Below, one piece after another: positions 1 to 64,000 of a stretch of DNA of 64,000 bases (position 1 is its first letter; the number at the start of each line of letters is the position of its first letter). The DNA comes from Pararoseomonas baculiformis (GTDB taxonomy: Bacteria > Pseudomonadota > Alphaproteobacteria > Acetobacterales > Acetobacteraceae). The position numbers and the translations under genes were made by a program. Under the pieces are notes generated by a model, which was not told the DNA's origin, did not search any database, and saw nothing but the letters and a program-made list of their open reading frames with translations. Location of the stretch: NCBI RefSeq assembly GCF_017813395.1, contig NZ_JAGIZB010000001.1, forward strand, positions 1-64,000, given 5' to 3'.

Positions 1-74
1 ACACCCGGATCTCCAACGCCAGTTCCTCTCCGACCATCCGGCCCCCCATCACCACGACGGGGCACCCTAGACCT

Positions 75-117
75 GGGTCAGATTCCAACCGGCGACCGGG
101 TCAGATTCACTCCGGCG
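75..117. repeat. Two direct repeats, IS21-like element end
   Basis: Two copies of GGGTCAGATTC-N3-CCGGCG lie at 75-94 and 98-117, a 23-bp period. Tandem GGGTCA...CCGGCG units of this kind are typical of the terminal repeats of IS21-family elements. A reading frame ending in TAG at 68-70 runs in from the left edge and could be the tail of a gene of that element, but its residues are too few to identify. The stretch 118-190 shows nothing further. The IS21 assignment is by motif resemblance only. Confidence 0.4.
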
Positions 118-190
118 GCAACAGCAGCAACGGGCCCACCACGCCTGGAGGCTGCCCGACGGCACGACCTGGCGGCGGATCGCCTGATCC

Positions 191-541
191 ATGAGCGCCG
201 ATGATGACGCGATCGGTGCTGACGGCTACGTCCGGCTACGGTGCTACGTGCCGCTGCGGGACACCACCTTCTTCAGCCTGTTCTGCTCAGAACCCAGAGG
301 CTGCGGCCGCGTCGCGAGCTCCTCTACCGGCCGCGCCATTTCCCTCATGGGAGAGGATGGAAACCGGACCACCGAGGAGTTCGCGGCACGGCTGCGCTGT
401 GCCGCGTGCGGCAACCGCCGGATCGACGTCAGGGTCTCGATCGATCCTCGAACACACGAGACGAGAAGGCGCGAAGGCCTCCTGTCTGAGGTGTGTGACG
501 AGGATCCCGCCTCCGCCAGTTCCTCACTGTCCGAGCCATGA
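191..541 (+). CDS. Small zinc-ribbon-like protein (first gene of a four-gene cassette)
   Basis: This is a 116-residue protein with two cysteine pairs, C32/C38 (followed by GR) and C70/C73 (CAACG), spaced as in a small zinc ribbon. A basic linker leads into the second pair (RLRCAACGNRR). The ATG at 191 is the first start in frame; the upstream GGCGGA is a weak ribosome site. The stop overlaps the start of the next gene in an ATGA junction, and two more genes follow with 3-bp spacing or a 4-bp overlap, so all four are probably one transcript. Similar short CxxC proteins are common in alphaproteobacterial accessory DNA, but I know no function for this one. Nucleic-acid or protein binding is only a guess. 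Confidence 0.65.
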   Translation: MSADDDAIGADGYVRLRCYVPLRDTTFFSLFCSEPRGCGRVASSSTGRAISLMGEDGNRTTEEFAARLRCAACGNRRIDVRVSIDPRTHETRRREGLLSEVCDEDPASASSSLSEP

Positions 542-765
542 GCAAATCAGATGAGGAGGCGGCACCGAAGCCGCCGCGGCGCGTCAGCTATGTCTGCGCG
601 CCCTGTGCCAGGGCGAATGGCGGCGTCTGGCCAGCGGGGCACATGGCGACGTGGTCGGAGGACACCTGCGATGCCTGTGGGGTGCTGACCGGCGTTGCCT
701 CGACGGGCGACTGGAACTGGCCCTTTGGCCTCCCCGCTGGTTGGTCCTCGGGAATGAGGGACTGA
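538..765 (+). CDS. Small zinc-ribbon-like protein
   Basis: This is a 75-residue protein with two CxxC pairs, C20/C23 (CAPC) and C44/C47 (CDAC), an arrangement expected to bind one zinc ion. The tail is rich in Trp, Pro and Gly (NWPFGLP). There is no signal peptide or membrane segment. Its ATG overlaps the stop of the upstream gene (ATGA), which implies translational coupling, and the next gene starts 3 bp after its stop. The family is not recognised. The coupling suggests it acts with the other cassette members. Confidence 0.65.
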   Translation: MSKSDEEAAPKPPRRVSYVCAPCARANGGVWPAGHMATWSEDTCDACGVLTGVASTGDWNWPFGLPAGWSSGMRD

Positions 766-768
766 ACC

Positions 769-1161
769 GTGGGCCCTCTCGAGGACGACGATACCGCCGA
801 AATCACGCCAGAGGAGGGAGCGGCAGGCCTGAGAGCGGCCCTGCGCCTCCTGGAGCATTGGCAGGCCACGCCGGCCCAGGTTCAGGCCCTCCTGGGCGCC
901 CCAGACGCTGAGACCGTCGAGGCCTGGCGGCAGGACGACCTTGGCGCAGGCCTTCCGCCCGAGACCGTTCTGCGGCTGGGCATCCTCCTCGGCATCCACC
1001 GGGGCACGCGCGCCCTCTTCTCGGACCCTGTCAGGGGTCATGCCTGGATGCGGACCCCGAGCGCCCTCTTTGACGGCCAGAGCGCCCTCGAGCGCATGGC
1101 CCAGGGATCGATCGAGGACCTTATCGCCGTCCTTGGTTACCTGACGGCCGAGGCCCAGTGA
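769..1161 (+). CDS. MbcA/ParS/Xre-type (DUF2384-like) antitoxin-domain protein
   Basis: This 130-residue protein starts at GTG. The first ~35 residues are acidic. The middle, ~35-75 (QVQALLGAPDAETVEAWRQ...LRLGILLGIHRGTRALF), looks like the helical N-terminal part of Xre/MbcA/ParS antitoxins. The C-terminal ~85-128 (MRTPSALFDGQSALERMAQGS...VLGYL) matches the antitoxin/toxin-binding DUF2384 pattern, in which a small 'aperture' helix pair holds the toxin. Such proteins normally precede a RES-domain NAD-degrading toxin. Here the partner, in a GTGA overlap, is a CX5R phosphatase instead. The domain call rests on pattern recognition. The pairing is the unusual feature. Confidence 0.6.
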   Translation: MGPLEDDDTAEITPEEGAAGLRAALRLLEHWQATPAQVQALLGAPDAETVEAWRQDDLGAGLPPETVLRLGILLGIHRGTRALFSDPVRGHAWMRTPSALFDGQSALERMAQGSIEDLIAVLGYLTAEAQ

Positions 1162-1757
1162 GGCCCCGCCATTTGCCCCCTCGTGGGCCCTTGGCGGTGT
1201 CAGGCGTGACCTGGGCGCAGCGCTGGAAGCGCGCCTTCGCGGCGGTGCTCACCTTGCAAGACCCGGATCAGCGGCAATCCAGGCGGCTGCGCTTCCATCA
1301 GGACCCGCACCCCGATCACCTGGTGCTCTGCTTCGTCGACATGGACCGGCCTGCCCCTCCGCCCTACGCGGCGATGCCGGTCTTCCGGATGGCCGAGCGG
1401 GCCGACATCGAGCGGGCGCTGGAGTTCGGGCGGGCGAGCGCCAGTGGCGGCCGCCTGCTGGTCCACTGCAATGTCGGAGTTGGCCGCTCGCCCGCTGTCG
1501 CCCTGGCCATCATCGCGGATCGGCTCGGGCCCGGGCGTGAGAGGGAGGCGCTCGACGAGCTCATCCGGATCCGGCCGCAATCCGTCCCGAACCTGCACGT
1601 CCTGGCCCTCGCGGACGCCATTCTCGGCCGTGACGTCGCGCTAGTTCGGACCGTCCTGGAATGGGAGCGGGACAGGCCAGAGAACACGGCGAGGCGCCGG
1701 GACAACCGCGCCGCTCACCTCGCCTACTATGGCGTACCGCTCAGTGCAGATGATTGA
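1158..1757 (+). CDS. Dual-specificity/tyrosine phosphatase-like protein (CX5R)
   Basis: This 199-residue protein carries the P-loop phosphatase signature HCNVGVGRS: His103, the nucleophile Cys104 and the phosphate-binding Arg110 are all present, followed by the usual helix (PAVALAIIADRL). Asp61 and Asp63 in FVDMDRP are candidates for the general acid. The protein is cytosolic, with no signal peptide. The GTG start at 1158 overlaps the upstream antitoxin-like gene (GTGA). Cysteine phosphatases of this fold act on phosphoproteins, phosphoinositides or RNA 5' ends; the substrate here is unknown. It lies where a toxin would be expected in an MbcA-type operon, so an effector role in a defence or toxin-antitoxin-like cassette is possible but unproven. 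Confidence 0.7.
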   Translation: MRPRHLPPRGPLAVSGVTWAQRWKRAFAAVLTLQDPDQRQSRRLRFHQDPHPDHLVLCFVDMDRPAPPPYAAMPVFRMAERADIERALEFGRASASGGRLLVHCNVGVGRSPAVALAIIADRLGPGREREALDELIRIRPQSVPNLHVLALADAILGRDVALVRTVLEWERDRPENTARRRDNRAAHLAYYGVPLSADD

Positions 1758-1795
1758 GGTCGGGACGGGTGCCAGAGCTGAAAGAGGGGGGGACC

Positions 1796-2146
1796 TCAGT
1801 CCGTGGGGAAAACACCCTTCGGGACCAATCCCTTTCTGGCCAGCAGGCGCTCGCCAAACTCATCCTCACCCACCTGGCTCGGTCGCGAGTACGGCGGCGG
1901 CAGCTTGCCCTCATCGAGCCAGCTATCCAGAACCCGGATCAGCAGTTGCTTGGTGCCGACCCCGTTCCACTGCCCGGGCAGATCGGCCGGCCCGTTCTCG
2001 AGCGAGAAGAGGGTGCCCTTCTCGTTCGAGTGGATGGTCGCGCCCCGATAGGTCCAGGACGGGCCTCCATGCTTGCCCTGCTGGGCAAGCAGCTTCGGCT
2101 CGGGGCGGGGCGCCGGGGACGGCGCATCAGGGATCAGGTCAGGCAT
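1796..2146 (-). CDS. Hypothetical protein
   Basis: This is a 116-residue cytosolic protein with a Pro/Ala-rich N terminus, then a polar region containing WTYRGATIHSNEKG and NGPADLPGQWNGVGTKQLL, and a basic C-terminal segment. No catalytic motif or family is recognised. It is convergent with the phosphatase gene (39-bp gap) and followed on the same strand, 15 bp upstream, by another small gene, so the two may form a two-gene operon. The reading frame is open and codon use is GC-rich like its neighbours. The ATG at 2146 is the first available start. Confidence 0.5.
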   Translation of the reverse strand: MPDLIPDAPSPAPRPEPKLLAQQGKHGGPSWTYRGATIHSNEKGTLFSLENGPADLPGQWNGVGTKQLLIRVLDSWLDEGKLPPPYSRPSQVGEDEFGERLLARKGLVPKGVFPTD

Positions 2147-2161
2147 CAGAGACTTTCAGAA

Positions 2162-2437
2162 TTACAGCCGGTCAGAACATAGGCCAGGGGCCGGATGCCA
2201 GCCGTACAAATCGGACTCTGAGATGCCGGGGGCATCCTCGTCAGCGCCAAGCTGCGCGTAGAACTCCACCTGTGCCGCAGCCGGCTGCTGCATCGCTGCA
2301 CCGAGTTGAGAGAAGTAACTGCCAGTCTCAGCCTCGCTGAAGTCGTCGATCGTGATCTCTCCCGCCAGAGCGCGGCGGATACGGTCCTGCGACACGCTGG
2401 TTATGGTCTCTCCGGAGGTCGGCTTGGTATCGTCCAT
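2162..2437 (-). CDS. Hypothetical small acidic protein
   Basis: This is a 91-residue acidic protein beginning MDDTKPTSGE. I chose the ATG at 2437 because GGAGG lies 9 bases upstream; the longer frame extending to 2581 lacks a ribosome site and runs into the divergent gene. The middle (SQDRIRRALAGEITIDDFSEAE) looks like a short helical peptide, and the end is rich in Gln, Ala and acidic residues. No family is recognised. It is the first gene of the leftward pair with the 116-residue protein and sits divergent from the membrane protein at 2519. Confidence 0.5.
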   Translation of the reverse strand: MDDTKPTSGETITSVSQDRIRRALAGEITIDDFSEAETGSYFSQLGAAMQQPAAAQVEFYAQLGADEDAPGISESDLYGWHPAPGLCSDRL

Positions 2438-2518
2438 GGTGTCTGACCTCCACTTTCGGTGTAGAACAACACTGACAGTGACTAGATCCAGCCTGAACTC
2501 AATGGAACTATAGAGTGC

Positions 2519-2932
2519 ATGCCACGCACCCGCTTCGTTTTCTCGCCAGATGAAGGGACCGATTGGGTGTGGCGCGAGCACCCATACTTTTTTGGCTTCC
2601 TTATAGCACCTATCGCCGCTGTGATAGGATCAGTGCCTTTCTTGCTTCTCGCGTTTCACAGCCTCACGCCTATCGCGGTAGGTTGGTTCATCAAACTCAG
2701 TCTCCTCGTCGGGACACCGTTCGCGCTTGTTGTTACGGCTTGGCTCCTTCCATTTGCGCTCCGCCGTGGAGCGCCCGGCCCCTTACTTCCTATCGTCGGT
2801 GCGTTCAGCGGATTCATCGTGACCATGCCACTCGGGGCATTTCTCTATGTCTCCGGGACGTTCAGCGGGCTGATCGCCGGAGCCATCTTCTGGTGGGCTA
2901 TTGGCCGTAGCCCCACCAAATCGCTGTTGTGA
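2519..2932 (+). CDS. Hypothetical inner-membrane protein
   Basis: This 137-residue protein has about four predicted membrane helices: ~24-50 (FGFLIAPIAAVIGSVPFLLL), ~52-78, ~84-108 (PGPLLPIVGAFSGFIVTMP) and ~110-130. The short charged N terminus (PRTRFVFSPDEG) is probably cytosolic. No transporter motif is seen. The base composition looks AT-richer than most of the window, consistent with acquired DNA. Its stop overlaps the region just upstream of the AbrB-like gene, so the two may be co-transcribed. The function is unknown. Confidence 0.5.
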   Translation: MPRTRFVFSPDEGTDWVWREHPYFFGFLIAPIAAVIGSVPFLLLAFHSLTPIAVGWFIKLSLLVGTPFALVVTAWLLPFALRRGAPGPLLPIVGAFSGFIVTMPLGAFLYVSGTFSGLIAGAIFWWAIGRSPTKSLL

Positions 2933-2958
2933 TCCGCCCTACCTGCAGGAGAGCGCCC

Positions 2959-3198
2959 ATGGCGACGGTCAGATTGCGGCGACACGGTAACTCGGTCGGG
3001 ATCATCTTTCCCGCCGAAACACGCATCCGCATGGGCCTAGAGGCCGGCCAGGAGCTTACCCTGATTGAGCTGTCCGACGGCGTGAAGCTGGTCAGGCGCA
3101 GTGTCGCACTGGAACGCCAGCTACAACTCGCCCGCGAGGTGCTCCGGGAGCAAGCGGACGCCCTGCAGGAGTTGCAAGACCAGAACAGTCGGACGTGA
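2959..3198 (+). CDS. AbrB/MazE-type DNA-binding antitoxin-like protein
   Basis: This 79-residue protein has the swapped-hairpin AbrB/SpoVT signature at its N terminus: MATVRLRRHGNSVGIIFPAE, then RIRMGLEAGQELTLIE. The C-terminal half is a charged helix (LERQLQLAREVLREQADALQEL) that could be a coiled-coil dimer or toxin-binding arm. The ATG at 2959 is preceded by AGGAG with good spacing, so I prefer it to the GTG at 2929. MazE-like proteins normally pair with a MazF endoribonuclease. None follows here, so it is an orphan transcription regulator or antitoxin. Confidence 0.7.
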   Translation: MATVRLRRHGNSVGIIFPAETRIRMGLEAGQELTLIELSDGVKLVRRSVALERQLQLAREVLREQADALQELQDQNSRT

Positions 3199-3253
3199 TC
3201 AACTTCCTCGCCTTCACGGCCTTGTCCGTAAGCGAGACGAGAGGCCAGGAGCG

Positions 3254-3481
3254 ATGAAAAGGTCAGGCATCACGCTTGACTTCGAGGTGACGCATCGGGT
3301 CGTGGGTGAGTACCACGTGTTCTTCGTCCCCAAGGAGGTTCCGGAGGCGCGTGGGGCCGGGCTGATCGTCTCCGACAAGGACCAGATCAGGGCCATGGGC
3401 CTCTTCGAGGTGGCGATGGCAACCGCTAGGCGGCACGGCAAGGTGCCCCAGAGCGCCCGCTGGCACCTCCATGCTGACTAA
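3254..3481 (+). CDS. Hypothetical small protein
   Basis: This is a 75-residue basic protein beginning MKRSGITLDFEVTHRVVGEY. The ATG at 3254 has AGGAG five bases upstream, which is why the longer frame to 3101 is rejected. The predicted fold is beta strands followed by a helix (QIRAMGLFEVAMATARRHGK). There is no membrane segment. It lies 55 bp after the MazE-like gene, where a toxin would be expected, but it has no recognisable MazF, PIN or RelE features. Function unknown. Confidence 0.5.
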   Translation: MKRSGITLDFEVTHRVVGEYHVFFVPKEVPEARGAGLIVSDKDQIRAMGLFEVAMATARRHGKVPQSARWHLHAD

Positions 3482-3583
3482 GAGGAACGGATGTCCCGAG
3501 AATGGACCCCTCCCCGAACTGCGCCCCGATATAGGGCACGCCCTGAGCGTGCGCGTTCCTGTGGTTTGCCAGGCGGAGGTGGT

Positions 3584-3901
3584 ATGGTCGGGCAGCCTCG
3601 GAGCAGTGGCCGCTTGGTCACGATGTGCGGGCTGGCCCTCGTGCTCTCGGCTTGTTCTCCGTCTTACGAATGGATGTGGATACGCCTGTCAGACTCAGAC
3701 CGGCAGATCATGGTTCCCACGCAGATCGCGCGGTCGAGCCTCAAGGAGTGTGTGACCGCGTTTGACCCCGATCGCGCTGACGATGTCGACTTGAGTTATG
3801 TTGTGCTTCGCAGCCCAGACCCCAGGAGACAGGCTGTGGCCGCGTGCATGCGCGAGAGAAACATGCGGCAGATGCGCTCGAACCCAATGTACATGCCCTA
3901 G
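3584..3901 (+). CDS. Hypothetical lipoprotein
   Basis: This is a 105-residue predicted lipoprotein. The start at 3584 is supported by GGAGGT four bases upstream. It gives a type II signal peptide with the hydrophobic stretch MCGLALVLSAC, whose lipobox LSAC places the lipidated Cys at residue 24. The mature part contains WMWIRLSDSD and an AVAACMRERN segment near the C terminus, with two more Cys that could form a disulfide. It is anchored to the inner or outer membrane. No family is recognised; it resembles many small accessory lipoproteins of this kind. Confidence 0.55.
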   Translation: MVGQPRSSGRLVTMCGLALVLSACSPSYEWMWIRLSDSDRQIMVPTQIARSSLKECVTAFDPDRADDVDLSYVVLRSPDPRRQAVAACMRERNMRQMRSNPMYMP

Positions 3902-3956
3902 AGGGTGTTACGGACCACGCGGGCGGGCTTCCACTGGGAGGGGCATAGTCAAAAAG

Positions 3957-4232
3957 ATGCATGATTGGTCACTGTTGTCCGTGACCGTCGATTGGACGAG
4001 CGGACAGGCCCGTCTAGACCTTCAATCTCCCTCGGGGCTGCGCACTCTTCGAGCAATCAAACTTCGTGAACTTCATATCCCTCGTAATCACGACTGGGGA
4101 TCCAGTGTCTCAATCAACATCGTCACAGGGCCTGATGTAAGAACAGACGGACTGTGTTGTTTGAGTGTAGAGATGCAGTCTGGTGATACGATCAAGGTGA
4201 TTGCTGGATCTTTTGAAATGCCGGAGCAGTGA
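3957..4232 (+). CDS. Hypothetical protein in an AT-richer stretch
   Basis: This is a 91-residue protein from the ATG at 3957 (MHDWSLLSVTVDW). Alternating hydrophobic residues suggest a beta-sandwich (VTVDWTSGQARLDLQ; SSVSINIVTG; DTIKVIAGSFEMPEQ). The pattern is like that of small immunity-type proteins seen beside polymorphic toxins, but no toxin is adjacent, so this stays a guess. GGGAGGGG lies about 14 bases upstream, which is farther than usual. From here to about 5290 the composition looks AT-richer than the rest, a sign of transfer. Confidence 0.4.
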   Translation: MHDWSLLSVTVDWTSGQARLDLQSPSGLRTLRAIKLRELHIPRNHDWGSSVSINIVTGPDVRTDGLCCLSVEMQSGDTIKVIAGSFEMPEQ

Positions 4233-4334
4233 AGACGCTCGCATCGGTATGACTTGAGGTTTGGTCCGTAACACGCTCTAAGTGAAAGCTTGAAAATTCA
4301 AAGATAAGCGACCCTGCGAAGCAGGAGGGTGCCC

Positions 4335-4448
4335 ATGGTGACGTGGATCATTACTTCGGAGCTCGCTGATGTGCTCGCCCACTTCCCCGATCACCCAGCA
4401 TCCCGCCTCGATGAACTTCTGCCCTGGAAATTTGGAAGTGTCAGTTGA
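4335..4448 (+). pseudogene. Remnant of an IS66-family transposase C terminus
   Basis: A 37-codon frame contains LADVLAHFPDHPASRLDELL followed by PWKF. This closely resembles the conserved C-terminal tail of IS66 TnpC transposases, which end in a 'hPxxRxDELLPWxW' pattern. No upstream DDE domain is present, so only the last ~35 codons of an old insertion survive. AGGAGGG precedes the ATG, but that is probably chance. The assignment is by motif recognition. Confidence 0.5.
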
Positions 4449-4492
4449 CTAGTAAGGGATGTTCCATACCAATCTTTTAAGGACCTTTAGGT

Positions 4493-5287
4493 TTGAGGAC
4501 GCATCTGGCCAGGATAGCCGCCGCGCTCATTCTGATTATGGCGACGCCATCTAAGTTTGAAGCACTCGCTCAACAGGAGTGGATTGCCATGCAAACAGAA
4601 GCAAGAGGAATCATCTTACAAATACCTCGCGATTTTATTCATCTTCGGGGCAGCGACGGGACCATTGAGCTAGGCATCGACATCAAATCGTTTCGGCCGC
4701 TTGCGCTACTTGGCATCTCGCAACAGGTGTTCTGGGAGCGTGGTGGCAGAGTCCGGGTCAATCTATCCGAACCTTTTTCCGGAGCGGCGAGCGTACAGAA
4801 TGCTCTCCGCTTCAGCCGGGACATTGGAAGAGTGCAAACTCTTCACGCTGCTGAGCAGTTGGATGACACTACCAACCGCCAAGTCCCACAGGGGCTCATC
4901 TATTATCCTGGGCGGCTTCTTCCGAGCGCGAGCGACGTCAGGCTCCGTCGAGTTCGAACCCGCGACTTATTCTTGCTTCATGAGCCGGCCGGATTTGATT
5001 CACAATCGGGCGAAGGTTTGCCAGAGTTTATAGAATGTGCCGTCCAATATGAGGAGAAGAATGAGAACAAGCCAGTTCCTTGTGAATGGTACCGGGTCTT
5101 TCGTGGCCTATTCATTCGGTTGACTATTGATCGCCACCATCTGCATCGCTGGAGAGAGATTCGCCACGAGATAGAAGAGCTTTTATCTTCCTTCGTTGTG
5201 AATGCCAGAGATTGGGCGCTTCCGCCAACGGCGAGATCGAACGCCGCTATACCGGAGCCGAAGTTAATCTATAACAACTCTGATTAG
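4493..5287 (+). CDS. Hypothetical secreted (periplasmic) protein
   Basis: This 264-residue protein starts at TTG with an AAGGACC ribosome site about 8 bases upstream. Residues 1-27 form a signal peptide (positively charged RTHLAR, hydrophobic IAAALILIMA, cleavage after ALA-QQ). The mature part is polar with mixed alpha/beta character. It contains Cys residues at ECAVQYEE and VPCEWYRVF that could form a disulfide. No enzyme motif is recognised. The composition looks AT-richer than the chromosomal part, consistent with horizontal acquisition. It appears to be a single-gene unit: the upstream neighbour is a transposase scrap and the next ~300 bp downstream hold no convincing gene. Confidence 0.55.
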   Translation: MRTHLARIAAALILIMATPSKFEALAQQEWIAMQTEARGIILQIPRDFIHLRGSDGTIELGIDIKSFRPLALLGISQQVFWERGGRVRVNLSEPFSGAASVQNALRFSRDIGRVQTLHAAEQLDDTTNRQVPQGLIYYPGRLLPSASDVRLRRVRTRDLFLLHEPAGFDSQSGEGLPEFIECAVQYEEKNENKPVPCEWYRVFRGLFIRLTIDRHHLHRWREIRHEIEELLSSFVVNARDWALPPTARSNAAIPEPKLIYNNSD

Positions 5288-5584
5288 GAGCCGTCTAAGC
5301 GGCAGCTTACACCCTTTGAATGGGCACAACTTGCTGATGTGTAATCGAGTCTGTGCAAGACTGAAGTGCCCTATGTCGGCGTGCCTGGGCGACAAGCGTG
5401 CAGGCCTTGTGCCTACTGCAGTTTGTGGGCTTGGCCAGATGCTGGTGCGAAGGCTACAGCGCGCTCCACGGCGGTTCCAGCGAGCGCCATTTGTCGTCCG
5501 ACAGCATTGCCGTTACCCATCCAGCAATCGCGATAGATGAGCAATCGCTTCGTAGAACTTTTGCGGTCCCGGCTCCTGGGTGGC
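5288..5584. other. Non-coding stretch, nothing recognised
   Basis: The open frames here are short, lack ribosome sites and have no family resemblance. No hairpin terminator, RNA gene or repeat stands out. It is bounded by the secreted protein on the left and a convergent membrane protein on the right. Confidence 0.4.
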
Positions 5585-5971
5585 TTACTTGGGCCGATGC
5601 CTACGGAAGCTCCTCCAGGCCACATATACTCCGGGCATGATGAAGGACGACATGCCGAGGGAAAGCGCGATCAAGGCTTCGGACCTTCTGACGTAAATTC
5701 CTGGCCCTGCTGCTCGGGACAGAGAGAGGGGCTCCGTGTGCCCAGTCGCGGAGTCAGGGGTAACAGGCGAGTGGAAGCTCAGAATGAACCACCATCCACA
5801 GTAGAGCATGACACCCAAGAGAAGGAGCAGGAATGCCGTTAAGGCTTCCTCACGTTGCCAGCGATCCATAGATCCGTGGTGCTGACGTCCGAGTAGGTCA
5901 CCGCGCCTTTCATCTGGGATGCCGGTCCAAGAGGAAGATGAGGTGGGCGGCCGAGAGGAATCGTCCTTCAT
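5585..5971 (-). CDS. Hypothetical membrane protein
   Basis: This 128-residue frame from the ATG at 5971 has a Ser/Pro-rich N terminus and two clear membrane segments: ALTAFLLLLLGVMLYCGWW and ALIALSLGMSSFIMPGVYV. A basic tail (WRSFRRHRPK) is probably cytosolic. Neither this ATG, the one at 6034 nor the one at 5869 has a good ribosome site, so the start is uncertain. The hydrophobic segments make this frame more credible than the overlapping plus-strand frame. No family is recognised. Confidence 0.4.
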   Translation of the reverse strand: MKDDSSRPPTSSSSWTGIPDERRGDLLGRQHHGSMDRWQREEALTAFLLLLLGVMLYCGWWFILSFHSPVTPDSATGHTEPLSLSRAAGPGIYVRRSEALIALSLGMSSFIMPGVYVAWRSFRRHRPK

Positions 5972-6205
5972 TGCTGATACACTACAATCTGCCTCACCGA
6001 CCGTGCCACGAGTGCCTCTTCTCATCCAGTTCACGGACGAGTTGCCTCATCAGGCGCGGGAAGTAGGACCAGGATAAGCTCTAACAGGGCCAGTACAGAT
6101 TATGGCGACGGTGCTGGCCTTCTCCCTCATGAAGCAGCGTCCAAGGACCTCTTCTCTGGGAAATCTCTTGGGGGCGTCGGGAAACACGCGGCGTCCGGCT
6201 ACATC

Positions 6206-6394
6206 TTGCGACGGTCCGCCTTGCCCGAAAACATCAAGATCTGGGCCGCTCAGAACGGGCGCTCGCCAGAGGCAGAAGCCCGGCTCATCCTTGAGGATGC
6301 GGTCAGCCCTACGAGGACCGAGTTGGTGGATCGAAAAGACGGTGATGCTCAGGTCAACGAGTTGCAGGCTGCGCCTGGCCCAAGGTCTCGCTGA
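6206..6394 (+). pseudogene. Degraded FitA-like (ribbon-helix-helix) antitoxin
   Basis: The frame contains LPENIKIWAAQNGRSPEAEA followed by RLILEDAV. This matches the core of FitA/VapB-type antitoxins (xLPxxxxxxLxxxAAxxGRSxEAExRxIL). The usual N-terminal beta strand (MxxxxIRN) is missing. The frame is open upstream but unlike the family, and the only start is a TTG without a ribosome site. No PIN-domain toxin follows. It is probably the relic of a fitAB-type toxin-antitoxin pair. Confidence 0.45.
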
Positions 6395-6430
6395 GGAGCC
6401 GTCGGCGGCCGTACTGGACAGCCGCACACT

Positions 6431-6853
6431 TCAAGGCCGCGGAAAGCGGCCCTTCAGGCCTGCATATATGAAGTAGAACTGCGCTCCACGGAGGACGTTA
6501 TCGAGCAGACTTGCGGCTCCCAGAGGATCCTGATGCATCTTCCCCGCAATCAGGATCGTGACGCCCGCGGCGAGGGTGGGAACGACCGGCGGAAGCGCTG
6601 CGCTACCCCGATCGACTGACAGCAGGCGCCCAACGGCGAACGCCGGTCCGAAGGACAGAAGGTGCCCCAGCACCCGCGCATAGGGGAGACCGAATGCTGT
6701 TCCCCAGCCAGGCACCGCGATCAGTTCCGCCGCGGCTCTGCAAATCCAGTAGAGCGCGAGACCCAGCCCCGCGATGACAAAGCAGCGGATCCAGGTCCCG
6801 GTCGAATACTCGACGGGATCGACAGCATGGGGATTGGGGCGAAAGTCACGCAT
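6431..6853 (-). CDS. Hypothetical membrane protein
   Basis: This 140-residue protein has about four hydrophobic helices: ~24-47 (FVIAGLGLALYWICRAAAEL), ~60-80 (LGHLLSFGPAFAVGRLL), ~88-106 (PPVVPTLAAGVTILIAG) and ~120-134. A short polar N terminus (MRDFRPNPHAVDP) precedes them. AGG lies 7 bases before the ATG at 6853. There is no catalytic or transport motif. It is divergent from the DUF6678-like gene and lies within the accessory region. Function unknown. Confidence 0.5.
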   Translation of the reverse strand: MRDFRPNPHAVDPVEYSTGTWIRCFVIAGLGLALYWICRAAAELIAVPGWGTAFGLPYARVLGHLLSFGPAFAVGRLLSVDRGSAALPPVVPTLAAGVTILIAGKMHQDPLGAASLLDNVLRGAQFYFIYAGLKGRFPRP

Positions 6854-6966
6854 TCGGACCTGCGGCTGCTCTCCGGCTGCGATGTGATGCTCGATACCCG
6901 CGCTTCACTCCTCGCCGAAGCATTCTCACATGAACTGTGCTGTTTGCGAATGCACGGAGTGGATCC

Positions 6967-7362
6967 ATGCTGGCCAACATGAGGCGTTTCCAGGCTCTGG
7001 ATCTAGCTGCGGACGGGCGTCGCGCCAGGAGGTTGTTCTCTGCCGCGCTCATGTCTGACACGAAGTGGCGGAGGCTGTTCGAAGCCGTCCAGAGCGGGCG
7101 CGGCGACCTGAAACGGATGACGGTCAAGTTCATCAACATGGACGAACCGCGACCAATGCGGTTTCCGCCAAGCCTCGAAGTGCCGCGTCCGTATGTGGAC
7201 ACGATCGAGTTCGGACCTATCGCCCTCCGCTCGATTGAATGGATCGAGTTTGCTGGCGACCTCACCGGCATGCTCCAGTCTATCGGCCGTTTCCCGACTG
7301 AGATTCGCGAGGGACGCACCCGGGTGGTCGGCTATACTCACCGCTCTGCGTCAGTGAGATAA
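6967..7362 (+). CDS. DUF6678-like protein
   Basis: This is a 131-residue cytosolic protein. The segment RRLFSAALMSDTKWRRLFEA matches the start of DUF6678 proteins, which carry an '...MNDTKWRxL' block, then a central strand region (LKRMTVKFINMDEPRPM) and a '...IExIEF' motif near the C terminus (SIEWIEFAGDL), both seen here. I chose the ATG at 6967 because GGAG lies 7 bases upstream and the family usually has a leader before MNDTKW. The role of the family is unknown; members often occur as isolated genes in accessory DNA. It stands alone here. Confidence 0.55.
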   Translation: MLANMRRFQALDLAADGRRARRLFSAALMSDTKWRRLFEAVQSGRGDLKRMTVKFINMDEPRPMRFPPSLEVPRPYVDTIEFGPIALRSIEWIEFAGDLTGMLQSIGRFPTEIREGRTRVVGYTHRSASVR

Positions 7363-7428
7363 CGACCCGTCCCTTCGGAGCTGACCGGCAGGACTCAGGC
7401 TCTGGCGCCGACATCATGCGGCGCCGCA

Positions 7429-7515
7429 CCCTGCCCGAAAACATTTCTTTTCGGGCAGGGTAACGGCGTGCTTGATTTCAAACGTGAAATCCCGCTCAAA
7501 AACCCCTGCCCGAAA
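7429..7515. repeat. Palindromic repeats, probable recombinase site (res-like)
   Basis: A perfect 13-bp inverted repeat (CCCTGCCCGAAAA at 7429-7441 and its complement at 7448-7460) is followed by a second palindrome GATTTCA-AACG-TGAAATC at 7474-7491 and a third direct copy of CCCTGCCCGAAA at 7504-7515. These sit immediately before and inside the start of a serine recombinase, where the crossover and binding sites of resolvases usually lie. The link to the recombinase is inference from position. Confidence 0.5.
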
Positions 7516-7852
7516 TTGCCTGCCTGAAATCCCCGTCCCGGATGGGCCGGAGCGGGCCCAGACCCTCGACTTGCTGCCCGATGCACCTCCTGGCCCTCGG
7601 ATCATCGGTTACGTCCGGGTCTCGACCGCTGACCAGTCCATCGACCTGCAGCGGAACGCCCTTATCGCCGCCGGCGCCGCAGTCATTCATGCCGACGAAG
7701 GGATCTCAGGAGCCGCCCCCGACCGGCCCGGCCTCCTGACCGCTCTGCAGGACCTCCGGCCCGGGGACATGCTGACCGTCTGGAAGCTGGACCGCCTGGG
7801 CCGCACCGCGATCGACAGCCTGTCTGCATCCCGCGAGGCTGAGGCCTCGTAG
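7472..7852 (+). pseudogene. Truncated serine recombinase (resolvase/invertase family)
   Basis: After a ~43-residue leader comes the resolvase catalytic domain: IIGYVRVSTADQ with catalytic Ser51, then LQRNALIAAGA, DEGISGA, RPGLLTALQDLRPGDML and WKLDRLGR. The domain breaks off after about residue 116. The frame then runs into antisense transposase sequence and stops at 7852, so the end of the catalytic domain, the long E-helix and the DNA-binding HTH are missing. A complete protein would have about 180-200 residues. The likely cause is insertion or deletion involving the adjacent IS5-like element, with the junction near 7820. It is probably inactive. Confidence 0.75.
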
Positions 7853-8497
7853 ACGCCGCGTGTATCGGAGGCCCCATCGCCGCTGATCATCCCGATCCGC
7901 TCAGCCCTCGGCACCTGGGCCAGCAGGCCCGGCACGATCTCACCATCCCCGTGCCGGTGGTCCGTCATCTCGACCGCCCTGACCTCGTGGCTGTCCGCAT
8001 CGATCACCAGATGGACCTTGTGCTAGACCCGGTGCTTGTCGGCCCCGTGCTTTCTGACCTTCCACTCGCCCTCGCCGAGCACCTTCGACCCTGTACTGTC
8101 GATCACGAGGTGCAGTGGGCCACCTCGGGCACGGTAGGGGATCGTGACCGTCAGATCCCTCTGACGCCGCGAGAGCGTGCTAGTGCGGCACTCTCCAGTC
8201 CAGGCCAGCGATGCCGATCACGCTTCCCGCCATCCCCTGGGCCGCCCGCAATGGGAGCTGGAAGAGAACCGTCAGCATCAGCACCGCCTGGATCGCCGCA
8301 TCCGTGAAGACCCGCGGCCGGCCCCGCCGGCCCGTGCCCTTCACCCCGTGCCAGACCAGATCGGGCGAGATCCAGACTGTCAGGTCACCGCGCGCTACCA
8401 GCGCCCGATCGTACTCCCGCCAGTTCCGCGTCCGGTACCGCCGCCGCGGCCGGCTACCACCCGAACCAACCTCTACCTTGGCTCCCTCCAGCGCTGA
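7821..8497 (-). pseudogene. Degenerate IS5-family transposase
   Basis: Read on the minus strand, the region encodes a DDE transposase of the IS5/IS903-like type: NWREYDRALVARGDLTVWIS, GRPRVFTDAAIQAVLML, LFQLPLRAAQG, IAGLDWRVPH, then IPYRARGGPLHLVIDSTGSK, EGEWKVRKHGADKHRV, HKVHLVIDADSHEVRAVEM and DGASDTRGVYEA. It is broken in three ways. A 2-bp loss causes a frameshift at about 8180, an in-frame amber codon lies at 8023-8025, and the C-terminal part with the last acidic residue is missing where it abuts the recombinase near 7820. Terminal inverted repeats were not found. Confidence 0.75.
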
Positions 8498-8707
8498 TTA
8501 TCGCAACAACGCCAAATAGAGGTGTCCGCGCGCTACCTTCCAGCGTAGCTAGGCCGACGTTGAGCATGCCACCAGAAAGAGACTCCTGCCGTTAATCTTT
8601 AAGAAACCCAGTATGATAGCATGTCGCCGTTAACAGCTGGAGGCGGCAGAAACAGGACTCGGTCGGCATCCTGCATCAGCGCGCAAATTCATTGATATCT
8701 TACGGCC
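8498..8707. other. Non-coding stretch
   Basis: No convincing gene is seen between the IS5-like relic and the leftward 332-residue gene. It contains some AT-richer sequence (around 8590-8630 and 8690) that could hold a promoter, but no clear element can be defined. Confidence 0.35.
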
Positions 8708-8738
8708 TTTCGGGTCTTGAGATAATCAAGACCCGAAA
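8708..8738. terminator. Perfect 13-bp hairpin, probable terminator
   Basis: TTTCGGGTCTTGA at 8708-8720 pairs perfectly with TCAAGACCCGAAA at 8726-8738 around a GATAA loop. It lies 11 bp beyond the stop of the leftward 332-residue gene, as expected for its terminator. The flanking A/T tracts make it potentially bidirectional, although no long U-run follows on either strand. Confidence 0.6.
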
Positions 8739-8749
8739 ACCAAACCAGG

Positions 8750-9748
8750 TTACTTGCCACGGTCTAATCTCGATTCATCCAGCGCGCGGGCACTAACTCG
8801 CCGGGGGCCCTGCTTGCGCATGGACGCGGGCACGAATTTTGGTTGATGCTCCCGAATGTCGTCGCGAGACACCCAGTCACCGATAGCTGCTCGGGCCTCC
8901 CGAAGAACTTCATCTTGGTTTGGGTACGGCTTTTCAGCTGCCTTCCAGTGCCCTGCGTGATCACGGAACCATTCAAAGAGAATCTTCGTTGCACTGGATG
9001 GGCGAGGTGGCCTCTTCGCCGGCGCGCTCGGTGGTCCGTCAGGCTGGTGGAGCTTCACCGCAGCCCCGCGCACCAGAGCCAACTCCTCGGGCGTGAAGAC
9101 ACGGACCTGAACTAGTGACTTGCCGCCGGGGTCGACTGGCGCCGCGCTATCATCTCCGAGCCTGAAACGCCATTGCTCGAGTAGGGCTCCGCTGACCTCC
9201 TCGTAGTGCCCCGAAGGAGAGGCTGGAGGCGTGATGCCGGCGATCACCAGCTTGCCGTGGTAGGCTGCGTCCAAGACTGGAGTGAGCAGCGAGTGCTCCA
9301 CATCGCGGGTGAGTAGCCGTCCCGCCAAGCTAAAAAGCACCTCGAAAGACTGTCTGCCAAACATGTCTAGGACAGCGGCGCTGAGGGTCCGACCGGGGAC
9401 GCTCTGTTGGTCTTTATGCGTGAACCGCAAAAACTGGAGGCGTGTAAGGCTCCTGCCCGTTAGCTGGAGCAGAACGTCGCTGGGGCTCCTGGGGTCCAGA
9501 GCTCCGTAGTCTAGGATCAAGGGACGATCACCCTCGACCTCCTGATCTCCACGTAGCAAGACAGGCCTGAACCGGCGGAGCTTTGCCCAATTCTCGTCGG
9601 ACGGGTTTCTTCGGAAGGCGTCCACCTCTGCCGTCAACAGGATCTCGTACCGCTTCCCGTCCGGGGCGAGGTCAATCTGGAACGGGCACAGCGCCGGACC
9701 GCCATCAAGGTCGGTCGACGAGGGAATCCGCAGATCTGGTTGCCGCAT
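8750..9748 (-). CDS. Hypothetical 332-residue protein next to tRNA-Arg
   Basis: This is a cytosolic protein of 332 residues without signal peptide or membrane segments. The N-terminal ~170 residues look alpha/beta (ALCPFQIDLAPDGKRYEILL; FRPVLLRGDQEVEGDRPLIL; RLQFLRFTHKD). A middle part contains HYEEVSGALLEQWRFRLGDD. The basic C terminus (~250-332) has a helical WFRDHAGHWKAAEKPYPNQDE segment that could bind DNA, and ends in RKQGPRRVSARALDESRLDRG. No known family or catalytic motif is recognised. It is the last gene before the 3' end of tRNA-Arg, a position often held by genes of integrated elements, but it has no tyrosine-recombinase R...HxxR...Y pattern. It is probably monocistronic, with a hairpin terminator downstream. 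Confidence 0.6.
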   Translation of the reverse strand: MRQPDLRIPSSTDLDGGPALCPFQIDLAPDGKRYEILLTAEVDAFRRNPSDENWAKLRRFRPVLLRGDQEVEGDRPLILDYGALDPRSPSDVLLQLTGRSLTRLQFLRFTHKDQQSVPGRTLSAAVLDMFGRQSFEVLFSLAGRLLTRDVEHSLLTPVLDAAYHGKLVIAGITPPASPSGHYEEVSGALLEQWRFRLGDDSAAPVDPGGKSLVQVRVFTPEELALVRGAAVKLHQPDGPPSAPAKRPPRPSSATKILFEWFRDHAGHWKAAEKPYPNQDEVLREARAAIGDWVSRDDIREHQPKFVPASMRKQGPRRVSARALDESRLDRGK

Positions 9749-9816
9749 CTGCTTCCGCTACGCTTCCGGCGGTTAGCGCCGTCATCGAACGGACGAAGCT
9801 AACTTCTTGAAAAGAA

Positions 9817-9893
9817 TGGCGGACCCGATACGATTCGAACGTACGACCTTTGCCTTCGGAGGGCAACGCTCTATCCAGCTGAGCTACGGGTCC
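9817..9893 (-). tRNA. trnR: tRNA-Arg (anticodon CCG)
   Basis: On the minus strand the sequence folds into a 77-nt cloverleaf. The acceptor stem is GGACCCG/CGGGTCC with discriminator G and an encoded CCA (9817-9819). The D-arm has AGCTCAGCTGGATAGAGC. The anticodon stem TTGCC/GGCAA encloses the loop CTCCGAA, giving anticodon CCG (reads CGG). The T-arm contains GTTCGAATC. Its 3' end faces the accessory region, so it could have served as an attachment site. Confidence 0.95.
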
Positions 9894-9914
9894 GTGCCCT
9901 CTCCTTACAGCACA

Positions 9915-9944
9915 CTGTCGCCGGGGGAAACCCCCCGGCGACAG
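9915..9944. terminator. Perfect 13-bp GC hairpin between endolysin gene and tRNA
   Basis: CTGTCGCCGGGGG at 9915-9927 pairs perfectly with CCCCCGGCGACAG at 9932-9944 around an AAAC loop. It lies 8 bp past the stop of the leftward holin-endolysin gene and probably ends its transcript before the tRNA. There is no U-run, so it may need Rho or act as a 3' stabiliser. Confidence 0.6.
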
Positions 9945-9952
9945 GCACCGCA

Positions 9953-11200
9953 TCACGCCACCACTGGGAGGGTCGAGGGCCCGGCCGCCATGGCCAGGGC
10001 AGCCTGCCTTGCATCGTCTACCCGCCTGGTCCACCCGCGCCCGAACTGCCCGAAAGAGGAAAGGCCGCGATAGTAGGCGAGCCTTTCCTCCGCCAGGCGG
10101 GCGATCAGCTCCGGAGCCCGGCATGCGCCGGCCGCGGCGAGGGTGATTGGCCCCACGGCGCCATCCGCCGCGACGCCCAGGCAGCGCTGCAGCATGCGCA
10201 GGCTGCGCCGCGGCCCGGCATTCACCCCGAAATCGAACACCATCAGGTCGATCCCGGCCGGCAGCTCGGCGCAGCGCATCGGGTTCCAGTACAGGGCTCG
10301 ATAGATCTCCCGCGCCTCCGCCCGGGTCAGGGCTCGCACATCGTCCACGGTCACATCGGCCTCGCGGAACTCGGCCAGGGTGCGCCGGGTGATACCCATA
10401 TTCGTCGCGCCGCCCGGATCCGCGGGGTGGTTCACGAAGCCGCCCTCGGCCCGCAGCACCCATTCCAGGCAGGCCTCGAGCCGCGCTTCGCCGGCGGAAG
10501 CGGCGCCGGCGCCCAGTGAGACAGGCCGGATTGCCGCCTCCGCCCGCACCGGCACGGCGCGGGAACTCGCCATCGCAACCTGCGCCTGTTGCAGCTGCGT
10601 CCGGGCCTGGGCCTCCTGCAGCCGCCCCACGATCGCATCCTTGTCGCGGGAGGATTGGGAGGACCCGATCCAGAAATTCACCACTGCCGCGAAAGCCGCG
10701 CCCAGCGAGCCGACCGTGATGTTGATGATGGAGGCCACCTGCGGATCAAACCGGGCCCCGCCGCCCGGCCCCGGATCCAGCGTCACCAGCAGGACCAGCA
10801 CGGCGAAGAAGCCCAGCACCACCAGAGTGGAAACGGTGGCTGGCCCCCAGGCCAGGCGGCTGCCGCCACGCAGCATCTCCACCATGCTCGCGCGGGCTGC
10901 CTGGGTGTCCGAAAGCACGGCGCGGAGCCTCTCCAGCTCCGCCTGACGCTGCCCGGCCTCGCGATCCGCCAGAAGCCGCTCCCCCTCCAGCGCGATCTCG
11001 GCCAGACGGATGCGCAACGCCTCTGCCTTTGCCGGATCAGCGGCCAGGGCGGCGCGGGCGGTGGCCGGGTCCTCGGTGCCCGTGGCCTGGCGCACGGCCT
11101 CGGCCACGGTCCCGGCAACGGCACCCGCACGGTCCCCCGCGATCAGGCGCATGATCTCCGGCGCCAGGGAGGCCGCGAGGGCGAGGATGGGTAAGCCCAT
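9953..11200 (-). CDS. Fused GTA-type holin and GH108 muramidase (endolysin)
   Basis: This is a 415-residue fusion. Residues ~1-185 match the 'holin of 3 TMs, gene-transfer release' type: hydrophobic segments near 5-20, 121-140 (ATVSTLVVLGFFAVLVLLVT) and 155-178, separated by a charged helix. Residues ~240-330 are a glycosyl hydrolase 108 muramidase with EGGFVNHPADPGG and the catalytic Glu252. Residues ~330-400 are the matching C-terminal peptidoglycan-binding part (DFGVNAG...QRCLGVAADGAVGP). It cuts peptidoglycan glycan chains. The start at 11200 (MGLPILAL) is preferred to the longer frame because the extra N terminus is not conserved-looking. No phage structural genes are nearby, so it is either a prophage/GTA relic or a domesticated lysis or cell-wall enzyme. 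Confidence 0.8.
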   Translation of the reverse strand: MGLPILALAASLAPEIMRLIAGDRAGAVAGTVAEAVRQATGTEDPATARAALAADPAKAEALRIRLAEIALEGERLLADREAGQRQAELERLRAVLSDTQAARASMVEMLRGGSRLAWGPATVSTLVVLGFFAVLVLLVTLDPGPGGGARFDPQVASIINITVGSLGAAFAAVVNFWIGSSQSSRDKDAIVGRLQEAQARTQLQQAQVAMASSRAVPVRAEAAIRPVSLGAGAASAGEARLEACLEWVLRAEGGFVNHPADPGGATNMGITRRTLAEFREADVTVDDVRALTRAEAREIYRALYWNPMRCAELPAGIDLMVFDFGVNAGPRRSLRMLQRCLGVAADGAVGPITLAAAGACRAPELIARLAEERLAYYRGLSSFGQFGRGWTRRVDDARQAALAMAAGPSTLPVVA

Positions 11201-11337
11201 GGATGGATTCCTGCCAAAGAACGAAGCAGGAATGTATACGCAACGATTATAGGAATACAAGCCTTTTCGTCGCGACCGCCTTGTTCACCGGCCCAGGAAA
11301 GGCTCATTCTGTCGCCCCGCCCGAAGGTGCCCTTCCG

Positions 11338-12663
<1,326 letters not shown>

Positions 12664-12672
12664 TGGACGAAC

Positions 12673-12701
12673 CGGCCGGGGCCACCGCCCCGGCCGTTTT
12701 T
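12673..12701 (+). terminator. Rho-independent terminator after the aminotransferase
   Basis: CGGCCGGGGC at 12673-12682 pairs with GCCCCGGCCG at 12687-12696 around a CACC loop and is followed by TTTTT. This is a textbook intrinsic terminator 10 bp after the aminotransferase stop. Confidence 0.9.
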
Positions 12702-12736
12702 GTTTCTGGGGTCCGCCAGCACGGGGGGTCGAAGCG

Positions 12737-14287
12737 TTGCACCGGATATCCGCATTGGTGGTTGCCCTGGCCGCAACCCTCGCCACCACCACGGCGGAGG
12801 CGCAGACCCTGACCTTCGGCAACAACGCCACGGTCACCAGCCTGGACCCGCATTTCTACACGGCCACGCCGAATGTCGAGGTGACGCGCCAGATCTTCGA
12901 TGGCCTCACCACGCTCCGGGCGGATGGCAGCATCGGCCCGGGCCTTGCCACATCCTGGCGCTCCGTTGGCCCGGAAGTGTGGGAGTTCCACCTGCGGCCC
13001 GAGGCTCGGTTCCATGACGGCACGCCCTTCACCGCCGAGGACGTGGCCTTCACCATCGACCGCGTGCCGAACGTGCCGAACTCGCCCGGCTCTTTCGTCA
13101 TCTTCACCTCCAGCATCGCGCGGGTGGAGGTGGTGGACCCCCATACGGTCCGCCTGCACACCAAGGGGCCGGACCCGCTGGTGCCCGCCAATCTCTCCTG
13201 GGTGGGAATGCTCAGCCGCAGCATCCACGGCAACGCCACGACACAGGGCTTCAACGACGGCACGCTCGCCATCGGCACGGGCGCCTATCGCTACGTCTCC
13301 TACGCCCCTGGGGAGCGCGTGGAGCTGGCGCGCAACGACACCTGGTGGGGCCCGCGCCCGCATTACGAGCGCGCGGTGAACCGCACCATCCGCAATGCCG
13401 GCGCCCGCTCCGCCGCGCTGCTCTCGGGCGATGTGGACGTGATCAACGGCGTGCCCACCGCCGATCTCGCGCGGCTGCGCGCCGATCCCCGCATCACCGT
13501 GGCAGAGACGGTAGGGCTGCGCATCGTCTATCTCGGCCTGGATACGCTGCGCGACGAAACGCCCTTCATCACCGGCCCGGATGGTGAGAAGCCCGCCACC
13601 TCTCCCTTGCGCGATGCGCGCGTGCGCCGCGCCCTCTCCCTGGCGATCGACCGCGCGGCGCTGGCCGAGCGCGTGATGGAGGGCTCCGCCGTTCCCTCGG
13701 CCCAGGTCGTGCGCGAGGGGCTGAGCGGCCATGTGCCGGGGCTGGTGCCGGTGCATGATCCGAATGCCGCGCGCCGCCTGCTGGCCGAAGCAGGCTACCC
13801 GCAGGGCTTCCGAATCACCCTGCACGGGCCCAATGACCGTTACCCGAATGATGCGCGGGTGCTGCAGGCCATTGGCCAGATGTGGCAGCGCGTGGGGGTG
13901 CAGACCACGGTGGAGGCCCTGCCCTGGGCCAGCTATTCCGGGCGCCAGGGCAGGCGGGAATTCTCCGCCTATCTCCTCGGCGGCACTGCCGCGACCAGCG
14001 AGGCCTCCTACCCCCTCCGCTCCATCCTGAACCTGCGCGACGCGGCACGCACCAACCGCCGCTACGCCAATCCCGAATTCGAGGCGGTGCTGGACGAGGC
14101 CGGCCGCACCGCCGATCCCGCTGCGCGCGAGCCCTTGCTGCAACGCGCCGTGCGGATGGCGATGGAGGATGTCGCCATCGCGCCGCTCTATATCCAGAAG
14201 GCCATCTTCGCCGCGCGCCGCGGGCTGCAATTCGAGCCGCGCGTGGACGAGGTGCTGGATGTCGCCGCCGTCAGGCCGGCGCCATAG
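12737..14287 (+). CDS. ABC transporter substrate-binding protein, family 5 (peptide/opine type)
   Basis: This 516-residue periplasmic protein starts at TTG with GGGGGT upstream. A signal peptide occupies residues 1-23 (LVVALAATLATTTAEA-Q). Family 5 (DppA/OppA-like) features follow: TLTFGNNATVTSLDPHFYTA, QIFDGLTTL, WEFHLRPEARFHDGTPFTAEDVAFTI and SLAIDRAALAERVM. Such proteins bind peptides, opines or similar solutes and deliver them to a Dpp/Opp-type permease. No permease or ATPase genes adjoin it, so it is an orphan that may use the complete importer at 21.3-26.6 kb or another one. It lies between the transaminase and an M20 peptidase, and 31 bp separate it from the latter. Confidence 0.88.
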   Translation: MHRISALVVALAATLATTTAEAQTLTFGNNATVTSLDPHFYTATPNVEVTRQIFDGLTTLRADGSIGPGLATSWRSVGPEVWEFHLRPEARFHDGTPFTAEDVAFTIDRVPNVPNSPGSFVIFTSSIARVEVVDPHTVRLHTKGPDPLVPANLSWVGMLSRSIHGNATTQGFNDGTLAIGTGAYRYVSYAPGERVELARNDTWWGPRPHYERAVNRTIRNAGARSAALLSGDVDVINGVPTADLARLRADPRITVAETVGLRIVYLGLDTLRDETPFITGPDGEKPATSPLRDARVRRALSLAIDRAALAERVMEGSAVPSAQVVREGLSGHVPGLVPVHDPNAARRLLAEAGYPQGFRITLHGPNDRYPNDARVLQAIGQMWQRVGVQTTVEALPWASYSGRQGRREFSAYLLGGTAATSEASYPLRSILNLRDAARTNRRYANPEFEAVLDEAGRTADPAAREPLLQRAVRMAMEDVAIAPLYIQKAIFAARRGLQFEPRVDEVLDVAAVRPAP

Positions 14288-14318
14288 GCCAGAAGCCCAG
14301 GGGAGACGACAGCACAGC

Positions 14319-15719
14319 ATGACCGGCACGAGGGACGGCGCGATCGCGCGCGCGCAAGGGGATTTCGACACCGGCCGCTTCGTGGAGCGGCTGGCGAGGC
14401 TGGTGGCCGTGCCGACCGAGAGCCACCCGCCCCAGCGCAAGCCGGAACTGGAGCGCTACTGCCACGAGGTGCTCGGCCCCATGGTCGCCGAGCTCGGCTT
14501 CGGGACGCAGGTGCTGGACAATCCCGACCCCATCCATGGCCCCGTGCTGGTCGCGACGCGGATCGAGGACCCCGCCTTCCCCACCGTGCTCTTCTACGGC
14601 CACGGCGACGTGGTGCGCGCCATGCCGGAGCGCTGGCGCCAGGGGCTGGATCCCTGGACCCTGAAGGTGGAGGGCGACCGGATCTACGGGCGCGGCACGG
14701 TGGACAACAAGGGCCAGCACCTGCTGGGCATCGACGCCATGGCCGCGGTGATGGCCGAGCGCGGCGGCCGCCTTGGCTTCAACGTGAAGATCATGGTCGA
14801 AACGGGCGAGGAAGCCGGCTCGCCCGGCCTGCTGCCCTTCATCCGCCAGCACAAGGACCTGCTCGCCGCCGATGTCTTCATCGCGCTGGACGGACCGCGC
14901 GTCTCGCGGGAGGTGCCGGACGTCACGCTCGGCACCCGCGGCGGCATCGCCATGGACCTGGTGGTGAACCTGCGGGAAGGCGGGCACCATTCCGGCCATT
15001 GGGGCGGGCTGCTCAAGGATGCGGGCGTCATCCTCGCCCATGCCATCGCCAGCATCATCTCGCGCGATGGCCGCATCCTCGTGCCGGGCTGGACCCCCGC
15101 CTCGGTGCCGGAGGCGGTGCAGGCCGCCGCGAAGGCCGTTCGGGCCGAGGTGCTGCCCGGCGCCCCCGTGCCGGAGCCGGATTGGGGCGAGCCGGGCCTC
15201 AGCGCCTCCGAGCGGATCTATGCCTGGAGCAGCGCCATCGTGCTCGCCAGCATCTCCGGCCAGCCGGAATCGCCGGTGAACGCCGTGGGCGGCGCCGCCC
15301 GCGCCCGCATCCAGCTCCGCCACACGGTGGATGTGGAGGGGGACAGCGTGGTGCCCGCCCTGCGCGCCCATCTCGCCGCCCAGGGCTTCCATGAGGTGGA
15401 GGTGGTGCCGGTGACGGAGCGGGACATGTTCCAGGCCTCCCGCACGGATCCGAACGATCCCTGGGTCCGCGCCATCGCGGAATCCTTCGGCCGAACGGCC
15501 GGGCAGGCCCCGAACATCATCCCGAATATCGGCGCCTCCGGCCCCTCCGAGTTCTTCCGGCGGGAACTGGGCACGCCGGTGATCTGGATCCCCCATTCCT
15601 ATGGAGGCTGCGGCCAGCACGGGCCGGATGAGCACGGGCTGGGCACGCTGTTCCGGGACGGGCTGGGGCTGATGGCCGGGCTCTGGTGGGATCTGGGGGA
15701 GAAGGGCAGGCCGACCTAG
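14319..15719 (+). CDS. M20-family metallopeptidase (dipeptidase/deacylase)
   Basis: This 466-residue cytosolic enzyme has all M20 zinc-site motifs: FYGHGDVV (His95, Asp97), GTVDNKG (Asp129, which bridges two metals), ETGEEAGS (the catalytic Glu164/Glu165 pair) and LDGPR, with NIGASGPSEFF and the terminal metal-binding region PHSYGGCGQHGPDEH near the C terminus. Between lies the dimerisation domain (HHSGHWGGLLKDAG). M20 enzymes split dipeptides or N-acyl amino acids. AGGGGAGA precedes the ATG at 14319. It is co-directional with the peptide-binding protein, so uptake followed by intracellular hydrolysis is likely. The exact substrate cannot be read from the sequence; beta-alanyl dipeptides are one option given the nearby transaminase. 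Confidence 0.87.
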   Translation: MTGTRDGAIARAQGDFDTGRFVERLARLVAVPTESHPPQRKPELERYCHEVLGPMVAELGFGTQVLDNPDPIHGPVLVATRIEDPAFPTVLFYGHGDVVRAMPERWRQGLDPWTLKVEGDRIYGRGTVDNKGQHLLGIDAMAAVMAERGGRLGFNVKIMVETGEEAGSPGLLPFIRQHKDLLAADVFIALDGPRVSREVPDVTLGTRGGIAMDLVVNLREGGHHSGHWGGLLKDAGVILAHAIASIISRDGRILVPGWTPASVPEAVQAAAKAVRAEVLPGAPVPEPDWGEPGLSASERIYAWSSAIVLASISGQPESPVNAVGGAARARIQLRHTVDVEGDSVVPALRAHLAAQGFHEVEVVPVTERDMFQASRTDPNDPWVRAIAESFGRTAGQAPNIIPNIGASGPSEFFRRELGTPVIWIPHSYGGCGQHGPDEHGLGTLFRDGLGLMAGLWWDLGEKGRPT

Positions 15720-15847
15720 CCCGGCGCAACCGGCGCCAGGGGCGGGTCAGCCCCCCGGGCTCGCCCGTCCCTCCCCCCATGGTCCGGCCTGGGGAGGATA
15801 CCATATAACGCCCCGAACCTGCCCCTCCCTCCCCCGAGGCGACCCCT

Positions 15848-16816
15848 ATGTCCGAAACCGCCCCCACTCCCGTCACCGTCCTCACCGGCTATCTCGGCGC
15901 CGGCAAGACCACCCTGCTCAACCGCATCCTGACCGAGAACCACGGCCGCAAATTCGCGGTGGTGATCAACGAGTTCGGCGAGATGGGCGTGGACCAGGAC
16001 CTCGTCATCGATGCGGACGAGGAAGTGTTCGAGATGAACAACGGCTGCATCTGCTGCACCGTGCGCGGAGACCTGATCCGCATCATCGGCGGGCTGATGC
16101 GCCGCAAGGACAAGTTCGACGGCATCATCGTCGAGACCACCGGCCTGGCGAACCCCGCCCCGGTCGCGCAGACCTTCTTCGTCGATGAGGATGTGAAGCG
16201 CGCGACCCGGCTGGACGCCATCGTGACGGTGGTCGACGCCAAGCACCTCCTCACCCGCCTGGGCGACAGCCCGGAAGCTGAGGAGCAGGTGGCCTTCGCC
16301 GACATCATCGTGCTGAACAAGATGGACCTGGTGAGCACCGAGGAGGCCGATGAGGTCGAGCGCCGCATACGCGCCATCAACCCGACCGTCGAGATCCGCC
16401 GCACCACCCGGTCCGAGGTGCCGCTGGACGCCGTGATCGGGCGCGATTCCTTCAACCTTGAGCGCATCCTGGCGCGGGAGCCCGAATTCCTCTCGGGCGA
16501 TGACGACCACAGCCATGACAGCGCCGTGCAGTCCGTCTCCTTCGAGCTGGACCGCCCCGTGGACCCGGAGAAGTTCAACGCCTGGATCGGCGAGCTGCTC
16601 CAGACCAAGGGCCAGGACCTGCTGCGCACCAAGGGCATCCTGCACTACAAGGGCGATGATCGCCGCTTCGCCTTCCAGGCCGTGCACATGATCGCCGACG
16701 GCGACTACATCGGGAACTGGAAGGAGGGCGATCCGCGCAAGTCGCGCATCGTCTTCATCGGCCGCGACCTGAACCGCCCCAAGCTGCGCCGCGGCTTCGA
16801 ATCCACGGCGGCCTGA
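15848..16816 (+). CDS. CobW/COG0523-family GTPase (metallochaperone)
   Basis: This 322-residue protein has the G3E GTPase motifs: Walker [10 protein letters not shown] (14-22), the metal-binding CxCC motif C67-I-C69-C70, ETTGLANP (Walker B/switch) and LNKMDL (the NKxD base-specificity motif). A His/Asp-rich loop (GDDDHSHDS) separates the GTPase from the CobW C-terminal domain ([20 protein letters not shown]). Such proteins deliver zinc or cobalt to target enzymes in the cytosol at the cost of GTP. The WD40 gene begins 2 bp after its stop, so the two are surely one operon. Zinc-limitation (Zur) control is usual for the family, but I see no defined operator. Confidence 0.9.
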
Positions 16817-16818
16817 GC

Positions 16819-17859
16819 ATGTCGGGCGTCGCGGAAGCGGATTTCCTGCTGGACCAGCGCGGCACCGGGCGCGAGCTCGGCGCCTGGGTGGTGGATGTGG
16901 CCTTCGGGCGAGAAGGCCGTTCCTTCGGCTTCGCGCTTTCCGATGGCAGCGTCCATCTCGCCACCCCATCCGACCATGCGGCGGAATGGCGCCGCCTGGA
17001 GCTGCATGACGGCGCCGGGCTCGCCATGGTGCCGGATGCGACGGACGGGCTTCTTTCCGGCGGCGACGACGGCAAGCTCATCCGCCTCACGCCGGATGGC
17101 GAGGCGGAGACCGTCGCGGATTTCGGCATGATGAAGTGGGTGAGCCATATCGCCACCCATTCCTCCGGCCTGCGCGCCGTGGCGGTGGGCAAGCATGTCC
17201 ATCTTTTCGACGGCAAGGGTGCGAAGCTGAAGGTGCTGGGCCCGCATCCCTCCACCGTCGGCGGTGTGGCCATCGACGCCAAGGGCAAGCGCATCTTCGC
17301 CTCCCACTACAACGGCGTCTCCGCCTGGTTCGTCGCGGCGAAGGAGGACAAGCCGCGCGTGCTGGAGTGGAAGGGCAGCCACCACGCCATCGCTGTCTCA
17401 CCCGATGGGCAGAACGTGGTGACGGGCATGCAGGAGAACGCCTTGCATGGCTGGCGCCTGACCGACAGTCAGCACATGCGCATGTCCGGCTATCCCGCGA
17501 AGACCGGCTCCCTCTCCTTCACCGCCAAGGGGCGATGGCTCGCCTCCTCGGGTGCGGATTCCGTGGTTCTCTGGCCTTTCTTCGGCGGCGGTCCCATGGG
17601 CAAGGCGCCCACGGAGGTCGCGGGCGGGGACCAGGTGATCTGCACCCGCGTGGCCTGCCATCCGCAGCATGAGGTGGTGGTGGCGGGCTTCCAGGATGGG
17701 CTGGTGCTGATGGCGGAGATCGCCTCCGGCAAGGTGGTGCCCGTGGCGGCCCCGGGGCGCGGCGCGGTCTCGGCCCTGGCCTGGAACCCGGCGGGCACCC
17801 ATCTCGCCTTCGGCACGGAAACCGGCTTCGCCGGGCTTCTTGACTTGGCGAAGCGCTGA
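16819..17859 (+). CDS. WD40-repeat beta-propeller protein, CobW partner
   Basis: This 346-residue cytosolic protein is made of WD40-like blades: repeated '...a.sPdg..v..g..dg.v.lw' units such as VVDVAFGREGRSFGFALSDG, HHAIAVSPDGQNVVTGMQEN, SLSFTAKGRWLASSGADSVV and SALAWNPAGTHLAFGTETG, about seven in total. It has no signal peptide. The ATG lies 2 bp after the cobW stop. Propellers of this sort scaffold protein complexes. Given the coupling, it may dock the GTPase to its client metalloenzyme, but that is inference. An inverted repeat follows its stop directly. Confidence 0.82.
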   Translation: MSGVAEADFLLDQRGTGRELGAWVVDVAFGREGRSFGFALSDGSVHLATPSDHAAEWRRLELHDGAGLAMVPDATDGLLSGGDDGKLIRLTPDGEAETVADFGMMKWVSHIATHSSGLRAVAVGKHVHLFDGKGAKLKVLGPHPSTVGGVAIDAKGKRIFASHYNGVSAWFVAAKEDKPRVLEWKGSHHAIAVSPDGQNVVTGMQENALHGWRLTDSQHMRMSGYPAKTGSLSFTAKGRWLASSGADSVVLWPFFGGGPMGKAPTEVAGGDQVICTRVACHPQHEVVVAGFQDGLVLMAEIASGKVVPVAAPGRGAVSALAWNPAGTHLAFGTETGFAGLLDLAKR

Positions 17860-17860
17860 G

Positions 17861-17880
17861 GCGCCCCCAGTCTGGGGCGC
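17861..17880 (+). promoter_or_regulatory. Hairpin directly abutting the aldo/keto reductase start codon
   Basis: GCGCCCC at 17861-17867 pairs with GGGGCGC at 17874-17880, and the ATG of the next gene begins at 17881. The only Shine-Dalgarno-like bases (GGGG) lie inside the stem. It could end the cobW-WD40 message or limit translation of the reductase; no U-run is present. Confidence 0.35.
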
Positions 17881-18708
17881 ATGACGGACCGCATCACCAC
17901 CCGGCTTCTCTCGATCCCCCGCCTGGGCCTTGGCACGTGGAGGCTTTCCGGTGCCGAGGGCCAGGCGGCGATCGAGTCCGCTCTCTCCCTCGGCTACCGT
18001 GCGCTCGACACGGCGGAAATGTATGGCAACGAGGCCGAGGTCGGCGCCGGTCTCCGGGCTTCCGGCCCTCCCCGTTCCGAGGTTTTCGTCACCAGCAAGG
18101 TCTGGTGGACACATCTCGGCCCCGGCGAGATCCGTGCGGCCTGCGAGGCATCGCTCCAGCGGCTCGGCACGGACTATGTCGATCTCTATCTTGTGCACTG
18201 GCCGGCGCAGGGCATGGACATGCACCAGGTGATGCATGACATGGCCCGGCTGCGCGAGGACGGGCTCGCCCGCGCCATCGGCGTCGCCAACTTCCCGCCC
18301 GGCCTGCTGAAGCGCGCGATCGAGACCGGCGTGCCCCTGGCCGCCAACCAGGTGGAATACCACGCCCTTCTCTCGCAGGACCGGCTGCTCGAGATCACGC
18401 GAGCGCAAGGGATGGTGCTGACGGCCTATTCGCCCCTGGCCAAGGGGCAGCTCGCCCAGGACCCCAATGTCGCCGCCATTGCGGGCAGCATGGGCGTCAG
18501 CGCGGCCCAGCTCGCCCTGGCCTGGCTGCTCCGCCAGGACGGCGTGACGGCCATTCCCAAGGCCGCGCGCCCGGAGAGCCAGCGGGCCAATCTCGTGGCG
18601 CTCGATCTCGCCGGAAAGCTGACGAAGGCCGACATGGCGCTCCTCGACGGGCTTCCGAAGGACCAGCGCTTCGTGAACCCCGATTTCGCGCCCGACTGGT
18701 CGAACTAG
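17881..18708 (+). CDS. Aldo/keto reductase (DkgB-like)
   Basis: This 275-residue (beta/alpha)8 NADPH-dependent reductase has the catalytic tetrad: Asp43 and Tyr48 in ALDTAEMYGNE, Lys73 in VTSKVWW and His106 in LYLVHWP. The cofactor segment AIPKAARPESQRANL lies near the C terminus. The family reduces small aldehydes and ketones such as methylglyoxal or 2,5-diketo-D-gluconate in the cytosol. The length is normal for the DkgB group. The ATG is only 21 bp beyond the WD40 gene, directly behind a hairpin, without a free ribosome site, so it may be coupled to, or separately promoted from, the upstream operon. Confidence 0.88.
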   Translation: MTDRITTRLLSIPRLGLGTWRLSGAEGQAAIESALSLGYRALDTAEMYGNEAEVGAGLRASGPPRSEVFVTSKVWWTHLGPGEIRAACEASLQRLGTDYVDLYLVHWPAQGMDMHQVMHDMARLREDGLARAIGVANFPPGLLKRAIETGVPLAANQVEYHALLSQDRLLEITRAQGMVLTAYSPLAKGQLAQDPNVAAIAGSMGVSAAQLALAWLLRQDGVTAIPKAARPESQRANLVALDLAGKLTKADMALLDGLPKDQRFVNPDFAPDWSN

Positions 18709-18720
18709 CCTGGTCGAGCC

Positions 18721-18743
18721 GGGCCGGCCGAACCAGCCGGCCC
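18721..18743. terminator. GC hairpin between convergent genes
   Basis: GGGCCGGC at 18721-18728 pairs with GCCGGCCC at 18736-18743. It lies between the stops of the aldo/keto reductase and the leftward secreted protein and may serve both, without a U-run. Confidence 0.45.
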
Positions 18744-18746
18744 GCG

Positions 18747-19109
18747 TCAGGTGTAGCGGACCGGCCGCCCTTCGCCGCGCGGGGTGACACAGAAATGCAC
18801 GGCCGGGCGCAGCACGGCCTCAGCCTCCAGCGAAGGCGCCTCTTCCACGGCGGGCTCCACCGGGGCGGGGCGCGCCACCGGCGCGCGCTGCCGGGCACTG
18901 GCCTGGGTACCGGCCTGGGCACGGGCCCCGCTCCGCTGGCCTGCCCGGCGCTCCGCGCGGATCTTGCGGGAGAAAATGGTGGCGTTCGAGGCAATCGGCG
19001 CGGCCGCGTCGCACATCGTCGCATTCACGAAGGCAGGGGTCCCCGAGGCCTGCGCCATGGGCGCAAAAGCCAGGAGCCCGAAGAGAGCGATCGCACCGAC
19101 TTTCACCAT
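18747..19109 (-). CDS. Hypothetical small secreted protein
   Basis: This 120-residue protein starts at the ATG at 19109 with AGAGGGGG eight bases upstream. A signal peptide (MVKVGAIALFGLLAFAPMAQA-SG) is followed by FVNATMCDAAAPIASNATIF, a low-complexity basic Ala/Arg/Gln linker (~50-85), an acidic Pro-rich stretch and a C-terminal block HFCVTPRGEGRPVRYT. The two Cys could pair. It is predicted periplasmic or exported. No family is recognised; similar short proteins are seen in Acetobacteraceae genomes. Confidence 0.6.
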   Translation of the reverse strand: MVKVGAIALFGLLAFAPMAQASGTPAFVNATMCDAAAPIASNATIFSRKIRAERRAGQRSGARAQAGTQASARQRAPVARPAPVEPAVEEAPSLEAEAVLRPAVHFCVTPRGEGRPVRYT

Positions 19110-19276
19110 GTAACGACCCCCTCTTTCCATTCCAATCAGAGACTTAACGACACATCTTGCGCCGCCCTCTGCGGAATGAACGCAGGAGTCGGGAAAGCGG
19201 TTTCGCGAAGCCGAAGGGCAGGTCAAGCGTTGGGCGGGCAACACCAACCGATAAAATGCGATTGGGCCCCCACGCC

Positions 19277-19705
19277 ATGAGCGACAAACCCTCTGGAATC
19301 CCTGGCACTTCGCCCCGGGACGAGGATGACGAGGTGGATCTCGGAATCAGCCTGCGCGCTGTCGCAAATATCATCGACACGGCCCGTGCAGCCGATGAGA
19401 GCGACGAGGATGACGAGGAAGGGGACCTCACCGCCGAGGATGCCGCAGATGCGGATTCCAGCGACGAGACCCTGGAGACCCTGATCGACGAGCTGAACGA
19501 GGACGAGCAGGCCGCGCTCATCGCCCTCGCCTGGGTCGGGCATGGGGATTACGAGCCCGATGAGTGGGAGGAAGCGCTGAACCTCGCCCGGGAGCGGAAC
19601 GAGACCGATCCCGCCGGCTATCTCATGGGCATGGAAATGCTGGGGGATCTCCTGGCCGAGGGGCTGGCCGCCTTCGGCATCGTGGTGGAGGAGATCGAGC
19701 GCTGA
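19277..19705 (+). CDS. DUF3775 protein
   Basis: This 142-residue, very acidic cytosolic protein has residues ~70-140 (LIDELNEDEQAALIALAWVG, then GDYEPDEWEEALNLARER) that match DUF3775, a small domain of unknown role common in Alphaproteobacteria. The N-terminal 60 residues are low-complexity Asp/Glu-rich (DESDEDDEEGDLTAEDAADA) and probably disordered. The start at 19277 has no good ribosome site; the ATG at 19256 is an alternative. It is divergent from the secreted protein and convergent with the DUF1194 gene. Confidence 0.75.
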   Translation: MSDKPSGIPGTSPRDEDDEVDLGISLRAVANIIDTARAADESDEDDEEGDLTAEDAADADSSDETLETLIDELNEDEQAALIALAWVGHGDYEPDEWEEALNLARERNETDPAGYLMGMEMLGDLLAEGLAAFGIVVEEIER

Positions 19706-19727
19706 GGCCCCGCACGGGGCCGGCGCT

Positions 19728-20444
19728 TCAGCCGAAGACCGGCCCCGGCAGCCCCGCGATCTCGCGCACCATCTTGCGGCGCACCGCATTGCCGAAGGAC
19801 GCGAAATCCTCGGCCGCGATCAGGAAGGCGCCCTCGCCCCCGATGACGGAGTCCCGGTAATACTGGTCCAGCGGCACGGGCGAGGGCCGGCCGAAGGTCG
19901 GGCGATCATTGATGATGGGCAGGCCGTTGATGGTCACGCCCTCTGCCACCACCCGGTCCCGCACGGCTTCGACCGGCAGGCCGCTGTTGTTCACGCCGTC
20001 GCCCGAGACATCGATCACCCGCCGGGTCCCCTCGAAAGGGGATTCCGAAAGGGTTCGCATCGAAAAATCCAGCCCGCCGGAGATCGATGTCCAGGACAGC
20101 GCAACGCGCGGCGCCCGCGCCAACGTCGCCGCCCAGCCCTCCGCTTCCACCGGGCTGCCGATGCGGGTCCATGGGATGACAAGACGCTGGTAGTCCGACC
20201 CGGCCCATTCGACATAGGCCACCGCGATGGCCCCGAGCATCCCGGCCCGGATCGCCTCGATGATGCGCGGATCGGTCATTGCGCTGCGATAGCCCTCGCG
20301 CTGCAGGCGGGCCTCGTCGTCATCGATGGAGCGGGACACATCGACGGCCAGGACCAACAGCAGGTCAACCGCGCCCTCGGCGCGTGAAGGCAGCGCGGGC
20401 AGCATGGCGGCACCGCTCGCCGCCAGAAGGGACCGTCGCCGCAT
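19728..20444 (-). CDS. DUF1194 von Willebrand A-type secreted protein
   Basis: This 238-residue protein has a signal peptide (MRRRSLLAASGAAMLPALPSRA; two or three Arg at the start, possibly Tat). It is followed by a vWA fold: LLLVLAVDVSRSIDDDE carries the MIDAS DxSxS metal-binding motif, DPRIIEAIRAG follows, and TRRVIDVSGDGVNNSG supplies the second metal loop. DUF1194 proteins are periplasmic or exported and their partner is unknown. The length matches the family. It is monocistronic on the minus strand, 22 bp from the convergent DUF3775 gene. Confidence 0.88.
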   Translation of the reverse strand: MRRRSLLAASGAAMLPALPSRAEGAVDLLLVLAVDVSRSIDDDEARLQREGYRSAMTDPRIIEAIRAGMLGAIAVAYVEWAGSDYQRLVIPWTRIGSPVEAEGWAATLARAPRVALSWTSISGGLDFSMRTLSESPFEGTRRVIDVSGDGVNNSGLPVEAVRDRVVAEGVTINGLPIINDRPTFGRPSPVPLDQYYRDSVIGGEGAFLIAAEDFASFGNAVRRKMVREIAGLPGPVFG

Positions 20445-20529
20445 GAAGCATGCCCTCGCGCCCGTGCTGGGGCATTACATGAGGCGAACCCGGCAGGCCG
20501 CAACGGTTTTGTCATGCTGCACGCTTTTG

Positions 20530-21198
20530 TCAGCCGGGCAGCATCACCCCCGGCAGCGTGGCGGGGTCCTGCACCCATCCACCCTCGGCGGGGCGCAGCA
20601 GCGGCGTGGCGAAGGCGGCGCAGACCGGCACATCCACGGGCCAGGAGGCCAGCCAGCGGTTTCCCTGCGCCATCGCCACAGCCAGCCCCACGGGCCGCAC
20701 CCCCGCGCGCTCCAGCAGGGCCAGTCCCGCCAGGGCGGAACTGCCGGTGCTGATCACGTCATCCACCAGCAGCACCCGCCGCGCGGAAAGCCGCGGCAGG
20801 ATGCGCGGGTCCAGCCAGATCCGCCGCTCCCCCGGCGTGGTGGAGGAGGAAACCGGCGTGGAAAGCCGCTCCTCGTACCAGCGCTTGCGCGAGTAGCCCG
20901 CGGCCACCCAGTTCGGATGCCCCAGCGCCTCGGCCACCAGCGGCGCCACCGCATGGCCGAGCACGGGCAGGCCGCAGACCATTTCCGCCCCCAGCGGCCG
21001 GGCCGCTTCCGCCACCCACTCCGCCAGCCGGCGCAGAACGGCGAAGGAGGCCTGGTTCAGGATCAGCCCGGCCACGGCCAGCCTGCCATAGTCCCGAAGG
21101 GGCAGCCGCAGGGCCGTACCGTCGGGCATCGGGGCCGCCATGCTCTCCCGGTGCGGCCCCGCATCCGGGACCGGCTCAAATCTCTGCCAGAACTCCAT
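20530..21198 (-). CDS. Phosphoribosyltransferase-family protein
   Basis: This 222-residue cytosolic protein has the PRTase signature RVLLVDDVISTGSSALAGL, whose acidic pair binds the ribose hydroxyls of PRPP, and an upstream hood region with VCGLPVLGHAVAPLVAEALG. The flexible-loop region (KRWYEERLSTPVSSSTT) is consistent with a type I PRTase. The acceptor base or substrate cannot be deduced; orphan members may be regulatory. The C-terminal PEGGWVQDPATLPGV tail lies outside the core. It is divergent from the peptide importer operon, sharing a 95-bp intergenic region. Confidence 0.82.
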   Translation of the reverse strand: MEFWQRFEPVPDAGPHRESMAAPMPDGTALRLPLRDYGRLAVAGLILNQASFAVLRRLAEWVAEAARPLGAEMVCGLPVLGHAVAPLVAEALGHPNWVAAGYSRKRWYEERLSTPVSSSTTPGERRIWLDPRILPRLSARRVLLVDDVISTGSSALAGLALLERAGVRPVGLAVAMAQGNRWLASWPVDVPVCAAFATPLLRPAEGGWVQDPATLPGVMLPG

Positions 21199-21293
21199 CT
21201 CTTCGCGATTGGCATGAGCTGGGATAGTGGTCCAGCCTCAGCAGGGCCCCATACCCGGGGGAATCCGCCGCGCCCTCCCTCCGGAGACGAAGC

Positions 21294-22904
21294 ATGACGA
21301 CCCGCCGCAACCTCCTCACCGGCCTCGGGGCCGCCTCCGGCACCGCCTTCCTGCCCTGGGACTCCCTGATCCGGGCAGCCCATGCGCAGACCCCCCCGGG
21401 CGTGGTCGTGATGGCCAAGCAGATCGACGACATCATCACCCTCGATCCGGCCGAGGCCTTCGAATACACGGCGGCCGAGATCTGCGGGAATGTCTACCAG
21501 CGCCTCGTCACCACCCCGAATGACGAGCCGGCCCGCATCCAGGGGGACCTGGCGGAGAGCTGGTCCGCCAGCGACGACGCGAAGACCTTCACCTTCCGCC
21601 TGAAGCCCGGCCAGGCATTCGCCAGCGGCAAGGAGGTGACGGCGGAGGACGTGGCTTACTCCCTCCAGCGCGTGATCGCGCTGAACAAAAGCCCGGCCTT
21701 CATCGTCAACCAGTTCGGCTTCACCAAGGACAACATGGTGCAGACCATCCGCGCGACCGACCCGCGCACGGTGGTGCTGACCACGGCCGAGCCCACCGCC
21801 ACCTCCTTCCTGCTCTACTGCCTCTCCGCCGCGGTGGGCAGCGTGGTGGAGAAGGCCGTTGTTTCCGGCCGCGCCCAGGGCGATGACTGGGGCAATGCCT
21901 GGCTGAAGACGAATTCCGCGGGCTCCGGCGCCTACAGCATCGTCAACTGGCGCGCGAGCGAGGCGGTGACGCTGCAGGCCAACCCGCACGCCACCAACGC
22001 CCCCGCCACGCGCCGCATCATCATGCGGCATGTGGCCGATCCCTCGGCCCAGCTTCTCGGCCTGCAGCGCGGCGACTACGACATCGCGCGCAACCTTGCC
22101 TCCGACCAGATCCGGGGCGTTTCGGGTGACAACCGCTACACGGTGGTGTCCCAGCGCAAGGCCAGCCTGCTCTACATCGCCATGAACCAGAAGAACCCGA
22201 TCCTGGCGAAGCCGCAGGTGCGCCAGGCCATCAAGATGGCGATCGACTACGAGGGCATCCAGCGCAACATCGTCCCCAACAACTACGCCGTCCACCAGGC
22301 CTTCCTGCCCGAGGGCCTGCCCGGCGCCCTGACCGAGAAGCCCTTCAGGATGGACGTGGCGGTCGCCAAGCGCCTGCTGGCCGAGGCCGGGCATGCGGAT
22401 GGATTCGAGTGCAGCCTGGACTTCTTCTCCGGCGCCCCGATCGGCGACATCGCCCAGGCCGTGCAGGCCAACCTCGCCGCCATCGGCATTCGCGCCCGCA
22501 TGCTGCCGGGAGAAATGCGCTCGGTCATCACCAAGACCCGCGCGCGCCAGCACGACCTCGCCCTGCTGCGCTGGGGCTCGGATTACTTCGACCCGCACAC
22601 CAATGCCGAGGCCTTCAGCATGAACCCGGACAACGGGGATGATGCGCGGAACAAGACGCTCGCCTGGCGCTCGGGCTGGAGCATCCCCGAGCTGACGGCC
22701 CGCACCCAGGCCGCGGTGAAGGAAACAGATCCGGCGAAGCGCGTGGCGATGTACGAGGCGCTGCAACGCGACCACCAGCAGAACAGCCCCTTCGCGATCA
22801 TGTTGCAGGAGGTGGAGGTGGCGGTGACCCGCAACGCCGTCCGCGGCCTGCGCATTGGCGTGCTCAGCGACCGCACCAGCTACGCCACCATCGCCAAGGC
22901 CTGA
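21294..22904 (+). CDS. ABC transporter substrate-binding protein, family 5 (peptide)
   Basis: This 536-residue periplasmic protein has a Tat-like signal (MTTRRNLLTGLGAASGTAFL...AAHA-Q). SBP family 5 features are the opening VVVMAKQIDDIITLDPAEAF, the AEDVAYSLQR block, AIKMAIDYEGIQRNIV and the C-terminal lobe. It captures di- or oligopeptides, or related solutes, for the permease encoded just downstream. GGAG lies about ten bases before the ATG. It is the first of five genes spaced by -4 to +2 bp, a single operon of the Dpp type. Confidence 0.9.
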   Translation: MTTRRNLLTGLGAASGTAFLPWDSLIRAAHAQTPPGVVVMAKQIDDIITLDPAEAFEYTAAEICGNVYQRLVTTPNDEPARIQGDLAESWSASDDAKTFTFRLKPGQAFASGKEVTAEDVAYSLQRVIALNKSPAFIVNQFGFTKDNMVQTIRATDPRTVVLTTAEPTATSFLLYCLSAAVGSVVEKAVVSGRAQGDDWGNAWLKTNSAGSGAYSIVNWRASEAVTLQANPHATNAPATRRIIMRHVADPSAQLLGLQRGDYDIARNLASDQIRGVSGDNRYTVVSQRKASLLYIAMNQKNPILAKPQVRQAIKMAIDYEGIQRNIVPNNYAVHQAFLPEGLPGALTEKPFRMDVAVAKRLLAEAGHADGFECSLDFFSGAPIGDIAQAVQANLAAIGIRARMLPGEMRSVITKTRARQHDLALLRWGSDYFDPHTNAEAFSMNPDNGDDARNKTLAWRSGWSIPELTARTQAAVKETDPAKRVAMYEALQRDHQQNSPFAIMLQEVEVAVTRNAVRGLRIGVLSDRTSYATIAKA

Positions 22905-22906
22905 TC

Positions 22907-23919
<1,013 letters not shown>

Positions 23920-23923
<4 letters not shown>

Positions 23924-24954
23924 GCGTCCCTGCCCCTGGCCATTCCCCTGGCAGCCCCATGGCCGATGCCGCCACGGCCACCGCCTCGGTGGAGCCCATC
24001 CCGCCCGACGCGATACCCGAGGGACTGGGCGACCGCCGCTCGCCCCAGCCCGGCGCCGCTTCCAGCCGCCGCGAATGGCTGCTGAGCGACGCCCCCGCCT
24101 CCCGCTCCCAGGCGGCCTGGGGCCAGCGCTACCAGGCCTGGCTGGCCTTCCGCCGCAACCCTCTGGCCATGGCGGGGCTGGTGGTGCTGGTGGTGATGCT
24201 GCTGCTGATCCTGCTGGCGCCCGTGCTGGCCACGCATGACCCTGGCATCCAGCAGCTGGACAACCGCCTCGCCGCCCCTTCCTCCCAGCATTGGCTCGGC
24301 ACGGATGAGCTGGGCCGGGATGTCTGGTCCCGCCTGCTCTATGGCGGACGCATCACCCTGGGCATGGTGGTCGCCGTGGTGCTGCTGGTGGCGCCGCTCG
24401 GCCTGCTGGTGGGCTGCATCGCCGGCTATGCGGGCGGCATCTGGGACCGGCTGCTGATGCGGGTGACAGATGTGTTCCTCGCCTTCCCGCGGCTGATCCT
24501 GGCCCTGGCCTTCGTCGCCGCCATGCGGCCCGGCGTGGAGAGCGCGGTGATCGCCATCGCCCTCACGGCCTGGCCGCCCTATGCCCGCCTCGCCCGCGCG
24601 GAAACCCTGACCATCCGCCGCACCGACTATGTGGCGGCGGCGCGCATGACCGGCGCCTCCCATGGCCGCATCGTGCTGCGCCATGTCATGCCGATGTGCA
24701 TGCCTTCCCTCGTCGTGCGCGTCACGCTGGACATGTCCTCCATCATCCTCACCGCCGCTGGCCTCGGCTTCCTCGGCCTCGGCGCCCAGCCGCCCCTGCC
24801 GGAATGGGGCACGATGATCGCGACGGCCCGGCGCTTCATCCTGGAGCAGTGGTGGGTGGCCGTGATGCCGGGCATCGCGATCTTCTCCGCCTCTCTTGCC
24901 TTCAACCTGCTGGGCGACGGCCTGCGCGACGTTCTGGACCCGAAGCAGCGATGA
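23920..24954 (+). CDS. ABC transporter permease, DppC type
   Basis: This 344-residue inner-membrane protein has an unusually long polar N terminus (~80 residues, Pro/Ala-rich) before the DppC/OppC N-terminal motif FRRNPLAMAGLVVLVVM. The conserved HWLGTDELGRDVWSRLLYG and the EAA loop DYVAAARMTGASHGRIVLRHVMP are present. It overlaps the upstream gene in an ATGA junction. It pairs with the DppB-type subunit. A later ATG at 23959 is possible, but the overlap supports the start given. Confidence 0.92.
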
Positions 24955-25817
24955 GCACCCATCCCCTGACCGAGGGCGAGCCGCTGGTCGCGGTCCGCAA
25001 CCTCCATGTCGCCTTTCCCGCTCCCACCGGCGTCACCCAGGCCGTGCGCGGCGTCTCCTTCACCATCGGGCGGGAGAAGCTGGGCATCGTCGGCGAAAGC
25101 GGCTCGGGCAAGTCCGTCACGGGCCGCGCGCTCATGCGCCTCCTGCCGCCTTCCGCGCAGGTGCGGGCGGATGTCCTGCGCTTCGGCACCACCGACATCC
25201 TCCACGCCACGGAACCCGAGATGCGCGCCCTGCGCGGCGGCCGGATCGGGCTGATCCTGCAGGACCCGAAATACAGCCTGAACCCCGTGATGACCGCGGG
25301 CAGCCAGATCGCCGAGGCCCTGCGCGCCCATTCGAGGATCGGCAAGCGGGAAGCCCGGGATGCCGCCATGAACCTGCTGGAAAGCGTGAAGATCCGGGAC
25401 CCGCGCCGCGTGCACGACGCCTATCCGCACGAACTCTCCGGCGGCATGGGCCAGCGCGTGATGATCGCGATGATGCTGGCCCCCAACCCCGAGCTGCTGA
25501 TCGCGGACGAGCCCACCTCCGCGCTGGACGCCAGCGTGCAGGCCGAGATCCTGAGCCTGATCGAGGAACAGGTGGACCAGCGCGGCATGGCGCTGATGCT
25601 CATCAGCCACGACCTGCCCCTGGTCTCCCGCTTCTGCGACCGCGTGGCGGTGATGTATGCCGGCCAGGTGATGGAGGAGCTGCCCGCCGCCGATCTCCAC
25701 AAGGCCACGCATGGCTACACGCGCGGCCTGCTGGAATGCCTCCCCAGCCTGGTGGAAAAGCGGGACCGGCTGCCCACGCTGCGGCGCGATCCCTCCTGGA
25801 TGGCGCCGCACGCATGA
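24951..25817 (+). CDS. ABC transporter ATP-binding protein, DppD type
   Basis: This 288-residue cytosolic ATPase has Walker A GESGSGKS, the Q-loop LILQDPKYSLNP, the signature LSGGMGQRVMIA, Walker B LLIADEPTSALD and the switch His in LISHDLP. The C-terminal extension is shorter than in typical DppD (~330 residues) and lacks the Cys-rich iron-sulfur-like motif seen in some members. The start overlaps dppC (ATGA). It energises the peptide importer together with the next ATPase. Confidence 0.92.
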   Translation: MSTHPLTEGEPLVAVRNLHVAFPAPTGVTQAVRGVSFTIGREKLGIVGESGSGKSVTGRALMRLLPPSAQVRADVLRFGTTDILHATEPEMRALRGGRIGLILQDPKYSLNPVMTAGSQIAEALRAHSRIGKREARDAAMNLLESVKIRDPRRVHDAYPHELSGGMGQRVMIAMMLAPNPELLIADEPTSALDASVQAEILSLIEEQVDQRGMALMLISHDLPLVSRFCDRVAVMYAGQVMEELPAADLHKATHGYTRGLLECLPSLVEKRDRLPTLRRDPSWMAPHA

Positions 25818-26557
25818 TCGACATCGCCGATCTCGATATCCGCTTCGGTACGAACCATGCGGTGCGCGGCATCTCCTTCCGCGTCGCCCCGGGCGAGACC
25901 TTCGGCCTGGTGGGCGAAAGCGGCAGCGGAAAGTCCACCGTGCTGCGCGCCATCGCCGGGCTGATCACCGAATGGACCGGCCGGATGGCGCTGGACGGGA
26001 AGGAGCTCGGCCGCCGCCGGGACCGCGCCTTTTTCCGGACGGTGCAGATGGTGTTCCAGGATCCCTACGGCTCGCTGCATCCACGCCAGACAGTGGACCG
26101 CATCCTGTCCGAGCCGCTGGCCGTGCATGGCGTGCCGGATGCCGACGCCCGCATCGCCCGGGCGCTGGAGGAGGTTGCCCTGCCCCGCACGGCGCGCTTC
26201 CGCTACCCGCACCAGCTTTCCGGCGGCCAGCGGCAACGCGTGGCCATCGCCCGCGCCCTGATCGCCGATCCCCGCGTTCTGCTGCTCGACGAGCCAACCA
26301 GCGCCCTTGACGTATCGGTCCAGGCGGAGGTGCTGAACCTGCTGGCCGATCTCCGCGCCGCGCGCGGCCTCACCTGCATCCTCGTCTCCCACAACCTCCC
26401 CGTGGTCGCGCATCTCTGCGGGCGTCTGGCGGTGATGCAGGGCGGCCGCATCGTGGAGGTGCTGGATGAGGCTTCCCTTCGCGCCGGCAAGGCCCTCCAC
26501 ACCCACACCCAGGACCTGATCCGCCTTTCCCACGCCATGGAGGAACGGGTGGCCTGA
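25814..26557 (+). CDS. ABC transporter ATP-binding protein, DppF type
   Basis: This 247-residue cytosolic ATPase has Walker A GESGSGKST, the Q-loop MVFQDPYGSLHPRQTV (diagnostic of DppF/OppF), the signature LSGGQRQRVAIA, Walker B LLLDEPTSALD and the switch LVSHNLPVV. It is shorter than the usual ~320 residues because the C-terminal oligopeptide domain is trimmed to ~20 residues (THTQDLIRLSHAMEE). It overlaps the upstream ATPase by 4 bp and is the last gene of the importer operon. Confidence 0.92.
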   Translation: MIDIADLDIRFGTNHAVRGISFRVAPGETFGLVGESGSGKSTVLRAIAGLITEWTGRMALDGKELGRRRDRAFFRTVQMVFQDPYGSLHPRQTVDRILSEPLAVHGVPDADARIARALEEVALPRTARFRYPHQLSGGQRQRVAIARALIADPRVLLLDEPTSALDVSVQAEVLNLLADLRAARGLTCILVSHNLPVVAHLCGRLAVMQGGRIVEVLDEASLRAGKALHTHTQDLIRLSHAMEERVA

Positions 26558-26659
26558 ATCTCCGGCCCGCAGCCTGCCTGGGAGCCATCATGGGCTGACG
26601 CGCGGAACGTTCCGGAATATCATGCTCCTCCCCGGGCGGGGTTCCGGGCCAGAGGATGC

Positions 26660-28780
26660 GTGCAAGTGGCGGCTTACGAATTGAGTGGTGCGGGGTTGAG
26701 CGAGAACGATGCAGCCCTCGGCGCCCACCCTACCCCAGCACCGGGCCTGACGCCGTCCGACGCCCCCGAACTGCACGTCTTCTACGACCTGGACGGCGGC
26801 ACGGCGCAGCCGCATGAACCGGAGGCCTACTCGGCCTCTTTCGGCAAATGGGGCGCCTCCCGCAGCTTCGGCACGCCGGGGGGCGTGGTGACCTGGAGCA
26901 TCGCCGGGGGTGGTCTCTTCAACGCCACGGGCAACTCCAGCTTCTTCGTCGGCACCACCGTGCCGCTCTGGCATGTCTTCTCCTTCGACTACACCGCCGT
27001 CCTCGCCCAGGCCTTCGCCGCCTGGTCGGCTGTGGCGGACATCACCTTCGCCCAGGTGGCGGATGGGGGCGCCAGCCTCGGTGCCGGCCTCTCCGCGAAC
27101 ATCCGCATCGGCGCCGGCTTCGTGGACGGTCGCCCCACCAGCGGCAACGTGCTGGCATCCGCCTACCTGCCCACCTACTCGAACCCCGCCAGCGTGGCCT
27201 TTGCCGGCGACATCATCTTCGACAGCGCCGAGGGAAGCTTCTGGACCCCTGAAAGCTTCCTCGCCGTCGCCACGCACGAGATCGGGCACTCGCTGGGACT
27301 GAGTCACTCCGGGCTCACCAGCGCCCTCATGTACCCCTACTACAACCCCGCCATTGCCACCCCTCAGCCGGACGATATCGCGGGCATCCGCTCCATCTAT
27401 GGATCGGCCAGCAGTTGGCCGGGTTCTCTGGCCATCAGCGACGCAGTCGTCTCGGAAAGCGCGGCGGGCGTCACCTATGCGAACTTCACGGTCACCCGTA
27501 CCGGCGGCACCTCCTCCTTCCAGGTGAACTACGCCACGGCGGACAGCACCGCCCGGGCCGGCGCGGACTACGTCGCCACCTCCGGCACCCTCTTCTTCGC
27601 GAGCGGCGCCACCTCAAGGACGATTTCCGTCGCCATCCTCGACGACACCCTTCACGACCCGCGGGAATCCTTCTCCGTCGTCCTGTCAGGCCCCACGAAC
27701 AATGCCTTCCTCGCCGATGCCGTGGGCACCGGCACCATCCTGGACAACGACGTGCCCTTCCGTTCGTCCGGCTTTGCCCTGGCCGCCTTCGCCCCCGATG
27801 CCGGGGGCTGGAGCAACAACGACCTCCTCCCGCGCCAGCTGGCGGACGTGAACGGGGACGGCATGGCCGATATCGTCGGCTTCGGCTTCAACGGGGTCTC
27901 CGTTTCCCTCGCCATCGGCGGCGGCTACTTCGCGGCCCCCAACCTCGATCTGGGTGCCTTCGGCGCCAACAACGGCGGCTGGGCCAGCGATAAGCTCCTC
28001 CCGCGCCAGCTGGCGGACGTGAACGGCGACGGCATGGCCGACATCGTCGGCTTCGGCTTCGGCGGCGTGCTCGTCTCCCTCGCCATAGGCGGCGGGCACT
28101 TCGCGGCCCCCAATCTCAATCTGGGTGCCTTCGGCGCCAACAGCGGCGGCTGGGTCGACAACGACCTCCTGCCACGCCAGCTGGCGGACGTGAACGGCGA
28201 CGGCATGGCCGACATCGTCGGCTTCGGCTTCAGCGGTGTCTCCGTCTCCCTCGCCACCGGCGGCGGCCACTTCGCGGGCGCGACCTTCGAACTGGGCGCC
28301 TTCGGTGCCAGCAACGGCGGCTGGGTCAGCAACGACCTCCTCCCGCGCCAGCTGGCGGACGTGAACGGGGACGGCATGGCCGACATCGTCGGCTTCGGCT
28401 TCAGCGGGGTCTCCGTCTCCCTCGCCACCGGCGGCGGGCACTTTGCGGGCGCGACCTTCGAACTGGGCGCCTTCGGTGCCAACAACGGCGGCTGGGTGAG
28501 CGACAACCTCCTCCCGCGCCGGATGGCGGATGTGAACGGGGACGGCATGGCAGACATCGTCGGCTTCGGCTTTGGCGGTGCCTTCGCTGCCCTCGCCACC
28601 GGCGGCGGCCATTTCGGGCCGGTGACGCAGCTGCTCGCCGATTTCGGCGCCAGGAGCGGCGGCTGGGCCAACGACACCCTCTTCCCGCGCGAGCTGGCGG
28701 ATGTGGACGGCGACGGGAACGACGACATCGTCGGCTTCGGCCTCGCCGGGGTCTACGACGCCCTCTCCAACTACGCCTGA
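26660..28780 (+). CDS. Matrixin-like metalloprotease with Calx-beta and six FG-GAP repeats
   Basis: This 706-residue protein starts at GTG with AGAGG just upstream. Residues ~30-250 form an M10-type metzincin domain with the zinc motif HEIGHSLGLSH (His206, Glu207, His210, His216) and a downstream Met-turn candidate SALMYPYYN. Residues ~252-365 are a Calx-beta domain (calcium binding; SLAISDAVVSESAAG ... GTILDNDVP). Residues ~370-706 hold six near-identical 57-residue FG-GAP/VCBS repeats (LADVNGDGMADIVGFGF), each with a DxNxDGxxD calcium loop. There is no Sec signal peptide, so export by a type I system is likely but no such genes are near. It probably degrades extracellular protein or acts at the cell surface. 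Confidence 0.85.
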   Translation: MQVAAYELSGAGLSENDAALGAHPTPAPGLTPSDAPELHVFYDLDGGTAQPHEPEAYSASFGKWGASRSFGTPGGVVTWSIAGGGLFNATGNSSFFVGTTVPLWHVFSFDYTAVLAQAFAAWSAVADITFAQVADGGASLGAGLSANIRIGAGFVDGRPTSGNVLASAYLPTYSNPASVAFAGDIIFDSAEGSFWTPESFLAVATHEIGHSLGLSHSGLTSALMYPYYNPAIATPQPDDIAGIRSIYGSASSWPGSLAISDAVVSESAAGVTYANFTVTRTGGTSSFQVNYATADSTARAGADYVATSGTLFFASGATSRTISVAILDDTLHDPRESFSVVLSGPTNNAFLADAVGTGTILDNDVPFRSSGFALAAFAPDAGGWSNNDLLPRQLADVNGDGMADIVGFGFNGVSVSLAIGGGYFAAPNLDLGAFGANNGGWASDKLLPRQLADVNGDGMADIVGFGFGGVLVSLAIGGGHFAAPNLNLGAFGANSGGWVDNDLLPRQLADVNGDGMADIVGFGFSGVSVSLATGGGHFAGATFELGAFGASNGGWVSNDLLPRQLADVNGDGMADIVGFGFSGVSVSLATGGGHFAGATFELGAFGANNGGWVSDNLLPRRMADVNGDGMADIVGFGFGGAFAALATGGGHFGPVTQLLADFGARSGGWANDTLFPRELADVDGDGNDDIVGFGLAGVYDALSNYA
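27770..28780 (+). repeat. Six tandem 171-bp repeats within the metalloprotease gene
   Basis: The motif GGCGGA(C/T)GTGAACGG or its close variant recurs at 27841, 28012, 28183, 28354, 28525 and 28696, a spacing of exactly 171 bp each time. Neighbouring copies are nearly identical in DNA, implying recent duplication or gene conversion. Confidence 0.9.
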
Positions 28781-29346
28781 CCCGCGTCGGCGCCACCCAG
28801 GCGCCGCACCACCCGCGCTGGGTTCCCCACTGCCAGCACGCCCGGGGGAAGGTCCCGGTTCACCACGGCCCCCGCGCCCACCACGGTATCGTCCCCGATC
28901 GTCACCCCTGGCAGCACGATGCAGCCGCCGCCCAGCCATACATTGCGCCCGATCGTCACGGGATGCGCGCTCTCGATCCCGGCCGCGCGCGGCTCGGCCT
29001 CCAGCGGATGCGTGGCCGTGTAGATCTGCACCGCGGGCGCCACCTGGCAGTGGTCGCCCAGGGTGATGGGCGCGCAATCCAGGAAGACGCAGTTGAAGTT
29101 GACGTAGCTGCCCGCGCCCAGCCGGATGTTGCTGCCGTAGTCGCAGCGGAAGCCCGGCATCACCATCGTCTTCTCGCCGATCGCTCCCAGGAGCTGTTCC
29201 AGCACCGCGCGCCGGGCCGCCTCATCCTCGGGCGGAAGGGCGTCCATCCGCTGGACCAGGGCCCGCGCCCGGTAGCGCTCGGCCAGCAGGGCCGGGTCCA
29301 TCCCGTCATAGGGAAGACCCGCCAGCATCTTCTCGCGTTCGGTCAT
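28771..29346 (-). CDS. Sugar O-acetyltransferase (maltose/galactoside acetyltransferase type)
   Basis: This 191-residue left-handed beta-helix enzyme has the N-terminal maltose acetyltransferase cap (MTEREKMLAGLPYDGMDPAL) followed by hexapeptide repeats: FRCDYGSNIRLGAGSYVNFN, DHCQVAPAVQIYTATHP (His is the catalytic base in the family), TIGRNVWLGGGCIVLPGVTIG and GAGAVVNRDLPPG. It transfers acetyl from acetyl-CoA to a sugar hydroxyl in the cytosol. The start at 29346 is chosen because the family begins with this cap. It overlaps the convergent protease gene by 10 bp. It is possibly a detoxifying enzyme and is not clearly tied to the capsule locus. Confidence 0.9.
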   Translation of the reverse strand: MTEREKMLAGLPYDGMDPALLAERYRARALVQRMDALPPEDEAARRAVLEQLLGAIGEKTMVMPGFRCDYGSNIRLGAGSYVNFNCVFLDCAPITLGDHCQVAPAVQIYTATHPLEAEPRAAGIESAHPVTIGRNVWLGGGCIVLPGVTIGDDTVVGAGAVVNRDLPPGVLAVGNPARVVRRLGGADAGQA

Positions 29347-29431
29347 GCCGGGCTTATCCCATGCCCGCCACCCCTTGCCGCCCCCGCCCCGCTTCTCGCA
29401 GAGTGCGCGCAACCAGAAGTGATTTCGGGGG

Positions 29432-30481
29432 ATGGAAATGACGATCGAACGCCTGGGCCGCCGCGCCCTCCTGTCCGCGGGCGCCGTGCTGGCCATGCCG
29501 GCCATCGGCCGGGCCCAGGGCACGGGCCGCTACAAGCCGGAATACAAGATCACCGTGGTGGGCAACCGCCCCATCGCCCTGTCTGAATCCGCCTTCGTCT
29601 GGGCCGATCTGGTGAACCAGCGCTCCGAGGGGCGGCTGAACTTCAAGGTCTATCCCGGCTCCTCCCTCGTCGGTGGCGACCAGACCCGCGAACTGGTGGC
29701 GATCCGCCAGGGCGTGATCGACGGCGCCGTGTTCTCCACCATCAACATCTCCCCGCAGATCCGGGAGATGAACCTCTTCTCCCTCCCCTTCCTCATGCCC
29801 AACACGGCGGCCTTCGACGCGCTGGTGGCCAGCGAGGTGGGGCAGACCCTGTTCCGCACCCTCGCCCAGCGCGATATCGAGCCGCTGGCCTGGGGCGAGA
29901 ACGGCTTCCGCGAGATCAGCAATTCCAAGCGCGCCATCCGCACCCCCGCCGACTTGCGCGGGCTGAAGATCCGCTTCGCCGCAGGCGCCATCTTCAGCGA
30001 GATCTACACCGCCCTTGGCGCCAACCCCGTGCAGATGTCCTTCGCCGATCTCCAGCCCGCCCTTTCCACCGGCGCGGTGGACGGGCAGGAGAACCCGGTG
30101 AACCTCTTCCTCGGTTTCCGGATGGACTCCCTGGCCCAGAAGCACCTCACCCTCTGGAACTACTGCGCCGATGCCGGGATCGTGGCGATCAGCAAGCAGG
30201 CCCTTGCCAGCTTCGAGCCGCGCGACCGCGAAATCGTGGTGGAAGCCGCGCGCGAGGCCGGGCAGGCCGGCAACAACGCCGCGCGCAAGGGCCTGGGAAT
30301 GAATGGCGACCGTTCCTCGCTGGAGGAATGCGCCCGCCGCGGCGTGGAGGTGATCGACCTCTCCCCTGCCGAGAAGCGCGCCTTCGCCCAGGCCACCCGC
30401 CCCGTCTTCGACAAATGGGCGCAGACCGTGGGCATCGACCTCGTACGCAAGGCCGAGGCCGCCATCGCCCGCGTGAGCTGA
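29432..30481 (+). CDS. TRAP transporter substrate-binding protein (DctP type)
   Basis: This 349-residue periplasmic protein has a signal peptide (MTIERLGRRALLSAGAVLAMPAIGRA-Q; the Arg pair may make it Tat-dependent). DctP-family features are the GDQTRELVAIRQGVID segment, a hinge region TPADLRGLKIRF whose Arg usually binds the ligand carboxylate, and DLQPALSTGAVDGQENP. Substrates are usually organic acids such as C4-dicarboxylates, keto or sugar acids. It is the first gene of a P-Q-M operon. The linked dehydrogenases suggest a hydroxy or keto acid, but this is inference. Confidence 0.92.
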   Translation: MEMTIERLGRRALLSAGAVLAMPAIGRAQGTGRYKPEYKITVVGNRPIALSESAFVWADLVNQRSEGRLNFKVYPGSSLVGGDQTRELVAIRQGVIDGAVFSTINISPQIREMNLFSLPFLMPNTAAFDALVASEVGQTLFRTLAQRDIEPLAWGENGFREISNSKRAIRTPADLRGLKIRFAAGAIFSEIYTALGANPVQMSFADLQPALSTGAVDGQENPVNLFLGFRMDSLAQKHLTLWNYCADAGIVAISKQALASFEPRDREIVVEAAREAGQAGNNAARKGLGMNGDRSSLEECARRGVEVIDLSPAEKRAFAQATRPVFDKWAQTVGIDLVRKAEAAIARVS

Positions 30482-30503
30482 GCGGGACAGGCCGGGGAAC
30501 AGA

Positions 30504-31016
30504 ATGACCGAGCACGCCGATATCCAGGCCCCCGGCCTGCGCCTGGGGGAAGCCCCGCCACGCATCCCCGTCACGGTGGAGGGCGCGCTCGCCGCCCTCG
30601 CCATGGCGGTGCTGGCCGTCATCACCTTCGCCAATGTGCTGGTGCGCTATTTCACCAGCATCTCCTTCGCCTTCACCGAGGAATACTCGGTGGCGATCAT
30701 GGTGGTGCTCGCCTTCCTCGGCACCGCCGCCGCCTTCGCGACGGACCGCCATATCCGCATGACCTTCTTCACCGAACGCCTGCCCCGCGCGGTGGCGCGG
30801 AAGATCGAGGTGCTGCTGCTGCTCATCTCCCTCGCCCTGTTCGGGGCGATCGGCTGGCTCGGCGCGCTCTACACCTGGGACGAATACCGCTTCGAATCCC
30901 TCTCGCCCGGCCTCGGCGTGCCGCAATGGCTCTACACCGTGTGGATGCCCGTGCTCTCGGTGGTCATCCTGCTCCGCATCGCCGGCCGCATCATCCGGGT
31001 GGTCCGCGCGCCGTGA
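30504..31016 (+). CDS. TRAP transporter small permease (DctQ type)
   Basis: This 170-residue inner-membrane protein has four helices: ~25-48 (LAALAMAVLAVITFANVLVR), ~58-80, ~98-122 and ~140-160. It includes the family motif FTEEYSVAIMVVLAFLGTAAA. It supports the large permease in the Na+-driven TRAP complex. It starts 22 bp after the binding protein and its TGA overlaps the next start by one base. Confidence 0.92.
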   Translation: MTEHADIQAPGLRLGEAPPRIPVTVEGALAALAMAVLAVITFANVLVRYFTSISFAFTEEYSVAIMVVLAFLGTAAAFATDRHIRMTFFTERLPRAVARKIEVLLLLISLALFGAIGWLGALYTWDEYRFESLSPGLGVPQWLYTVWMPVLSVVILLRIAGRIIRVVRAP

Positions 31017-32308
31017 TGCTCGAAGGCTCGGCCATCCTGCTGGTGGCCTTTTTCGCCCTGCTCTTCCTCGGCGCACCCATCGGCGTCGCGCTCGGCGCCT
31101 CCGGCATCCTCGTCATCGCGATCGAGGGGCTGGGCGTCATGGCCCTGCCCACGAATGTCTGGACGGGCATCGCGAAATATCCGCTGCTGGCGCTGCCCAT
31201 GTTCGTCCTCGCCGGCATGGTGTTCGAACGATCCGGCGTGGCGCAAAGGCTGGTGGACTTCGCCTCCGCCCTGGTGGGTCCGCGGCGCGGGGGGCTGGCC
31301 ATCGTCGCCGTGCTCGTCTGCCTCGTCCTCGGCGGCATCTCGGGTTCCGGCGCGGCGGATGCGGCGGCGGTTGCGGCGGTGATGCTGCCGCCCATGCTGC
31401 GGCAGGGCTATCCGCGCCCCTTCACCGCCTCCCTCGTCGCGGCCGCGGGCTCCACGGCGGTGCTCATCCCGCCCTCCATCCCCTTCATCGTCTATGCCGT
31501 GCTCATCCCGGGCGTCTCCGTGCCCGCGCTTTTCATGGGCGGGGTGGTGCCGGGCATCCTGGCCGGCCTCTCCCTGATCCTGCCGGCCATCTGGCTCGCC
31601 CGGCGCGGTAATTTCGGCCTTCCCGCCCCGGACGAGGCCCGCATTCCTCTCTGGCAGGCCTTCAAGGGCGCCATCTGGGGGCTGGCCGCGCCGGTGGTGA
31701 TCCTGGGCGGCCTCCGCTCCGGCGCCTTCACCCCCACCGAGGCCGCCGTCGTGGCGGTGTTCTACGGCCTCTTCGTCGGGCTGGTGATCTATCGCACCCT
31801 GACCTGGCGCGATGTCTATGCCGTGCTGCGGGATTCCGCCGAGGTTTCGGCCGTGGTCCTCATCATCATCGCCCTTGCCACCATCTTCGCGCATGCTGGC
31901 AGCACCATCGGCGCCTTCGATGCCCTGGCCGGTTCCCTGATCGGCCTCACTGACAATGCGACGATCATGCTGCTGCTGATCACGGTGATGATCCTGCTTG
32001 CGGGCACGCTGATCGACGCCATCTCGGTCTTCCTGGTGTTCCTGCCGATCCTGCTGCCCATCGCCACCGCCTTCGGCTGGGACCTCACCTGGTTCGGGGT
32101 GATCCTGACGATGAATGTCGCGATCGGCGCCTTCACCCCGCCCATGGCGGTCAACCTGATGATCACCTGCCGCGTCGCCGGCTGCTCCATGGAATCCACC
32201 CTGCCCTGGGTGATCTGGTTCGTGGGCGCCATGCTCGGGGCCCTGCTGCTGGTCACCTTCGTGCCGGAGCTCGTCCTCTTCCTCCCGCGCCTGACAGGCG
32301 CCCTCTAG
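31016..32308 (+). CDS. TRAP transporter large permease (DctM type)
   Basis: This 430-residue inner-membrane protein has about 12 helices and two inverted hairpin regions. DctM landmarks are FLGAPIGVALGASG, the ISGSGAADAAAVAAVMLPPM block, the PPSIPFIVYAVL segment and FTPPMAVNLMITC near the C terminus. It carries the transport pathway and Na+ sites. The ATG at 31016 overlaps the TGA of the small permease (TGATG), so the two are translationally coupled. Confidence 0.93.
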   Translation: MLEGSAILLVAFFALLFLGAPIGVALGASGILVIAIEGLGVMALPTNVWTGIAKYPLLALPMFVLAGMVFERSGVAQRLVDFASALVGPRRGGLAIVAVLVCLVLGGISGSGAADAAAVAAVMLPPMLRQGYPRPFTASLVAAAGSTAVLIPPSIPFIVYAVLIPGVSVPALFMGGVVPGILAGLSLILPAIWLARRGNFGLPAPDEARIPLWQAFKGAIWGLAAPVVILGGLRSGAFTPTEAAVVAVFYGLFVGLVIYRTLTWRDVYAVLRDSAEVSAVVLIIIALATIFAHAGSTIGAFDALAGSLIGLTDNATIMLLLITVMILLAGTLIDAISVFLVFLPILLPIATAFGWDLTWFGVILTMNVAIGAFTPPMAVNLMITCRVAGCSMESTLPWVIWFVGAMLGALLLVTFVPELVLFLPRLTGAL

Positions 32309-32411
32309 GTTCCGCGGATCCCGCCACGCCACGGGACTGTGGCGTGGCGGCCAGGCCCCCAACCCGCGCTCCCGAACGGCGTTGCCACCCCGCATCACAA
32401 AGGGCGGGATC

Positions 32412-33119
32412 ATGGCGGAAGGGAAGCGCGTCGCGCTGGTCACCGGCGGCTCGAACGGCATCGGCCGGGGCATCACGAAGCGCCTCGCAGCCGATGGCTG
32501 GCACGTCGTCACGGCCGATACCGAGGCGAAGGGGCCGGAGGAGGCCGCCCGCCATGTCCAGGCCGACATTTCAGACGAAGCCGCGGTGCGCGCCCTGGTC
32601 GACGGCATCGCGGGCACCGAGGCGCGGCTGGACGGCCTTGTCGCCAATGCCGGCATCATGATCCGCAAGCCGCTGCGCGACCTGACGCTGGAGGAGTGGT
32701 CCAGGGTCATCGGCACGAACCTCACCAGCACCTACCTGCTGGCCCGCGCCACCGAATCCCTGCTGCGCCAGGCCAGGGGCGCCATCGTCACCATCGCCTC
32801 CACCCGCGCGCACCAGTCCGAACCGGATACGGAAAGCTACGCCGCCTCCAAGGGCGGCCTCGTCGCGCTCACCCATGCGCTGGCGATCAGCCTCGGCCCG
32901 GATGTGCGGGCCAATGTCATCTCCCCCGGCTGGATCGATGTCAGCGGGGAGAAGCTGCGTGAGCGCGACCACGCCCAGCACCCTGCCGGCCGGGTCGGTG
33001 AGCCCGCCGATATCGCGGCGCTGGCCGCTTGGCTCCTCTCCCCCGAAAGCGGCTTCGTGACCGGCGCCGAATTCATCTCCGACGGCGGGATGACGCGGAA
33101 GATGATCTACGAGGACTGA
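32412..33119 (+). CDS. SDR-family oxidoreductase
   Basis: This 235-residue Rossmann enzyme has the NAD(P) motif TGGSNGIG (residues ~10-17), DLDGLVANAG with the NAG motif, a catalytic Ser in IASTRAHQS and the YAASK Tyr/Lys pair. AISLGPDVRANVISPGWID is typical of classical SDRs. The start at 32412 follows a GGGCGGGAT purine stretch. It lies downstream of the TRAP operon (103-bp gap) and could oxidise an imported hydroxy acid or polyol. The substrate is unknown. Confidence 0.88.
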   Translation: MAEGKRVALVTGGSNGIGRGITKRLAADGWHVVTADTEAKGPEEAARHVQADISDEAAVRALVDGIAGTEARLDGLVANAGIMIRKPLRDLTLEEWSRVIGTNLTSTYLLARATESLLRQARGAIVTIASTRAHQSEPDTESYAASKGGLVALTHALAISLGPDVRANVISPGWIDVSGEKLRERDHAQHPAGRVGEPADIAALAAWLLSPESGFVTGAEFISDGGMTRKMIYED

Positions 33120-33916
33120 GTGGCGAACCAGGCAGGCGGCCGGCGGTCGCGGAAGGCCGCGATGCCCTCATCCGCCTCGCCGCTCGCGGCGCAGCGCGCG
33201 AAGGCCGCGGCGCCCGCCTCCGCATAGCCCTCCGGCACCGCCGCGCCCAGCGCAGCCAGCATGGCCTTGGTCTCGGCCAGCGCCCCGGGCGCGCCCTGCA
33301 TCACATCGGCCACCGTGGCGGCCACCAGCGTTTCGAGCGCCGCCGCATCCCCGGCCACCTCGTGCACCAGCCCGATGCGCCCGGCCTCCGCAGCACCCAG
33401 AACATGGCCCTGCAGCACCATGCGCGCCGCATGGCTGCGCCCGGTGCGGCGGACGATCCAGGGCAGGATCTGCGCCGCCACCAGCCCGCGCCGCGTCTCC
33501 GGCGCGGCGAAGCGCGCCTCGGCGCTCGCGAAAGCGATATCGGCCGCGCAGACGAATCCCAGCCCGCCCGCGAAGGCCGAGCCCTGTACCGAGGCGATCA
33601 CCACCTGGGGCAGCGCCGCCAGCGCGGCGAAACGCGCGCCGATCCGCCGGTTCCGCTCCAGCTGCGCGGCCATGCGCTGCTCCTCGGTCCCGGTCTCGCC
33701 GCCCACCTCGCCCAGGTCCAGCCCCGCGCAGAAATGCCCGCCGGCCCCGGAGAGCACGAGCACCCGCGCCGCCCGGTCCTCGCGCAGTTCCGCCAGCAGC
33801 CGGTCCAGCGCCTCGGACAGCGCGCCGTTCAGCGCGTTCCGCCGCGCCGGCCGGTTCATCACGGCGCGCACCACGCCACCCTGCCGCGTGACCAGAAGCG
33901 GGGCCTCGTCGCTCAT
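33107..33916 (-). CDS. Enoyl-CoA hydratase/isomerase-family protein
   Basis: This 269-residue crotonase-fold protein has RPARRNALNGALSEAL at the N terminus, the oxyanion-hole segment GGHFCAGLDLGE and the second block VQGSAFAGGLGFVCAADIAF. The catalytic Glu pair of true hydratases is not obvious: the position after the second block reads ARFAAPETRRGLVAAQ, where one Glu is kept. The exact reaction (hydratase, isomerase, thioesterase) is therefore open. The start at 33916 has GGAG nine bases upstream. It overlaps the convergent SDR by 13 bp and lies 73 bp after the second SDR gene on the same strand. Confidence 0.85.
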   Translation of the reverse strand: MSDEAPLLVTRQGGVVRAVMNRPARRNALNGALSEALDRLLAELREDRAARVLVLSGAGGHFCAGLDLGEVGGETGTEEQRMAAQLERNRRIGARFAALAALPQVVIASVQGSAFAGGLGFVCAADIAFASAEARFAAPETRRGLVAAQILPWIVRRTGRSHAARMVLQGHVLGAAEAGRIGLVHEVAGDAAALETLVAATVADVMQGAPGALAETKAMLAALGAAVPEGYAEAGAAAFARCAASGEADEGIAAFRDRRPPAWFATQSS

Positions 33917-33989
33917 CCGGCCTGTCTCCATCCCTTTGTTCAGGCGTGGAGTATGGAGGGCTGCGGCGAGGGCCGGAAAGGCCACCCCT

Positions 33990-34751
33990 TCAGATGACCA
34001 CCCCGCCGCTGACATGCAGGGACTGCCCGGTGATGTAGGCCGCCCCCGGAGAGGCCAGGAAGGCGACCGCCGCCGCCACGTCCGCGGGCTTGCCGAGCCG
34101 CGCCAGCGGGATGCGCGAGAGGATGGCCTCCCAGGCCGGCGCCTCCAACGCCACATGCGTGCCGGCATCCTTCTGGGTGAAGCCGGGCACCACGGCGTTC
34201 ACGGTGACATGCGGCGCCCATTCGATGGAGAGCGACCGCACCAGCGCCTCCACCCCCGCCTTGGCCGCCGCGCTGGCAGGGAACAGCGCCGTATCCGTCC
34301 GGAACAGATGCGCCACGAAGGAGGAGACCGCGACCATCCGCGCGAATCCGCCCTCCTGCCCGGCCTGCCGCAGATGCGGCCCCGCCGCCCGTGCCAGGCG
34401 CATGAAACCCCAGAGCACCGTGTCCGCGGTTCGGGCGAAGCCCTCATCCGTCATGGCACCCACCAGCGTCCGGTCGGCGAATCCGGCATTGGCCACCACC
34501 ACCTCCAGCCCGCCGAAGGCCTCCGCGGCTTCCGCCACCAGCCGCGCCGGCGCCTCCGGCTCGGTCAGGTCGGCCACCAGCACCTCGGCCCGCGCACCCG
34601 CCGCGCGCAGCTCCGCCGCGACAGCCTCCGCCCCGGTCCGGTTGCCCCGGCAATGCACGGCGATCGAGGCGCCCGGCACCGCCATGGCCCGCGCCGTGGC
34701 GGCGCCGATGCCGCTGGAAGCCCCTGTGATCAGAATCCGCCGCCCGGCCAT
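33990..34751 (-). CDS. SDR-family protein lacking the catalytic tyrosine
   Basis: This 253-residue FabG-like Rossmann protein has the cofactor motif TGASSGIG, HCRGNR after beta-2 (NADP preference), VVVANAG and VSSF. At the active site the expected YxxxK reads SxxxK: the segment is TALFPASAAAKAGVEALVRS, so Lys is kept but Tyr is replaced by Ser. This would cripple normal SDR chemistry unless the nearby Phe/Ser arrangement works differently. The start at 34751 has AGGGGG seven bases upstream. It is probably in an operon with the crotonase-family gene. Confidence 0.82.
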   Translation of the reverse strand: MAGRRILITGASSGIGAATARAMAVPGASIAVHCRGNRTGAEAVAAELRAAGARAEVLVADLTEPEAPARLVAEAAEAFGGLEVVVANAGFADRTLVGAMTDEGFARTADTVLWGFMRLARAAGPHLRQAGQEGGFARMVAVSSFVAHLFRTDTALFPASAAAKAGVEALVRSLSIEWAPHVTVNAVVPGFTQKDAGTHVALEAPAWEAILSRIPLARLGKPADVAAAVAFLASPGAAYITGQSLHVSGGVVI

Positions 34752-34837
34752 CGTCATTCCCCCTGCGGCGCCCCGCATGGACGGGCGCGCCACCTGGCCG
34801 CAGGATGCCGCGCATTCATCCAGGGGGGGAGAGGCAC

Positions 34838-35845
34838 ATGGCGGTCACGGTGATGCAGGCGGAGGGTCTTTATCCCGATGATGCGGTGGAGCGGGCTGTG
34901 CTCGGCCCCGATGTGTGCATCATCCAGGTCAACTCCGCGCGCTTCGCCGACCTGCCCGATTCCCTCCTGGCCGAGGTCGAAGGGCTCTTCGTCTTCCGCC
35001 ACTGGCTGACCGCGGACGACATCGCCCGCTTCCCGAAGCTCCGCTGCGTCGTGCGGATGGGCGTTGGCTATGACCGGCTGGACCGGCCGACCCTCGCCAG
35101 CCGTGGCGTCACGGTATGCAACCTGCCGGATTACGGCACCACGGAGGTGGCGGACCACGCCATCGCCCTGGCCCTCACCCTCCGCCGCGGCTTGCTCCTG
35201 CAGCATGAGGCGCAACGGGCCGATCCGCCGGCACCCTGGGCGCCCATCGACTCGCCCCTGGTCCAGCGCCCCTCCAACCGCACCTTCGGCATCCTCGGCC
35301 TGGGCCGCATCGGCACGGCGGTGGCGCTCCGGGCGAAGGCCTTCGGCTGGCGCGTGCTGTTCCACGACCCCTACCTGCCCAATGGCACCGAGCTGGCCCT
35401 GGGCATCCAGCGTGCGCGGGAGATCGAGGATCTCTTCACCCAGGCCGACACCCTCTCCATCCACACGCCCCTGACGCGGGTCACGCGCGGGCTGGTGAAT
35501 GAGCGCCTGCTCCGCCTGATGCCGGCCGGCGCCGTGCTGGTGAACACGGCCCGCGGCCCCATCCTGGACCTGGACGCGCTGGAGCGCTGCCTGCGAGACG
35601 GCACCATCGCAGGCGCCGGGCTGGATGTTCTTCCGGAGGAGCCGCCGGGCCCCACCATCCCCTCCCTGCTGGCCGCTTACCGGGCGCGGGAATCGTGGCT
35701 GGCAGGCCGCCTGATCATCACGCCCCACAGCGCGTATCATTCGCCGGACTCTGTTGCGGATATTCGGCAAAAGAGCTCAGAAACCATGAGAGACGTTCTG
35801 TTGGAAAGAAGAATGACGAACGTCATCCTCCCTCATCACGACTAA
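34838..35845 (+). CDS. D-2-hydroxyacid dehydrogenase (CtBP/PGDH family)
   Basis: This 335-residue NAD-dependent dehydrogenase has the cofactor motif GILGLGRIGTAVALRAKAFG, the acidic residue after beta-2 in HDPYLPNG, the catalytic Arg in NTARGPILD, Glu in LDVLPEEPPG and His in TPHSAYHS. The fold's N-terminal half (RHWLTADDIARFP, VVRMGVGYDRLD) fits the C-terminal-binding-protein-like branch. It reduces 2-keto acids or oxidises D-2-hydroxy acids in the cytosol, which fits the TRAP organic-acid neighbourhood. GGGGGGAGAGG precedes the ATG. Confidence 0.9.
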   Translation: MAVTVMQAEGLYPDDAVERAVLGPDVCIIQVNSARFADLPDSLLAEVEGLFVFRHWLTADDIARFPKLRCVVRMGVGYDRLDRPTLASRGVTVCNLPDYGTTEVADHAIALALTLRRGLLLQHEAQRADPPAPWAPIDSPLVQRPSNRTFGILGLGRIGTAVALRAKAFGWRVLFHDPYLPNGTELALGIQRAREIEDLFTQADTLSIHTPLTRVTRGLVNERLLRLMPAGAVLVNTARGPILDLDALERCLRDGTIAGAGLDVLPEEPPGPTIPSLLAAYRARESWLAGRLIITPHSAYHSPDSVADIRQKSSETMRDVLLERRMTNVILPHHD

Positions 35846-36019
35846 TTTATCTGCCACCACCTCCTGCGAATCAGGAGCAGATGGAGTACTCGCCCCCTCG
35901 TTCCAGGGCTCTTTAGCCTCAGACCGCCCTGCCGGTTGAAATGAAGACCGGCAAAGACGGTGGCATCTCCCTTCGCAGTTGCGGTAAACACGGTCTTATC
36001 ATTTGTAAAGGAGATGCGG
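35846..36019 (+). promoter_or_regulatory. AT-richer leader upstream of the capsule locus
   Basis: This 174-bp gap looks AT-richer than its surroundings and lies just before the first glycosyltransferase of the capsule block. It holds a small hairpin (CTCCTG at 35861-35866 with CAGGAG at 35872-35877) and ends in AAAGGAG (36007-36013), the ribosome site of the next gene. A promoter is likely here, but -35/-10 boxes cannot be fixed with confidence, and no ops/JUMPstart element is seen. Confidence 0.35.
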
Positions 36020-37369
36020 GTGCCGCGTGGCGAGGAGATCACACTCTATGATACCCGCGCCTCGGCTCCCGCCCCGGCGCCGCATGTGGTGTTGGACGTC
36101 TCCCGCCTCCTGGCCTGCGGGACGAAGGCGGCCCCCTCGGGGATCGACCGGGTCGAGATCGCCTATGCCCGGCGCTGGGCCACCATGCCGGAAGCCGGCT
36201 GCACTTTCGTGGCCCAGGCCCTGGCCGGGGACTATGTGGCCCTGCCCTGGCGCGCCGTGGTCGGGCTGATCGCCAATCTCACCAAGGCCTGGTCCCACAA
36301 TGACCCCGACTTCCACGCCGCCCGGCGCGCGCGCCGCATCTCGGTCGCGCTGCGCTGGCGCGTCATGGCCGGGATCGGCAAGGGCACCCTCGCACGCCGC
36401 CTGAAGACCACCGATCCCAAGGTCTTCCTCCTCGTCTCCCACCGCGCCCTGGAGCGCGAGCGGCCGATCCAGGCCATGCGGGACGCGGGCTGCGCCTTCG
36501 TGCCCCTCATCCACGACCTGATCCCCGCGACCCATCCGGAATATGCCCGCCCCGGCCAGGCGGACCGGCACATGAAGCGCATCAGCACCACCGCGGCGCT
36601 GGCGGATGCCATCATCGTCAACTCGGCCCACACCGCCGCGGCACTGCGCCCGCATCTCGGCACGCGCGAGATCCCGCCGCACGTGACCGTGGCGCCGCTC
36701 GGGATCGAGCCACCCCCGGCGGCCAGCCCCACCCTGCCGGCGGAACCCTATTTCGTCATCCTCGGCACGATCGAGCCGCGGAAGAACCACCTCCTCCTGC
36801 TTCATCTCTGGCGCGACCTGGCGGGCCGGATGGGCCGCCGCACCCCGCATCTCCTTGTCGTCGGCCGCCGCGGCTGGGAGAACGAGAACGTGGTGGACAT
36901 CCTCGAGCGCTGCGAGGCGCTGCGGGGCACGGTGCGGGAGATGGGCCAGGTGCCGGACCGGGAGGTCTGGCAGATCCTGCGCGGCGCCCGCGCCCTGCTC
37001 TTCCCCTCCTTCGCCGAGGGATACGGCCTTCCACTGGCCGAGGCCCTGGCGCTCGGCGTCCCGGCCATCTGCTCCGACCTGCCCGCCCTGCGCGAGGTGG
37101 GCGGCCACGTGCCGGATTATCTCGACCCGCTGGATGGCATCGCCTGGCGCGCCGCCATCCTCGACTATGCCGATCCCGCCAGCCCGGCGCGCAACGCGCA
37201 GCTCGCGCGCCTGTCCGGCTGGCGCGCCCCGCGCTGGGACAGCCATTTCGCCCGGGTGGACAACCTGCTGGCCACGCTGGCCCGGCGCCGCAGCCCCGCC
37301 ACCCTGCAGGCCGCCCTCCCGGGCTGGCTGCGCTCCCGGCCGGTCGGGCCGGGCGGTGCCCCTACCTGA
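36020..37369 (+). CDS. Glycosyltransferase family 4 protein (capsule locus)
   Basis: This GT-B glycosyltransferase has 449 residues from the GTG at 36020, which has AAAGGAG six bases upstream; a GTG at 35960 would add 20 residues. The acceptor half contains VVLDVSRLL, PSGIDRVE and LIHDLIPATHPEY. The donor half has GTIEPRKNHLLLL, PHLLVVGRRGWEN and the GT4 E-x7-E region FPSFAEGYGLPLAEALALG. It transfers a sugar from a nucleotide-sugar donor at the cytosolic face of the membrane. The 'PSGIDRV' N-terminal type is common in bacterial O-antigen and capsule clusters. It lies 12 bp upstream of the PKS gene and is probably in the same transcript. Confidence 0.88.
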   Translation: MPRGEEITLYDTRASAPAPAPHVVLDVSRLLACGTKAAPSGIDRVEIAYARRWATMPEAGCTFVAQALAGDYVALPWRAVVGLIANLTKAWSHNDPDFHAARRARRISVALRWRVMAGIGKGTLARRLKTTDPKVFLLVSHRALERERPIQAMRDAGCAFVPLIHDLIPATHPEYARPGQADRHMKRISTTAALADAIIVNSAHTAAALRPHLGTREIPPHVTVAPLGIEPPPAASPTLPAEPYFVILGTIEPRKNHLLLLHLWRDLAGRMGRRTPHLLVVGRRGWENENVVDILERCEALRGTVREMGQVPDREVWQILRGARALLFPSFAEGYGLPLAEALALGVPAICSDLPALREVGGHVPDYLDPLDGIAWRAAILDYADPASPARNAQLARLSGWRAPRWDSHFARVDNLLATLARRRSPATLQAALPGWLRSRPVGPGGAPT

Positions 37370-37381
37370 CTTCCACCAAAA

Positions 37382-40300
37382 GTGGGATCCGCCGTGACAC
37401 GCTCCGCCCCTGCCCGTCGCCAGGGCGCCCGTCCGTATGCCCGCGCGGGCCATGCGCCAGGCGAGCCCATCGCCATTGTCGGCGCCGCCTGCCGCTTCCC
37501 CGGTGCCCCGGATCTGGACGCCTTCTGGTCGCTGATGGCCGAGGGGCGGGACGCGGTCTCCACCCTTCCGGCTGACCGCTTCAACCAGGACTGGTTCTAC
37601 CATCCCCGCCGTGGGGAGCCTGGCCGCGCCTACAGCTTCGCAGCGGGCCATCTGGGTGACGTGACGGGCTTCGATGCCCCCCATTTCGGCCTCTCCCCGC
37701 GCGAGGCGGCGGAGGCGGACCCGCAGCAGCGCCTGCTGCTGGAAATCACCTGGGAAGCGCTGGAGGATGCGGGCTGGCCCGCTTCCTCCGTCGCCGGGCG
37801 GGAAATCGGCGTCTTCGTCGGCGGCTCCTCCACCGACTATGCCGAACTGCGCCTCTCCGACCCGGCCGGCGCCGACCGCTACTTCATGACCGGCAACACC
37901 CTTTCCATCCTGGGGAACCGGATCACCAATGTCTTCGACCTGCGCGGTGGCGCGCAGACGATCGACACCGCCTGCTCCTCCTCCCTCGTCGCCCTCTCCC
38001 TCGCGGTGGATTCCCTCCGGGCCGGGCGCGTGGAGGCGGCGCTGGTGGGCGGCGTGCAGCTCCTGCTCTCGCCCTATGCCTTCGCGGGCTTCTCCCGGGC
38101 ATCCATGCTCTCCCCCACCGGGCGCTGCCATGTCTTCTCCGCCCGGGCGGATGGCTATGTGCGCGGCGAAGGAGCGGGCGTGGTCATCCTCAAGCCGCTC
38201 TCGGCGGCGTTGGCGGATGGCGATGCGATCCGCGGTGTCATCCTCGCGGCGGGCGTCAATGCCGTGGGCCGCTCCATCGGCCTCTCCCTGCCCGATCCCC
38301 AGGCCCAGGCGGCGCTGATCCGCCGCGTGCTGGCCGAATCCGGCCTGGCCGCGGACCGGGTGAGCTATTTCGAGGCCCATGGCACCGGCACCCAGGCGGG
38401 CGATCCGGTGGAAGCCCAGGCCATCGGCCAGTCCCTGGCCGTGCCGGACGCCACCGGCCGCACCGCCCCGCTGCCCGTCGGCTCGGTGAAGTCCAATATC
38501 GGCCATCTCGAGACCGCCTCGGGCATCGCCGGCTTCATCAAGGCCCTGCTGATGCTGGAGAAGCGGGTGATCCCGCCAAACCTGCACTTCGACGACCCCA
38601 ATCCCCGGATCGACTTCGAAGGGCTGAACATCCGCGTCCCCACCGCGCCGGAGCCCCTGCCGGGCAAGGTCCCGGTGGTCGGGGTGAACTCCTTCGGCTT
38701 CGGCGGCACCAACGCCTCCGTCCTGCTGGAAGCCGCCCCTGCCCTCCGTCGCTCCAGGGTGGCGCCGGAAGCGCCGGCCCCGATGCCGCCGCTCATCCTT
38801 TCCACCCGCACCGCCGAAGCGCTGCCCCGAGCCGCCGCCTCCTGGGCGGCCAGGCTGCGAGCGGAACCGGCCCGTGCCCCCGCCCTGCTGCGCGGCCTGG
38901 CCCGCCACCGGGACCTCGCCCCGCACCGCCTCGTCCTGCGCGGCGACGATGCGGAAAGCCTGGCCGAGGCGCTGGACGCCTTCGCGGCCGGCGAAGCCGC
39001 CGGGGTGCAGGGCACCGCCATCGCGGCCGCGCGCGGCGTGGCCGGCCCGGTCTTCGCCTTCTCGGGCAATGGCGCGCAGTTTCCCGGCATGGCCCGCGAG
39101 GCCATGGCCCATTCCCGCAGCTTCCGCGAGGCGGTGGAAGCCGCGGATGCCGCGCTGGCCCCGCGCCTGGGCTGGTCGGTGGCCGCCGCCATCGCCGATG
39201 GGCTGACCGCCGAGGCCCTGGCCGCCACCGAGGTGGCGCAGCCCACCCTCTTCGCCGTGCAGCACGGCCTTGTCGCCGCCCTGGCGGATGAGGGGATCGC
39301 GCCCGGCCTGGTCCTCGGCCATTCCGTCGGCGAGGTTGCCGCCGCCCTCGCGGCCGGCATCCTGGACCTGCCCGGCGCCGCCCAGCTCATCGTCGCCCGC
39401 TCCACCGCCCAGGCCCGCACGCGCGGCAAGGGCCGCATGGCCGCCCTCAGCGCCACCGAGGACGAGGCGGCGCCGCTTCTCGCGGAATGCGGCCCAGGGC
39501 TCGAGATTGCCGCGCGCAACGCGCCCCGGGCCCTCACCATCGCGGGTCCGGCGGAATCCATCTTCCGCCTGGTCTCCGCGGCGAAGCGCGAGCGGCTGAC
39601 CATCATCCCGCTCGACCTCGACTACGCCTTCCACTCCGCCGCCATGGACGAGGTGGAGGGCGTGCTGCGCGAATCCCTGCGCGGCCTGGCCCCCGCCGCG
39701 CCCCGCATCCCGTTCCTCTCCACGGTCACCGGCGCCCTGCTCGATGCGCCGGCGGATGCGGAATACTGGTGGCGGAACCTCCGCGCCCCCGTGCGCTTCG
39801 CCGATGCGGCCGCCGAAGCCGGGCGGCTCGGCGCGCGCCCGGTGATCGAGATCGGGCCCAACCCGATCCTGCAATCCTATCTGCGCGAGATCCTTCGCGC
39901 GGCGAAGGCCGAGGCGCCGATCCTGGCCAGCCTCTCCAAGCGCGATGCCCCGGGCAACCCGATCCCGCTGATCGCGGACCGCGCCACGGCCATGGGTGCC
40001 GATCCGCGCCGCGCGCCCGCCTTCTCCGGCCCCGCTGCGCGGCGAGGCCTTCCCGCCACCCCCTATCACCGCACCCGCCACTGGTTCGCGGGCACGCATG
40101 AGGCCATGCACCTGCATGACCCGGCGCTGGACCACCCGCTGCTGGGCTTCCGCCGCGGCGCTGGCGCGGCGGAGGATGGCTTCGCCGAATGGACGCGGAA
40201 CCTCGATTCCGCGCTGATGCCCTGGCTGGCCGATCACCGCCTGGGCGAGGAGGCCGTGCTTCCCGCCGCAGGCATGGCCGAGATGGCGCTGGCCGCCGCC

Positions 40301-43300
40301 GCCCGCCGCTATCCCGAGGCCGAGACGCTGGAGCTCTCCGCTTTCCAGATCCTCCGCCCCCTGCCCATCCCGCAGGGCGGCCCGGGCGCCGAAGGCGGCA
40401 GCCAGCAGATCCGCTTCCGACTGGCCGATGACGGCACCTTCCGCCTGGAATCCCGCCGGCGCATGGGCGGGGAGGGCTGGTCCCTCCATGCCCGCGGCCT
40501 GCTCCGCCCGGCCACGGAGGATGCCCTGCCATCGCTCCCTCCCGCCCCGGAGGAGGCGCGCCGCGTGGAGGAGCCCGGCCTGCACGCCGTGGCGGCCCGC
40601 TGCGGGCTGGAATACGGCCCGGCCTTCCGCCCCGTGCGCCATGTGGACATCGCCCCGTCGGGCCGCACGGGCGAGGTCGCGCTCGGCCTTCCGGCGGAGG
40701 CGCCGGCCGACGATGCCTTCCTCCTGCACCCCGTGCGGCTGGACGGGGCCATGCAGGGCCTGATCGGTCTCCTGGCCGACCGTCCGGCCGCGCCGGGCGA
40801 GCCGCGCCTGGGCGAAACCCCGGGCGAGGCGCTGGTGCCGGTGCGCTTCGAGCGCCTGGTGGTCCGCCGCGACGCCAGCCCGGCCGAGCGCGCCGCCCTC
40901 GCCCTCACCCATGCCGGCGAGCGCGCCGCCGAGGCACGGATGGTCCTGGCCGATGCCGCCGGCCAGACCATTGCCGTGGCCGAGGGCGTGTGGTTCCAGC
41001 GCGCCCGCCTCGGACGCTCAGAGGCCGTCGAAGCTGTCGCCTTCCGGCTGGAGGACCTGCCGGCGATCGACCCCGCCCTTCCCTGCCCCGACCGGACCCG
41101 CGCCCTCGACCTCGCGCTCCTCGCCGCCGGGGCCCGCGACGAATCGCTGGATCTGTCGGAACCGGCCCTGCTGCTGGAGGGCTTTGCCGCCTCCGCCACC
41201 ATCCGCGCCTTCGCCACATCGGCCGCGTCCCATCCGGGCCAGCCTATCCTGCCCACCACCCCCTATGCCGCCGCCCTGTTGCGGACCCTGGAGGAGGACG
41301 GGCTCGCGACGCGGGAAGGAGCGGGCTGGCGCCTCCTGCCGGAGGCGGACCTGCCGGCTCCGGAGGATATCTGGCGCTCCGTCCTCATCGAGCGCCCGGC
41401 CCTCGCCCAGGACCTCTCCCTTCTCGCCCTCGCGGCCGAGCGCCTGCCGGACGCACTTTCGGGCCATCTTCCCCCGGAAAGCGCGAGGCTCCGCGTCTCC
41501 GAGGAAGCGGCGGCCTATGACCGGCTGGCCCAGGTCGTCGCCGATGCCGCCAGCACCATCGCGGCGGCCTGGCCCTCGGACCGGCCCCTGCGCGTCCTCG
41601 ATCTCGGCGGCTCGGCGGTCACGCGCCATCTCTCCGCCGGGCTGGCCCGTTCCGGCCACCGGGTGATGCACATGCTGGCCGGGGCCGCCCGGCCCGCACC
41701 CAGCCCGCAGCCGGGAGTGGAGGTGACCACGCTTGACTGGGATCCGGCGGGCAGCGCCCCGCCGCCCGTGACGGCCGATCTGGTGGTCGGGGTGAACACG
41801 GCCGTGCGCGCGCGCATCGGCACCGCCATCCTGCCCAGCCTCGCCGAGGCCCTGGCCGAGGGCGGCACGCTCCTCCTGGCGGAACCGCTTCCCGGCCGGC
41901 TGGTGGATTTCCTGCGCGGACAGGATCCCGAGAGCTGGGCGATGCCGGCCCTGCCCGGCACCACCGCCTGGCGCGATGCGCTGCAGGAGGGCGGCTGGTC
42001 CGCGGCCCGGACCGAGGCGCTGCGCGCCTCGCCCTGGCCCGCCCTGCTGGTCGCGGCCCAGCGTCCCGCACCGGTTCCGGCCATGCCCAAGGCCAGGCCC
42101 GGCAGCCGCTTCATCCTCCTGGCCGATACCGGCGCGGCGCCGCTGGGGGAGGCCCTTGCCACCGCGCTGGAGCGCGCGGGCGCCGCCGTCGAATCCCACC
42201 GGCTGGAGGATGCCTCTGCTCTTCCGCCCCGCGCCCTGCGGGATGCGGCGGTGCTGGCCCTGGCCAATCCGGCGGGCCAGGCCCTCTCCACCACCCTGGC
42301 CGGCATCACGCAGCTGGCCAGCACGGCGTCCGGCAGCTGCGCGGGCCTTGCCCTCATCGCCCAGGGTGGGCCGGAAACCCCCACCGCCGAGGCGGTGCGT
42401 GCCCTGGGCAGGGTGCTGGCCAATGAGATGCCGGACCTGTCCCCGCGCCGCATCCTGATCGATGCCGCCCTGGCCCCTGCCGCCGCCGCGCGCCGCCTGC
42501 TGGCGGAGCTTCTGGCGCCCGGCGATGAACCGGAGATCGTGCTCGGCCTCTCGGCCCGCCGCGTGCCGCGCCTGGCCCAGGGCTACCCGCCCCGCGCCGC
42601 CACGGCGTCCCGGCTGGTGGTGCGCCAGCCCGGCGCCCTCGCCAGCCTCGGCTGGGAGCCGATGGGCCCCCTGCCCCAGCCCGGCCCGGGCGAGGTGCGG
42701 ATTCGCGTGGAGGCCGCCGGGCTGAACTTCCGCGACCTGATGTGGGCCCAGGGCCTGCTTCCCGAGGAAACGCTGAAGGACGGCTTCGCGGGCGCGGGGC
42801 TGGGCATGGAATGCGCGGGCATCGTGGAGGCCGCCGGCCCCGGCACGCCCTTCCACCCGGGCACGCGGGTCTTCGGCTTCGCGCCGCGCGCCCTGGCCAG
42901 CCGGGCGCTGACCCGTGCCCAGGCCCTGGCCACGATCCCCGAGGGCCTGACCTTCACGGCGGCCGCCACCATCCCCGTGGCCTTCCTCACCGCCGTCTAT
43001 GCGCTGGAAACCTGCGCGCGCATCGCCCCGGGCGAGCGGGTGCTGGTGCATGGCGGCGCGGGCGCCGTCGGCCTGGCCGCCCTGCAGGTGGCCCAGGCCG
43101 CCGGGGCCGAGGTGGCGATGACCGCCGGCACCGCCGCCAAGCGGGCCTTCCTGCGCGCCGCCGGGGCCGACATCGTGCTGGACAGCCGCGCCTCCGGCTT
43201 CGACGACGCGCTGCGCCAGCACTGGCCGGACGGGGTGGATGTCGTGCTGAACTCCCTCGCCGGGGACGCGATGGAGCGCTCCATCGCCCTGCTCAGGCCC

Positions 43301-44899
43301 TTCGGCCGCTTCGTGGAGCTGGGAAAGCGCGACTATGCGGAGGACCGGCGCATCGCCGTGCGCCCCTTCCGCCGGAACATCACCTATTTCGGCGTCGATG
43401 TGGACCAGCTGCCCAAGGCCCGCCCGGCCGAGGCCGCGCGGCTGCTTGAATCCATCCGCGGCCGCCTCGCTTCCGGCGACCTGCGCCCCCTTCCCTACGC
43501 CCGCCGCGCGGCGGAGGATGCGGAAGGTGCCTTCCGCCTGCTCCAGGCCAGCGGCCATATCGGGAAGATCGTGGTCCTGCCGCCGCGCGGGGATGCCGCA
43601 CCGGCGCCCGCCTGGTCCCTGGAGGCCTCGGCCAAGGGCACCATCCTCGTCACCGGCGGGACTTCCGGCTTCGGCCTGGAATGCGCCAAGTGGCTGGCGG
43701 CGAACGGCGCCACCCGCCTCGCCCTGCTCTCCCGCCGCGGCCCGGCCACGCCGGGCGTGGGAGAGGCGCTCACCGCCCTCGCCGCCCTGGGCGCGCGCGC
43801 CAGCGCCCATGCGGTGGATGCCTCCAACGCCGCCGCGCTGGGCACCGTGCTCGCCGCGCTGCGGGAGGAGGGGCCGATCACAGGCCTGGTCCATGCGGCC
43901 ACGGTCTTCGATGACGGCGCCGCCAGCGCCATGGATGCGGCGCGCTTCGCCCGCCTCCTCGCGCCCAAGCTAGAAGCGGCGCAGAACCTGGATCACCTGA
44001 CGGCCGGGGACCCGCTGGAGCTGTTCCTGATGTTCTCCTCGGCCACCACGCCGCTCGGCAATCCCGGCCAGGCCAACTATGTCGCGGCCAATGCGGCGAT
44101 CGAGGCGCTGGCACGCCGCCGCCGCGCGCGGGGCCGCCCGGCCCTGGCCGTGGGCTGGGGCCCCATCGCCGATGCCGGCATCCTGGCGCGGGAGGCCGAC
44201 ACGGCGCGCACCCTCGCCCGCCGCCTGGGCGTGGAGCCAATGACGGCGCGGGAATCCCTGGAAGGCCTGCCGGAACTGATCGGCTCCGGCCTGCCGGTCG
44301 TCTCCCTGGCGCGGGTCGCCTGGAAGCGCGCCGGGGCCGCCCTGGCCGTGCTGCGGGAACCCGCCTTCGCCGCCCTGCGCGGCCGGGCCGAGGAAACGGC
44401 GTCCGACATCGCCGATATGCGCGCGCATCTCCTCTCCTTGCCGCCCGCCGAGGCCCAGGCCCTGCTGGCCCGGATCGGGGCGGAGGAACTGGGCCGCATC
44501 CTGCGGCTGCCGCCCGAGAGCATCGCCCCCGATGCGCCGGTCGCACGCCTCGGGCTGGACAGCCTGGGCGGGCTGGAGCTGCGGGGCGCGCTGGAGGCAA
44601 GGCTCGGCATGTCCGTGCCCCTTTCCGCCGTGACGGAGGACCTCACCATCGCCGGATTGGCCGCGCGGATGGTGGAGGGTCTTTCAGGCGGGGCACGGGA
44701 AGCCCAACTGGATACGCTGATCGAGCACTTCGAGCCCGGCTCGACCACGGCGGCCGGCCTCCTGCCGCCGCCGGAGCCGACCCCGGCGGATGCGGCCACC
44801 CTGCCCGAGACGATGGGCGCGGCCCCGCCCGCCGGGAAGCCCGCCATGGCCGGCCCGGAGCCCGTACCGATGACGCGCCCCGGCGCGATGGAGACCTGA
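37382..44899 (+). CDS. rkpA: Highly reducing type I polyketide synthase (RkpA-like), no thioesterase
   Basis: This is a single-module megasynthase of 2505 residues. KS ~27-450: Cys198 in DTACSSS, His333 in EAHGTGT, His375 in SNIGHLE. AT ~555-850: Ser648 in GHSVGE, with YAFH near 751. DH ~915-1190: His952 in ADHRLGEEAVLP, Asp1121 in LDGAMQ. A Rossmann/methyltransferase-like segment ~1400-1530 (LRVLDLGGSAVT) looks degenerate. ER ~1745-2075: HGGAGAVGLAAL. KR ~2085-2270: TGGTSGFG, Tyr2233. ACP ~2345-2425: Ser2394 in GLDSLGG. There is no thioesterase, and the last ~80 residues are Pro/Ala-rich. Used iteratively it would build a saturated acyl chain on ACP. The order and context match rhizobial K-antigen RkpA. 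The GTG start at 37382 or 37394 is uncertain. Confidence 0.92.
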   Translation: MGSAVTRSAPARRQGARPYARAGHAPGEPIAIVGAACRFPGAPDLDAFWSLMAEGRDAVSTLPADRFNQDWFYHPRRGEPGRAYSFAAGHLGDVTGFDAPHFGLSPREAAEADPQQRLLLEITWEALEDAGWPASSVAGREIGVFVGGSSTDYAELRLSDPAGADRYFMTGNTLSILGNRITNVFDLRGGAQTIDTACSSSLVALSLAVDSLRAGRVEAALVGGVQLLLSPYAFAGFSRASMLSPTGRCHVFSARADGYVRGEGAGVVILKPLSAALADGDAIRGVILAAGVNAVGRSIGLSLPDPQAQAALIRRVLAESGLAADRVSYFEAHGTGTQAGDPVEAQAIGQSLAVPDATGRTAPLPVGSVKSNIGHLETASGIAGFIKALLMLEKRVIPPNLHFDDPNPRIDFEGLNIRVPTAPEPLPGKVPVVGVNSFGFGGTNASVLLEAAPALRRSRVAPEAPAPMPPLILSTRTAEALPRAAASWAARLRAEPARAPALLRGLARHRDLAPHRLVLRGDDAESLAEALDAFAAGEAAGVQGTAIAAARGVAGPVFAFSGNGAQFPGMAREAMAHSRSFREAVEAADAALAPRLGWSVAAAIADGLTAEALAATEVAQPTLFAVQHGLVAALADEGIAPGLVLGHSVGEVAAALAAGILDLPGAAQLIVARSTAQARTRGKGRMAALSATEDEAAPLLAECGPGLEIAARNAPRALTIAGPAESIFRLVSAAKRERLTIIPLDLDYAFHSAAMDEVEGVLRESLRGLAPAAPRIPFLSTVTGALLDAPADAEYWWRNLRAPVRFADAAAEAGRLGARPVIEIGPNPILQSYLREILRAAKAEAPILASLSKRDAPGNPIPLIADRATAMGADPRRAPAFSGPAARRGLPATPYHRTRHWFAGTHEAMHLHDPALDHPLLGFRRGAGAAEDGFAEWTRNLDSALMPWLADHRLGEEAVLPAAGMAEMALAAAARRYPEAETLELSAFQILRPLPIPQGGPGAEGGSQQIRFRLADDGTFRLESRRRMGGEGWSLHARGLLRPATEDALPSLPPAPEEARRVEEPGLHAVAARCGLEYGPAFRPVRHVDIAPSGRTGEVALGLPAEAPADDAFLLHPVRLDGAMQGLIGLLADRPAAPGEPRLGETPGEALVPVRFERLVVRRDASPAERAALALTHAGERAAEARMVLADAAGQTIAVAEGVWFQRARLGRSEAVEAVAFRLEDLPAIDPALPCPDRTRALDLALLAAGARDESLDLSEPALLLEGFAASATIRAFATSAASHPGQPILPTTPYAAALLRTLEEDGLATREGAGWRLLPEADLPAPEDIWRSVLIERPALAQDLSLLALAAERLPDALSGHLPPESARLRVSEEAAAYDRLAQVVADAASTIAAAWPSDRPLRVLDLGGSAVTRHLSAGLARSGHRVMHMLAGAARPAPSPQPGVEVTTLDWDPAGSAPPPVTADLVVGVNTAVRARIGTAILPSLAEALAEGGTLLLAEPLPGRLVDFLRGQDPESWAMPALPGTTAWRDALQEGGWSAARTEALRASPWPALLVAAQRPAPVPAMPKARPGSRFILLADTGAAPLGEALATALERAGAAVESHRLEDASALPPRALRDAAVLALANPAGQALSTTLAGITQLASTASGSCAGLALIAQGGPETPTAEAVRALGRVLANEMPDLSPRRILIDAALAPAAAARRLLAELLAPGDEPEIVLGLSARRVPRLAQGYPPRAATASRLVVRQPGALASLGWEPMGPLPQPGPGEVRIRVEAAGLNFRDLMWAQGLLPEETLKDGFAGAGLGMECAGIVEAAGPGTPFHPGTRVFGFAPRALASRALTRAQALATIPEGLTFTAAATIPVAFLTAVYALETCARIAPGERVLVHGGAGAVGLAALQVAQAAGAEVAMTAGTAAKRAFLRAAGADIVLDSRASGFDDALRQHWPDGVDVVLNSLAGDAMERSIALLRPFGRFVELGKRDYAEDRRIAVRPFRRNITYFGVDVDQLPKARPAEAARLLESIRGRLASGDLRPLPYARRAAEDAEGAFRLLQASGHIGKIVVLPPRGDAAPAPAWSLEASAKGTILVTGGTSGFGLECAKWLAANGATRLALLSRRGPATPGVGEALTALAALGARASAHAVDASNAAALGTVLAALREEGPITGLVHAATVFDDGAASAMDAARFARLLAPKLEAAQNLDHLTAGDPLELFLMFSSATTPLGNPGQANYVAANAAIEALARRRRARGRPALAVGWGPIADAGILAREADTARTLARRLGVEPMTARESLEGLPELIGSGLPVVSLARVAWKRAGAALAVLREPAFAALRGRAEETASDIADMRAHLLSLPPAEAQALLARIGAEELGRILRLPPESIAPDAPVARLGLDSLGGLELRGALEARLGMSVPLSAVTEDLTIAGLAARMVEGLSGGAREAQLDTLIEHFEPGSTTAAGLLPPPEPTPADAATLPETMGAAPPAGKPAMAGPEPVPMTRPGAMET

Positions 44900-44901
44900 G
44901 C

Positions 44902-46221
44902 GTGAACCAAGGCCTCGGCCTGTCTGCGACGGCACGCCTCGCCCTCCTGCAACGCCTCTCCAAGCGCCGCGCGCGGCAGGAGGAGAGCGGCGGGAGCGAG
45001 GGCGGCCGTTCCTTCGCCGATCTCCCGGCGGTGCGCGACTTCGAGCTGATGAAGACGGCCATGGAGGCGCTCGACCTTCCGAACCCCTTCTTCCGGCCGC
45101 ATCAGGGCGTGGCCGCCGCCACCACGGTGATCGGGAACGAAGAGTTCCTGAACTTCTCCTCCTACAACTATCTCGGGCTGAACGGAGACCCGCGCGTGAA
45201 GGCGGCGGCCCATGCCGCCATCGAACGCCACGGCATCTCCGCCTCCGCCTCCCGCATCGTCTCGGGCGAGCGGCCGCTGCATGCGGAGCTGGAGGCGGGC
45301 ATCGCGGCGCATTACGGCACCGAAGGCGCCCTCTGCTTCGTCTCCGGCCACGCCACGAACGTGACCGTCATCGGCCACATCATGGGCCCGCGCGACGTGA
45401 TCGTGCACGACGCGATGATCCACAATTCCTGCGTGGAGGGCGCCCGCCTCTCCGGCGCGCGGCGCCTGCCCTTCGCGCATAACGACCCCCAGGCCGCCGA
45501 GCGCGAGCTGGCCGCCGCCCGCCGCGGCGCGGGCCGCGCCCTGCTGGTGATCGAGGGGCACTACTCCATGGATGGCGATGTCCCCGACCTCGCCCGCTTC
45601 ATTGAGATCGCCCGCCGGCACGATGCCTGGCTGATGGTGGACGAGGCGCATTCCATGGGAGTGCTCGGCCAGACCGGCCACGGCATCGCGGAGCTGCAGG
45701 GGGTGGACCCGTCCGGGGTGGATATCTGGATGGGCACCCTTTCCAAGAGCCTCTCCTCCTGCGGCGGCTATGTCGCGGCCAGGCGCCAGCTGATCGACTG
45801 GCTCCGCCACACCGCGCCGGGCTTCGTCTATTCCGTGGGCCTCGCCCCGGTCCTGGCGGCTTCCGCCATCGAGTCCCTGCGGATCCTGGGGGAGGAGCCC
45901 TGGCGGGTGGAGCGGCTGAACGCCAACGCCACCCGCTTCCGCGACGGGCTGCGCGCACGCGGCCTGGATGCCGGCGCCTCGGGCGGCCATGCCATCGTGC
46001 CGCTGATGACCGGCTCCTCCGTCCGGGCCGGACGGCTTTCGGCGGAGCTGTTCAAGCGTGGTGTGAACGTGCAGCCCATCACCTTCCCCGCGGTGCCCGA
46101 GCGCGCGGCGCGGCTGCGCTTCTTTCTCTCGGCCGAGCACACGCCGGAGCAGATCGACCGGGCCCTGGACATCGTGGCCGAGACGGCGGCCGGGGTGGCC
46201 CCGTCGGAGCTGGCGAGCTGA
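44902..46221 (+). CDS. rkpG: Alpha-oxoamine synthase (RkpG-like; KBL/SPT/AONS family)
   Basis: This 439-residue fold-type I PLP enzyme has NFSSYNYLGLNGDPRVKAAA, ERHGISASASRIVSGERPLH, the substrate-binding DEAHSMGVLGQTG and the PLP Lys282 in GTLSKSLSSCGGY. The family decarboxylatively condenses an amino acid with an acyl thioester, as serine palmitoyltransferase or 8-amino-7-oxononanoate synthase do. A ~45-residue charged N-terminal extension precedes the core. The GTG start is 2 bp after the PKS stop, so the natural acyl donor is probably the PKS-bound chain. The product would be a long-chain alpha-aminoketone. The amino acid used is unknown. Confidence 0.9.
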   Translation: MNQGLGLSATARLALLQRLSKRRARQEESGGSEGGRSFADLPAVRDFELMKTAMEALDLPNPFFRPHQGVAAATTVIGNEEFLNFSSYNYLGLNGDPRVKAAAHAAIERHGISASASRIVSGERPLHAELEAGIAAHYGTEGALCFVSGHATNVTVIGHIMGPRDVIVHDAMIHNSCVEGARLSGARRLPFAHNDPQAAERELAAARRGAGRALLVIEGHYSMDGDVPDLARFIEIARRHDAWLMVDEAHSMGVLGQTGHGIAELQGVDPSGVDIWMGTLSKSLSSCGGYVAARRQLIDWLRHTAPGFVYSVGLAPVLAASAIESLRILGEEPWRVERLNANATRFRDGLRARGLDAGASGGHAIVPLMTGSSVRAGRLSAELFKRGVNVQPITFPAVPERAARLRFFLSAEHTPEQIDRALDIVAETAAGVAPSELAS

Positions 46222-47045
46222 CGGAGGCATCGGCGCGGCGCGCACCACGCCTCGCCCTCCTGACCCTGCCCAGCGCGGCGAGTTCGGAGGCTGTCGCCGC
46301 CTTCGCCGCCGCGCACCGGGACAGGCTGGCCCTGGTCGGGCTTTCCAACCCCTATCGCCGCAGCGCCGGCGGCTCACTGGGCCAGAGCTGGCGACACCTC
46401 CGCCGCTCCGGCCCCCGCATGCTCGGCTATCTCGCGGTCAACATGGCGCTGCCGCAGCTTCTCTCCAGGCTTTCGCCACGCCCGGGCCCGCTGCTGCGGT
46501 TGTGCCGGGATCATCAAATTCCCGCGATGGTGGTGGAGGATGTGAACGGCCCTGCCTTCCACAGGAGCCTGCGCGAGGCTGGGGCGGAACTGGTCGTCAC
46601 GTTCCATTTCGACCAGATCCTCACCGCCGCCACCCTGGCCATCCCGGCCCGTGGCGGCATCAACATCCACCCCTCAATGCTGCCCCGGCACCGGGGCCCG
46701 ATCCCCGGCTTCTGGGCGGCGATGGAGGCGGAACCCGCCCATGGCGTGACCATCCACCGCCTCGTCCCGCGCATTGATGCGGGTGCGATCCTGGCCCAGC
46801 AGGCCGTGGATTTGCCGCCCGGCACCAGCGCTTCCACCGCCGCACGCCTGCTCCACCAGGCCGCGCTTCCCCTGGCCGCCCGGGTGATCGAGGGCCTGTC
46901 GCAGGGGGAGGCGGAGGAACGCCAGGTGGAGCCCCTGCCCTATTGCCCCTTTCCGGACCGTGCGGCCCTGCGGGAAGGCCGCCGGCGCGGGGTGCGCCTG
47001 GTCGCCGCGGGTGATATCCCGGCCGCGCTGAGGGCCCGTCCCTGA
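46218..47045 (+). CDS. Formyltransferase-family protein with non-canonical start
   Basis: About 275 residues are encoded if translation begins at the CTG at 46218, which overlaps the stop of the oxoamine synthase (CTGA). From 46218 to the first ATG at 46419 the frame is open and looks coding (RLALLTLPSAAS, then LALVGLSNPYRR, the expected first strand of the fold), but no ATG, GTG or TTG occurs. The core has the formyltransferase catalytic set: NIHPSMLPRHRGPIP (Asn, His) and RIDAGAILAQQ (Asp), so it should move formyl from 10-formyl-tetrahydrofolate to an amine. The acceptor could be the aminoketone lipid or an amino sugar; the sequence does not decide. Confidence 0.8.
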   Translation: MTEASARRAPRLALLTLPSAASSEAVAAFAAAHRDRLALVGLSNPYRRSAGGSLGQSWRHLRRSGPRMLGYLAVNMALPQLLSRLSPRPGPLLRLCRDHQIPAMVVEDVNGPAFHRSLREAGAELVVTFHFDQILTAATLAIPARGGINIHPSMLPRHRGPIPGFWAAMEAEPAHGVTIHRLVPRIDAGAILAQQAVDLPPGTSASTAARLLHQAALPLAARVIEGLSQGEAEERQVEPLPYCPFPDRAALREGRRRGVRLVAAGDIPAALRARP

Positions 47046-47096
47046 GGCCGGAAGGCGTTTCGGAGCCGCGCCAGGCAACGCCGTGCCAGTGCCGGG

Positions 47097-48404
47097 ATGG
47101 GATTGTCCTCCCCCGGCGCCGCGCATATGGATCGGGACGTGCCAGCGGAACCCGAAAACGCCCCGCGCCCGAGGCGATTCCTGTTCCTGCAGGGACCCAT
47201 CACCCCGTTCTTCCATGAGGTGGGGGCCCGCCTTCGGGCCCTTGGCCATGCCGTGCACCGGATCAACCTGTGCCTGGGCGACAAGCTCTTCTGGCGCGGC
47301 CCGGGCGCCGTGGACTTCACCGCCCGGAAGGAGGACTGGCCCGCCTTCATCGAGCGCTTCCTCGACACTCACGGGATCACCGACATCATCCTGCTGGGCG
47401 AGCAGCGCTATTACCACCGCGTGGCCATCGCCGCCGCCAGGGAGCGTGGCATCGCCGTGGTGGCCACCGATTTCGGCTATCTGCGCCCGGACTGGATCAC
47501 CTTCGAGTTCAACGGGCTCGGCCGCGACAGCCTCTTTCCCCGTGATCCGCAGGCCATCCTCGCCCTGGCGGAAACCCTGCCCCCGCCCGACCTGGCCGTC
47601 CGCCACCGCGACAGCTTCTTCAACCAGGCCGTGCTGGACGTCTCCTACCATCTGCTCTCGCTGCTACCGGGCTTCTTCCGGCACTATGACAGCCACCAGA
47701 TCTACCATCCGTTCCAGGTCTATGCCGGCACGCTCTACCGCATCGTCACGCGGCGCCGCGCGAACAGGCGGGCGGATGGCATCATCGCGCAGCTGAAGAA
47801 GCAGGGCGGCCCGCTCTTCCTCATGGCCATGCAGATGGAGACTGACTTCTCCGTCCGCGCCTATTCGAACTACGCGGACCTCGACACCGCGATCGAGGAG
47901 GTCACCCGCTCCTTCGCGGCTCATGCGCCGGCGGATGCACAGCTGCTCTTCAAGGTCCATCCGCTGGACCCGGCGGTGAAGAACTGGCACCGGCGCGTTA
48001 CCCGCATCGCGCAGCGGGCCGGGGTAGCGAACCGCGTCCACTATCTCGGCGGCGGCAATCTCGGCGACATCACCGAGAGCGTGCAGGGCGTGATCACCAT
48101 CAACAGCACGGTCGGGCTGCGCGCCATCGTGGACCGGCTGCCCACTTTCGCCATGGGCGAGGCCCTCTACAAAATCCCCGGCCTGGCCCATGAGGGCCCG
48201 CTCGACAGCTTCTGGAGCGAGGGCCGCCCTCCCAACCCGGAGCTGCGCGAGGCCTTCCTGCGCGGCATCGTCCACTGCCTGCATATCCGCGGCGTCTACT
48301 ATGCCCGCCCCGGCCTGGACGTGGCGGTGGAGGCGGCGGCGCACCGCCTGCACCATGGGCTGGTCAACCAGCCCGTGATCGAGCCACCGCCGCCCCTGCT
48401 CTAG
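47097..48404 (+). CDS. kpsS: KpsS-like capsule polysaccharide beta-Kdo transferase
   Basis: This 435-residue cytosolic protein matches KpsS/LipB of ABC-dependent capsule systems: RRFLFLQGPITPFFHEVGAR at the start, INLCLGDKLFW, DIILLGEQRYYHR, TDFGYLRPDWITFE in the middle, FKVHPLDPAVKNW and a closing GVITINSTVGLRAI block. In E. coli and Neisseria, KpsS adds the first Kdo to lyso-phosphatidylglycerol, starting the poly-Kdo linker that anchors the capsule. Here the acceptor may be a different lipid. Starts at 47097 and 47127 are both possible and neither has a good ribosome site. Confidence 0.88.
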   Translation: MGLSSPGAAHMDRDVPAEPENAPRPRRFLFLQGPITPFFHEVGARLRALGHAVHRINLCLGDKLFWRGPGAVDFTARKEDWPAFIERFLDTHGITDIILLGEQRYYHRVAIAAARERGIAVVATDFGYLRPDWITFEFNGLGRDSLFPRDPQAILALAETLPPPDLAVRHRDSFFNQAVLDVSYHLLSLLPGFFRHYDSHQIYHPFQVYAGTLYRIVTRRRANRRADGIIAQLKKQGGPLFLMAMQMETDFSVRAYSNYADLDTAIEEVTRSFAAHAPADAQLLFKVHPLDPAVKNWHRRVTRIAQRAGVANRVHYLGGGNLGDITESVQGVITINSTVGLRAIVDRLPTFAMGEALYKIPGLAHEGPLDSFWSEGRPPNPELREAFLRGIVHCLHIRGVYYARPGLDVAVEAAAHRLHHGLVNQPVIEPPPPLL

Positions 48405-48427
48405 TCCCTCTTCCGGGCGGCCCGGGG

Positions 48428-49201
48428 TCAGTGCTCCGCGTCTATCCGGAAGCGCAGCAGCCGCACGGCGCGATCCGCCAGCGGTGCCGGCAGGAAGGAC
48501 AGCGCCCGCAAGCCCAGGACCAGTGGAAGGGGAAAGCTGCAGCCCGGCCGCCCGGCCCGCAGGGCGCGCTCGATCCGCGCCGCGGCCTGGTCCGTGGAAA
48601 GGGAGAAGGGGCGCGATCCCCGCCAGGCCTGCCCCATGGCGCTCTCGAAGAACCCTGGCGCGATGAGCGTGACACCGGCCCCCGTTCCCACCAGATCGGC
48701 CCGGATCGCCTGCCCCCAGGCCCAGAGCCCGGATTTGGAGGCGCAGTAGCCCGGGCTGTCCGGCAGCCCCCGGAAGGCGGCCACCGAGGCCACCAGCCCG
48801 ATCCGCCCGGCGCGCCGCTCCCGGATCGCCGGCAGCAGCGGCCCCACCAGGTTCACGGCGCCGAGCAGGTTCACCGAAACCTGCGCGGTCACCTCCGCCA
48901 CGCCCTCCCGCCGCCCGTCCGAACGGCGCCCGGCGGCGATGCCGGCATTGGCGATCACCAGCACGGTCGGCGCCCCCGCATCCCAGGCCAGCACGGTGCG
49001 CTCCACCGCCGCAGCATCGCGGATGTCCAGGGCGGCGATCCTAACGGTGGCGCCCCGCGCCTCGCAGGCCGCGGCCGTCTCGCGCAGCCCGGCCTCGCTG
49101 CGCGCGGTCAGGCCCAGGGTCACGCCCGGCGCGGCGAAACGCTGCGCCAGCGCCGCCCCCAGCCCGCGCGAGGCGCCGGAGATGATCACCCCGCCCTTCA
49201 C
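48428..49201 (-). CDS. rkpH: SDR-family ketoreductase (RkpH-like), coupled to kpsC
   Basis: This 257-residue classical SDR has the cofactor motif ISGASRGLG, VLVIANAG, the active-site Ser in VASVAAF and YCASK. The C-terminal ~60 residues end in hydrophobic patches (PLPLVLGLRALSFLPAPLAD), as in membrane-associated 3-ketosphinganine reductases. Its GTG start overlaps the kpsC stop by 4 bp (GTGA), so it is translated with kpsC. A plausible substrate is the ketone of the aminoketone made by the PKS and oxoamine synthase, giving an amino-alcohol lipid. Rhizobial K-antigen clusters also contain an SDR (RkpH). The role is inferred. Confidence 0.8.
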   Translation of the reverse strand: MKGGVIISGASRGLGAALAQRFAAPGVTLGLTARSEAGLRETAAACEARGATVRIAALDIRDAAAVERTVLAWDAGAPTVLVIANAGIAAGRRSDGRREGVAEVTAQVSVNLLGAVNLVGPLLPAIRERRAGRIGLVASVAAFRGLPDSPGYCASKSGLWAWGQAIRADLVGTGAGVTLIAPGFFESAMGQAWRGSRPFSLSTDQAAARIERALRAGRPGCSFPLPLVLGLRALSFLPAPLADRAVRLLRFRIDAEH

Positions 49202-51000
49202 CGACGCCCCCCGATCCGCGCCAGCGTGCTGCGGATGAAGCCCTCGATCCCCCGGTGGATGGTCAGGGGGGAGATGCGCCAGGCCGCCGGGTCGTCCAGC
49301 CGTTCCATCATCACCTCCGGCGGGCAGGGCAGAAGGGTCACGGGATCGATGTAGCGGGGATAGAGGATGAGCGCGGCGGCCACGAGCTCGTCCAGGCTGC
49401 GGGCCACGCTCCGCCGGCCCGGCGGCAGCGGCGCGCGGTCATCGGTCAGCCCCCAGCCGGCATAGAAGGGCTGGCCCCAGCAGGTGACGGGCTTGTCCCG
49501 CAGCAGCGCCTCGAAGCCCGAGAGCGAGGTGAGGGTATGCATCGCGTCGATCTTCGGAAGCAGCGCCGGCAGCGGAACGCCGCCCACCACCGCATCCGCC
49601 AGCCCCTCCAGCTCCGCGGCGCGCAGCCGGCCCTTCCGGTACCCCGCCTCCAGGTCCGGATGCGGCTTGTAGAGGATGAAGGCATCCGGCTCCGCCGCCC
49701 GGGCCGCCTTCAGCAGATCGAGGTTGGAGCGAAGGCCGCCCCCGCCCAGCCGCACGGAGGCATCGTCCTCCACCTGCCCCGGCACCAGCACCACGCGCCG
49801 CCCCGCCGGGATCTCGGGCAGGCTGCCCCGGGCGGCGAGGTTGTACTTGGAGACGCCGCGGCGGACGATGTGTTCCCGAAGCGCCGCCGCACGGGCCAGC
49901 AGCCCCGCATCGAAGCGCTCCTCCGCCAGGATGACCTCCAGGTCGGAGGGCTGACGCGGGTCGTAATAGGCGCCACGGCCATCCAGGCTGTAGGAGGCGC
50001 CGGGCAGGAACCGCGCCCCGAGCCCGCGCGAGCGAACGAAGCCATCCTCCAGCAGGCGCAGCTCCACCCCCTGGCGCCGAATCGCCCCAGCCAGATCATC
50101 GGGGCAGGAGGCTGCCCAGGCCAGGACCGCCCCGCCCTCGGCCCGCGCCCTCTCGATCGCCCGGGGGATGTTTGCGGCGAAGGCCGGGGCGCCGCCCTCA
50201 TGCGCCAGCAGCGCGGCCACCTGGCGGCGCTTCCAGCGGGCGATCCCTATGCAGGCCGATATCCCCCGGTTCGCGCGCTCCGCCGCCACCCAATCCGCCA
50301 GCAGGGCGAAGCCCTCCGCGCGGCTCCATGGTCGGCGCCGGAAGGGATCGGCGGCACGGATGCGGGAGAGGAGGGGTGCCAGATGCTCCCCTGGCCGGTC
50401 ATGCGCCACCCCCGCCGCCTCGGCCAGGGCCGCCATGAAGGGCCGGGCGCCATGCAGCATCCCGGCACCCTCCAGCAGGGTCCAGGGCGAGAGCGGCTGG
50501 GGAAGGGCGCGGATACCAGGCGGGGCGGCAAGCACAGGCGGCGCTGCCCGCTCCGCGAAAGGATCGCGCGCCAGGACCACCGGGCGCCCGGAGGCACGGG
50601 CCGAAGCGAGGGCGGCCTCGCCCTCCATGCGCCGCGCGGGATCGCAGGGGTCGAACACGACCGCCCGGCCCTCCGGCAGGGCCAGGGCCCCTGCCCCGGG
50701 ATCGGGCAGCCCCGGCGCGCCACCCAGCCGCGCATGGGCAATCAGGGAGGCCAGCCCGGCCGCCTCGCCCGGCTCCAGCGCAACCGGCTGCCCGGTTAGG
50801 ATCAAGGGGGGGGCATCACGGCCGGCGAAGCGCGGCGGCGCGAAGGGATCCAGTGAAAAGGCCGGAATCCTTTCCGCACCACCGGCCGCGAACAGGCCCG
50901 GATCCTCCGGCCAGAAAGCCGGAAGATGCGGCCAGCGGGCGAGCAGGCGGGCGGCGTGCGTATCGCGTGACAGGTCGGCGTGGTTTCCCTGGGCCGTCAT
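49198..51000 (-). CDS. kpsC: KpsC-like capsule beta-Kdo transferase with short N-terminal module
   Basis: This is a 600-residue cytosolic protein. The C-terminal ~320 residues match the second KpsC module closely: LLEDGFVRSRGLGARFLPGA, GAYYDPRQPSDLEVIL, VSKYNLA, VLVPGQVEDDASV, YKPHPDLEAGYRKG, MHTLTSLSGFEALL and CWGQPFYAGWGLTDD. The first ~270 residues keep a loose Rossmann-like layout but lack the SKYNL, KxHP and TSxxGFEAL motifs that the first module of E. coli KpsC has. One of its two Kdo-transfer activities may therefore be lost. The start at 51000 (MTAQGNHADLS) follows no clear ribosome site. It is divergent from the lipoprotein gene with a 41-bp shared leader and overlaps the SDR downstream. 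Confidence 0.88.
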   Translation of the reverse strand: MTAQGNHADLSRDTHAARLLARWPHLPAFWPEDPGLFAAGGAERIPAFSLDPFAPPRFAGRDAPPLILTGQPVALEPGEAAGLASLIAHARLGGAPGLPDPGAGALALPEGRAVVFDPCDPARRMEGEAALASARASGRPVVLARDPFAERAAPPVLAAPPGIRALPQPLSPWTLLEGAGMLHGARPFMAALAEAAGVAHDRPGEHLAPLLSRIRAADPFRRRPWSRAEGFALLADWVAAERANRGISACIGIARWKRRQVAALLAHEGGAPAFAANIPRAIERARAEGGAVLAWAASCPDDLAGAIRRQGVELRLLEDGFVRSRGLGARFLPGASYSLDGRGAYYDPRQPSDLEVILAEERFDAGLLARAAALREHIVRRGVSKYNLAARGSLPEIPAGRRVVLVPGQVEDDASVRLGGGGLRSNLDLLKAARAAEPDAFILYKPHPDLEAGYRKGRLRAAELEGLADAVVGGVPLPALLPKIDAMHTLTSLSGFEALLRDKPVTCWGQPFYAGWGLTDDRAPLPPGRRSVARSLDELVAAALILYPRYIDPVTLLPCPPEVMMERLDDPAAWRISPLTIHRGIEGFIRSTLARIGGRR

Positions 51001-51041
51001 GAGGTTTTGCTTGGTGCGGCGCGGTAGGATAAACTGGCGCC

Positions 51042-51545
51042 ATGAAGCAAGCCATGCCCCTGGGGCCGACCAGGGCCCGGATGGGGGCCCGGACGGCGGA
51101 ACCGGCCCATGCCTGTCGCCGCGCCGCGCCCCGCCATGCCGCGTTGCTGGCCGCCCTTCTCGCTCTTCCGGCGCTGGCCGGATGCGCGAAGGGCGCGGCC
51201 GAGCAGAGCTGGTGGAACCCGATCGGCCTCGGCCCCGCCCCCACCTCGCCGCCACCCGCGACGAATGTGGTCCTGCCCGTCCGCGCCGCGGATCCGGTGG
51301 CCGCCTTCGCCGCGCGCGCCCAGGCCGGCCAGGTCGAGACGGTCTCGCTGCCCGGTGGCGGCCGCACCGTCACCGCCCGCATGGTCCGCGCCTATAACGC
51401 CGCCTCCGGCCGCGAGTGCCGTGAGGTACAGTTCGGCGCCGCCGTCCCGGGCGGCGCGCCGGGCGCGACCTATTGCAACGACCCCGCCCAGGGCTGGGTC
51501 GCGGCGCGGTCCCTGCTGCGCGGCGGGGCGGTCTACCGGCCGTGA
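51042..51545 (+). CDS. Small lipoprotein preceding the capsule exporter
   Basis: This 167-residue predicted lipoprotein has a long N terminus followed by the hydrophobic stretch HAALLAALLALPALAGC, with lipobox LAGC. After a Pro-rich linker comes a ~70-residue domain (VETVSLPGGGRTVTARMVRA, SGRECREV, YCNDPAQGW) resembling the small beta-rich Cys-containing domains of 17-kDa surface-antigen-type lipoproteins. The actual start may be a later ATG (51054 or 51081). The end overlaps the kpsM start (GTGA), which ties it to capsule export. It may be an accessory outer-membrane component, though this is not established. Confidence 0.7.
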   Translation: MKQAMPLGPTRARMGARTAEPAHACRRAAPRHAALLAALLALPALAGCAKGAAEQSWWNPIGLGPAPTSPPPATNVVLPVRAADPVAAFAARAQAGQVETVSLPGGGRTVTARMVRAYNAASGRECREVQFGAAVPGGAPGATYCNDPAQGWVAARSLLRGGAVYRP

Positions 51546-52369
51546 GCGCCGCCGGCATGGTGCCGATCCCGCCCTCGCGGCCGGAGCGGCGCCACTGGAT
51601 CATCGATGGCATGGCCACCCAGGGCCGTGTCATCGGCGCGCTTGTCATGCGCGAGATGCAGACGCGTTTCGGACGCCACAATCTCGGCTTCCTCTGGCTC
51701 TTCTTCGAGCCCCTCTTCCTCGGCTGCATGGTCGGGCTGATGCACTATGCCCATGGCCGGCACCTGCCGGGCGGGGTGAACCCCTTCCTGTTCAGCATCG
51801 CGGGCTATGTGCCCTTCTTCATGTTTCGCACCATGGTGAACCGAGCCGGCAGCGCGCTGCACGCGAACCTCACCCTGCTCTTCCACCGCCAGGTCACGCC
51901 GGTGGACGTGATGATCGCCCGCAACCTGCTGGAAGCGGCATCGGTGGTCGGGGTGATCATCCTCATCCTCTCCGTCGCGATCTGGCTGGTGGGCATCTGG
52001 CCGGCGAACCCGCTGCTGGTCTTCTTCGCGCTGATGCTGATGGCGGTGCTCTGCCATGGCATCTCCATGGGCGTTGCGGCCCTCGTCTCACGATGGGAGG
52101 GCGCGGACCGGCTGATCCATCCGATCACCTATCTGATGATGCCGCTCTCCGGGGCCTTCTTCGCGCTGCACTGGCTTCCCAACTGGGCCCGCGAGGCGCT
52201 GCTCTGGAACCCGCTGGTCAGCATTCATGAGGCGATTCGCGAGGGCATTTTCGGCAACGCCTTCCCGTCCTATTACGACCTCAAATATGTTGGTTGGTGC
52301 ATCCTGATTACGAACCTGCTGGGCATGCTCGCGCTCCGGACCGCCCGGCGTAAGCTCGAGATCTTCTGA
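51542..52369 (+). CDS. kpsM: Capsule ABC exporter permease (KpsM type)
   Basis: This 275-residue ABC-2 type inner-membrane protein has about six helices. It includes the N-terminal amphipathic region typical of KpsM (VIGALVMREMQTRFGRHNLG), LWLFFEPLFLGCMVGLM, IAGYVPFFMFRTMV, the central helices (AASVVGVIILILSVAIWLVG) and the C-terminal WNPLVSIHEAIREGIFG segment. It exports the finished lipid-linked polysaccharide with KpsT. The GTG start overlaps the lipoprotein stop. It is followed after 22 bp by the ATPase gene. Confidence 0.9.
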   Translation: MSAAGMVPIPPSRPERRHWIIDGMATQGRVIGALVMREMQTRFGRHNLGFLWLFFEPLFLGCMVGLMHYAHGRHLPGGVNPFLFSIAGYVPFFMFRTMVNRAGSALHANLTLLFHRQVTPVDVMIARNLLEAASVVGVIILILSVAIWLVGIWPANPLLVFFALMLMAVLCHGISMGVAALVSRWEGADRLIHPITYLMMPLSGAFFALHWLPNWAREALLWNPLVSIHEAIREGIFGNAFPSYYDLKYVGWCILITNLLGMLALRTARRKLEIF

Positions 52370-52391
52370 TCCCGGCGATGAGTTTCCTGTA

Positions 52392-53042
52392 ATGGCACTA
52401 ATCCTTGAGAACGTCTGGAAGTCCTATCCCGTGCGTGGCGGGCGCCGGGAAATCCTGAAGGGCATCAATGCGGTGATCGAGCGCGGGGATGCCGTCGGCA
52501 TCCTCGGCCGCAATGGCGCCGGCAAGTCCACCCTCATGCGTGTCATGTCAGGGGTGGAGGCACCAACTGCGGGCCGCGTCCGGCGGGAGATGTCCGTCTC
52601 CTGGCCTCTCGGCTCCGGATTCGGCCTCCAGGCCAGCCTCAGCGGCGCCGACAATGCGCGCTTCATCGCCCGCATCTACGGCCAGGACGTGCGCGAGACG
52701 CTCGACTTCGTGCAGTCCTTTTCTGAGATCGGTCAGTATTTCTTCGAACCCGTCCGGACTTATTCGGCAGGCATGATGGGCCGCCTGCTCATGGGCCTGT
52801 CCTTTGCCGTGAAATTCGACTGCTACCTGGTGGACGAGATTATCTCGGCCGGAGATCAGCGCTTCGTCCAGCGCTGCCAGACCATGCTGGAAGAGCGGCT
52901 CGGAAACGCCTCGCTCCTCATGGTCTCGCACTTTGCCGACCACATCAGGCAGTATTGCCGCACCGCCGTCGTGCTCCGGAACGGCCTGCTCGAGCTGTAT
53001 GAGGACATCGATGAAGGTATCGCCGTCTATCAAAGCCTTTGA
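52392..53042 (+). CDS. kpsT: Capsule ABC exporter ATPase (KpsT type)
   Basis: This 216-residue cytosolic ATPase has Walker A GRNGAGKST (residues 39-47) and the KpsT-type signature TYSAGMMGRL in place of LSGGQ. The Walker B region is CYLVDEIISAGD and the switch His lies in LLMVSHFADHI. The short length and the lack of a C-terminal carbohydrate-binding domain match KpsT rather than the O-antigen exporter Wzt. It drives KpsM. Its 3' end overlaps the start of the next gene by about 32 bp. Confidence 0.92.
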   Translation: MALILENVWKSYPVRGGRREILKGINAVIERGDAVGILGRNGAGKSTLMRVMSGVEAPTAGRVRREMSVSWPLGSGFGLQASLSGADNARFIARIYGQDVRETLDFVQSFSEIGQYFFEPVRTYSAGMMGRLLMGLSFAVKFDCYLVDEIISAGDQRFVQRCQTMLEERLGNASLLMVSHFADHIRQYCRTAVVLRNGLLELYEDIDEGIAVYQSL

Positions 53043-54198
53043 TCCGGCGGCGCCGGGCTCGGGTGTCTCCGTTCCCGCGCAGCGGCGTCCTTCGAAGCTG
53101 GCGCGCAGCCTGCGCAAGTGGCGCGGCTTCCTACTGGTCGTCGTGCTGCCCACGGCGCTCGCCGCCGCCTACTATTACGGCATCGCCGCCGGCCAGTATT
53201 CGAGCGAGACCCGCTTCCTCGTGCGCGGCGCCTCCGGCTCCGCCAGCGCGGCGAACAGCGCCCTGGGCAGCGCTCTCAGCGGCGCGGGCTTCAAGCCCGT
53301 GCAGGAAGAGGCGATGGCCGTGCGGGACTTCCTCACCTCGCAGGATGCGGTGCGCGAACTGCGCCGTTCCATCAACCTCGTCGATGTCTGGCGGCGCGAA
53401 GAAGCCGACCTGCCCGCCATGCTGTGGGAGAGCGAGCCGACCATCGAGCAGCTTACCCGCTACTACCGGCGCATGGTGACGGCCGAGTACGACAGCGAAT
53501 CGAGCGCGGTGACCGTGCAGGTCCGCAGCTTCCGCGCCGAGGATTCGAAGACGATCGCCGACGGCCTGCTCCGCATCGCCGAGAACCTGGTGAACCGCCT
53601 GAGCGAGCGCCAGCGGGCGGATACGCTCGGCACCGCGCGCGAGGAGGTGGCAATCGCGGAACGCCGCGTGATCGCGGCGCGGGAGGCCGTGATTTCCTTC
53701 CGGCAGGAGCAGCGCGCCATCGACCCGACGAGCGAAACGGCCGCGAATGTGGGCGCCGTGACCGCGATGGAAGGAGCCCTGGCCCAGGCCCGCGCCGAAC
53801 TGCGCGAGAAGCTCGCCTTCATGCGGTCCGACAACCCCCAGATCGGGCTGGTGCGGAACCGGATCTCGGCGCTGGAAAACCAGATCGCCAATGAGCGCCA
53901 GCGCCTGACCAATGGCGAGCAGTCGGTGCCGCAGACCCTCGCCGGCTATGAGCGCCTGCTGCTGGAACGCGAATTCGCCGACCGCCAGTTCGCCTCCGCC
54001 GTCGCCAGCCTGGAAGCGGCGCGGGTGAACGTCGCGCGCCAGCAGCTCTACCTCGCCCCGATCACCGAGCCCCATGTGGCCGAAAGCGCGCAGTTCCCGA
54101 AAGCCGGCTTCGCGGTGGGTAGCGTTTTCGCCGTGCTCCTAGTCATCTATGGCATTGGCTCCCTGATCTTCGCCGGATTCCGTGAACATGCAGCCTGA
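53011..54198 (+). CDS. kpsE: Capsule export inner-membrane protein (KpsE/Wzz-like PCP)
   Basis: This 395-residue inner-membrane protein has TM1 near residues 35-55 (GFLLVVVLPTALAAAYYYGI), a large periplasmic part with long helices (AREEVAIAERRVIAAREAVI, QARAELREKLAFMRSDNPQI), and TM2 at the C terminus (GSVFAVLLVIYGIGSLIF). This two-TM, coiled-coil layout is that of KpsE/CtrB, which links the ABC exporter to the outer-membrane channel. The ATG at 53011 overlaps kpsT and is chosen because it gives a short cytosolic tail before TM1. Starts up to 52933 are in frame. Confidence 0.88.
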   Translation: MKVSPSIKAFDPAAPGSGVSVPAQRRPSKLARSLRKWRGFLLVVVLPTALAAAYYYGIAAGQYSSETRFLVRGASGSASAANSALGSALSGAGFKPVQEEAMAVRDFLTSQDAVRELRRSINLVDVWRREEADLPAMLWESEPTIEQLTRYYRRMVTAEYDSESSAVTVQVRSFRAEDSKTIADGLLRIAENLVNRLSERQRADTLGTAREEVAIAERRVIAAREAVISFRQEQRAIDPTSETAANVGAVTAMEGALAQARAELREKLAFMRSDNPQIGLVRNRISALENQIANERQRLTNGEQSVPQTLAGYERLLLEREFADRQFASAVASLEAARVNVARQQLYLAPITEPHVAESAQFPKAGFAVGSVFAVLLVIYGIGSLIFAGFREHAA

Positions 54199-55978
54199 AC
54201 GCCGCGCCACGCGCGGCCCCGCCCTGCTCCGGGCCCTGATCACCGCCCTGTCGCTGACGGTGCCGCCCGGCGCCCTGGCGCAGAACCTGAACCAGGGATC
54301 CCTGCCGGGCGGGGGCAATGTGCAGCAGCCCGTGCCGGGGCGGCTGGGGCCCAGCACCTCGGCCATCTCGCCGGTCCAGACCATCGACTCCCTGTTGCCA
54401 GATGGCAGCCTGACGACGCGCCAGGGCACGGCCACGGAAGCGGAGGGCGGCCCGACCGCCACCGGCCCGCTGGGCGAGCCGCTCCGCGCCCCCGGGCCCG
54501 CCACCACGGTGTTCGGCGCCAATCTCTTCACGCGTGGCGCCTCCGTTTCCACGGATACGCCGAACCCGAACTACGTGATCGGCGTGGGTGACCGCGTTTC
54601 CGTCCGCGTCTGGGGCGCCGTGGAATCCGAGGCGATCGGCCAGGTTGATCCGGACGGGAACCTGTTCCTTCCCTCCATCGGCCCGATCCGCGTGGCCGGC
54701 ACCCGCGCGGGCGACCTGCAGCAGGTGGTCGAGGCCGAGGTGCGCCGGATCTACACGCAGCAGGTGCAGGTCTATTCCGTGCTGCTGAACGTCAACAAGG
54801 TCGGCGTCTTCGTCACCGGCTTCGTCCGCAGCCCCGGCCGCCACACCGGCACGGGCATGGACAGCATCCTGGATTACCTGACCCGCGCCGGCGGCGTGGA
54901 CCCCGCCCGCGGCTCCTACCGCGACATCCAGATCCAGCGTGGCGGCCGCACGGTGCAGACCGTGGACCTCTACCCCTTCCTCCTCACCGGCCGCCTGCCC
55001 CGCTTCCTGTTCCAGGAAGGCGACACGATCGTTGTGGCCAAGCAGGGCGCGCTGGTCAGCGCCGATGGCGCCGTGCGCAACAACTACCTGTTCGAGGTGC
55101 CGGGCCGCGCCATGCCGGGCGACGAGCTGGTCCAGCTCTCCGCCCCGCTGCCGGCCGCGACCAATGTGGTGGTGCGCGGCACGCGCAACGGCGCGCCCTG
55201 GTCGCGCTACACCACCGTGACCGAGCTGCGGCGCCTCTCCCTGCTCGACCAGGACGTGGCGACCTTCATTACGGATGCGCCGCCCCAGACCATCCGCGTG
55301 ACCATCGAGGGCAGCCGCATCGGCCCCTCCGTGCTGATCGCGGACCGCGATATCGGCCTCTGCCAGCTGCTCGACCATGTGGCTGTGGACCCGGTGCTGG
55401 CCGATACCAAGTCGGTCTATCTGCTGCGCCCGAGCATCGCGGCCCAGCAGCGGCGCACCATCAACGAGACGCTGGACCGGCTGGAGCGGCAGCTCTTCAA
55501 CGCCACCTCCCTCACGACCGGCGTGGCCGAGATCCGGGCCAGCGAGGCGCAGCTCGTCTCCCAGTACATCTCCCGCGGCCGCCGCGTGCAGCCCGAGGGA
55601 AGGCTGGTCGTCTCCGACAGCTCCGGCCGCTGCACCGACACGCGGCTGATGGATGGCGACACCATCGTCATCCCCGAGCGGAGCGAGGTGGTGATGGTGG
55701 CCGGCGAGGTGGTGACGCCCCAGGCCGTTGTCTGGCGCCCGAACCTTCGGGTCGAGGATTACGCGAATCTCGCGGGCGGCTTCACGCAGCGCGGCAATCT
55801 CTCGAACATCATGATCCGCCGCCCCAGTGGCGAGCTGATCCTGGACCCGCCCGAGGGCCCGCGCCCGGGCGACGAGCTGATCGCCCTGCCGCGCCTGGAT
55901 CCGAAGCTCTTCCAGGTGGGCCGCGACATCCTGCAGCTCATCTACCAGAGCGCCCTCTCGGCCCGGGTGTTCCAGTAG
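54182..55978 (+). CDS. kpsD: Polysaccharide export protein (Wza/KpsD-like, SLBB domains)
   Basis: This 598-residue periplasmic/outer-membrane protein has a signal peptide (ALLRALITALSLTVPPGALA-Q) and a low-complexity linker to ~110. Then come the poly-export domain (NYVIGVGDRVSVRVWGAVES, VDPDGNLFLPSIGPIRVAG) and SLBB-type ligand-binding domains (VFVTGFVRSPGRHTGTGMDS, VVMVAGEVVTPQAVVW, LRVEDYANLAGGFTQRGNLS). There is no lipobox, which resembles KpsD more than Wza. It forms or gates the channel through the outer membrane. The GTG start overlaps kpsE by 17 bp, and an ATG at 54188 is an alternative. It is the last gene of the exporter operon. Confidence 0.88.
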   Translation: MNMQPERRATRGPALLRALITALSLTVPPGALAQNLNQGSLPGGGNVQQPVPGRLGPSTSAISPVQTIDSLLPDGSLTTRQGTATEAEGGPTATGPLGEPLRAPGPATTVFGANLFTRGASVSTDTPNPNYVIGVGDRVSVRVWGAVESEAIGQVDPDGNLFLPSIGPIRVAGTRAGDLQQVVEAEVRRIYTQQVQVYSVLLNVNKVGVFVTGFVRSPGRHTGTGMDSILDYLTRAGGVDPARGSYRDIQIQRGGRTVQTVDLYPFLLTGRLPRFLFQEGDTIVVAKQGALVSADGAVRNNYLFEVPGRAMPGDELVQLSAPLPAATNVVVRGTRNGAPWSRYTTVTELRRLSLLDQDVATFITDAPPQTIRVTIEGSRIGPSVLIADRDIGLCQLLDHVAVDPVLADTKSVYLLRPSIAAQQRRTINETLDRLERQLFNATSLTTGVAEIRASEAQLVSQYISRGRRVQPEGRLVVSDSSGRCTDTRLMDGDTIVIPERSEVVMVAGEVVTPQAVVWRPNLRVEDYANLAGGFTQRGNLSNIMIRRPSGELILDPPEGPRPGDELIALPRLDPKLFQVGRDILQLIYQSALSARVFQ

Positions 55979-56038
55979 CGCCGCAAGGCCGGTGGGGGCA
56001 CCGCCCCTCCCGGCCCGGACTTTCCGGTTTGCGTCCGG

Positions 56039-56066
56039 TCGGGCGGCACCTTCGGGTGCGGCCCGA
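56039..56066. terminator. UUCG hairpin between convergent genes
   Basis: TCGGGCGGCACC (56039-56050) pairs with GGTGCGGCCCGA (56055-56066) with one mismatch around a TTCG tetraloop, a very stable cap. It lies between the stops of kpsD and the leftward glycosyltransferase and probably terminates both. Confidence 0.6.
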
Positions 56067-56072
56067 TCGCGT

Positions 56073-58280
56073 TCAGGCCGGCTGGGCCGGAACGAGGATC
56101 CGCTTCTCGAGATAGGCGAGGCGGTCGGCGGGCGATCCGCCGCGCAGCACCGCGACCGAGACCACCCCCACCCCGACCTCCAGGGCCACGCCCTGCTCAT
56201 CCGGCGGCAGCGGCGTTCCGGGATCGGCCTCGAGCGTGAGGTGAAGCACGGGCTCCCCGGCCTCGATCTCCAGCGAGATCTCGCCTGCCTCCTCGGCCCT
56301 GCTCTCCCGCTCCACCGCCGCCGCGCCGCGCCGGCCCAGGCTCACGCGGAGGATGCCCCGCGCGCCCGGCGGGGGGCGGAGCGCCAGCGCGACGCGCGCC
56401 GGGCCGTCCCAGTGCACGGGCAGGCGCAGCTCCGCGATGCCGGGGCGGGTCCAGACTCCCCAGGCCTCCGGCGGATGCCAGCCCTCCCCCGCCTGGATGA
56501 AGGCGGCGCGGGCCAGGGCCGGATGCGGGCCGGAAGAGCCGCCATGGCCGAGGGAGAGCGGCTCGCAGAGCGGTAGCAGCGGCGGCGGCTCCCGCTCCTG
56601 GAAGGCAAGGCGGCGCGCGGCGGCAAGCAGGTCATCCGCTACCTCCGCCCAGGGCCGCAGCCCGCCATGGCGAGGAATGCGCGCCGCGGCGGCGGCCAGG
56701 CGGGCGGGATTGGCGATGAACCCCAGCACCACGGCGGCCAGGTCCTCGGCATTGTTCGGCTCGAAGAACACCGCGCCGTTCCGGCCGCTCTCCAGCAGCG
56801 CCGGGATCTCCGAGACCACCGGCACCTTCCCATGGAGAAGGGATTCGGAGACCGGCAGTCCCCAGCCCTCATGCCGGCTGGGGTAGAGGGTGAAGAGGCA
56901 GCCCCGGTAGAGCCGGGCCAGGGTGGCGTCGTCCAGATCGTGCAGCAGCGTCACGCGCTCGGCCAGCACAGGGTCCGCCGCCAGGGCCTCCATCACCGGC
57001 GCGTCGCCCGGCGCGCGCCTTCCGGCAAAGACGAGGCGCGGCGTGCCCGCGGCTCCCCGGCGGTCCAGCAGGATCCGCCATGCGGTCAGGGCGAGGAGAT
57101 GGTTCTTCCGCGGCTCCAGGCTGGAGACGAGCAGCACGAAGGGTCCGTCCGGCAGGTCCGGATGGGCCGCGCCCCCGCGCCCCCCGGCCGGGGCCCGGCG
57201 GCGGGACAGGCCGCCGAGACGGAAGGCGCCGGAGGCCGGGGCGGCGGGAAGCGGGGCTTCCGCCGTTTCCTCCACACTCTCCTCGCCCCGGCCGTCGGGC
57301 GGCACCACCAGTACCTGCGGCGCGGGCCAGTCCGGCAGGTGACGCCCCATCAGCCGGCGATATTCCACGGCGGTGGCCTGGGACACGGCGATCACGCCAT
57401 CGGCCAGCACCGGCAGGGTGGAGAACCAGCGGGCGAATTCGGCACGCAGGGCCGGGCCTGCGATGCCCGGCAGGACCAGCGGCCCGCAATCATGCAGCAC
57501 GGGCACGTGGCGTGCCCCGGCCTCGCGCGCTGCGCGCAGCGCGGTGGCGTAGCGGGGCAGCCACCAGGCACTGCCAAGGGTGATGATCACCGCGCCCGGC
57601 CCGGGATGCAGCACCGCACCCTCCCGCCGCCAGGCGTCCAGCACGGCCAGGCTGGCCTTCCAGGCCGGCTCCTCCGCATCGGCGCCGCTGCGCGAGAGCT
57701 GGTGGAGGCGCCGGAACAGCCCCATGGGCAGCGCCCGCCAGACACCCTGATCCGGATGCATGGCGCAGAGGGTGACATCCCCCGCCGCCGCCGCGATCTC
57801 GGCCTGCACGCGCTGGATGCCGCTGGGCGCGCGCCGGTGGAAGAACCAGCTCACCAGGTCCGAAAGGTCCAGCACCGGCCCGGTGGCGGCGCGCGGCGGC
57901 AGCTGCGAAAGCGCATCGCGCCACTCACGCAGGGCATCTGGATCGGTCGGATGGATCTGCAGCGCCTGGCCATAGGCCTCGGCCGCCGCCTCACGCTGCC
58001 CCGTCAGCTTCAGCGCATGGCCGATCTGGATATGGATGTCCGCGTCATCCGGCTGCATCGCCTCGGCGCGGCGGTACAGTTCCAGCGCGGCGGCGGCCCT
58101 GCCGCTCTCCTTCAGGCAATGGCCGCGCTGGACCAGGATGCCGCGGTCATCCGGGCGGAGGCGGAGATAGGCGCCATAGGCCTCGGCCGCCTCGGCCCAG
58201 CGGCGACCGTCCCGCGCGGCATCCGCCCGCGCCAGCAGCGTGCCCGGATCCTCGGTATCGCCAGCCCAGTCCTCGGCCAC
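56073..58280 (-). CDS. TPR-glycosyltransferase-C-terminal domain chimera
   Basis: This protein has 735 residues from the GTG at 58280, which has AGGATGGGGG six bases upstream; frames to 58424 would run into the divergent gene. Residues ~10-130 hold about three TPR repeats (WAEAAEAYGAYLRLRPDD, AAALELYRRAEAMQPDD, REAAAEAYGQALQIHPTD). A GT4-type GT-B enzyme follows: PSGIQRVQAE, PVLHDCGPLVLPG, VSSLEPRKNHLLALTAW and YPSRHEGWGLPVSESLLHG. The last ~160 residues form an all-beta module of unknown type (RVALALRPPPGARGILRVSL, EISLEIEAGEPVLHLTLEAD). It is likely a cytosolic capsule glycosyltransferase in which TPRs mediate complex formation. Confidence 0.82.
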   Translation of the reverse strand: MAEDWAGDTEDPGTLLARADAARDGRRWAEAAEAYGAYLRLRPDDRGILVQRGHCLKESGRAAAALELYRRAEAMQPDDADIHIQIGHALKLTGQREAAAEAYGQALQIHPTDPDALREWRDALSQLPPRAATGPVLDLSDLVSWFFHRRAPSGIQRVQAEIAAAAGDVTLCAMHPDQGVWRALPMGLFRRLHQLSRSGADAEEPAWKASLAVLDAWRREGAVLHPGPGAVIITLGSAWWLPRYATALRAAREAGARHVPVLHDCGPLVLPGIAGPALRAEFARWFSTLPVLADGVIAVSQATAVEYRRLMGRHLPDWPAPQVLVVPPDGRGEESVEETAEAPLPAAPASGAFRLGGLSRRRAPAGGRGGAAHPDLPDGPFVLLVSSLEPRKNHLLALTAWRILLDRRGAAGTPRLVFAGRRAPGDAPVMEALAADPVLAERVTLLHDLDDATLARLYRGCLFTLYPSRHEGWGLPVSESLLHGKVPVVSEIPALLESGRNGAVFFEPNNAEDLAAVVLGFIANPARLAAAAARIPRHGGLRPWAEVADDLLAAARRLAFQEREPPPLLPLCEPLSLGHGGSSGPHPALARAAFIQAGEGWHPPEAWGVWTRPGIAELRLPVHWDGPARVALALRPPPGARGILRVSLGRRGAAAVERESRAEEAGEISLEIEAGEPVLHLTLEADPGTPLPPDEQGVALEVGVGVVSVAVLRGGSPADRLAYLEKRILVPAQPA

Positions 58281-58392
58281 CGCCAGCCCCCATCCTGTTG
58301 CGGGCGGACCATGCCGCGCCCGCACCGCCCTGACCAGCGTGTGACCCCTGCCCGGCTTCGGCTCCGCCCGAGGATCGTCTAGGGTGGCGCCG

Positions 58393-59802
58393 ATGCGCCC
58401 CAGAATTCTGATCGACGGCTTCAACCTCGCCCTGGAGCACGGGACGGGGGTTTCGACCTATGCCCGGAACCTCTCCTACCGGCTCGGCACCGCCGGCGCG
58501 GCGGTGGAGGTGCTCTATGGGCGCCATGTGAACCCGAAATGGGCCCCGCTGATGCGCGAGGTGGCCTTCTTCGACGACCCGGCGATCGAGCGCATGACCC
58601 TGGCGCGCCGCATCCGCCGCTTCCGCCGCACCATGATGGCGGGCCTGGGCGAGAGGGCGGTGGATATCCCCGTCACCGGCCAGGTGGTGGCGGACACCTA
58701 TGCCGGACGGCTGCCGTATTTCGACCGACTCTGGAACGTGGAGGACGTGTTCAACCGGGCGCATAACCGCTTCAAATGGGGCCCGAAGATCGTGCCGGTG
58801 CAGTTGCCGGACGGCCCGCCCACCGTCGCGCACTGGACCTACCCGCTGCCCCTGAGGGTGCCCGGGGCGCGCAATATCTACACCTTCCACGACCTGGTGC
58901 CGCTGCGCCTGCCCTTCACCACCCTGGACCAGAAGCGCCGCTACTACCGCCTTTGCCGCCTGTTGCTGGACCAGGCCGACCACATCGTGACGGTGAGCGA
59001 GGCCTCCCGCCAGGACATCATCTCCCTGCTCGGCGCCCCGCCGGAGAAGGTGACGAACACCTATCAGTCCGTGGAGCTGCCGCCCCATCTGGCGAACAAG
59101 CCGGAGGACGTGGCGCGGGACGAGGTGCGCGGCGCCTTCGGCATGAACTGGAAGGACTACCACCTGTTCTTCGGCGCCATCGAGCCGAAGAAGAACCTGG
59201 CCCGGCTGATCGAGGCCTATCTCGCCTCCGGCGTCACCACGCCCCTGGTCATCCTGGGCAAGCAGGCCTGGAAAGCCGACACCGAGCTGCGGCTGCTGGA
59301 GGCAAAGCACGTCCTCAAGGGATCGCCGCTGGCACCGAGCACGGGGCCGGTGCCGGAGGGGCTGGGCCGCGTCGTGCAGCTGGACTACGCCCCCTTCCGC
59401 CTTCTCGTCTCGCTTATCCGGGGCGCGCGCTCCGTGCTCTTCCCCTCCCTCTATGAGGGCTTCGGCCTGCCGGCGCTGGAGGCGATGAGCCTTGGCACCC
59501 CCGTCCTCACCTCCAACACATCCTCCCTGCCGGAGGTGGTGGGCGACGCGGCGGTGAAGGTGAACCCCTATGATGTGCGCGCCATGGTGGAGGGCATCCG
59601 CGTGCTGGATGCCGATGAGGAGCTGCGCGACCATCTCTCCCATGTCGGCCGCCGCCGGGCCGCGCTGTTCAGCGCCGCCGCCTATGAACGGCGCCTGGCC
59701 GAGGTCTATGCCCGCCTGGGCGTGCCGCTGGAGCCTGGCACGCCCGAGCCGGTCCTCCCCGATGGGGAGGAGGCCTTGGACAGCGCCGCCGCCCTTCGCT
59801 AA
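58393..59802 (+). CDS. Glycosyltransferase family 4 protein
   Basis: This 469-residue GT-B enzyme opens with [20 protein letters not shown] (acceptor side), followed by [19 protein letters not shown] and [12 protein letters not shown]. The donor side has [33 protein letters not shown] and the GT4 E-x7-E region [20 protein letters not shown]. The closest style is mannosyl/rhamnosyl-type transferases of capsule and O-antigen clusters, but the sugar cannot be told. The ATG at 58393 has AGGG eight bases upstream. It is divergent from the TPR-containing transferase with a ~110-bp shared promoter region and closes the capsule block. Confidence 0.87.
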
Positions 59803-59838
59803 CACCCCCGCCCCGACGCCCACGCAAGGCCTGCCTCC

Positions 59839-60102
59839 ATGACCGACACCCTGCCCGACCGCCTCTCCACCGATCCGAAGAGCCCCTTCTTCAACGCCGA
59901 GCTGCTGGAGCGCGGCGTGGGCATCCGCTTCAAGGGCGTGGAGAAGACCAATGTCGAGGAATACTGCGTCAGCGAGGGCTGGGTGCGGCTTTCCGTCGGC
60001 AAGACGCTGGACCGCACCGGCAAGCCCCTCACCATGAAGCTCCAGGGCAAGGTTGAGCCCTATCTGCGGGACCAGGCCGCGTCCCCCGCGGAAGAAGGCT
60101 GA
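59839..60102 (+). CDS. DUF3297 protein
   Basis: This 87-residue cytosolic protein matches the DUF3297 pattern: LPDRLSTDPKSPFFNAELLE, GIRFKGVEKTNVEEYCVSEG and TGKPLTMKLQGKVEP. The family is widespread in Proteobacteria and has no known function. It lies 36 bp after a glycosyltransferase but belongs to the conserved core rather than the capsule genes. A small GGGGTC-GCTT-GACCCC hairpin follows its stop (60114-60129). Confidence 0.88.
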   Translation: MTDTLPDRLSTDPKSPFFNAELLERGVGIRFKGVEKTNVEEYCVSEGWVRLSVGKTLDRTGKPLTMKLQGKVEPYLRDQAASPAEEG

Positions 60103-60199
60103 CAGGGAGCGGCGGGGTCGCTTGACCCCACCCGTGCCGCCTCCGCATATGGCGTCCATGCTCATCCGGCTGCAGCCAGCCCTCGCGCGGGCGCGAATT

Positions 60200-60228
60200 C
60201 CCGGCCCGGTCCTCTTCTGAGGGCCGGG
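60200..60228 (+). terminator. Hairpin in the ileS leader
   Basis: CCCGGCCC at 60200-60207 pairs with GGGCCGGG at 60221-60228, followed by GTTAAATTT. It lies 77 bp before the ileS start, in a 202-bp gap without genes. It could end the DUF3297 transcript or act as an attenuator for ileS. No T-box specifier structure was recognised. Confidence 0.4.
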
Positions 60229-60304
60229 GTTAAATTTCAGCGCCTGCCCTTTGCCGCCCCCCATCGTCGCCATGGGCCGTGCGGCCCCGAGATCCGGACC
60301 GACC

Positions 60305-63151
60305 ATGACCGACGCCCCCGCCACCGAGAGCCAGCAGACCGAGGGGGGCCGCGACTACCGCGGCACCGTCTTCCTCCCCAAGACCCCCTTTCCCATGCGC
60401 GGCGACCTGCCGAAGCGCGAGCCCGCCACCCTGGCCCGCTGGAAGGCGCAGGATCTGCGCGGCCAGCTGCGCGAGCATTCCCGGGGGCTGCAGAAATTCG
60501 TCCTGCATGACGGCCCGCCCTACGCGAATGGCCCGCTGCACATCGGCCACGCGCTGAACAAGATCCTGAAGGACGTGATCAACCGCGCCGCCCAGATGAT
60601 GGGCAAGGACGCCGACTACGTCCCGGGCTGGGACTGCCATGGCCTGCCGATCGAGTGGAAGGTCGAGGAACAGTACCGCGCCAAGAAGCAGGACAAGGAC
60701 TCCGTCCCCGTTCTCGAGTTCCGCGAGGAGTGCCGGCAATATGCCCGGCACTGGCTCGGCATCCAGTCCGAGGAATTCCAGCGCCTTGGCGTCCTGGGCG
60801 ATTGGGAAAACCGCTACGCCACGATGGACTTCACCTCCGAGGCGGTGATCGTCGAGGAGATCGGCCGCTTCCTGATGAACGGCTCCCTCTATCGCGGCCT
60901 GCGCCCGGTGATGTGGAGCCCGGTCGAGAAGACCGCGCTGGCCGATGCCGAGATCGAGTATCACGACGTGACCAGCGCCACGCTGCACGCCGCCTTCCCC
61001 ATCGTGAAGACGGCCGCGGCGGACCTGGAGGAGGCGCGCGTCGTCATCTGGACCACCACGCCCTGGACCATCCCGGCCAATCGCGCCGTGGCCTATGGCG
61101 AGGAGATCGACTATGCGCTGGTGCATGTGGATGGCATCGAGGAGGGCTCGCTGCTCGCCACGGGCGACAAGCTCGTCATCGCCCTGCCCCTGCTGCCCGC
61201 CTTCGCCAAGGAAACAGGGCTGGCCGCGCATTCCATCCGCCGCATCATCAAGGGCAGCGAGTTCGCCGGCACCATCCTCGCGCATCCGCTGCGCGGCTGG
61301 GGCCCGGGCGGGGGCGCTTATGACCATGACGTGCCCATGCTGCCCGGCGAGTTCGTGACGGCGGAGGCCGGCACGGGCTTCGTCCACATCGCCCCCAGCC
61401 ATGGCGAGGACGACTTCGCCCTCGGCCGCGCCCATGGCCTTCCCGTGCCGGAAATGGTGGGTGATGACGGCATCTACACCGTCCAGGCCGCCGGCTTCGC
61501 CGGCATCCATGTCTTCAAGGCGCATGACGCCGTCTGGGCCGCGCTGGAGACGATGGGGACGCTGGCCGCCAAGGGCAGCCTGAAGCACAGCTATCCCCAT
61601 AGCTGGCGCAGCAAGAAGCCTGTCATCTTCCGCGCGACGCCCCAGTGGTTCATCGCGATGGACGATCACAACCAGATCCGCGCCAAGTCGCTGGAAGCCA
61701 TCGCCAACACGCATTTCGTGCCGGACCAGGGCCGCAACCGCATCGGCTCCATGGTCGCCGCGCGCCCGGACTGGTGCATCAGCCGCCAGCGCGCCTGGGG
61801 CGTGCCCATCGCCGTCTTCGTCGAAAAGAAGACGGGCGAGGTGCTGCGCGACCCCGCGGTGATGGACCGCATCATCTGCGCCTTCCGCGAGGAAGGGGCC
61901 GATGCCTGGTACAGGCCCGGCGCCGCCGCCCGTTTCCTCGGGAATGAGAGGAACCCGGACGAGTACGAGCAGGTGATGGACATCGTGGATGTGTGGTTCG
62001 AGTCCGGCTCGACCCATGCCTTCTGCCTGCCCGACCACAACCTGCCCTTCCCGGCGGACCTCTACCTGGAAGGCTCGGACCAGCATCGCGGCTGGTTCCA
62101 TTCCTCGCTGCTGGAATCCGTCGGCACGCGCGGGATCGCGCCCTTCAAGGCGATCCTGACGCATGGCTTCGTGCTGGATGAGTCCGGCCGGAAAATGTCG
62201 AAGTCCCTCGGCAACGTCACCGCCCCGCAGGAGGTGATGAAGGACTATGGCGCCGACATCCTGCGCCTCTGGGTGATGAATTCCGACTTCGCCGAGGATC
62301 TCCGCATCGGCAAGACCATCCTTGGCCAGCAGGCGGAGCTGTATCGCCGCATCCGCAACACACTGCGCTGGCTGCTCGGCAGCCTTGATGGCTTCACGGA
62401 TGCCGAGAAGGTCGGCCACGCCGAGCTGCCGGAGCTGGAGCGTTTCATCCTGCACCGCGTGGCCGAGATCGACGCCCGCATCCGTCGCGCGGCCACGGAT
62501 TACGACTGGTCCGGCGTCGTGCCGGAAATCCACAACTTCTGCGCCTCCGACCTCTCCGCCTTCCTCTTCGACATCCGCAAGGACAGCCTCTACTGCGACC
62601 GCGCGGATGACCCGCGCCGCCGCGCCGCCCGCACGGTGCTGGACGTGCTGCATCGCTGCCTCTGCACTTGGCTGGCCCCGGTTCTGGTCTTCACGGCCGA
62701 GGAAGCCTGGCTCGCCCGCTTCGGCCAGGATGCGGACAGCGTGCACATGCAGACCTTCCCGGAGATCCCGGTGGAATGGCGGGACGAAGCCCTGGCCGCC
62801 CGCTGGGCTCGGGCGCGCGCCGTGCGCTCCCTGGTCACCGCGGCCCTGGAGAAGGCGCGCGCCGCCGGCACGATCGGCAGCTCCCTCCAGGCCGCGCCGG
62901 AGCTCTACCTGGGCGAGACCTATGCCGACCTGGCCGACCTTCCCTGGGCAGAGCTCTGCATCACCTCCGACCTGACCCTCCTCGGCACGAAGCCGGAAGG
63001 CGAGGATGTGGAGGAAGGTGAGCACGCCGCGGCGCGCTTCGCCCCGGCGCCGGGCCACAAATGCGACCGTTGCTGGCGCGTCCTGCCGGAGGTCGGGCGT
63101 TCCGCCGCCCATCCCACCCTCTGCCTGCGCTGCGAAGCGGCGGTCGCCTGA
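60305..63151 (+). CDS. ileS: Isoleucyl-tRNA synthetase
   Basis: This 948-residue class I synthetase joins isoleucine to tRNA-Ile. HIGH is present as HIGH at 79-82 (PLHIGHALNKIL) and KMSKS at 630-634 (GRKMSKSLGN). The CP1 editing domain lies between, with WTTTPWTIPANRAV and GTGFVHIAPSHGEDD. The C-terminal zinc-binding part has CDRCWRVLPEVG and CLRCEAAV (four Cys), typical of bacterial-type IleRS. The ATG at 60305 is chosen because residues from here (DYRGTVFLPKTPFPMRGDLP) align with the usual N terminus. The stop overlaps the lspA start by one base, the classical ileS-lspA arrangement. Confidence 0.97.
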   Translation: MTDAPATESQQTEGGRDYRGTVFLPKTPFPMRGDLPKREPATLARWKAQDLRGQLREHSRGLQKFVLHDGPPYANGPLHIGHALNKILKDVINRAAQMMGKDADYVPGWDCHGLPIEWKVEEQYRAKKQDKDSVPVLEFREECRQYARHWLGIQSEEFQRLGVLGDWENRYATMDFTSEAVIVEEIGRFLMNGSLYRGLRPVMWSPVEKTALADAEIEYHDVTSATLHAAFPIVKTAAADLEEARVVIWTTTPWTIPANRAVAYGEEIDYALVHVDGIEEGSLLATGDKLVIALPLLPAFAKETGLAAHSIRRIIKGSEFAGTILAHPLRGWGPGGGAYDHDVPMLPGEFVTAEAGTGFVHIAPSHGEDDFALGRAHGLPVPEMVGDDGIYTVQAAGFAGIHVFKAHDAVWAALETMGTLAAKGSLKHSYPHSWRSKKPVIFRATPQWFIAMDDHNQIRAKSLEAIANTHFVPDQGRNRIGSMVAARPDWCISRQRAWGVPIAVFVEKKTGEVLRDPAVMDRIICAFREEGADAWYRPGAAARFLGNERNPDEYEQVMDIVDVWFESGSTHAFCLPDHNLPFPADLYLEGSDQHRGWFHSSLLESVGTRGIAPFKAILTHGFVLDESGRKMSKSLGNVTAPQEVMKDYGADILRLWVMNSDFAEDLRIGKTILGQQAELYRRIRNTLRWLLGSLDGFTDAEKVGHAELPELERFILHRVAEIDARIRRAATDYDWSGVVPEIHNFCASDLSAFLFDIRKDSLYCDRADDPRRRAARTVLDVLHRCLCTWLAPVLVFTAEEAWLARFGQDADSVHMQTFPEIPVEWRDEALAARWARARAVRSLVTAALEKARAAGTIGSSLQAAPELYLGETYADLADLPWAELCITSDLTLLGTKPEGEDVEEGEHAAARFAPAPGHKCDRCWRVLPEVGRSAAHPTLCLRCEAAVA

Positions 63152-63663
63152 TGGCCGCCCTCAATCTCCGGCGCGGGCTGATCCTCGCCTTGCTGGTGCT
63201 GGTCGCGGACCAGCTGAGCAAGTGGTGGATCCTGGAGGTGGTGAACCTTCCGGAGCGCCGGAATGTCCCGCTGCTGGGCGGCGGCGATTTCGGGCTGGAC
63301 CTGACCATGGTCTGGAACCGCGGCGTCACCTTCGGCCTGCTCTCGGGCAGCCAGCCCTGGCATGCCTGGGCGCTGGCGGCCATGGCGGCCGCCATCGCAG
63401 TCTTCCTCATTCGCTGGATGGCCAAGGCGGAGAACCGGCGCACCGCCCTGGCGCTGGGCGCCATCGTGGGCGGGGCCGTGGGCAATGTGATCGACCGCGT
63501 CCGCTTCGGCGCCGTGGTGGATTTCGTGGATGCCTATGCCTGGGGATGGCACTGGTACGTGTTCAACATCGCCGATGCCGCCATCGTCCTGGGCGTGCTC
63601 GTGCTGCTGGTCGAGGCCGTGACGGCGCGGCCCGCGGCGGATGAGCCGGGCCGGGCGGCATGA
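63151..63663 (+). CDS. lspA: Lipoprotein signal peptidase
   Basis: This 170-residue inner-membrane aspartic protease removes the signal peptide of prolipoproteins after lipidation. It has four helices, the early LVLVADQLSKWWI motif, the WNRGVTFGLLS segment, and the catalytic Asp pair: one in GGAVGNVIDRVRFG and one in VVDFVDAY, followed by FNIADAAIVLGV. The length is normal. The ATG overlaps the ileS TGA (TGATG), so the two are translationally coupled. Confidence 0.97.
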   Translation: MAALNLRRGLILALLVLVADQLSKWWILEVVNLPERRNVPLLGGGDFGLDLTMVWNRGVTFGLLSGSQPWHAWALAAMAAAIAVFLIRWMAKAENRRTALALGAIVGGAVGNVIDRVRFGAVVDFVDAYAWGWHWYVFNIADAAIVLGVLVLLVEAVTARPAADEPGRAA

Positions 63664-63718
63664 CCTATCCTCCTCCCCGGTTTCCGTGCGCCTCGCACCC
63701 CTGCTAGAAACGGCCGCC

Positions 63719-64000
63719 ATGACCCCCCGCCCCCTTCTCCTGGCCCCCCTGCTGCTGCTGGCCGCCTGTGGCGGTGACACGGCACGCAGCCTGGGCCTCA
63801 CGCGTGACGCCCCGGATGAATTCCAGGTGGTCACCCGTGCCCCCCTCTCCATCCCCTCCAGCCTGGGCCACCTGCCCGCGCCCCGCCCGGGCGCGCAGCG
63901 CCCGCAGGAGCTTTCCGCCCGTGAGCGTGGCGAGAGCACCCTCGCCCCCGGCACCCTGATGGGCGAAGGCCGGACCGACCGCCCCTCCAGCGCCGAATCC
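63719..64000 (+). CDS. DUF3035 lipoprotein, truncated by the window edge
   Basis: The first 94 residues of a predicted lipoprotein are present. The signal MTPRPLLLAPLLLLAAC has lipobox LAAC with Cys17. The following RSLGLTRDAPDEFQVVTRAP and LPAPRPGAQRPQE match DUF3035, a lipoprotein family found after lspA in Alphaproteobacteria. The rest lies beyond 64000. It begins 55 bp after the lspA stop. Its Pro-rich, mostly unstructured body suggests an outer-membrane or periplasmic tether, though the role is unknown. Confidence 0.85.
   Translation, partial: MTPRPLLLAPLLLLAACGGDTARSLGLTRDAPDEFQVVTRAPLSIPSSLGHLPAPRPGAQRPQELSARERGESTLAPGTLMGEGRTDRPSSAES

Follow-up and report, generated by a model that had tools for sequence, protein, structure and literature searches.

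The window, that is the whole stretch of 64,000 nt from Pararoseomonas baculiformis that was analysed, carries a capsule export locus in which a polyketide synthase (PKS) and several putative lipid-modifying enzymes are embedded. Pfam matches and ORF coordinates place the following genes in it:

35960..37369, + strand: glycosyltransferase (Glycos_transf_1) upstream of the PKS (Pfam)
37382..44899, + strand: single-module type I PKS of 2505 aa, RkpA/WcbR-like (Pfam, motifs)
44902..46221, + strand: alpha-oxoamine synthase (AONS), RkpG-like (Pfam, PDB relatives, alignment)
46218..47045, + strand: formyltransferase (FMT), probable CTG start (Pfam, conservation, model)
47097..48404, + strand: KpsS, first beta-Kdo transferase (Pfam PF05159)
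48428..49201, - strand: SDR reductase, candidate 3-keto reductase (Pfam)
49198..51255, - strand: KpsC, beta-Kdo transferase (Pfam PF05159)
51473..52369, + strand: KpsM, ABC-2 permease (Pfam)
52392..53042, + strand: KpsT, ATPase (Pfam)
52933..54198, + strand: KpsE-like, named by position; the ORF start is mechanical and the true one probably later
54182..55978, + strand: KpsD-like outer-membrane export protein (Poly_export, SLBB; Pfam)
56073..58424, - strand: TPR-glycosyltransferase (Pfam)
58384..59802, + strand: glycosyltransferase (Pfam)

With KpsC, KpsS, KpsM, KpsT and export partners, the window has the gene content of a group 2, ABC-transporter-dependent capsule locus. KpsS matches NCBIfam NF050054 with a score under the cut-off; the KpsE-like protein has no Pfam match, and a KpsE-like gene lies beside KpsT also in relatives. 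As an earlier note on this DNA had claimed, the AONS gene follows the PKS gene after 2 bp (stop at 44899, start at 44902) and the SDR gene is coupled to kpsC, the two overlapping by 4 bp. The same note mentioned an overlapping formyltransferase and KpsS: FMT probably overlaps the AONS stop, and KpsS (47097) adjoins the end of FMT (47045) without overlap. The order PKS-AONS-FMT-KpsS recurs in 9 of 20 relative stretches (L022-L030; the PKS is present in 15 of the 20, L022-L036) and is therefore not due to chance.

The PKS consists of one reducing module ending with the ACP (KS-AT-DH-ER-KR-ACP by Pfam). No thioesterase family was matched in it, in agreement with the earlier note, and release of the chain by a thioesterase was therefore set aside. 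Motifs of KS (DTACSSS and HGTGT), AT (GHSVGE), KR (YVAAN) and ACP (LGLDSL) are present; DH, ER and the nucleotide loop of KR were not matched by the simple patterns applied. Alignment with four relatives shows the catalytic residues retained and, in the DH motif, Glu versus Gly in the relatives. The three reducing domains suggest that the acyl chain would be largely saturated. Such a single-module reducing PKS beside a PLP AONS is characteristic of sets of the rkp-1/wcb type. The sponge swf-type PKS was considered as nearest kin and set aside, SwfA being described as separate from WcbR/RkpA (PMC3908369).

The PDB relatives of the AONS are KBL, SPT, AONS and ALAS, and the protein falls under the cut-off of every NCBIfam model that it matched. 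It reaches 295.8, 291.1 and 222.3 bits with three SPT models whose cut-offs are 640, 500 and 670, and thus passes none; the SPT of E. coli BL21 passes one SPT model (599.2 versus 500). Being so far under these cut-offs, the AONS could use glycine or alanine as amino acid donor. A housekeeping BioF, KBL or HemA function was rejected, as the protein lies below all their cut-offs and the only other AONS-type match in the genome is 5-aminolevulinate synthase (HemA), with a passing score. Judging from sequence, the AONS probably frees the chain from the ACP by joining it to an amino acid.

The FMT (Pfam Formyl_trans_N, PF00551) is encoded in a frame that extends across the AONS stop and in which the earliest ATG, GTG or TTG is at 46419. 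The conserved protein begins upstream of this codon, and the start is most likely the CTG at 46218, overlapping the TGA stop of AONS. The Asn-His-Asp triad is intact (N148, H150 and D186, unchanged across all 20 aligned sequences) and, together with the formyltransferase domain, points to an N-formyltransferase of the formyl-THF type. An AlphaFold model (19 sequences) has a mean pLDDT of 95.1 and a pTM of 0.92. The nearest solved relatives are ArnA-type sugar and tRNA formyltransferases, which would fit a scheme in which PKS, AONS and SDR make a lipid anchor and FMT formylates a capsule amino sugar instead of the lipid amine. Capsule loci commonly hold sugar-modifying genes, and the FMT of L042, L130 (Methylobacterium) and L083 (Pseudovibrio), although located in the kps region, does not follow a same-strand AONS. 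However, this scheme appears unlikely, given that the FMT start probably overlaps the AONS stop, that FMT lies immediately after AONS in 10 of 12 FMT-bearing loci among the best 80 of at least 525 relatives, including Thiothrix- and Marinobacterium-type bacteria, and that an enzyme of the YghO family replaces it in relatives. No amino-sugar aminotransferase was found among the Pfam matches of the genes scanned between 34.8 and 59.8 kb.

This replacement concerns the slot behind AONS, which, in the 14 AONS-bearing genomes of the genus, is occupied by FMT in 10 (P. baculiformis included) and by an N-acyltransferase in 4. The two were never found together in one genome (40 relatives searched), and the YghO-like gene occupies the slot in G002, G003, G011, G013 and G018. 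The slot N-acyltransferase is a full-length homologue of YghO from the sphingolipid cluster of E. coli (phmmer E values between 2.5e-80 and 3.3e-40 in all 10 examples; 359 bits with a profile of these ten), a protein suggested as a possible N-acyltransferase converting sphinganine to dihydroceramide (PMC9386255). In the P. baculiformis genome, no YghO homologue was found at E 1e-8, and the YghO/aca member of a ceramide cluster is thus missing at this threshold. A more divergent YghO homologue outside this slot occurs in 8 genomes of the genus, 4 of them of the FMT type, and lies about 8-11 kb from another AONS-type gene in 7 of the 8, which suggests that amines may be acylated in those genomes too; the reading frames of its G003 and G014 copies contain stops.

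The distribution of both enzymes was followed on a quick AONS tree with long branches flagged, which includes 109 rows (108 AONS and the E. coli SPT as outgroup; L054 and L055, whose genomes are also in the sample as G014 and G010, were omitted as duplicates). The distribution of FMT and N-acyltransferase requires 6 changes over 31 rows, 5 over the 26 rows with the gene directly after AONS and 4 within the 21 Roseomonas-type rows among these; L037, L042, L050, L083 and L130, whose labelled gene is on the stretch without coming immediately behind a same-strand AONS, were dropped from the 26-row count. These changes imply that the two genes have probably been exchanged repeatedly. Their alternation is best explained if both enzymes cap the amine of the PKS-AONS product, which would be a sphingoid-like long-chain base.

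The link of this set with the capsule is visible in its distribution. Among 15 genomes of the genus (P. baculiformis included), 14 have KpsC/S together with a capsule-type AONS, and G008 has neither. Of 150 genomes drawn evenly from the phylum, 10 have the AONS (E 1e-120), 20 have KpsC/S (E 1e-20) and 8 have both (Fisher p 9.2e-7 with the P. baculiformis genome, 5.5e-6 without it), the AONS being missing from 12 of the 20 KpsC/S genomes and KpsC/S from 2 of the 10 AONS genomes (G094, G122). The earlier note had accepted that its proposal would fall if PKS-AONS pairs occurred mostly without kps genes. A locus scan, with gene labels from seed-built profiles, gave the opposite: 72 of 80 AONS loci (best 80 of at least 525 confirmed relatives) have KpsC/S either on the stretch itself or at another place in the genome, and none was detected, at E 1e-3 or 1e-20, in the genomes of the other 8, 2 of which are Planctomycetes. 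Furthermore, the set clusters with kps genes recurrently in alpha-, beta- and gammaproteobacteria.

Could the set nevertheless make a free amino-lipid or a signal, i.e. a secondary metabolite co-inherited with a capsule that is built on ordinary phosphatidylglycerol? Some AONS relatives have no kps genes nearby, as in Planktothrix, where AONS is fused to a PKS, and in Streptomyces, where it is fused to another partner; these cases, the two Planctomycetes genomes and the 12 KpsC/S genomes of the even draw devoid of such an AONS are all compatible with this idea, as is the action of E. coli KpsS on (lyso-)phosphatidylglycerol (PMC10148158, PMC7694667). It is quite improbable in view of the joint presence or absence across the genus, of the repeated clustering with kps genes and of the statement that rkp-1 products help to make and modify a lipid carrier for secretion (PMC4881576). 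As rkp-1 is already described as making such a carrier, a dedicated lipid anchor for capsules is not a new idea.

Co-occurrence and the exchange between FMT and the YghO family thus give good support to the core of the earlier interpretation, a dedicated amino-lipid pathway tied to KpsC and KpsS; the N-formyl product, the amino acid donor, the attachment of the Kdo linker to this lipid and the replacement of phosphatidylglycerol are putative. Globally, we favour, with a probability of about 0.57, a scheme in which a long-chain base made by PKS, AONS and SDR, its amine capped by a formyl or an acyl group, carries the Kdo linker added by KpsS/KpsC and the capsule. The PKS would assemble an acyl chain, for the most part saturated, on its own ACP. 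Decarboxylative condensation of this chain with an amino acid, serine being the simplest choice, would allow the AONS to release it as a 3-keto long-chain base, whose ketone would be reduced by the SDR. The gene alternation observed suggests that the amine would then receive a formyl group in this species and 9 congeners and a fatty acyl group in the 4 that have the YghO-family enzyme. From gene position and co-occurrence, KpsS and KpsC would add the beta-Kdo linker to this lipid or to an added head group, and KpsM/T/E/D would export the finished chain. The ArnA-type kinship of FMT, the low SPT scores, the deviating DH motif of the PKS and the frequent lack of the SDR in the locus count against this pathway, as do the more divergent YghO homologues and the genomes in which KpsC/S or the AONS was detected without the other.

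Although a linked SDR and KpsS/KpsC, typical of the rkp-1/wcb type, are present in the window, 11 of 16 stretches examined have KpsC together with KpsS, and the SDR adjoins KpsC in 4 of these 11 and is missing from 7. Outside the genus, the set is often accompanied by an LTA-synthase-like gene. Such a gene is present in 24 of the 80 loci, 15 of which also have an SDR on the stretch (best 80 of at least 525 relatives); in L047, a locus of S. meliloti pSymB taken to be of the rkp type by its gene order, it lies after SDR and before KpsS. No match was found in the 15 genomes of the genus at E 1e-10, and none of the three PF00884 matches of P. baculiformis fits the LTAS profile; that the gene is hidden elsewhere in this genome was set aside after profile searches. 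This absence, in P. baculiformis and 14 genus-mates, of a possible supplier of a phosphoglycerol head also counts against the pathway. As no LTA-synthase-like protein stands at the place of RkpI/WcbQ, the locus is filed as a variant, not a plain member, of the rkp-1/wcb-type set.

As an extension of the favoured scheme, not an alternative to it, lineages with the LTA-synthase-like gene might add phosphoglycerol from phosphatidylglycerol to the long-chain base, so that KpsS would see a phosphatidylglycerol-like head, and the lineage of the window would have lost or replaced this step. The frequency of the gene, its association with SDR and its place in L047 are consistent with such a step, which is possible, if rather doubtful, as the gene was not found in the genus and as sulfatase-fold membrane proteins also transfer phosphoethanolamine or hydrolyse. 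A published title reportedly refers to a 'phospholipid anchor' for the poly-Kdo capsule of S. meliloti, which favours the step; such an anchor could be either a phospho-sphingoid lipid or a common glycerophospholipid. The 'sulfatase' transmembrane protein that adjoins WcbR in B. pseudomallei (PMC4275268) also agrees with it.

More broadly, some ABC-dependent capsules may be built on a polyketide-derived, sphingoid-type lipid, N-formylated or N-acylated according to lineage and given a phosphoglycerol head by the LTA-synthase-like enzyme in many lineages, Roseomonas excepted; we hold this class, distinct from phosphatidylglycerol, to be somewhat short of an even chance. The joint presence or absence of KpsC/S and AONS in 15 genus genomes and the alternation of FMT with a YghO-type gene behind AONS are new, and no published account of an N-formyl or N-acyl capsule anchor was found in the open-licence literature searched. 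Nearly all ABC-dependent capsules are described as sharing a lipid terminus that carries Kdo (PMC10148158). If true, our proposal would add a second class of capsule anchor, built by PKS and AONS, which would explain the purpose of RkpA and WcbR, open their reported role in K-antigen export to chemical tests and connect the sphingolipid chemistry of bacteria with the capsules of symbionts and pathogens. The alternation predicts that close relatives have the same base in N-formyl or N-acyl form.

The resemblance to the rhizobial rkp set proposed in the earlier note holds for L047, which has the PKS-AONS pair (35% and 47% identical to those of the window by alignment), SDR and a KpsS homologue. 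The rkp-1 region encodes RkpA (PKS), RkpG (AONS), RkpH (SDR), RkpI and RkpJ. In contrast to the window, which has FMT and no LTA-synthase-like gene, L047 carries the latter and neither FMT nor a YghO-like gene on the stretch. The wcb locus of Burkholderia (BPSL2786-2792) likewise groups KpsS, SDR, the PKS WcbR and AONS in one block (PMC4275268; relatives L043, L045) but differs by an LpxC-like deacetylase between PKS and AONS, an acetyltransferase after AONS, a sulfatase-type membrane protein and the lack of FMT. ArnA-type N-formyltransferases share with FMT the profile residues 87-235 and the Asn-His-Asp triad, whereas FMT scores below all NCBIfam cut-offs, forms its own subfamily and is genetically tied to AONS. 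The bacterial ceramide pathway (spt, acpR, aasR, epi, aca; PMC9386255) also uses an AONS-family enzyme, and N-acyltransferases of the YghO/aca family occur in sister loci of the window; its chain is described as coming from AcpR and an acyl-ACP synthetase (PMC9386255), whereas the window has a PKS chain, FMT in place of the N-acyltransferase and a kps locus. Finally, KpsC, KpsS, KpsM, KpsT and export partners are common to the window and the group 2 kps locus of E. coli, in which (lyso)phosphatidylglycerol is described as the lipid used (PMC10148158), unlike what is proposed here. The sets also differ in gene content, since, to our knowledge, E. coli group 2 kps has no PKS-AONS set.

In the window, an ABC-transporter capsule locus of the 5.25 Mb Pararoseomonas baculiformis genome encodes, in this order, a glycosyltransferase, a polyketide synthase (PKS), an alpha-oxoamine synthase (AONS), a formyltransferase (FMT), KpsS, a candidate 3-keto reductase (SDR), KpsC, KpsM, KpsT, KpsE-like and KpsD-like proteins and two glycosyltransferases, SDR and KpsC lying on the strand opposite to PKS, AONS, FMT and KpsS.

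35960-59802, both strands: ABC-transporter capsule locus
26660-28780: matrixin-type protease, in which the domain search also places FG-GAP-like repeats and a Calx-beta domain
9817-9893: tRNA-Arg gene, not far from the GC dip at 4001-6000

At this dip GC is 0.54, against about 70% for the window, which possibly marks an inserted element. Upstream of the capsule glycosyltransferase lies a D-2-hydroxyacid dehydrogenase gene (34805-35845), also found in the relatives' loci L022, L024, L029, L030 and L035.

Domain searches found DH, ER and KR domains in the PKS, an ACP at its C-terminal end and no thioesterase, the absence of which the earlier note had claimed; the coordinates bear out its placing of AONS 2 bp downstream of the PKS stop. 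FMT, KpsS, SDR and KpsC are also as it described them, except that the overlapping arrangement does not hold between FMT and KpsS, which are 51 bp apart. In alignment, the PKS retains its catalytic residues, with Glu instead of the usual Gly in the DH motif; simple motif patterns for DH, for ER and for the KR loop gave no match in it. Gene content and its order, conserved in relatives, are observed; the biochemical steps are inferred. The PKS would supply a largely saturated acyl chain and AONS would use an amino acid donor; SDR would then reduce the ketone and FMT would N-formylate the product. Kdo would be attached to this PKS-AONS lipid, which would replace phosphatidylglycerol (PG) as the capsule anchor.

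In the window, no in-frame ATG, GTG or TTG precedes the conserved FMT core; the earliest, at 46419, would cost 66 residues and the first two strands of the structure model. A CTG is found at the probable FMT start (46218-46221), within a CTGA whose TGA is the AONS stop, and the same holds in eight stretches from the genus (L023-L030), L022 having CTG ATG at this position. Outside the genus, the corresponding codon is ATG (L057, L059, L063) or GTG (L056). From sequence comparison, the simplest reading is that FMT starts at a coupled CTG conserved in the genus. A gene caller restricted to common starts would place the FMT start 201 bp late in the window.

Capsule-type AONS (at least 73% identity) and KpsC/S occur in the same 14 of 15 genus genomes, own genome included, G008 having neither. 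Among 150 genomes drawn evenly from the phylum (thresholds E 1e-120 for AONS, 1e-20 for KpsC/S), AONS was found in 10, KpsC/S in 20 and both in 8 (Fisher p 9.2e-7; 5.5e-6 with the own genome removed); AONS occurred without KpsC/S in G094 and G122, and KpsC/S without AONS in 12 genomes. A species-level genome collection was also scanned, and the best 80 of 525 confirmed AONS relatives were taken. Among these best 80, PKS lies near AONS on the same strand in 76 loci, KpsC or KpsS is on the stretch in 27, and a further 10 stretches carry kps export genes but neither of these two. KpsC/S are encoded elsewhere in the genome for 6 of these 10, and for 39 of the 43 loci with no kps gene on the stretch. 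The earlier note had proposed a survey of PKS-AONS and kpsC/kpsS co-occurrence; here KpsC/S is in the genome for 72 of the best 80 loci, and the loci are not found mostly without kps genes. KpsC/S were undetected in the genomes of the other eight (L067, L074, L086, L090, L102, L110, L112, L128), by title all metagenome assemblies except L102. At one locus, L036 (genome G019), PKS, AONS and SDR lie together and no kps gene was detected on the stretch; the KpsC/S of this genome are on another contig.

Ten of the 15 genus genomes encode FMT, directly 3' of AONS every time. In G002, G003, G011 and G013, and in G018 (same family), this slot instead holds a protein of about 390 residues; Pfam gave a weak GNAT match for that of G002 and none for that of G018. 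This protein is a full-length homologue of YghO, which is encoded in the sphingolipid cluster of E. coli BL21 and was suggested in a passage of PMC9386255 to be a possible N-acyltransferase making dihydroceramide. FMT and the slot enzyme were never found together in the 40 relatives searched. On a quick AONS tree, with long branches flagged, FMT versus N-acyltransferase requires six changes over 31 rows, five over the 26 rows with one of these two genes directly after AONS, and four within 21 Roseomonas-type rows (14 FMT, 7 N-acyltransferase). The core of the argument is that two unrelated amine-acting enzyme families interchange beside an amine-making enzyme.

Other arrangements were seen. 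L056 (Rhodovarius lipocyclicus) has AONS-FMT-KpsS, PKS not being found within 10 kb upstream; on L037 (4822-12377) and L050 (9768-21007), no PKS was seen, and SDR, AONS and an N-acyltransferase of YghO-like type accompany KpsC, KpsS and an LTA-synthase-like gene. In Burkholderiaceae, an LpxC-like deacetylase lies between PKS and AONS in L043, L045, L087, L097, L103, L115 and L122, with a small GNAT after AONS in six of these seven. AONS is followed in L107 (Bordetella pseudohinzii, 11354-12199) by a DAHP-synthase I family gene, which might encode a Kdo-8-phosphate synthase serving the linker, and directly 3' in L117 (Vreelandella, Halomonas-type, 11186-11704) by a NusG-family, perhaps RfaH-like, gene.

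Eight genus genomes (G002, G003, G005, G007, G008, G011, G012, G014), four of them with FMT, encode a separate, more distant YghO homologue; in seven of the eight, another AONS-type gene lies about 8-11 kb away, and this region looks like an ordinary ceramide locus. The distant homologue did not turn up in G001, G004, G006, G009, G010, G013 or the own genome. The capsule set, then, is not merely the general pathway for sphingolipids in the cell.

Many loci of other genera also carry, with the set, a membrane gene of sulfatase-fold, LTA-synthase-like type (24 of the best 80 of 525 loci); it was not found in the 15 genus genomes. In the S. meliloti pSymB locus L047, it lies between the SDR and KpsS genes, the place of RkpI. 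For B. pseudomallei, a passage of PMC4275268 places a 'sulfatase' transmembrane protein between WcbR and an SDR. If the LTA-synthase-like protein moves phosphoglycerol from PG to the long-chain base presumably made by PKS-AONS, KpsS would meet an E. coli-type head group.

Thiothrix- and Marinobacterium-type loci also carry FMT after AONS. Neither this, nor the FMT/N-acyltransferase alternative, nor the link of the capsule set to the YghO family was found in the open-licence literature searched. The gene content of the Burkholderia wcb block is already published, and so is the rhizobial rkp-1 set as the maker of a special lipid carrier, according to a passage of PMC4881576 citing Kiss 1997.
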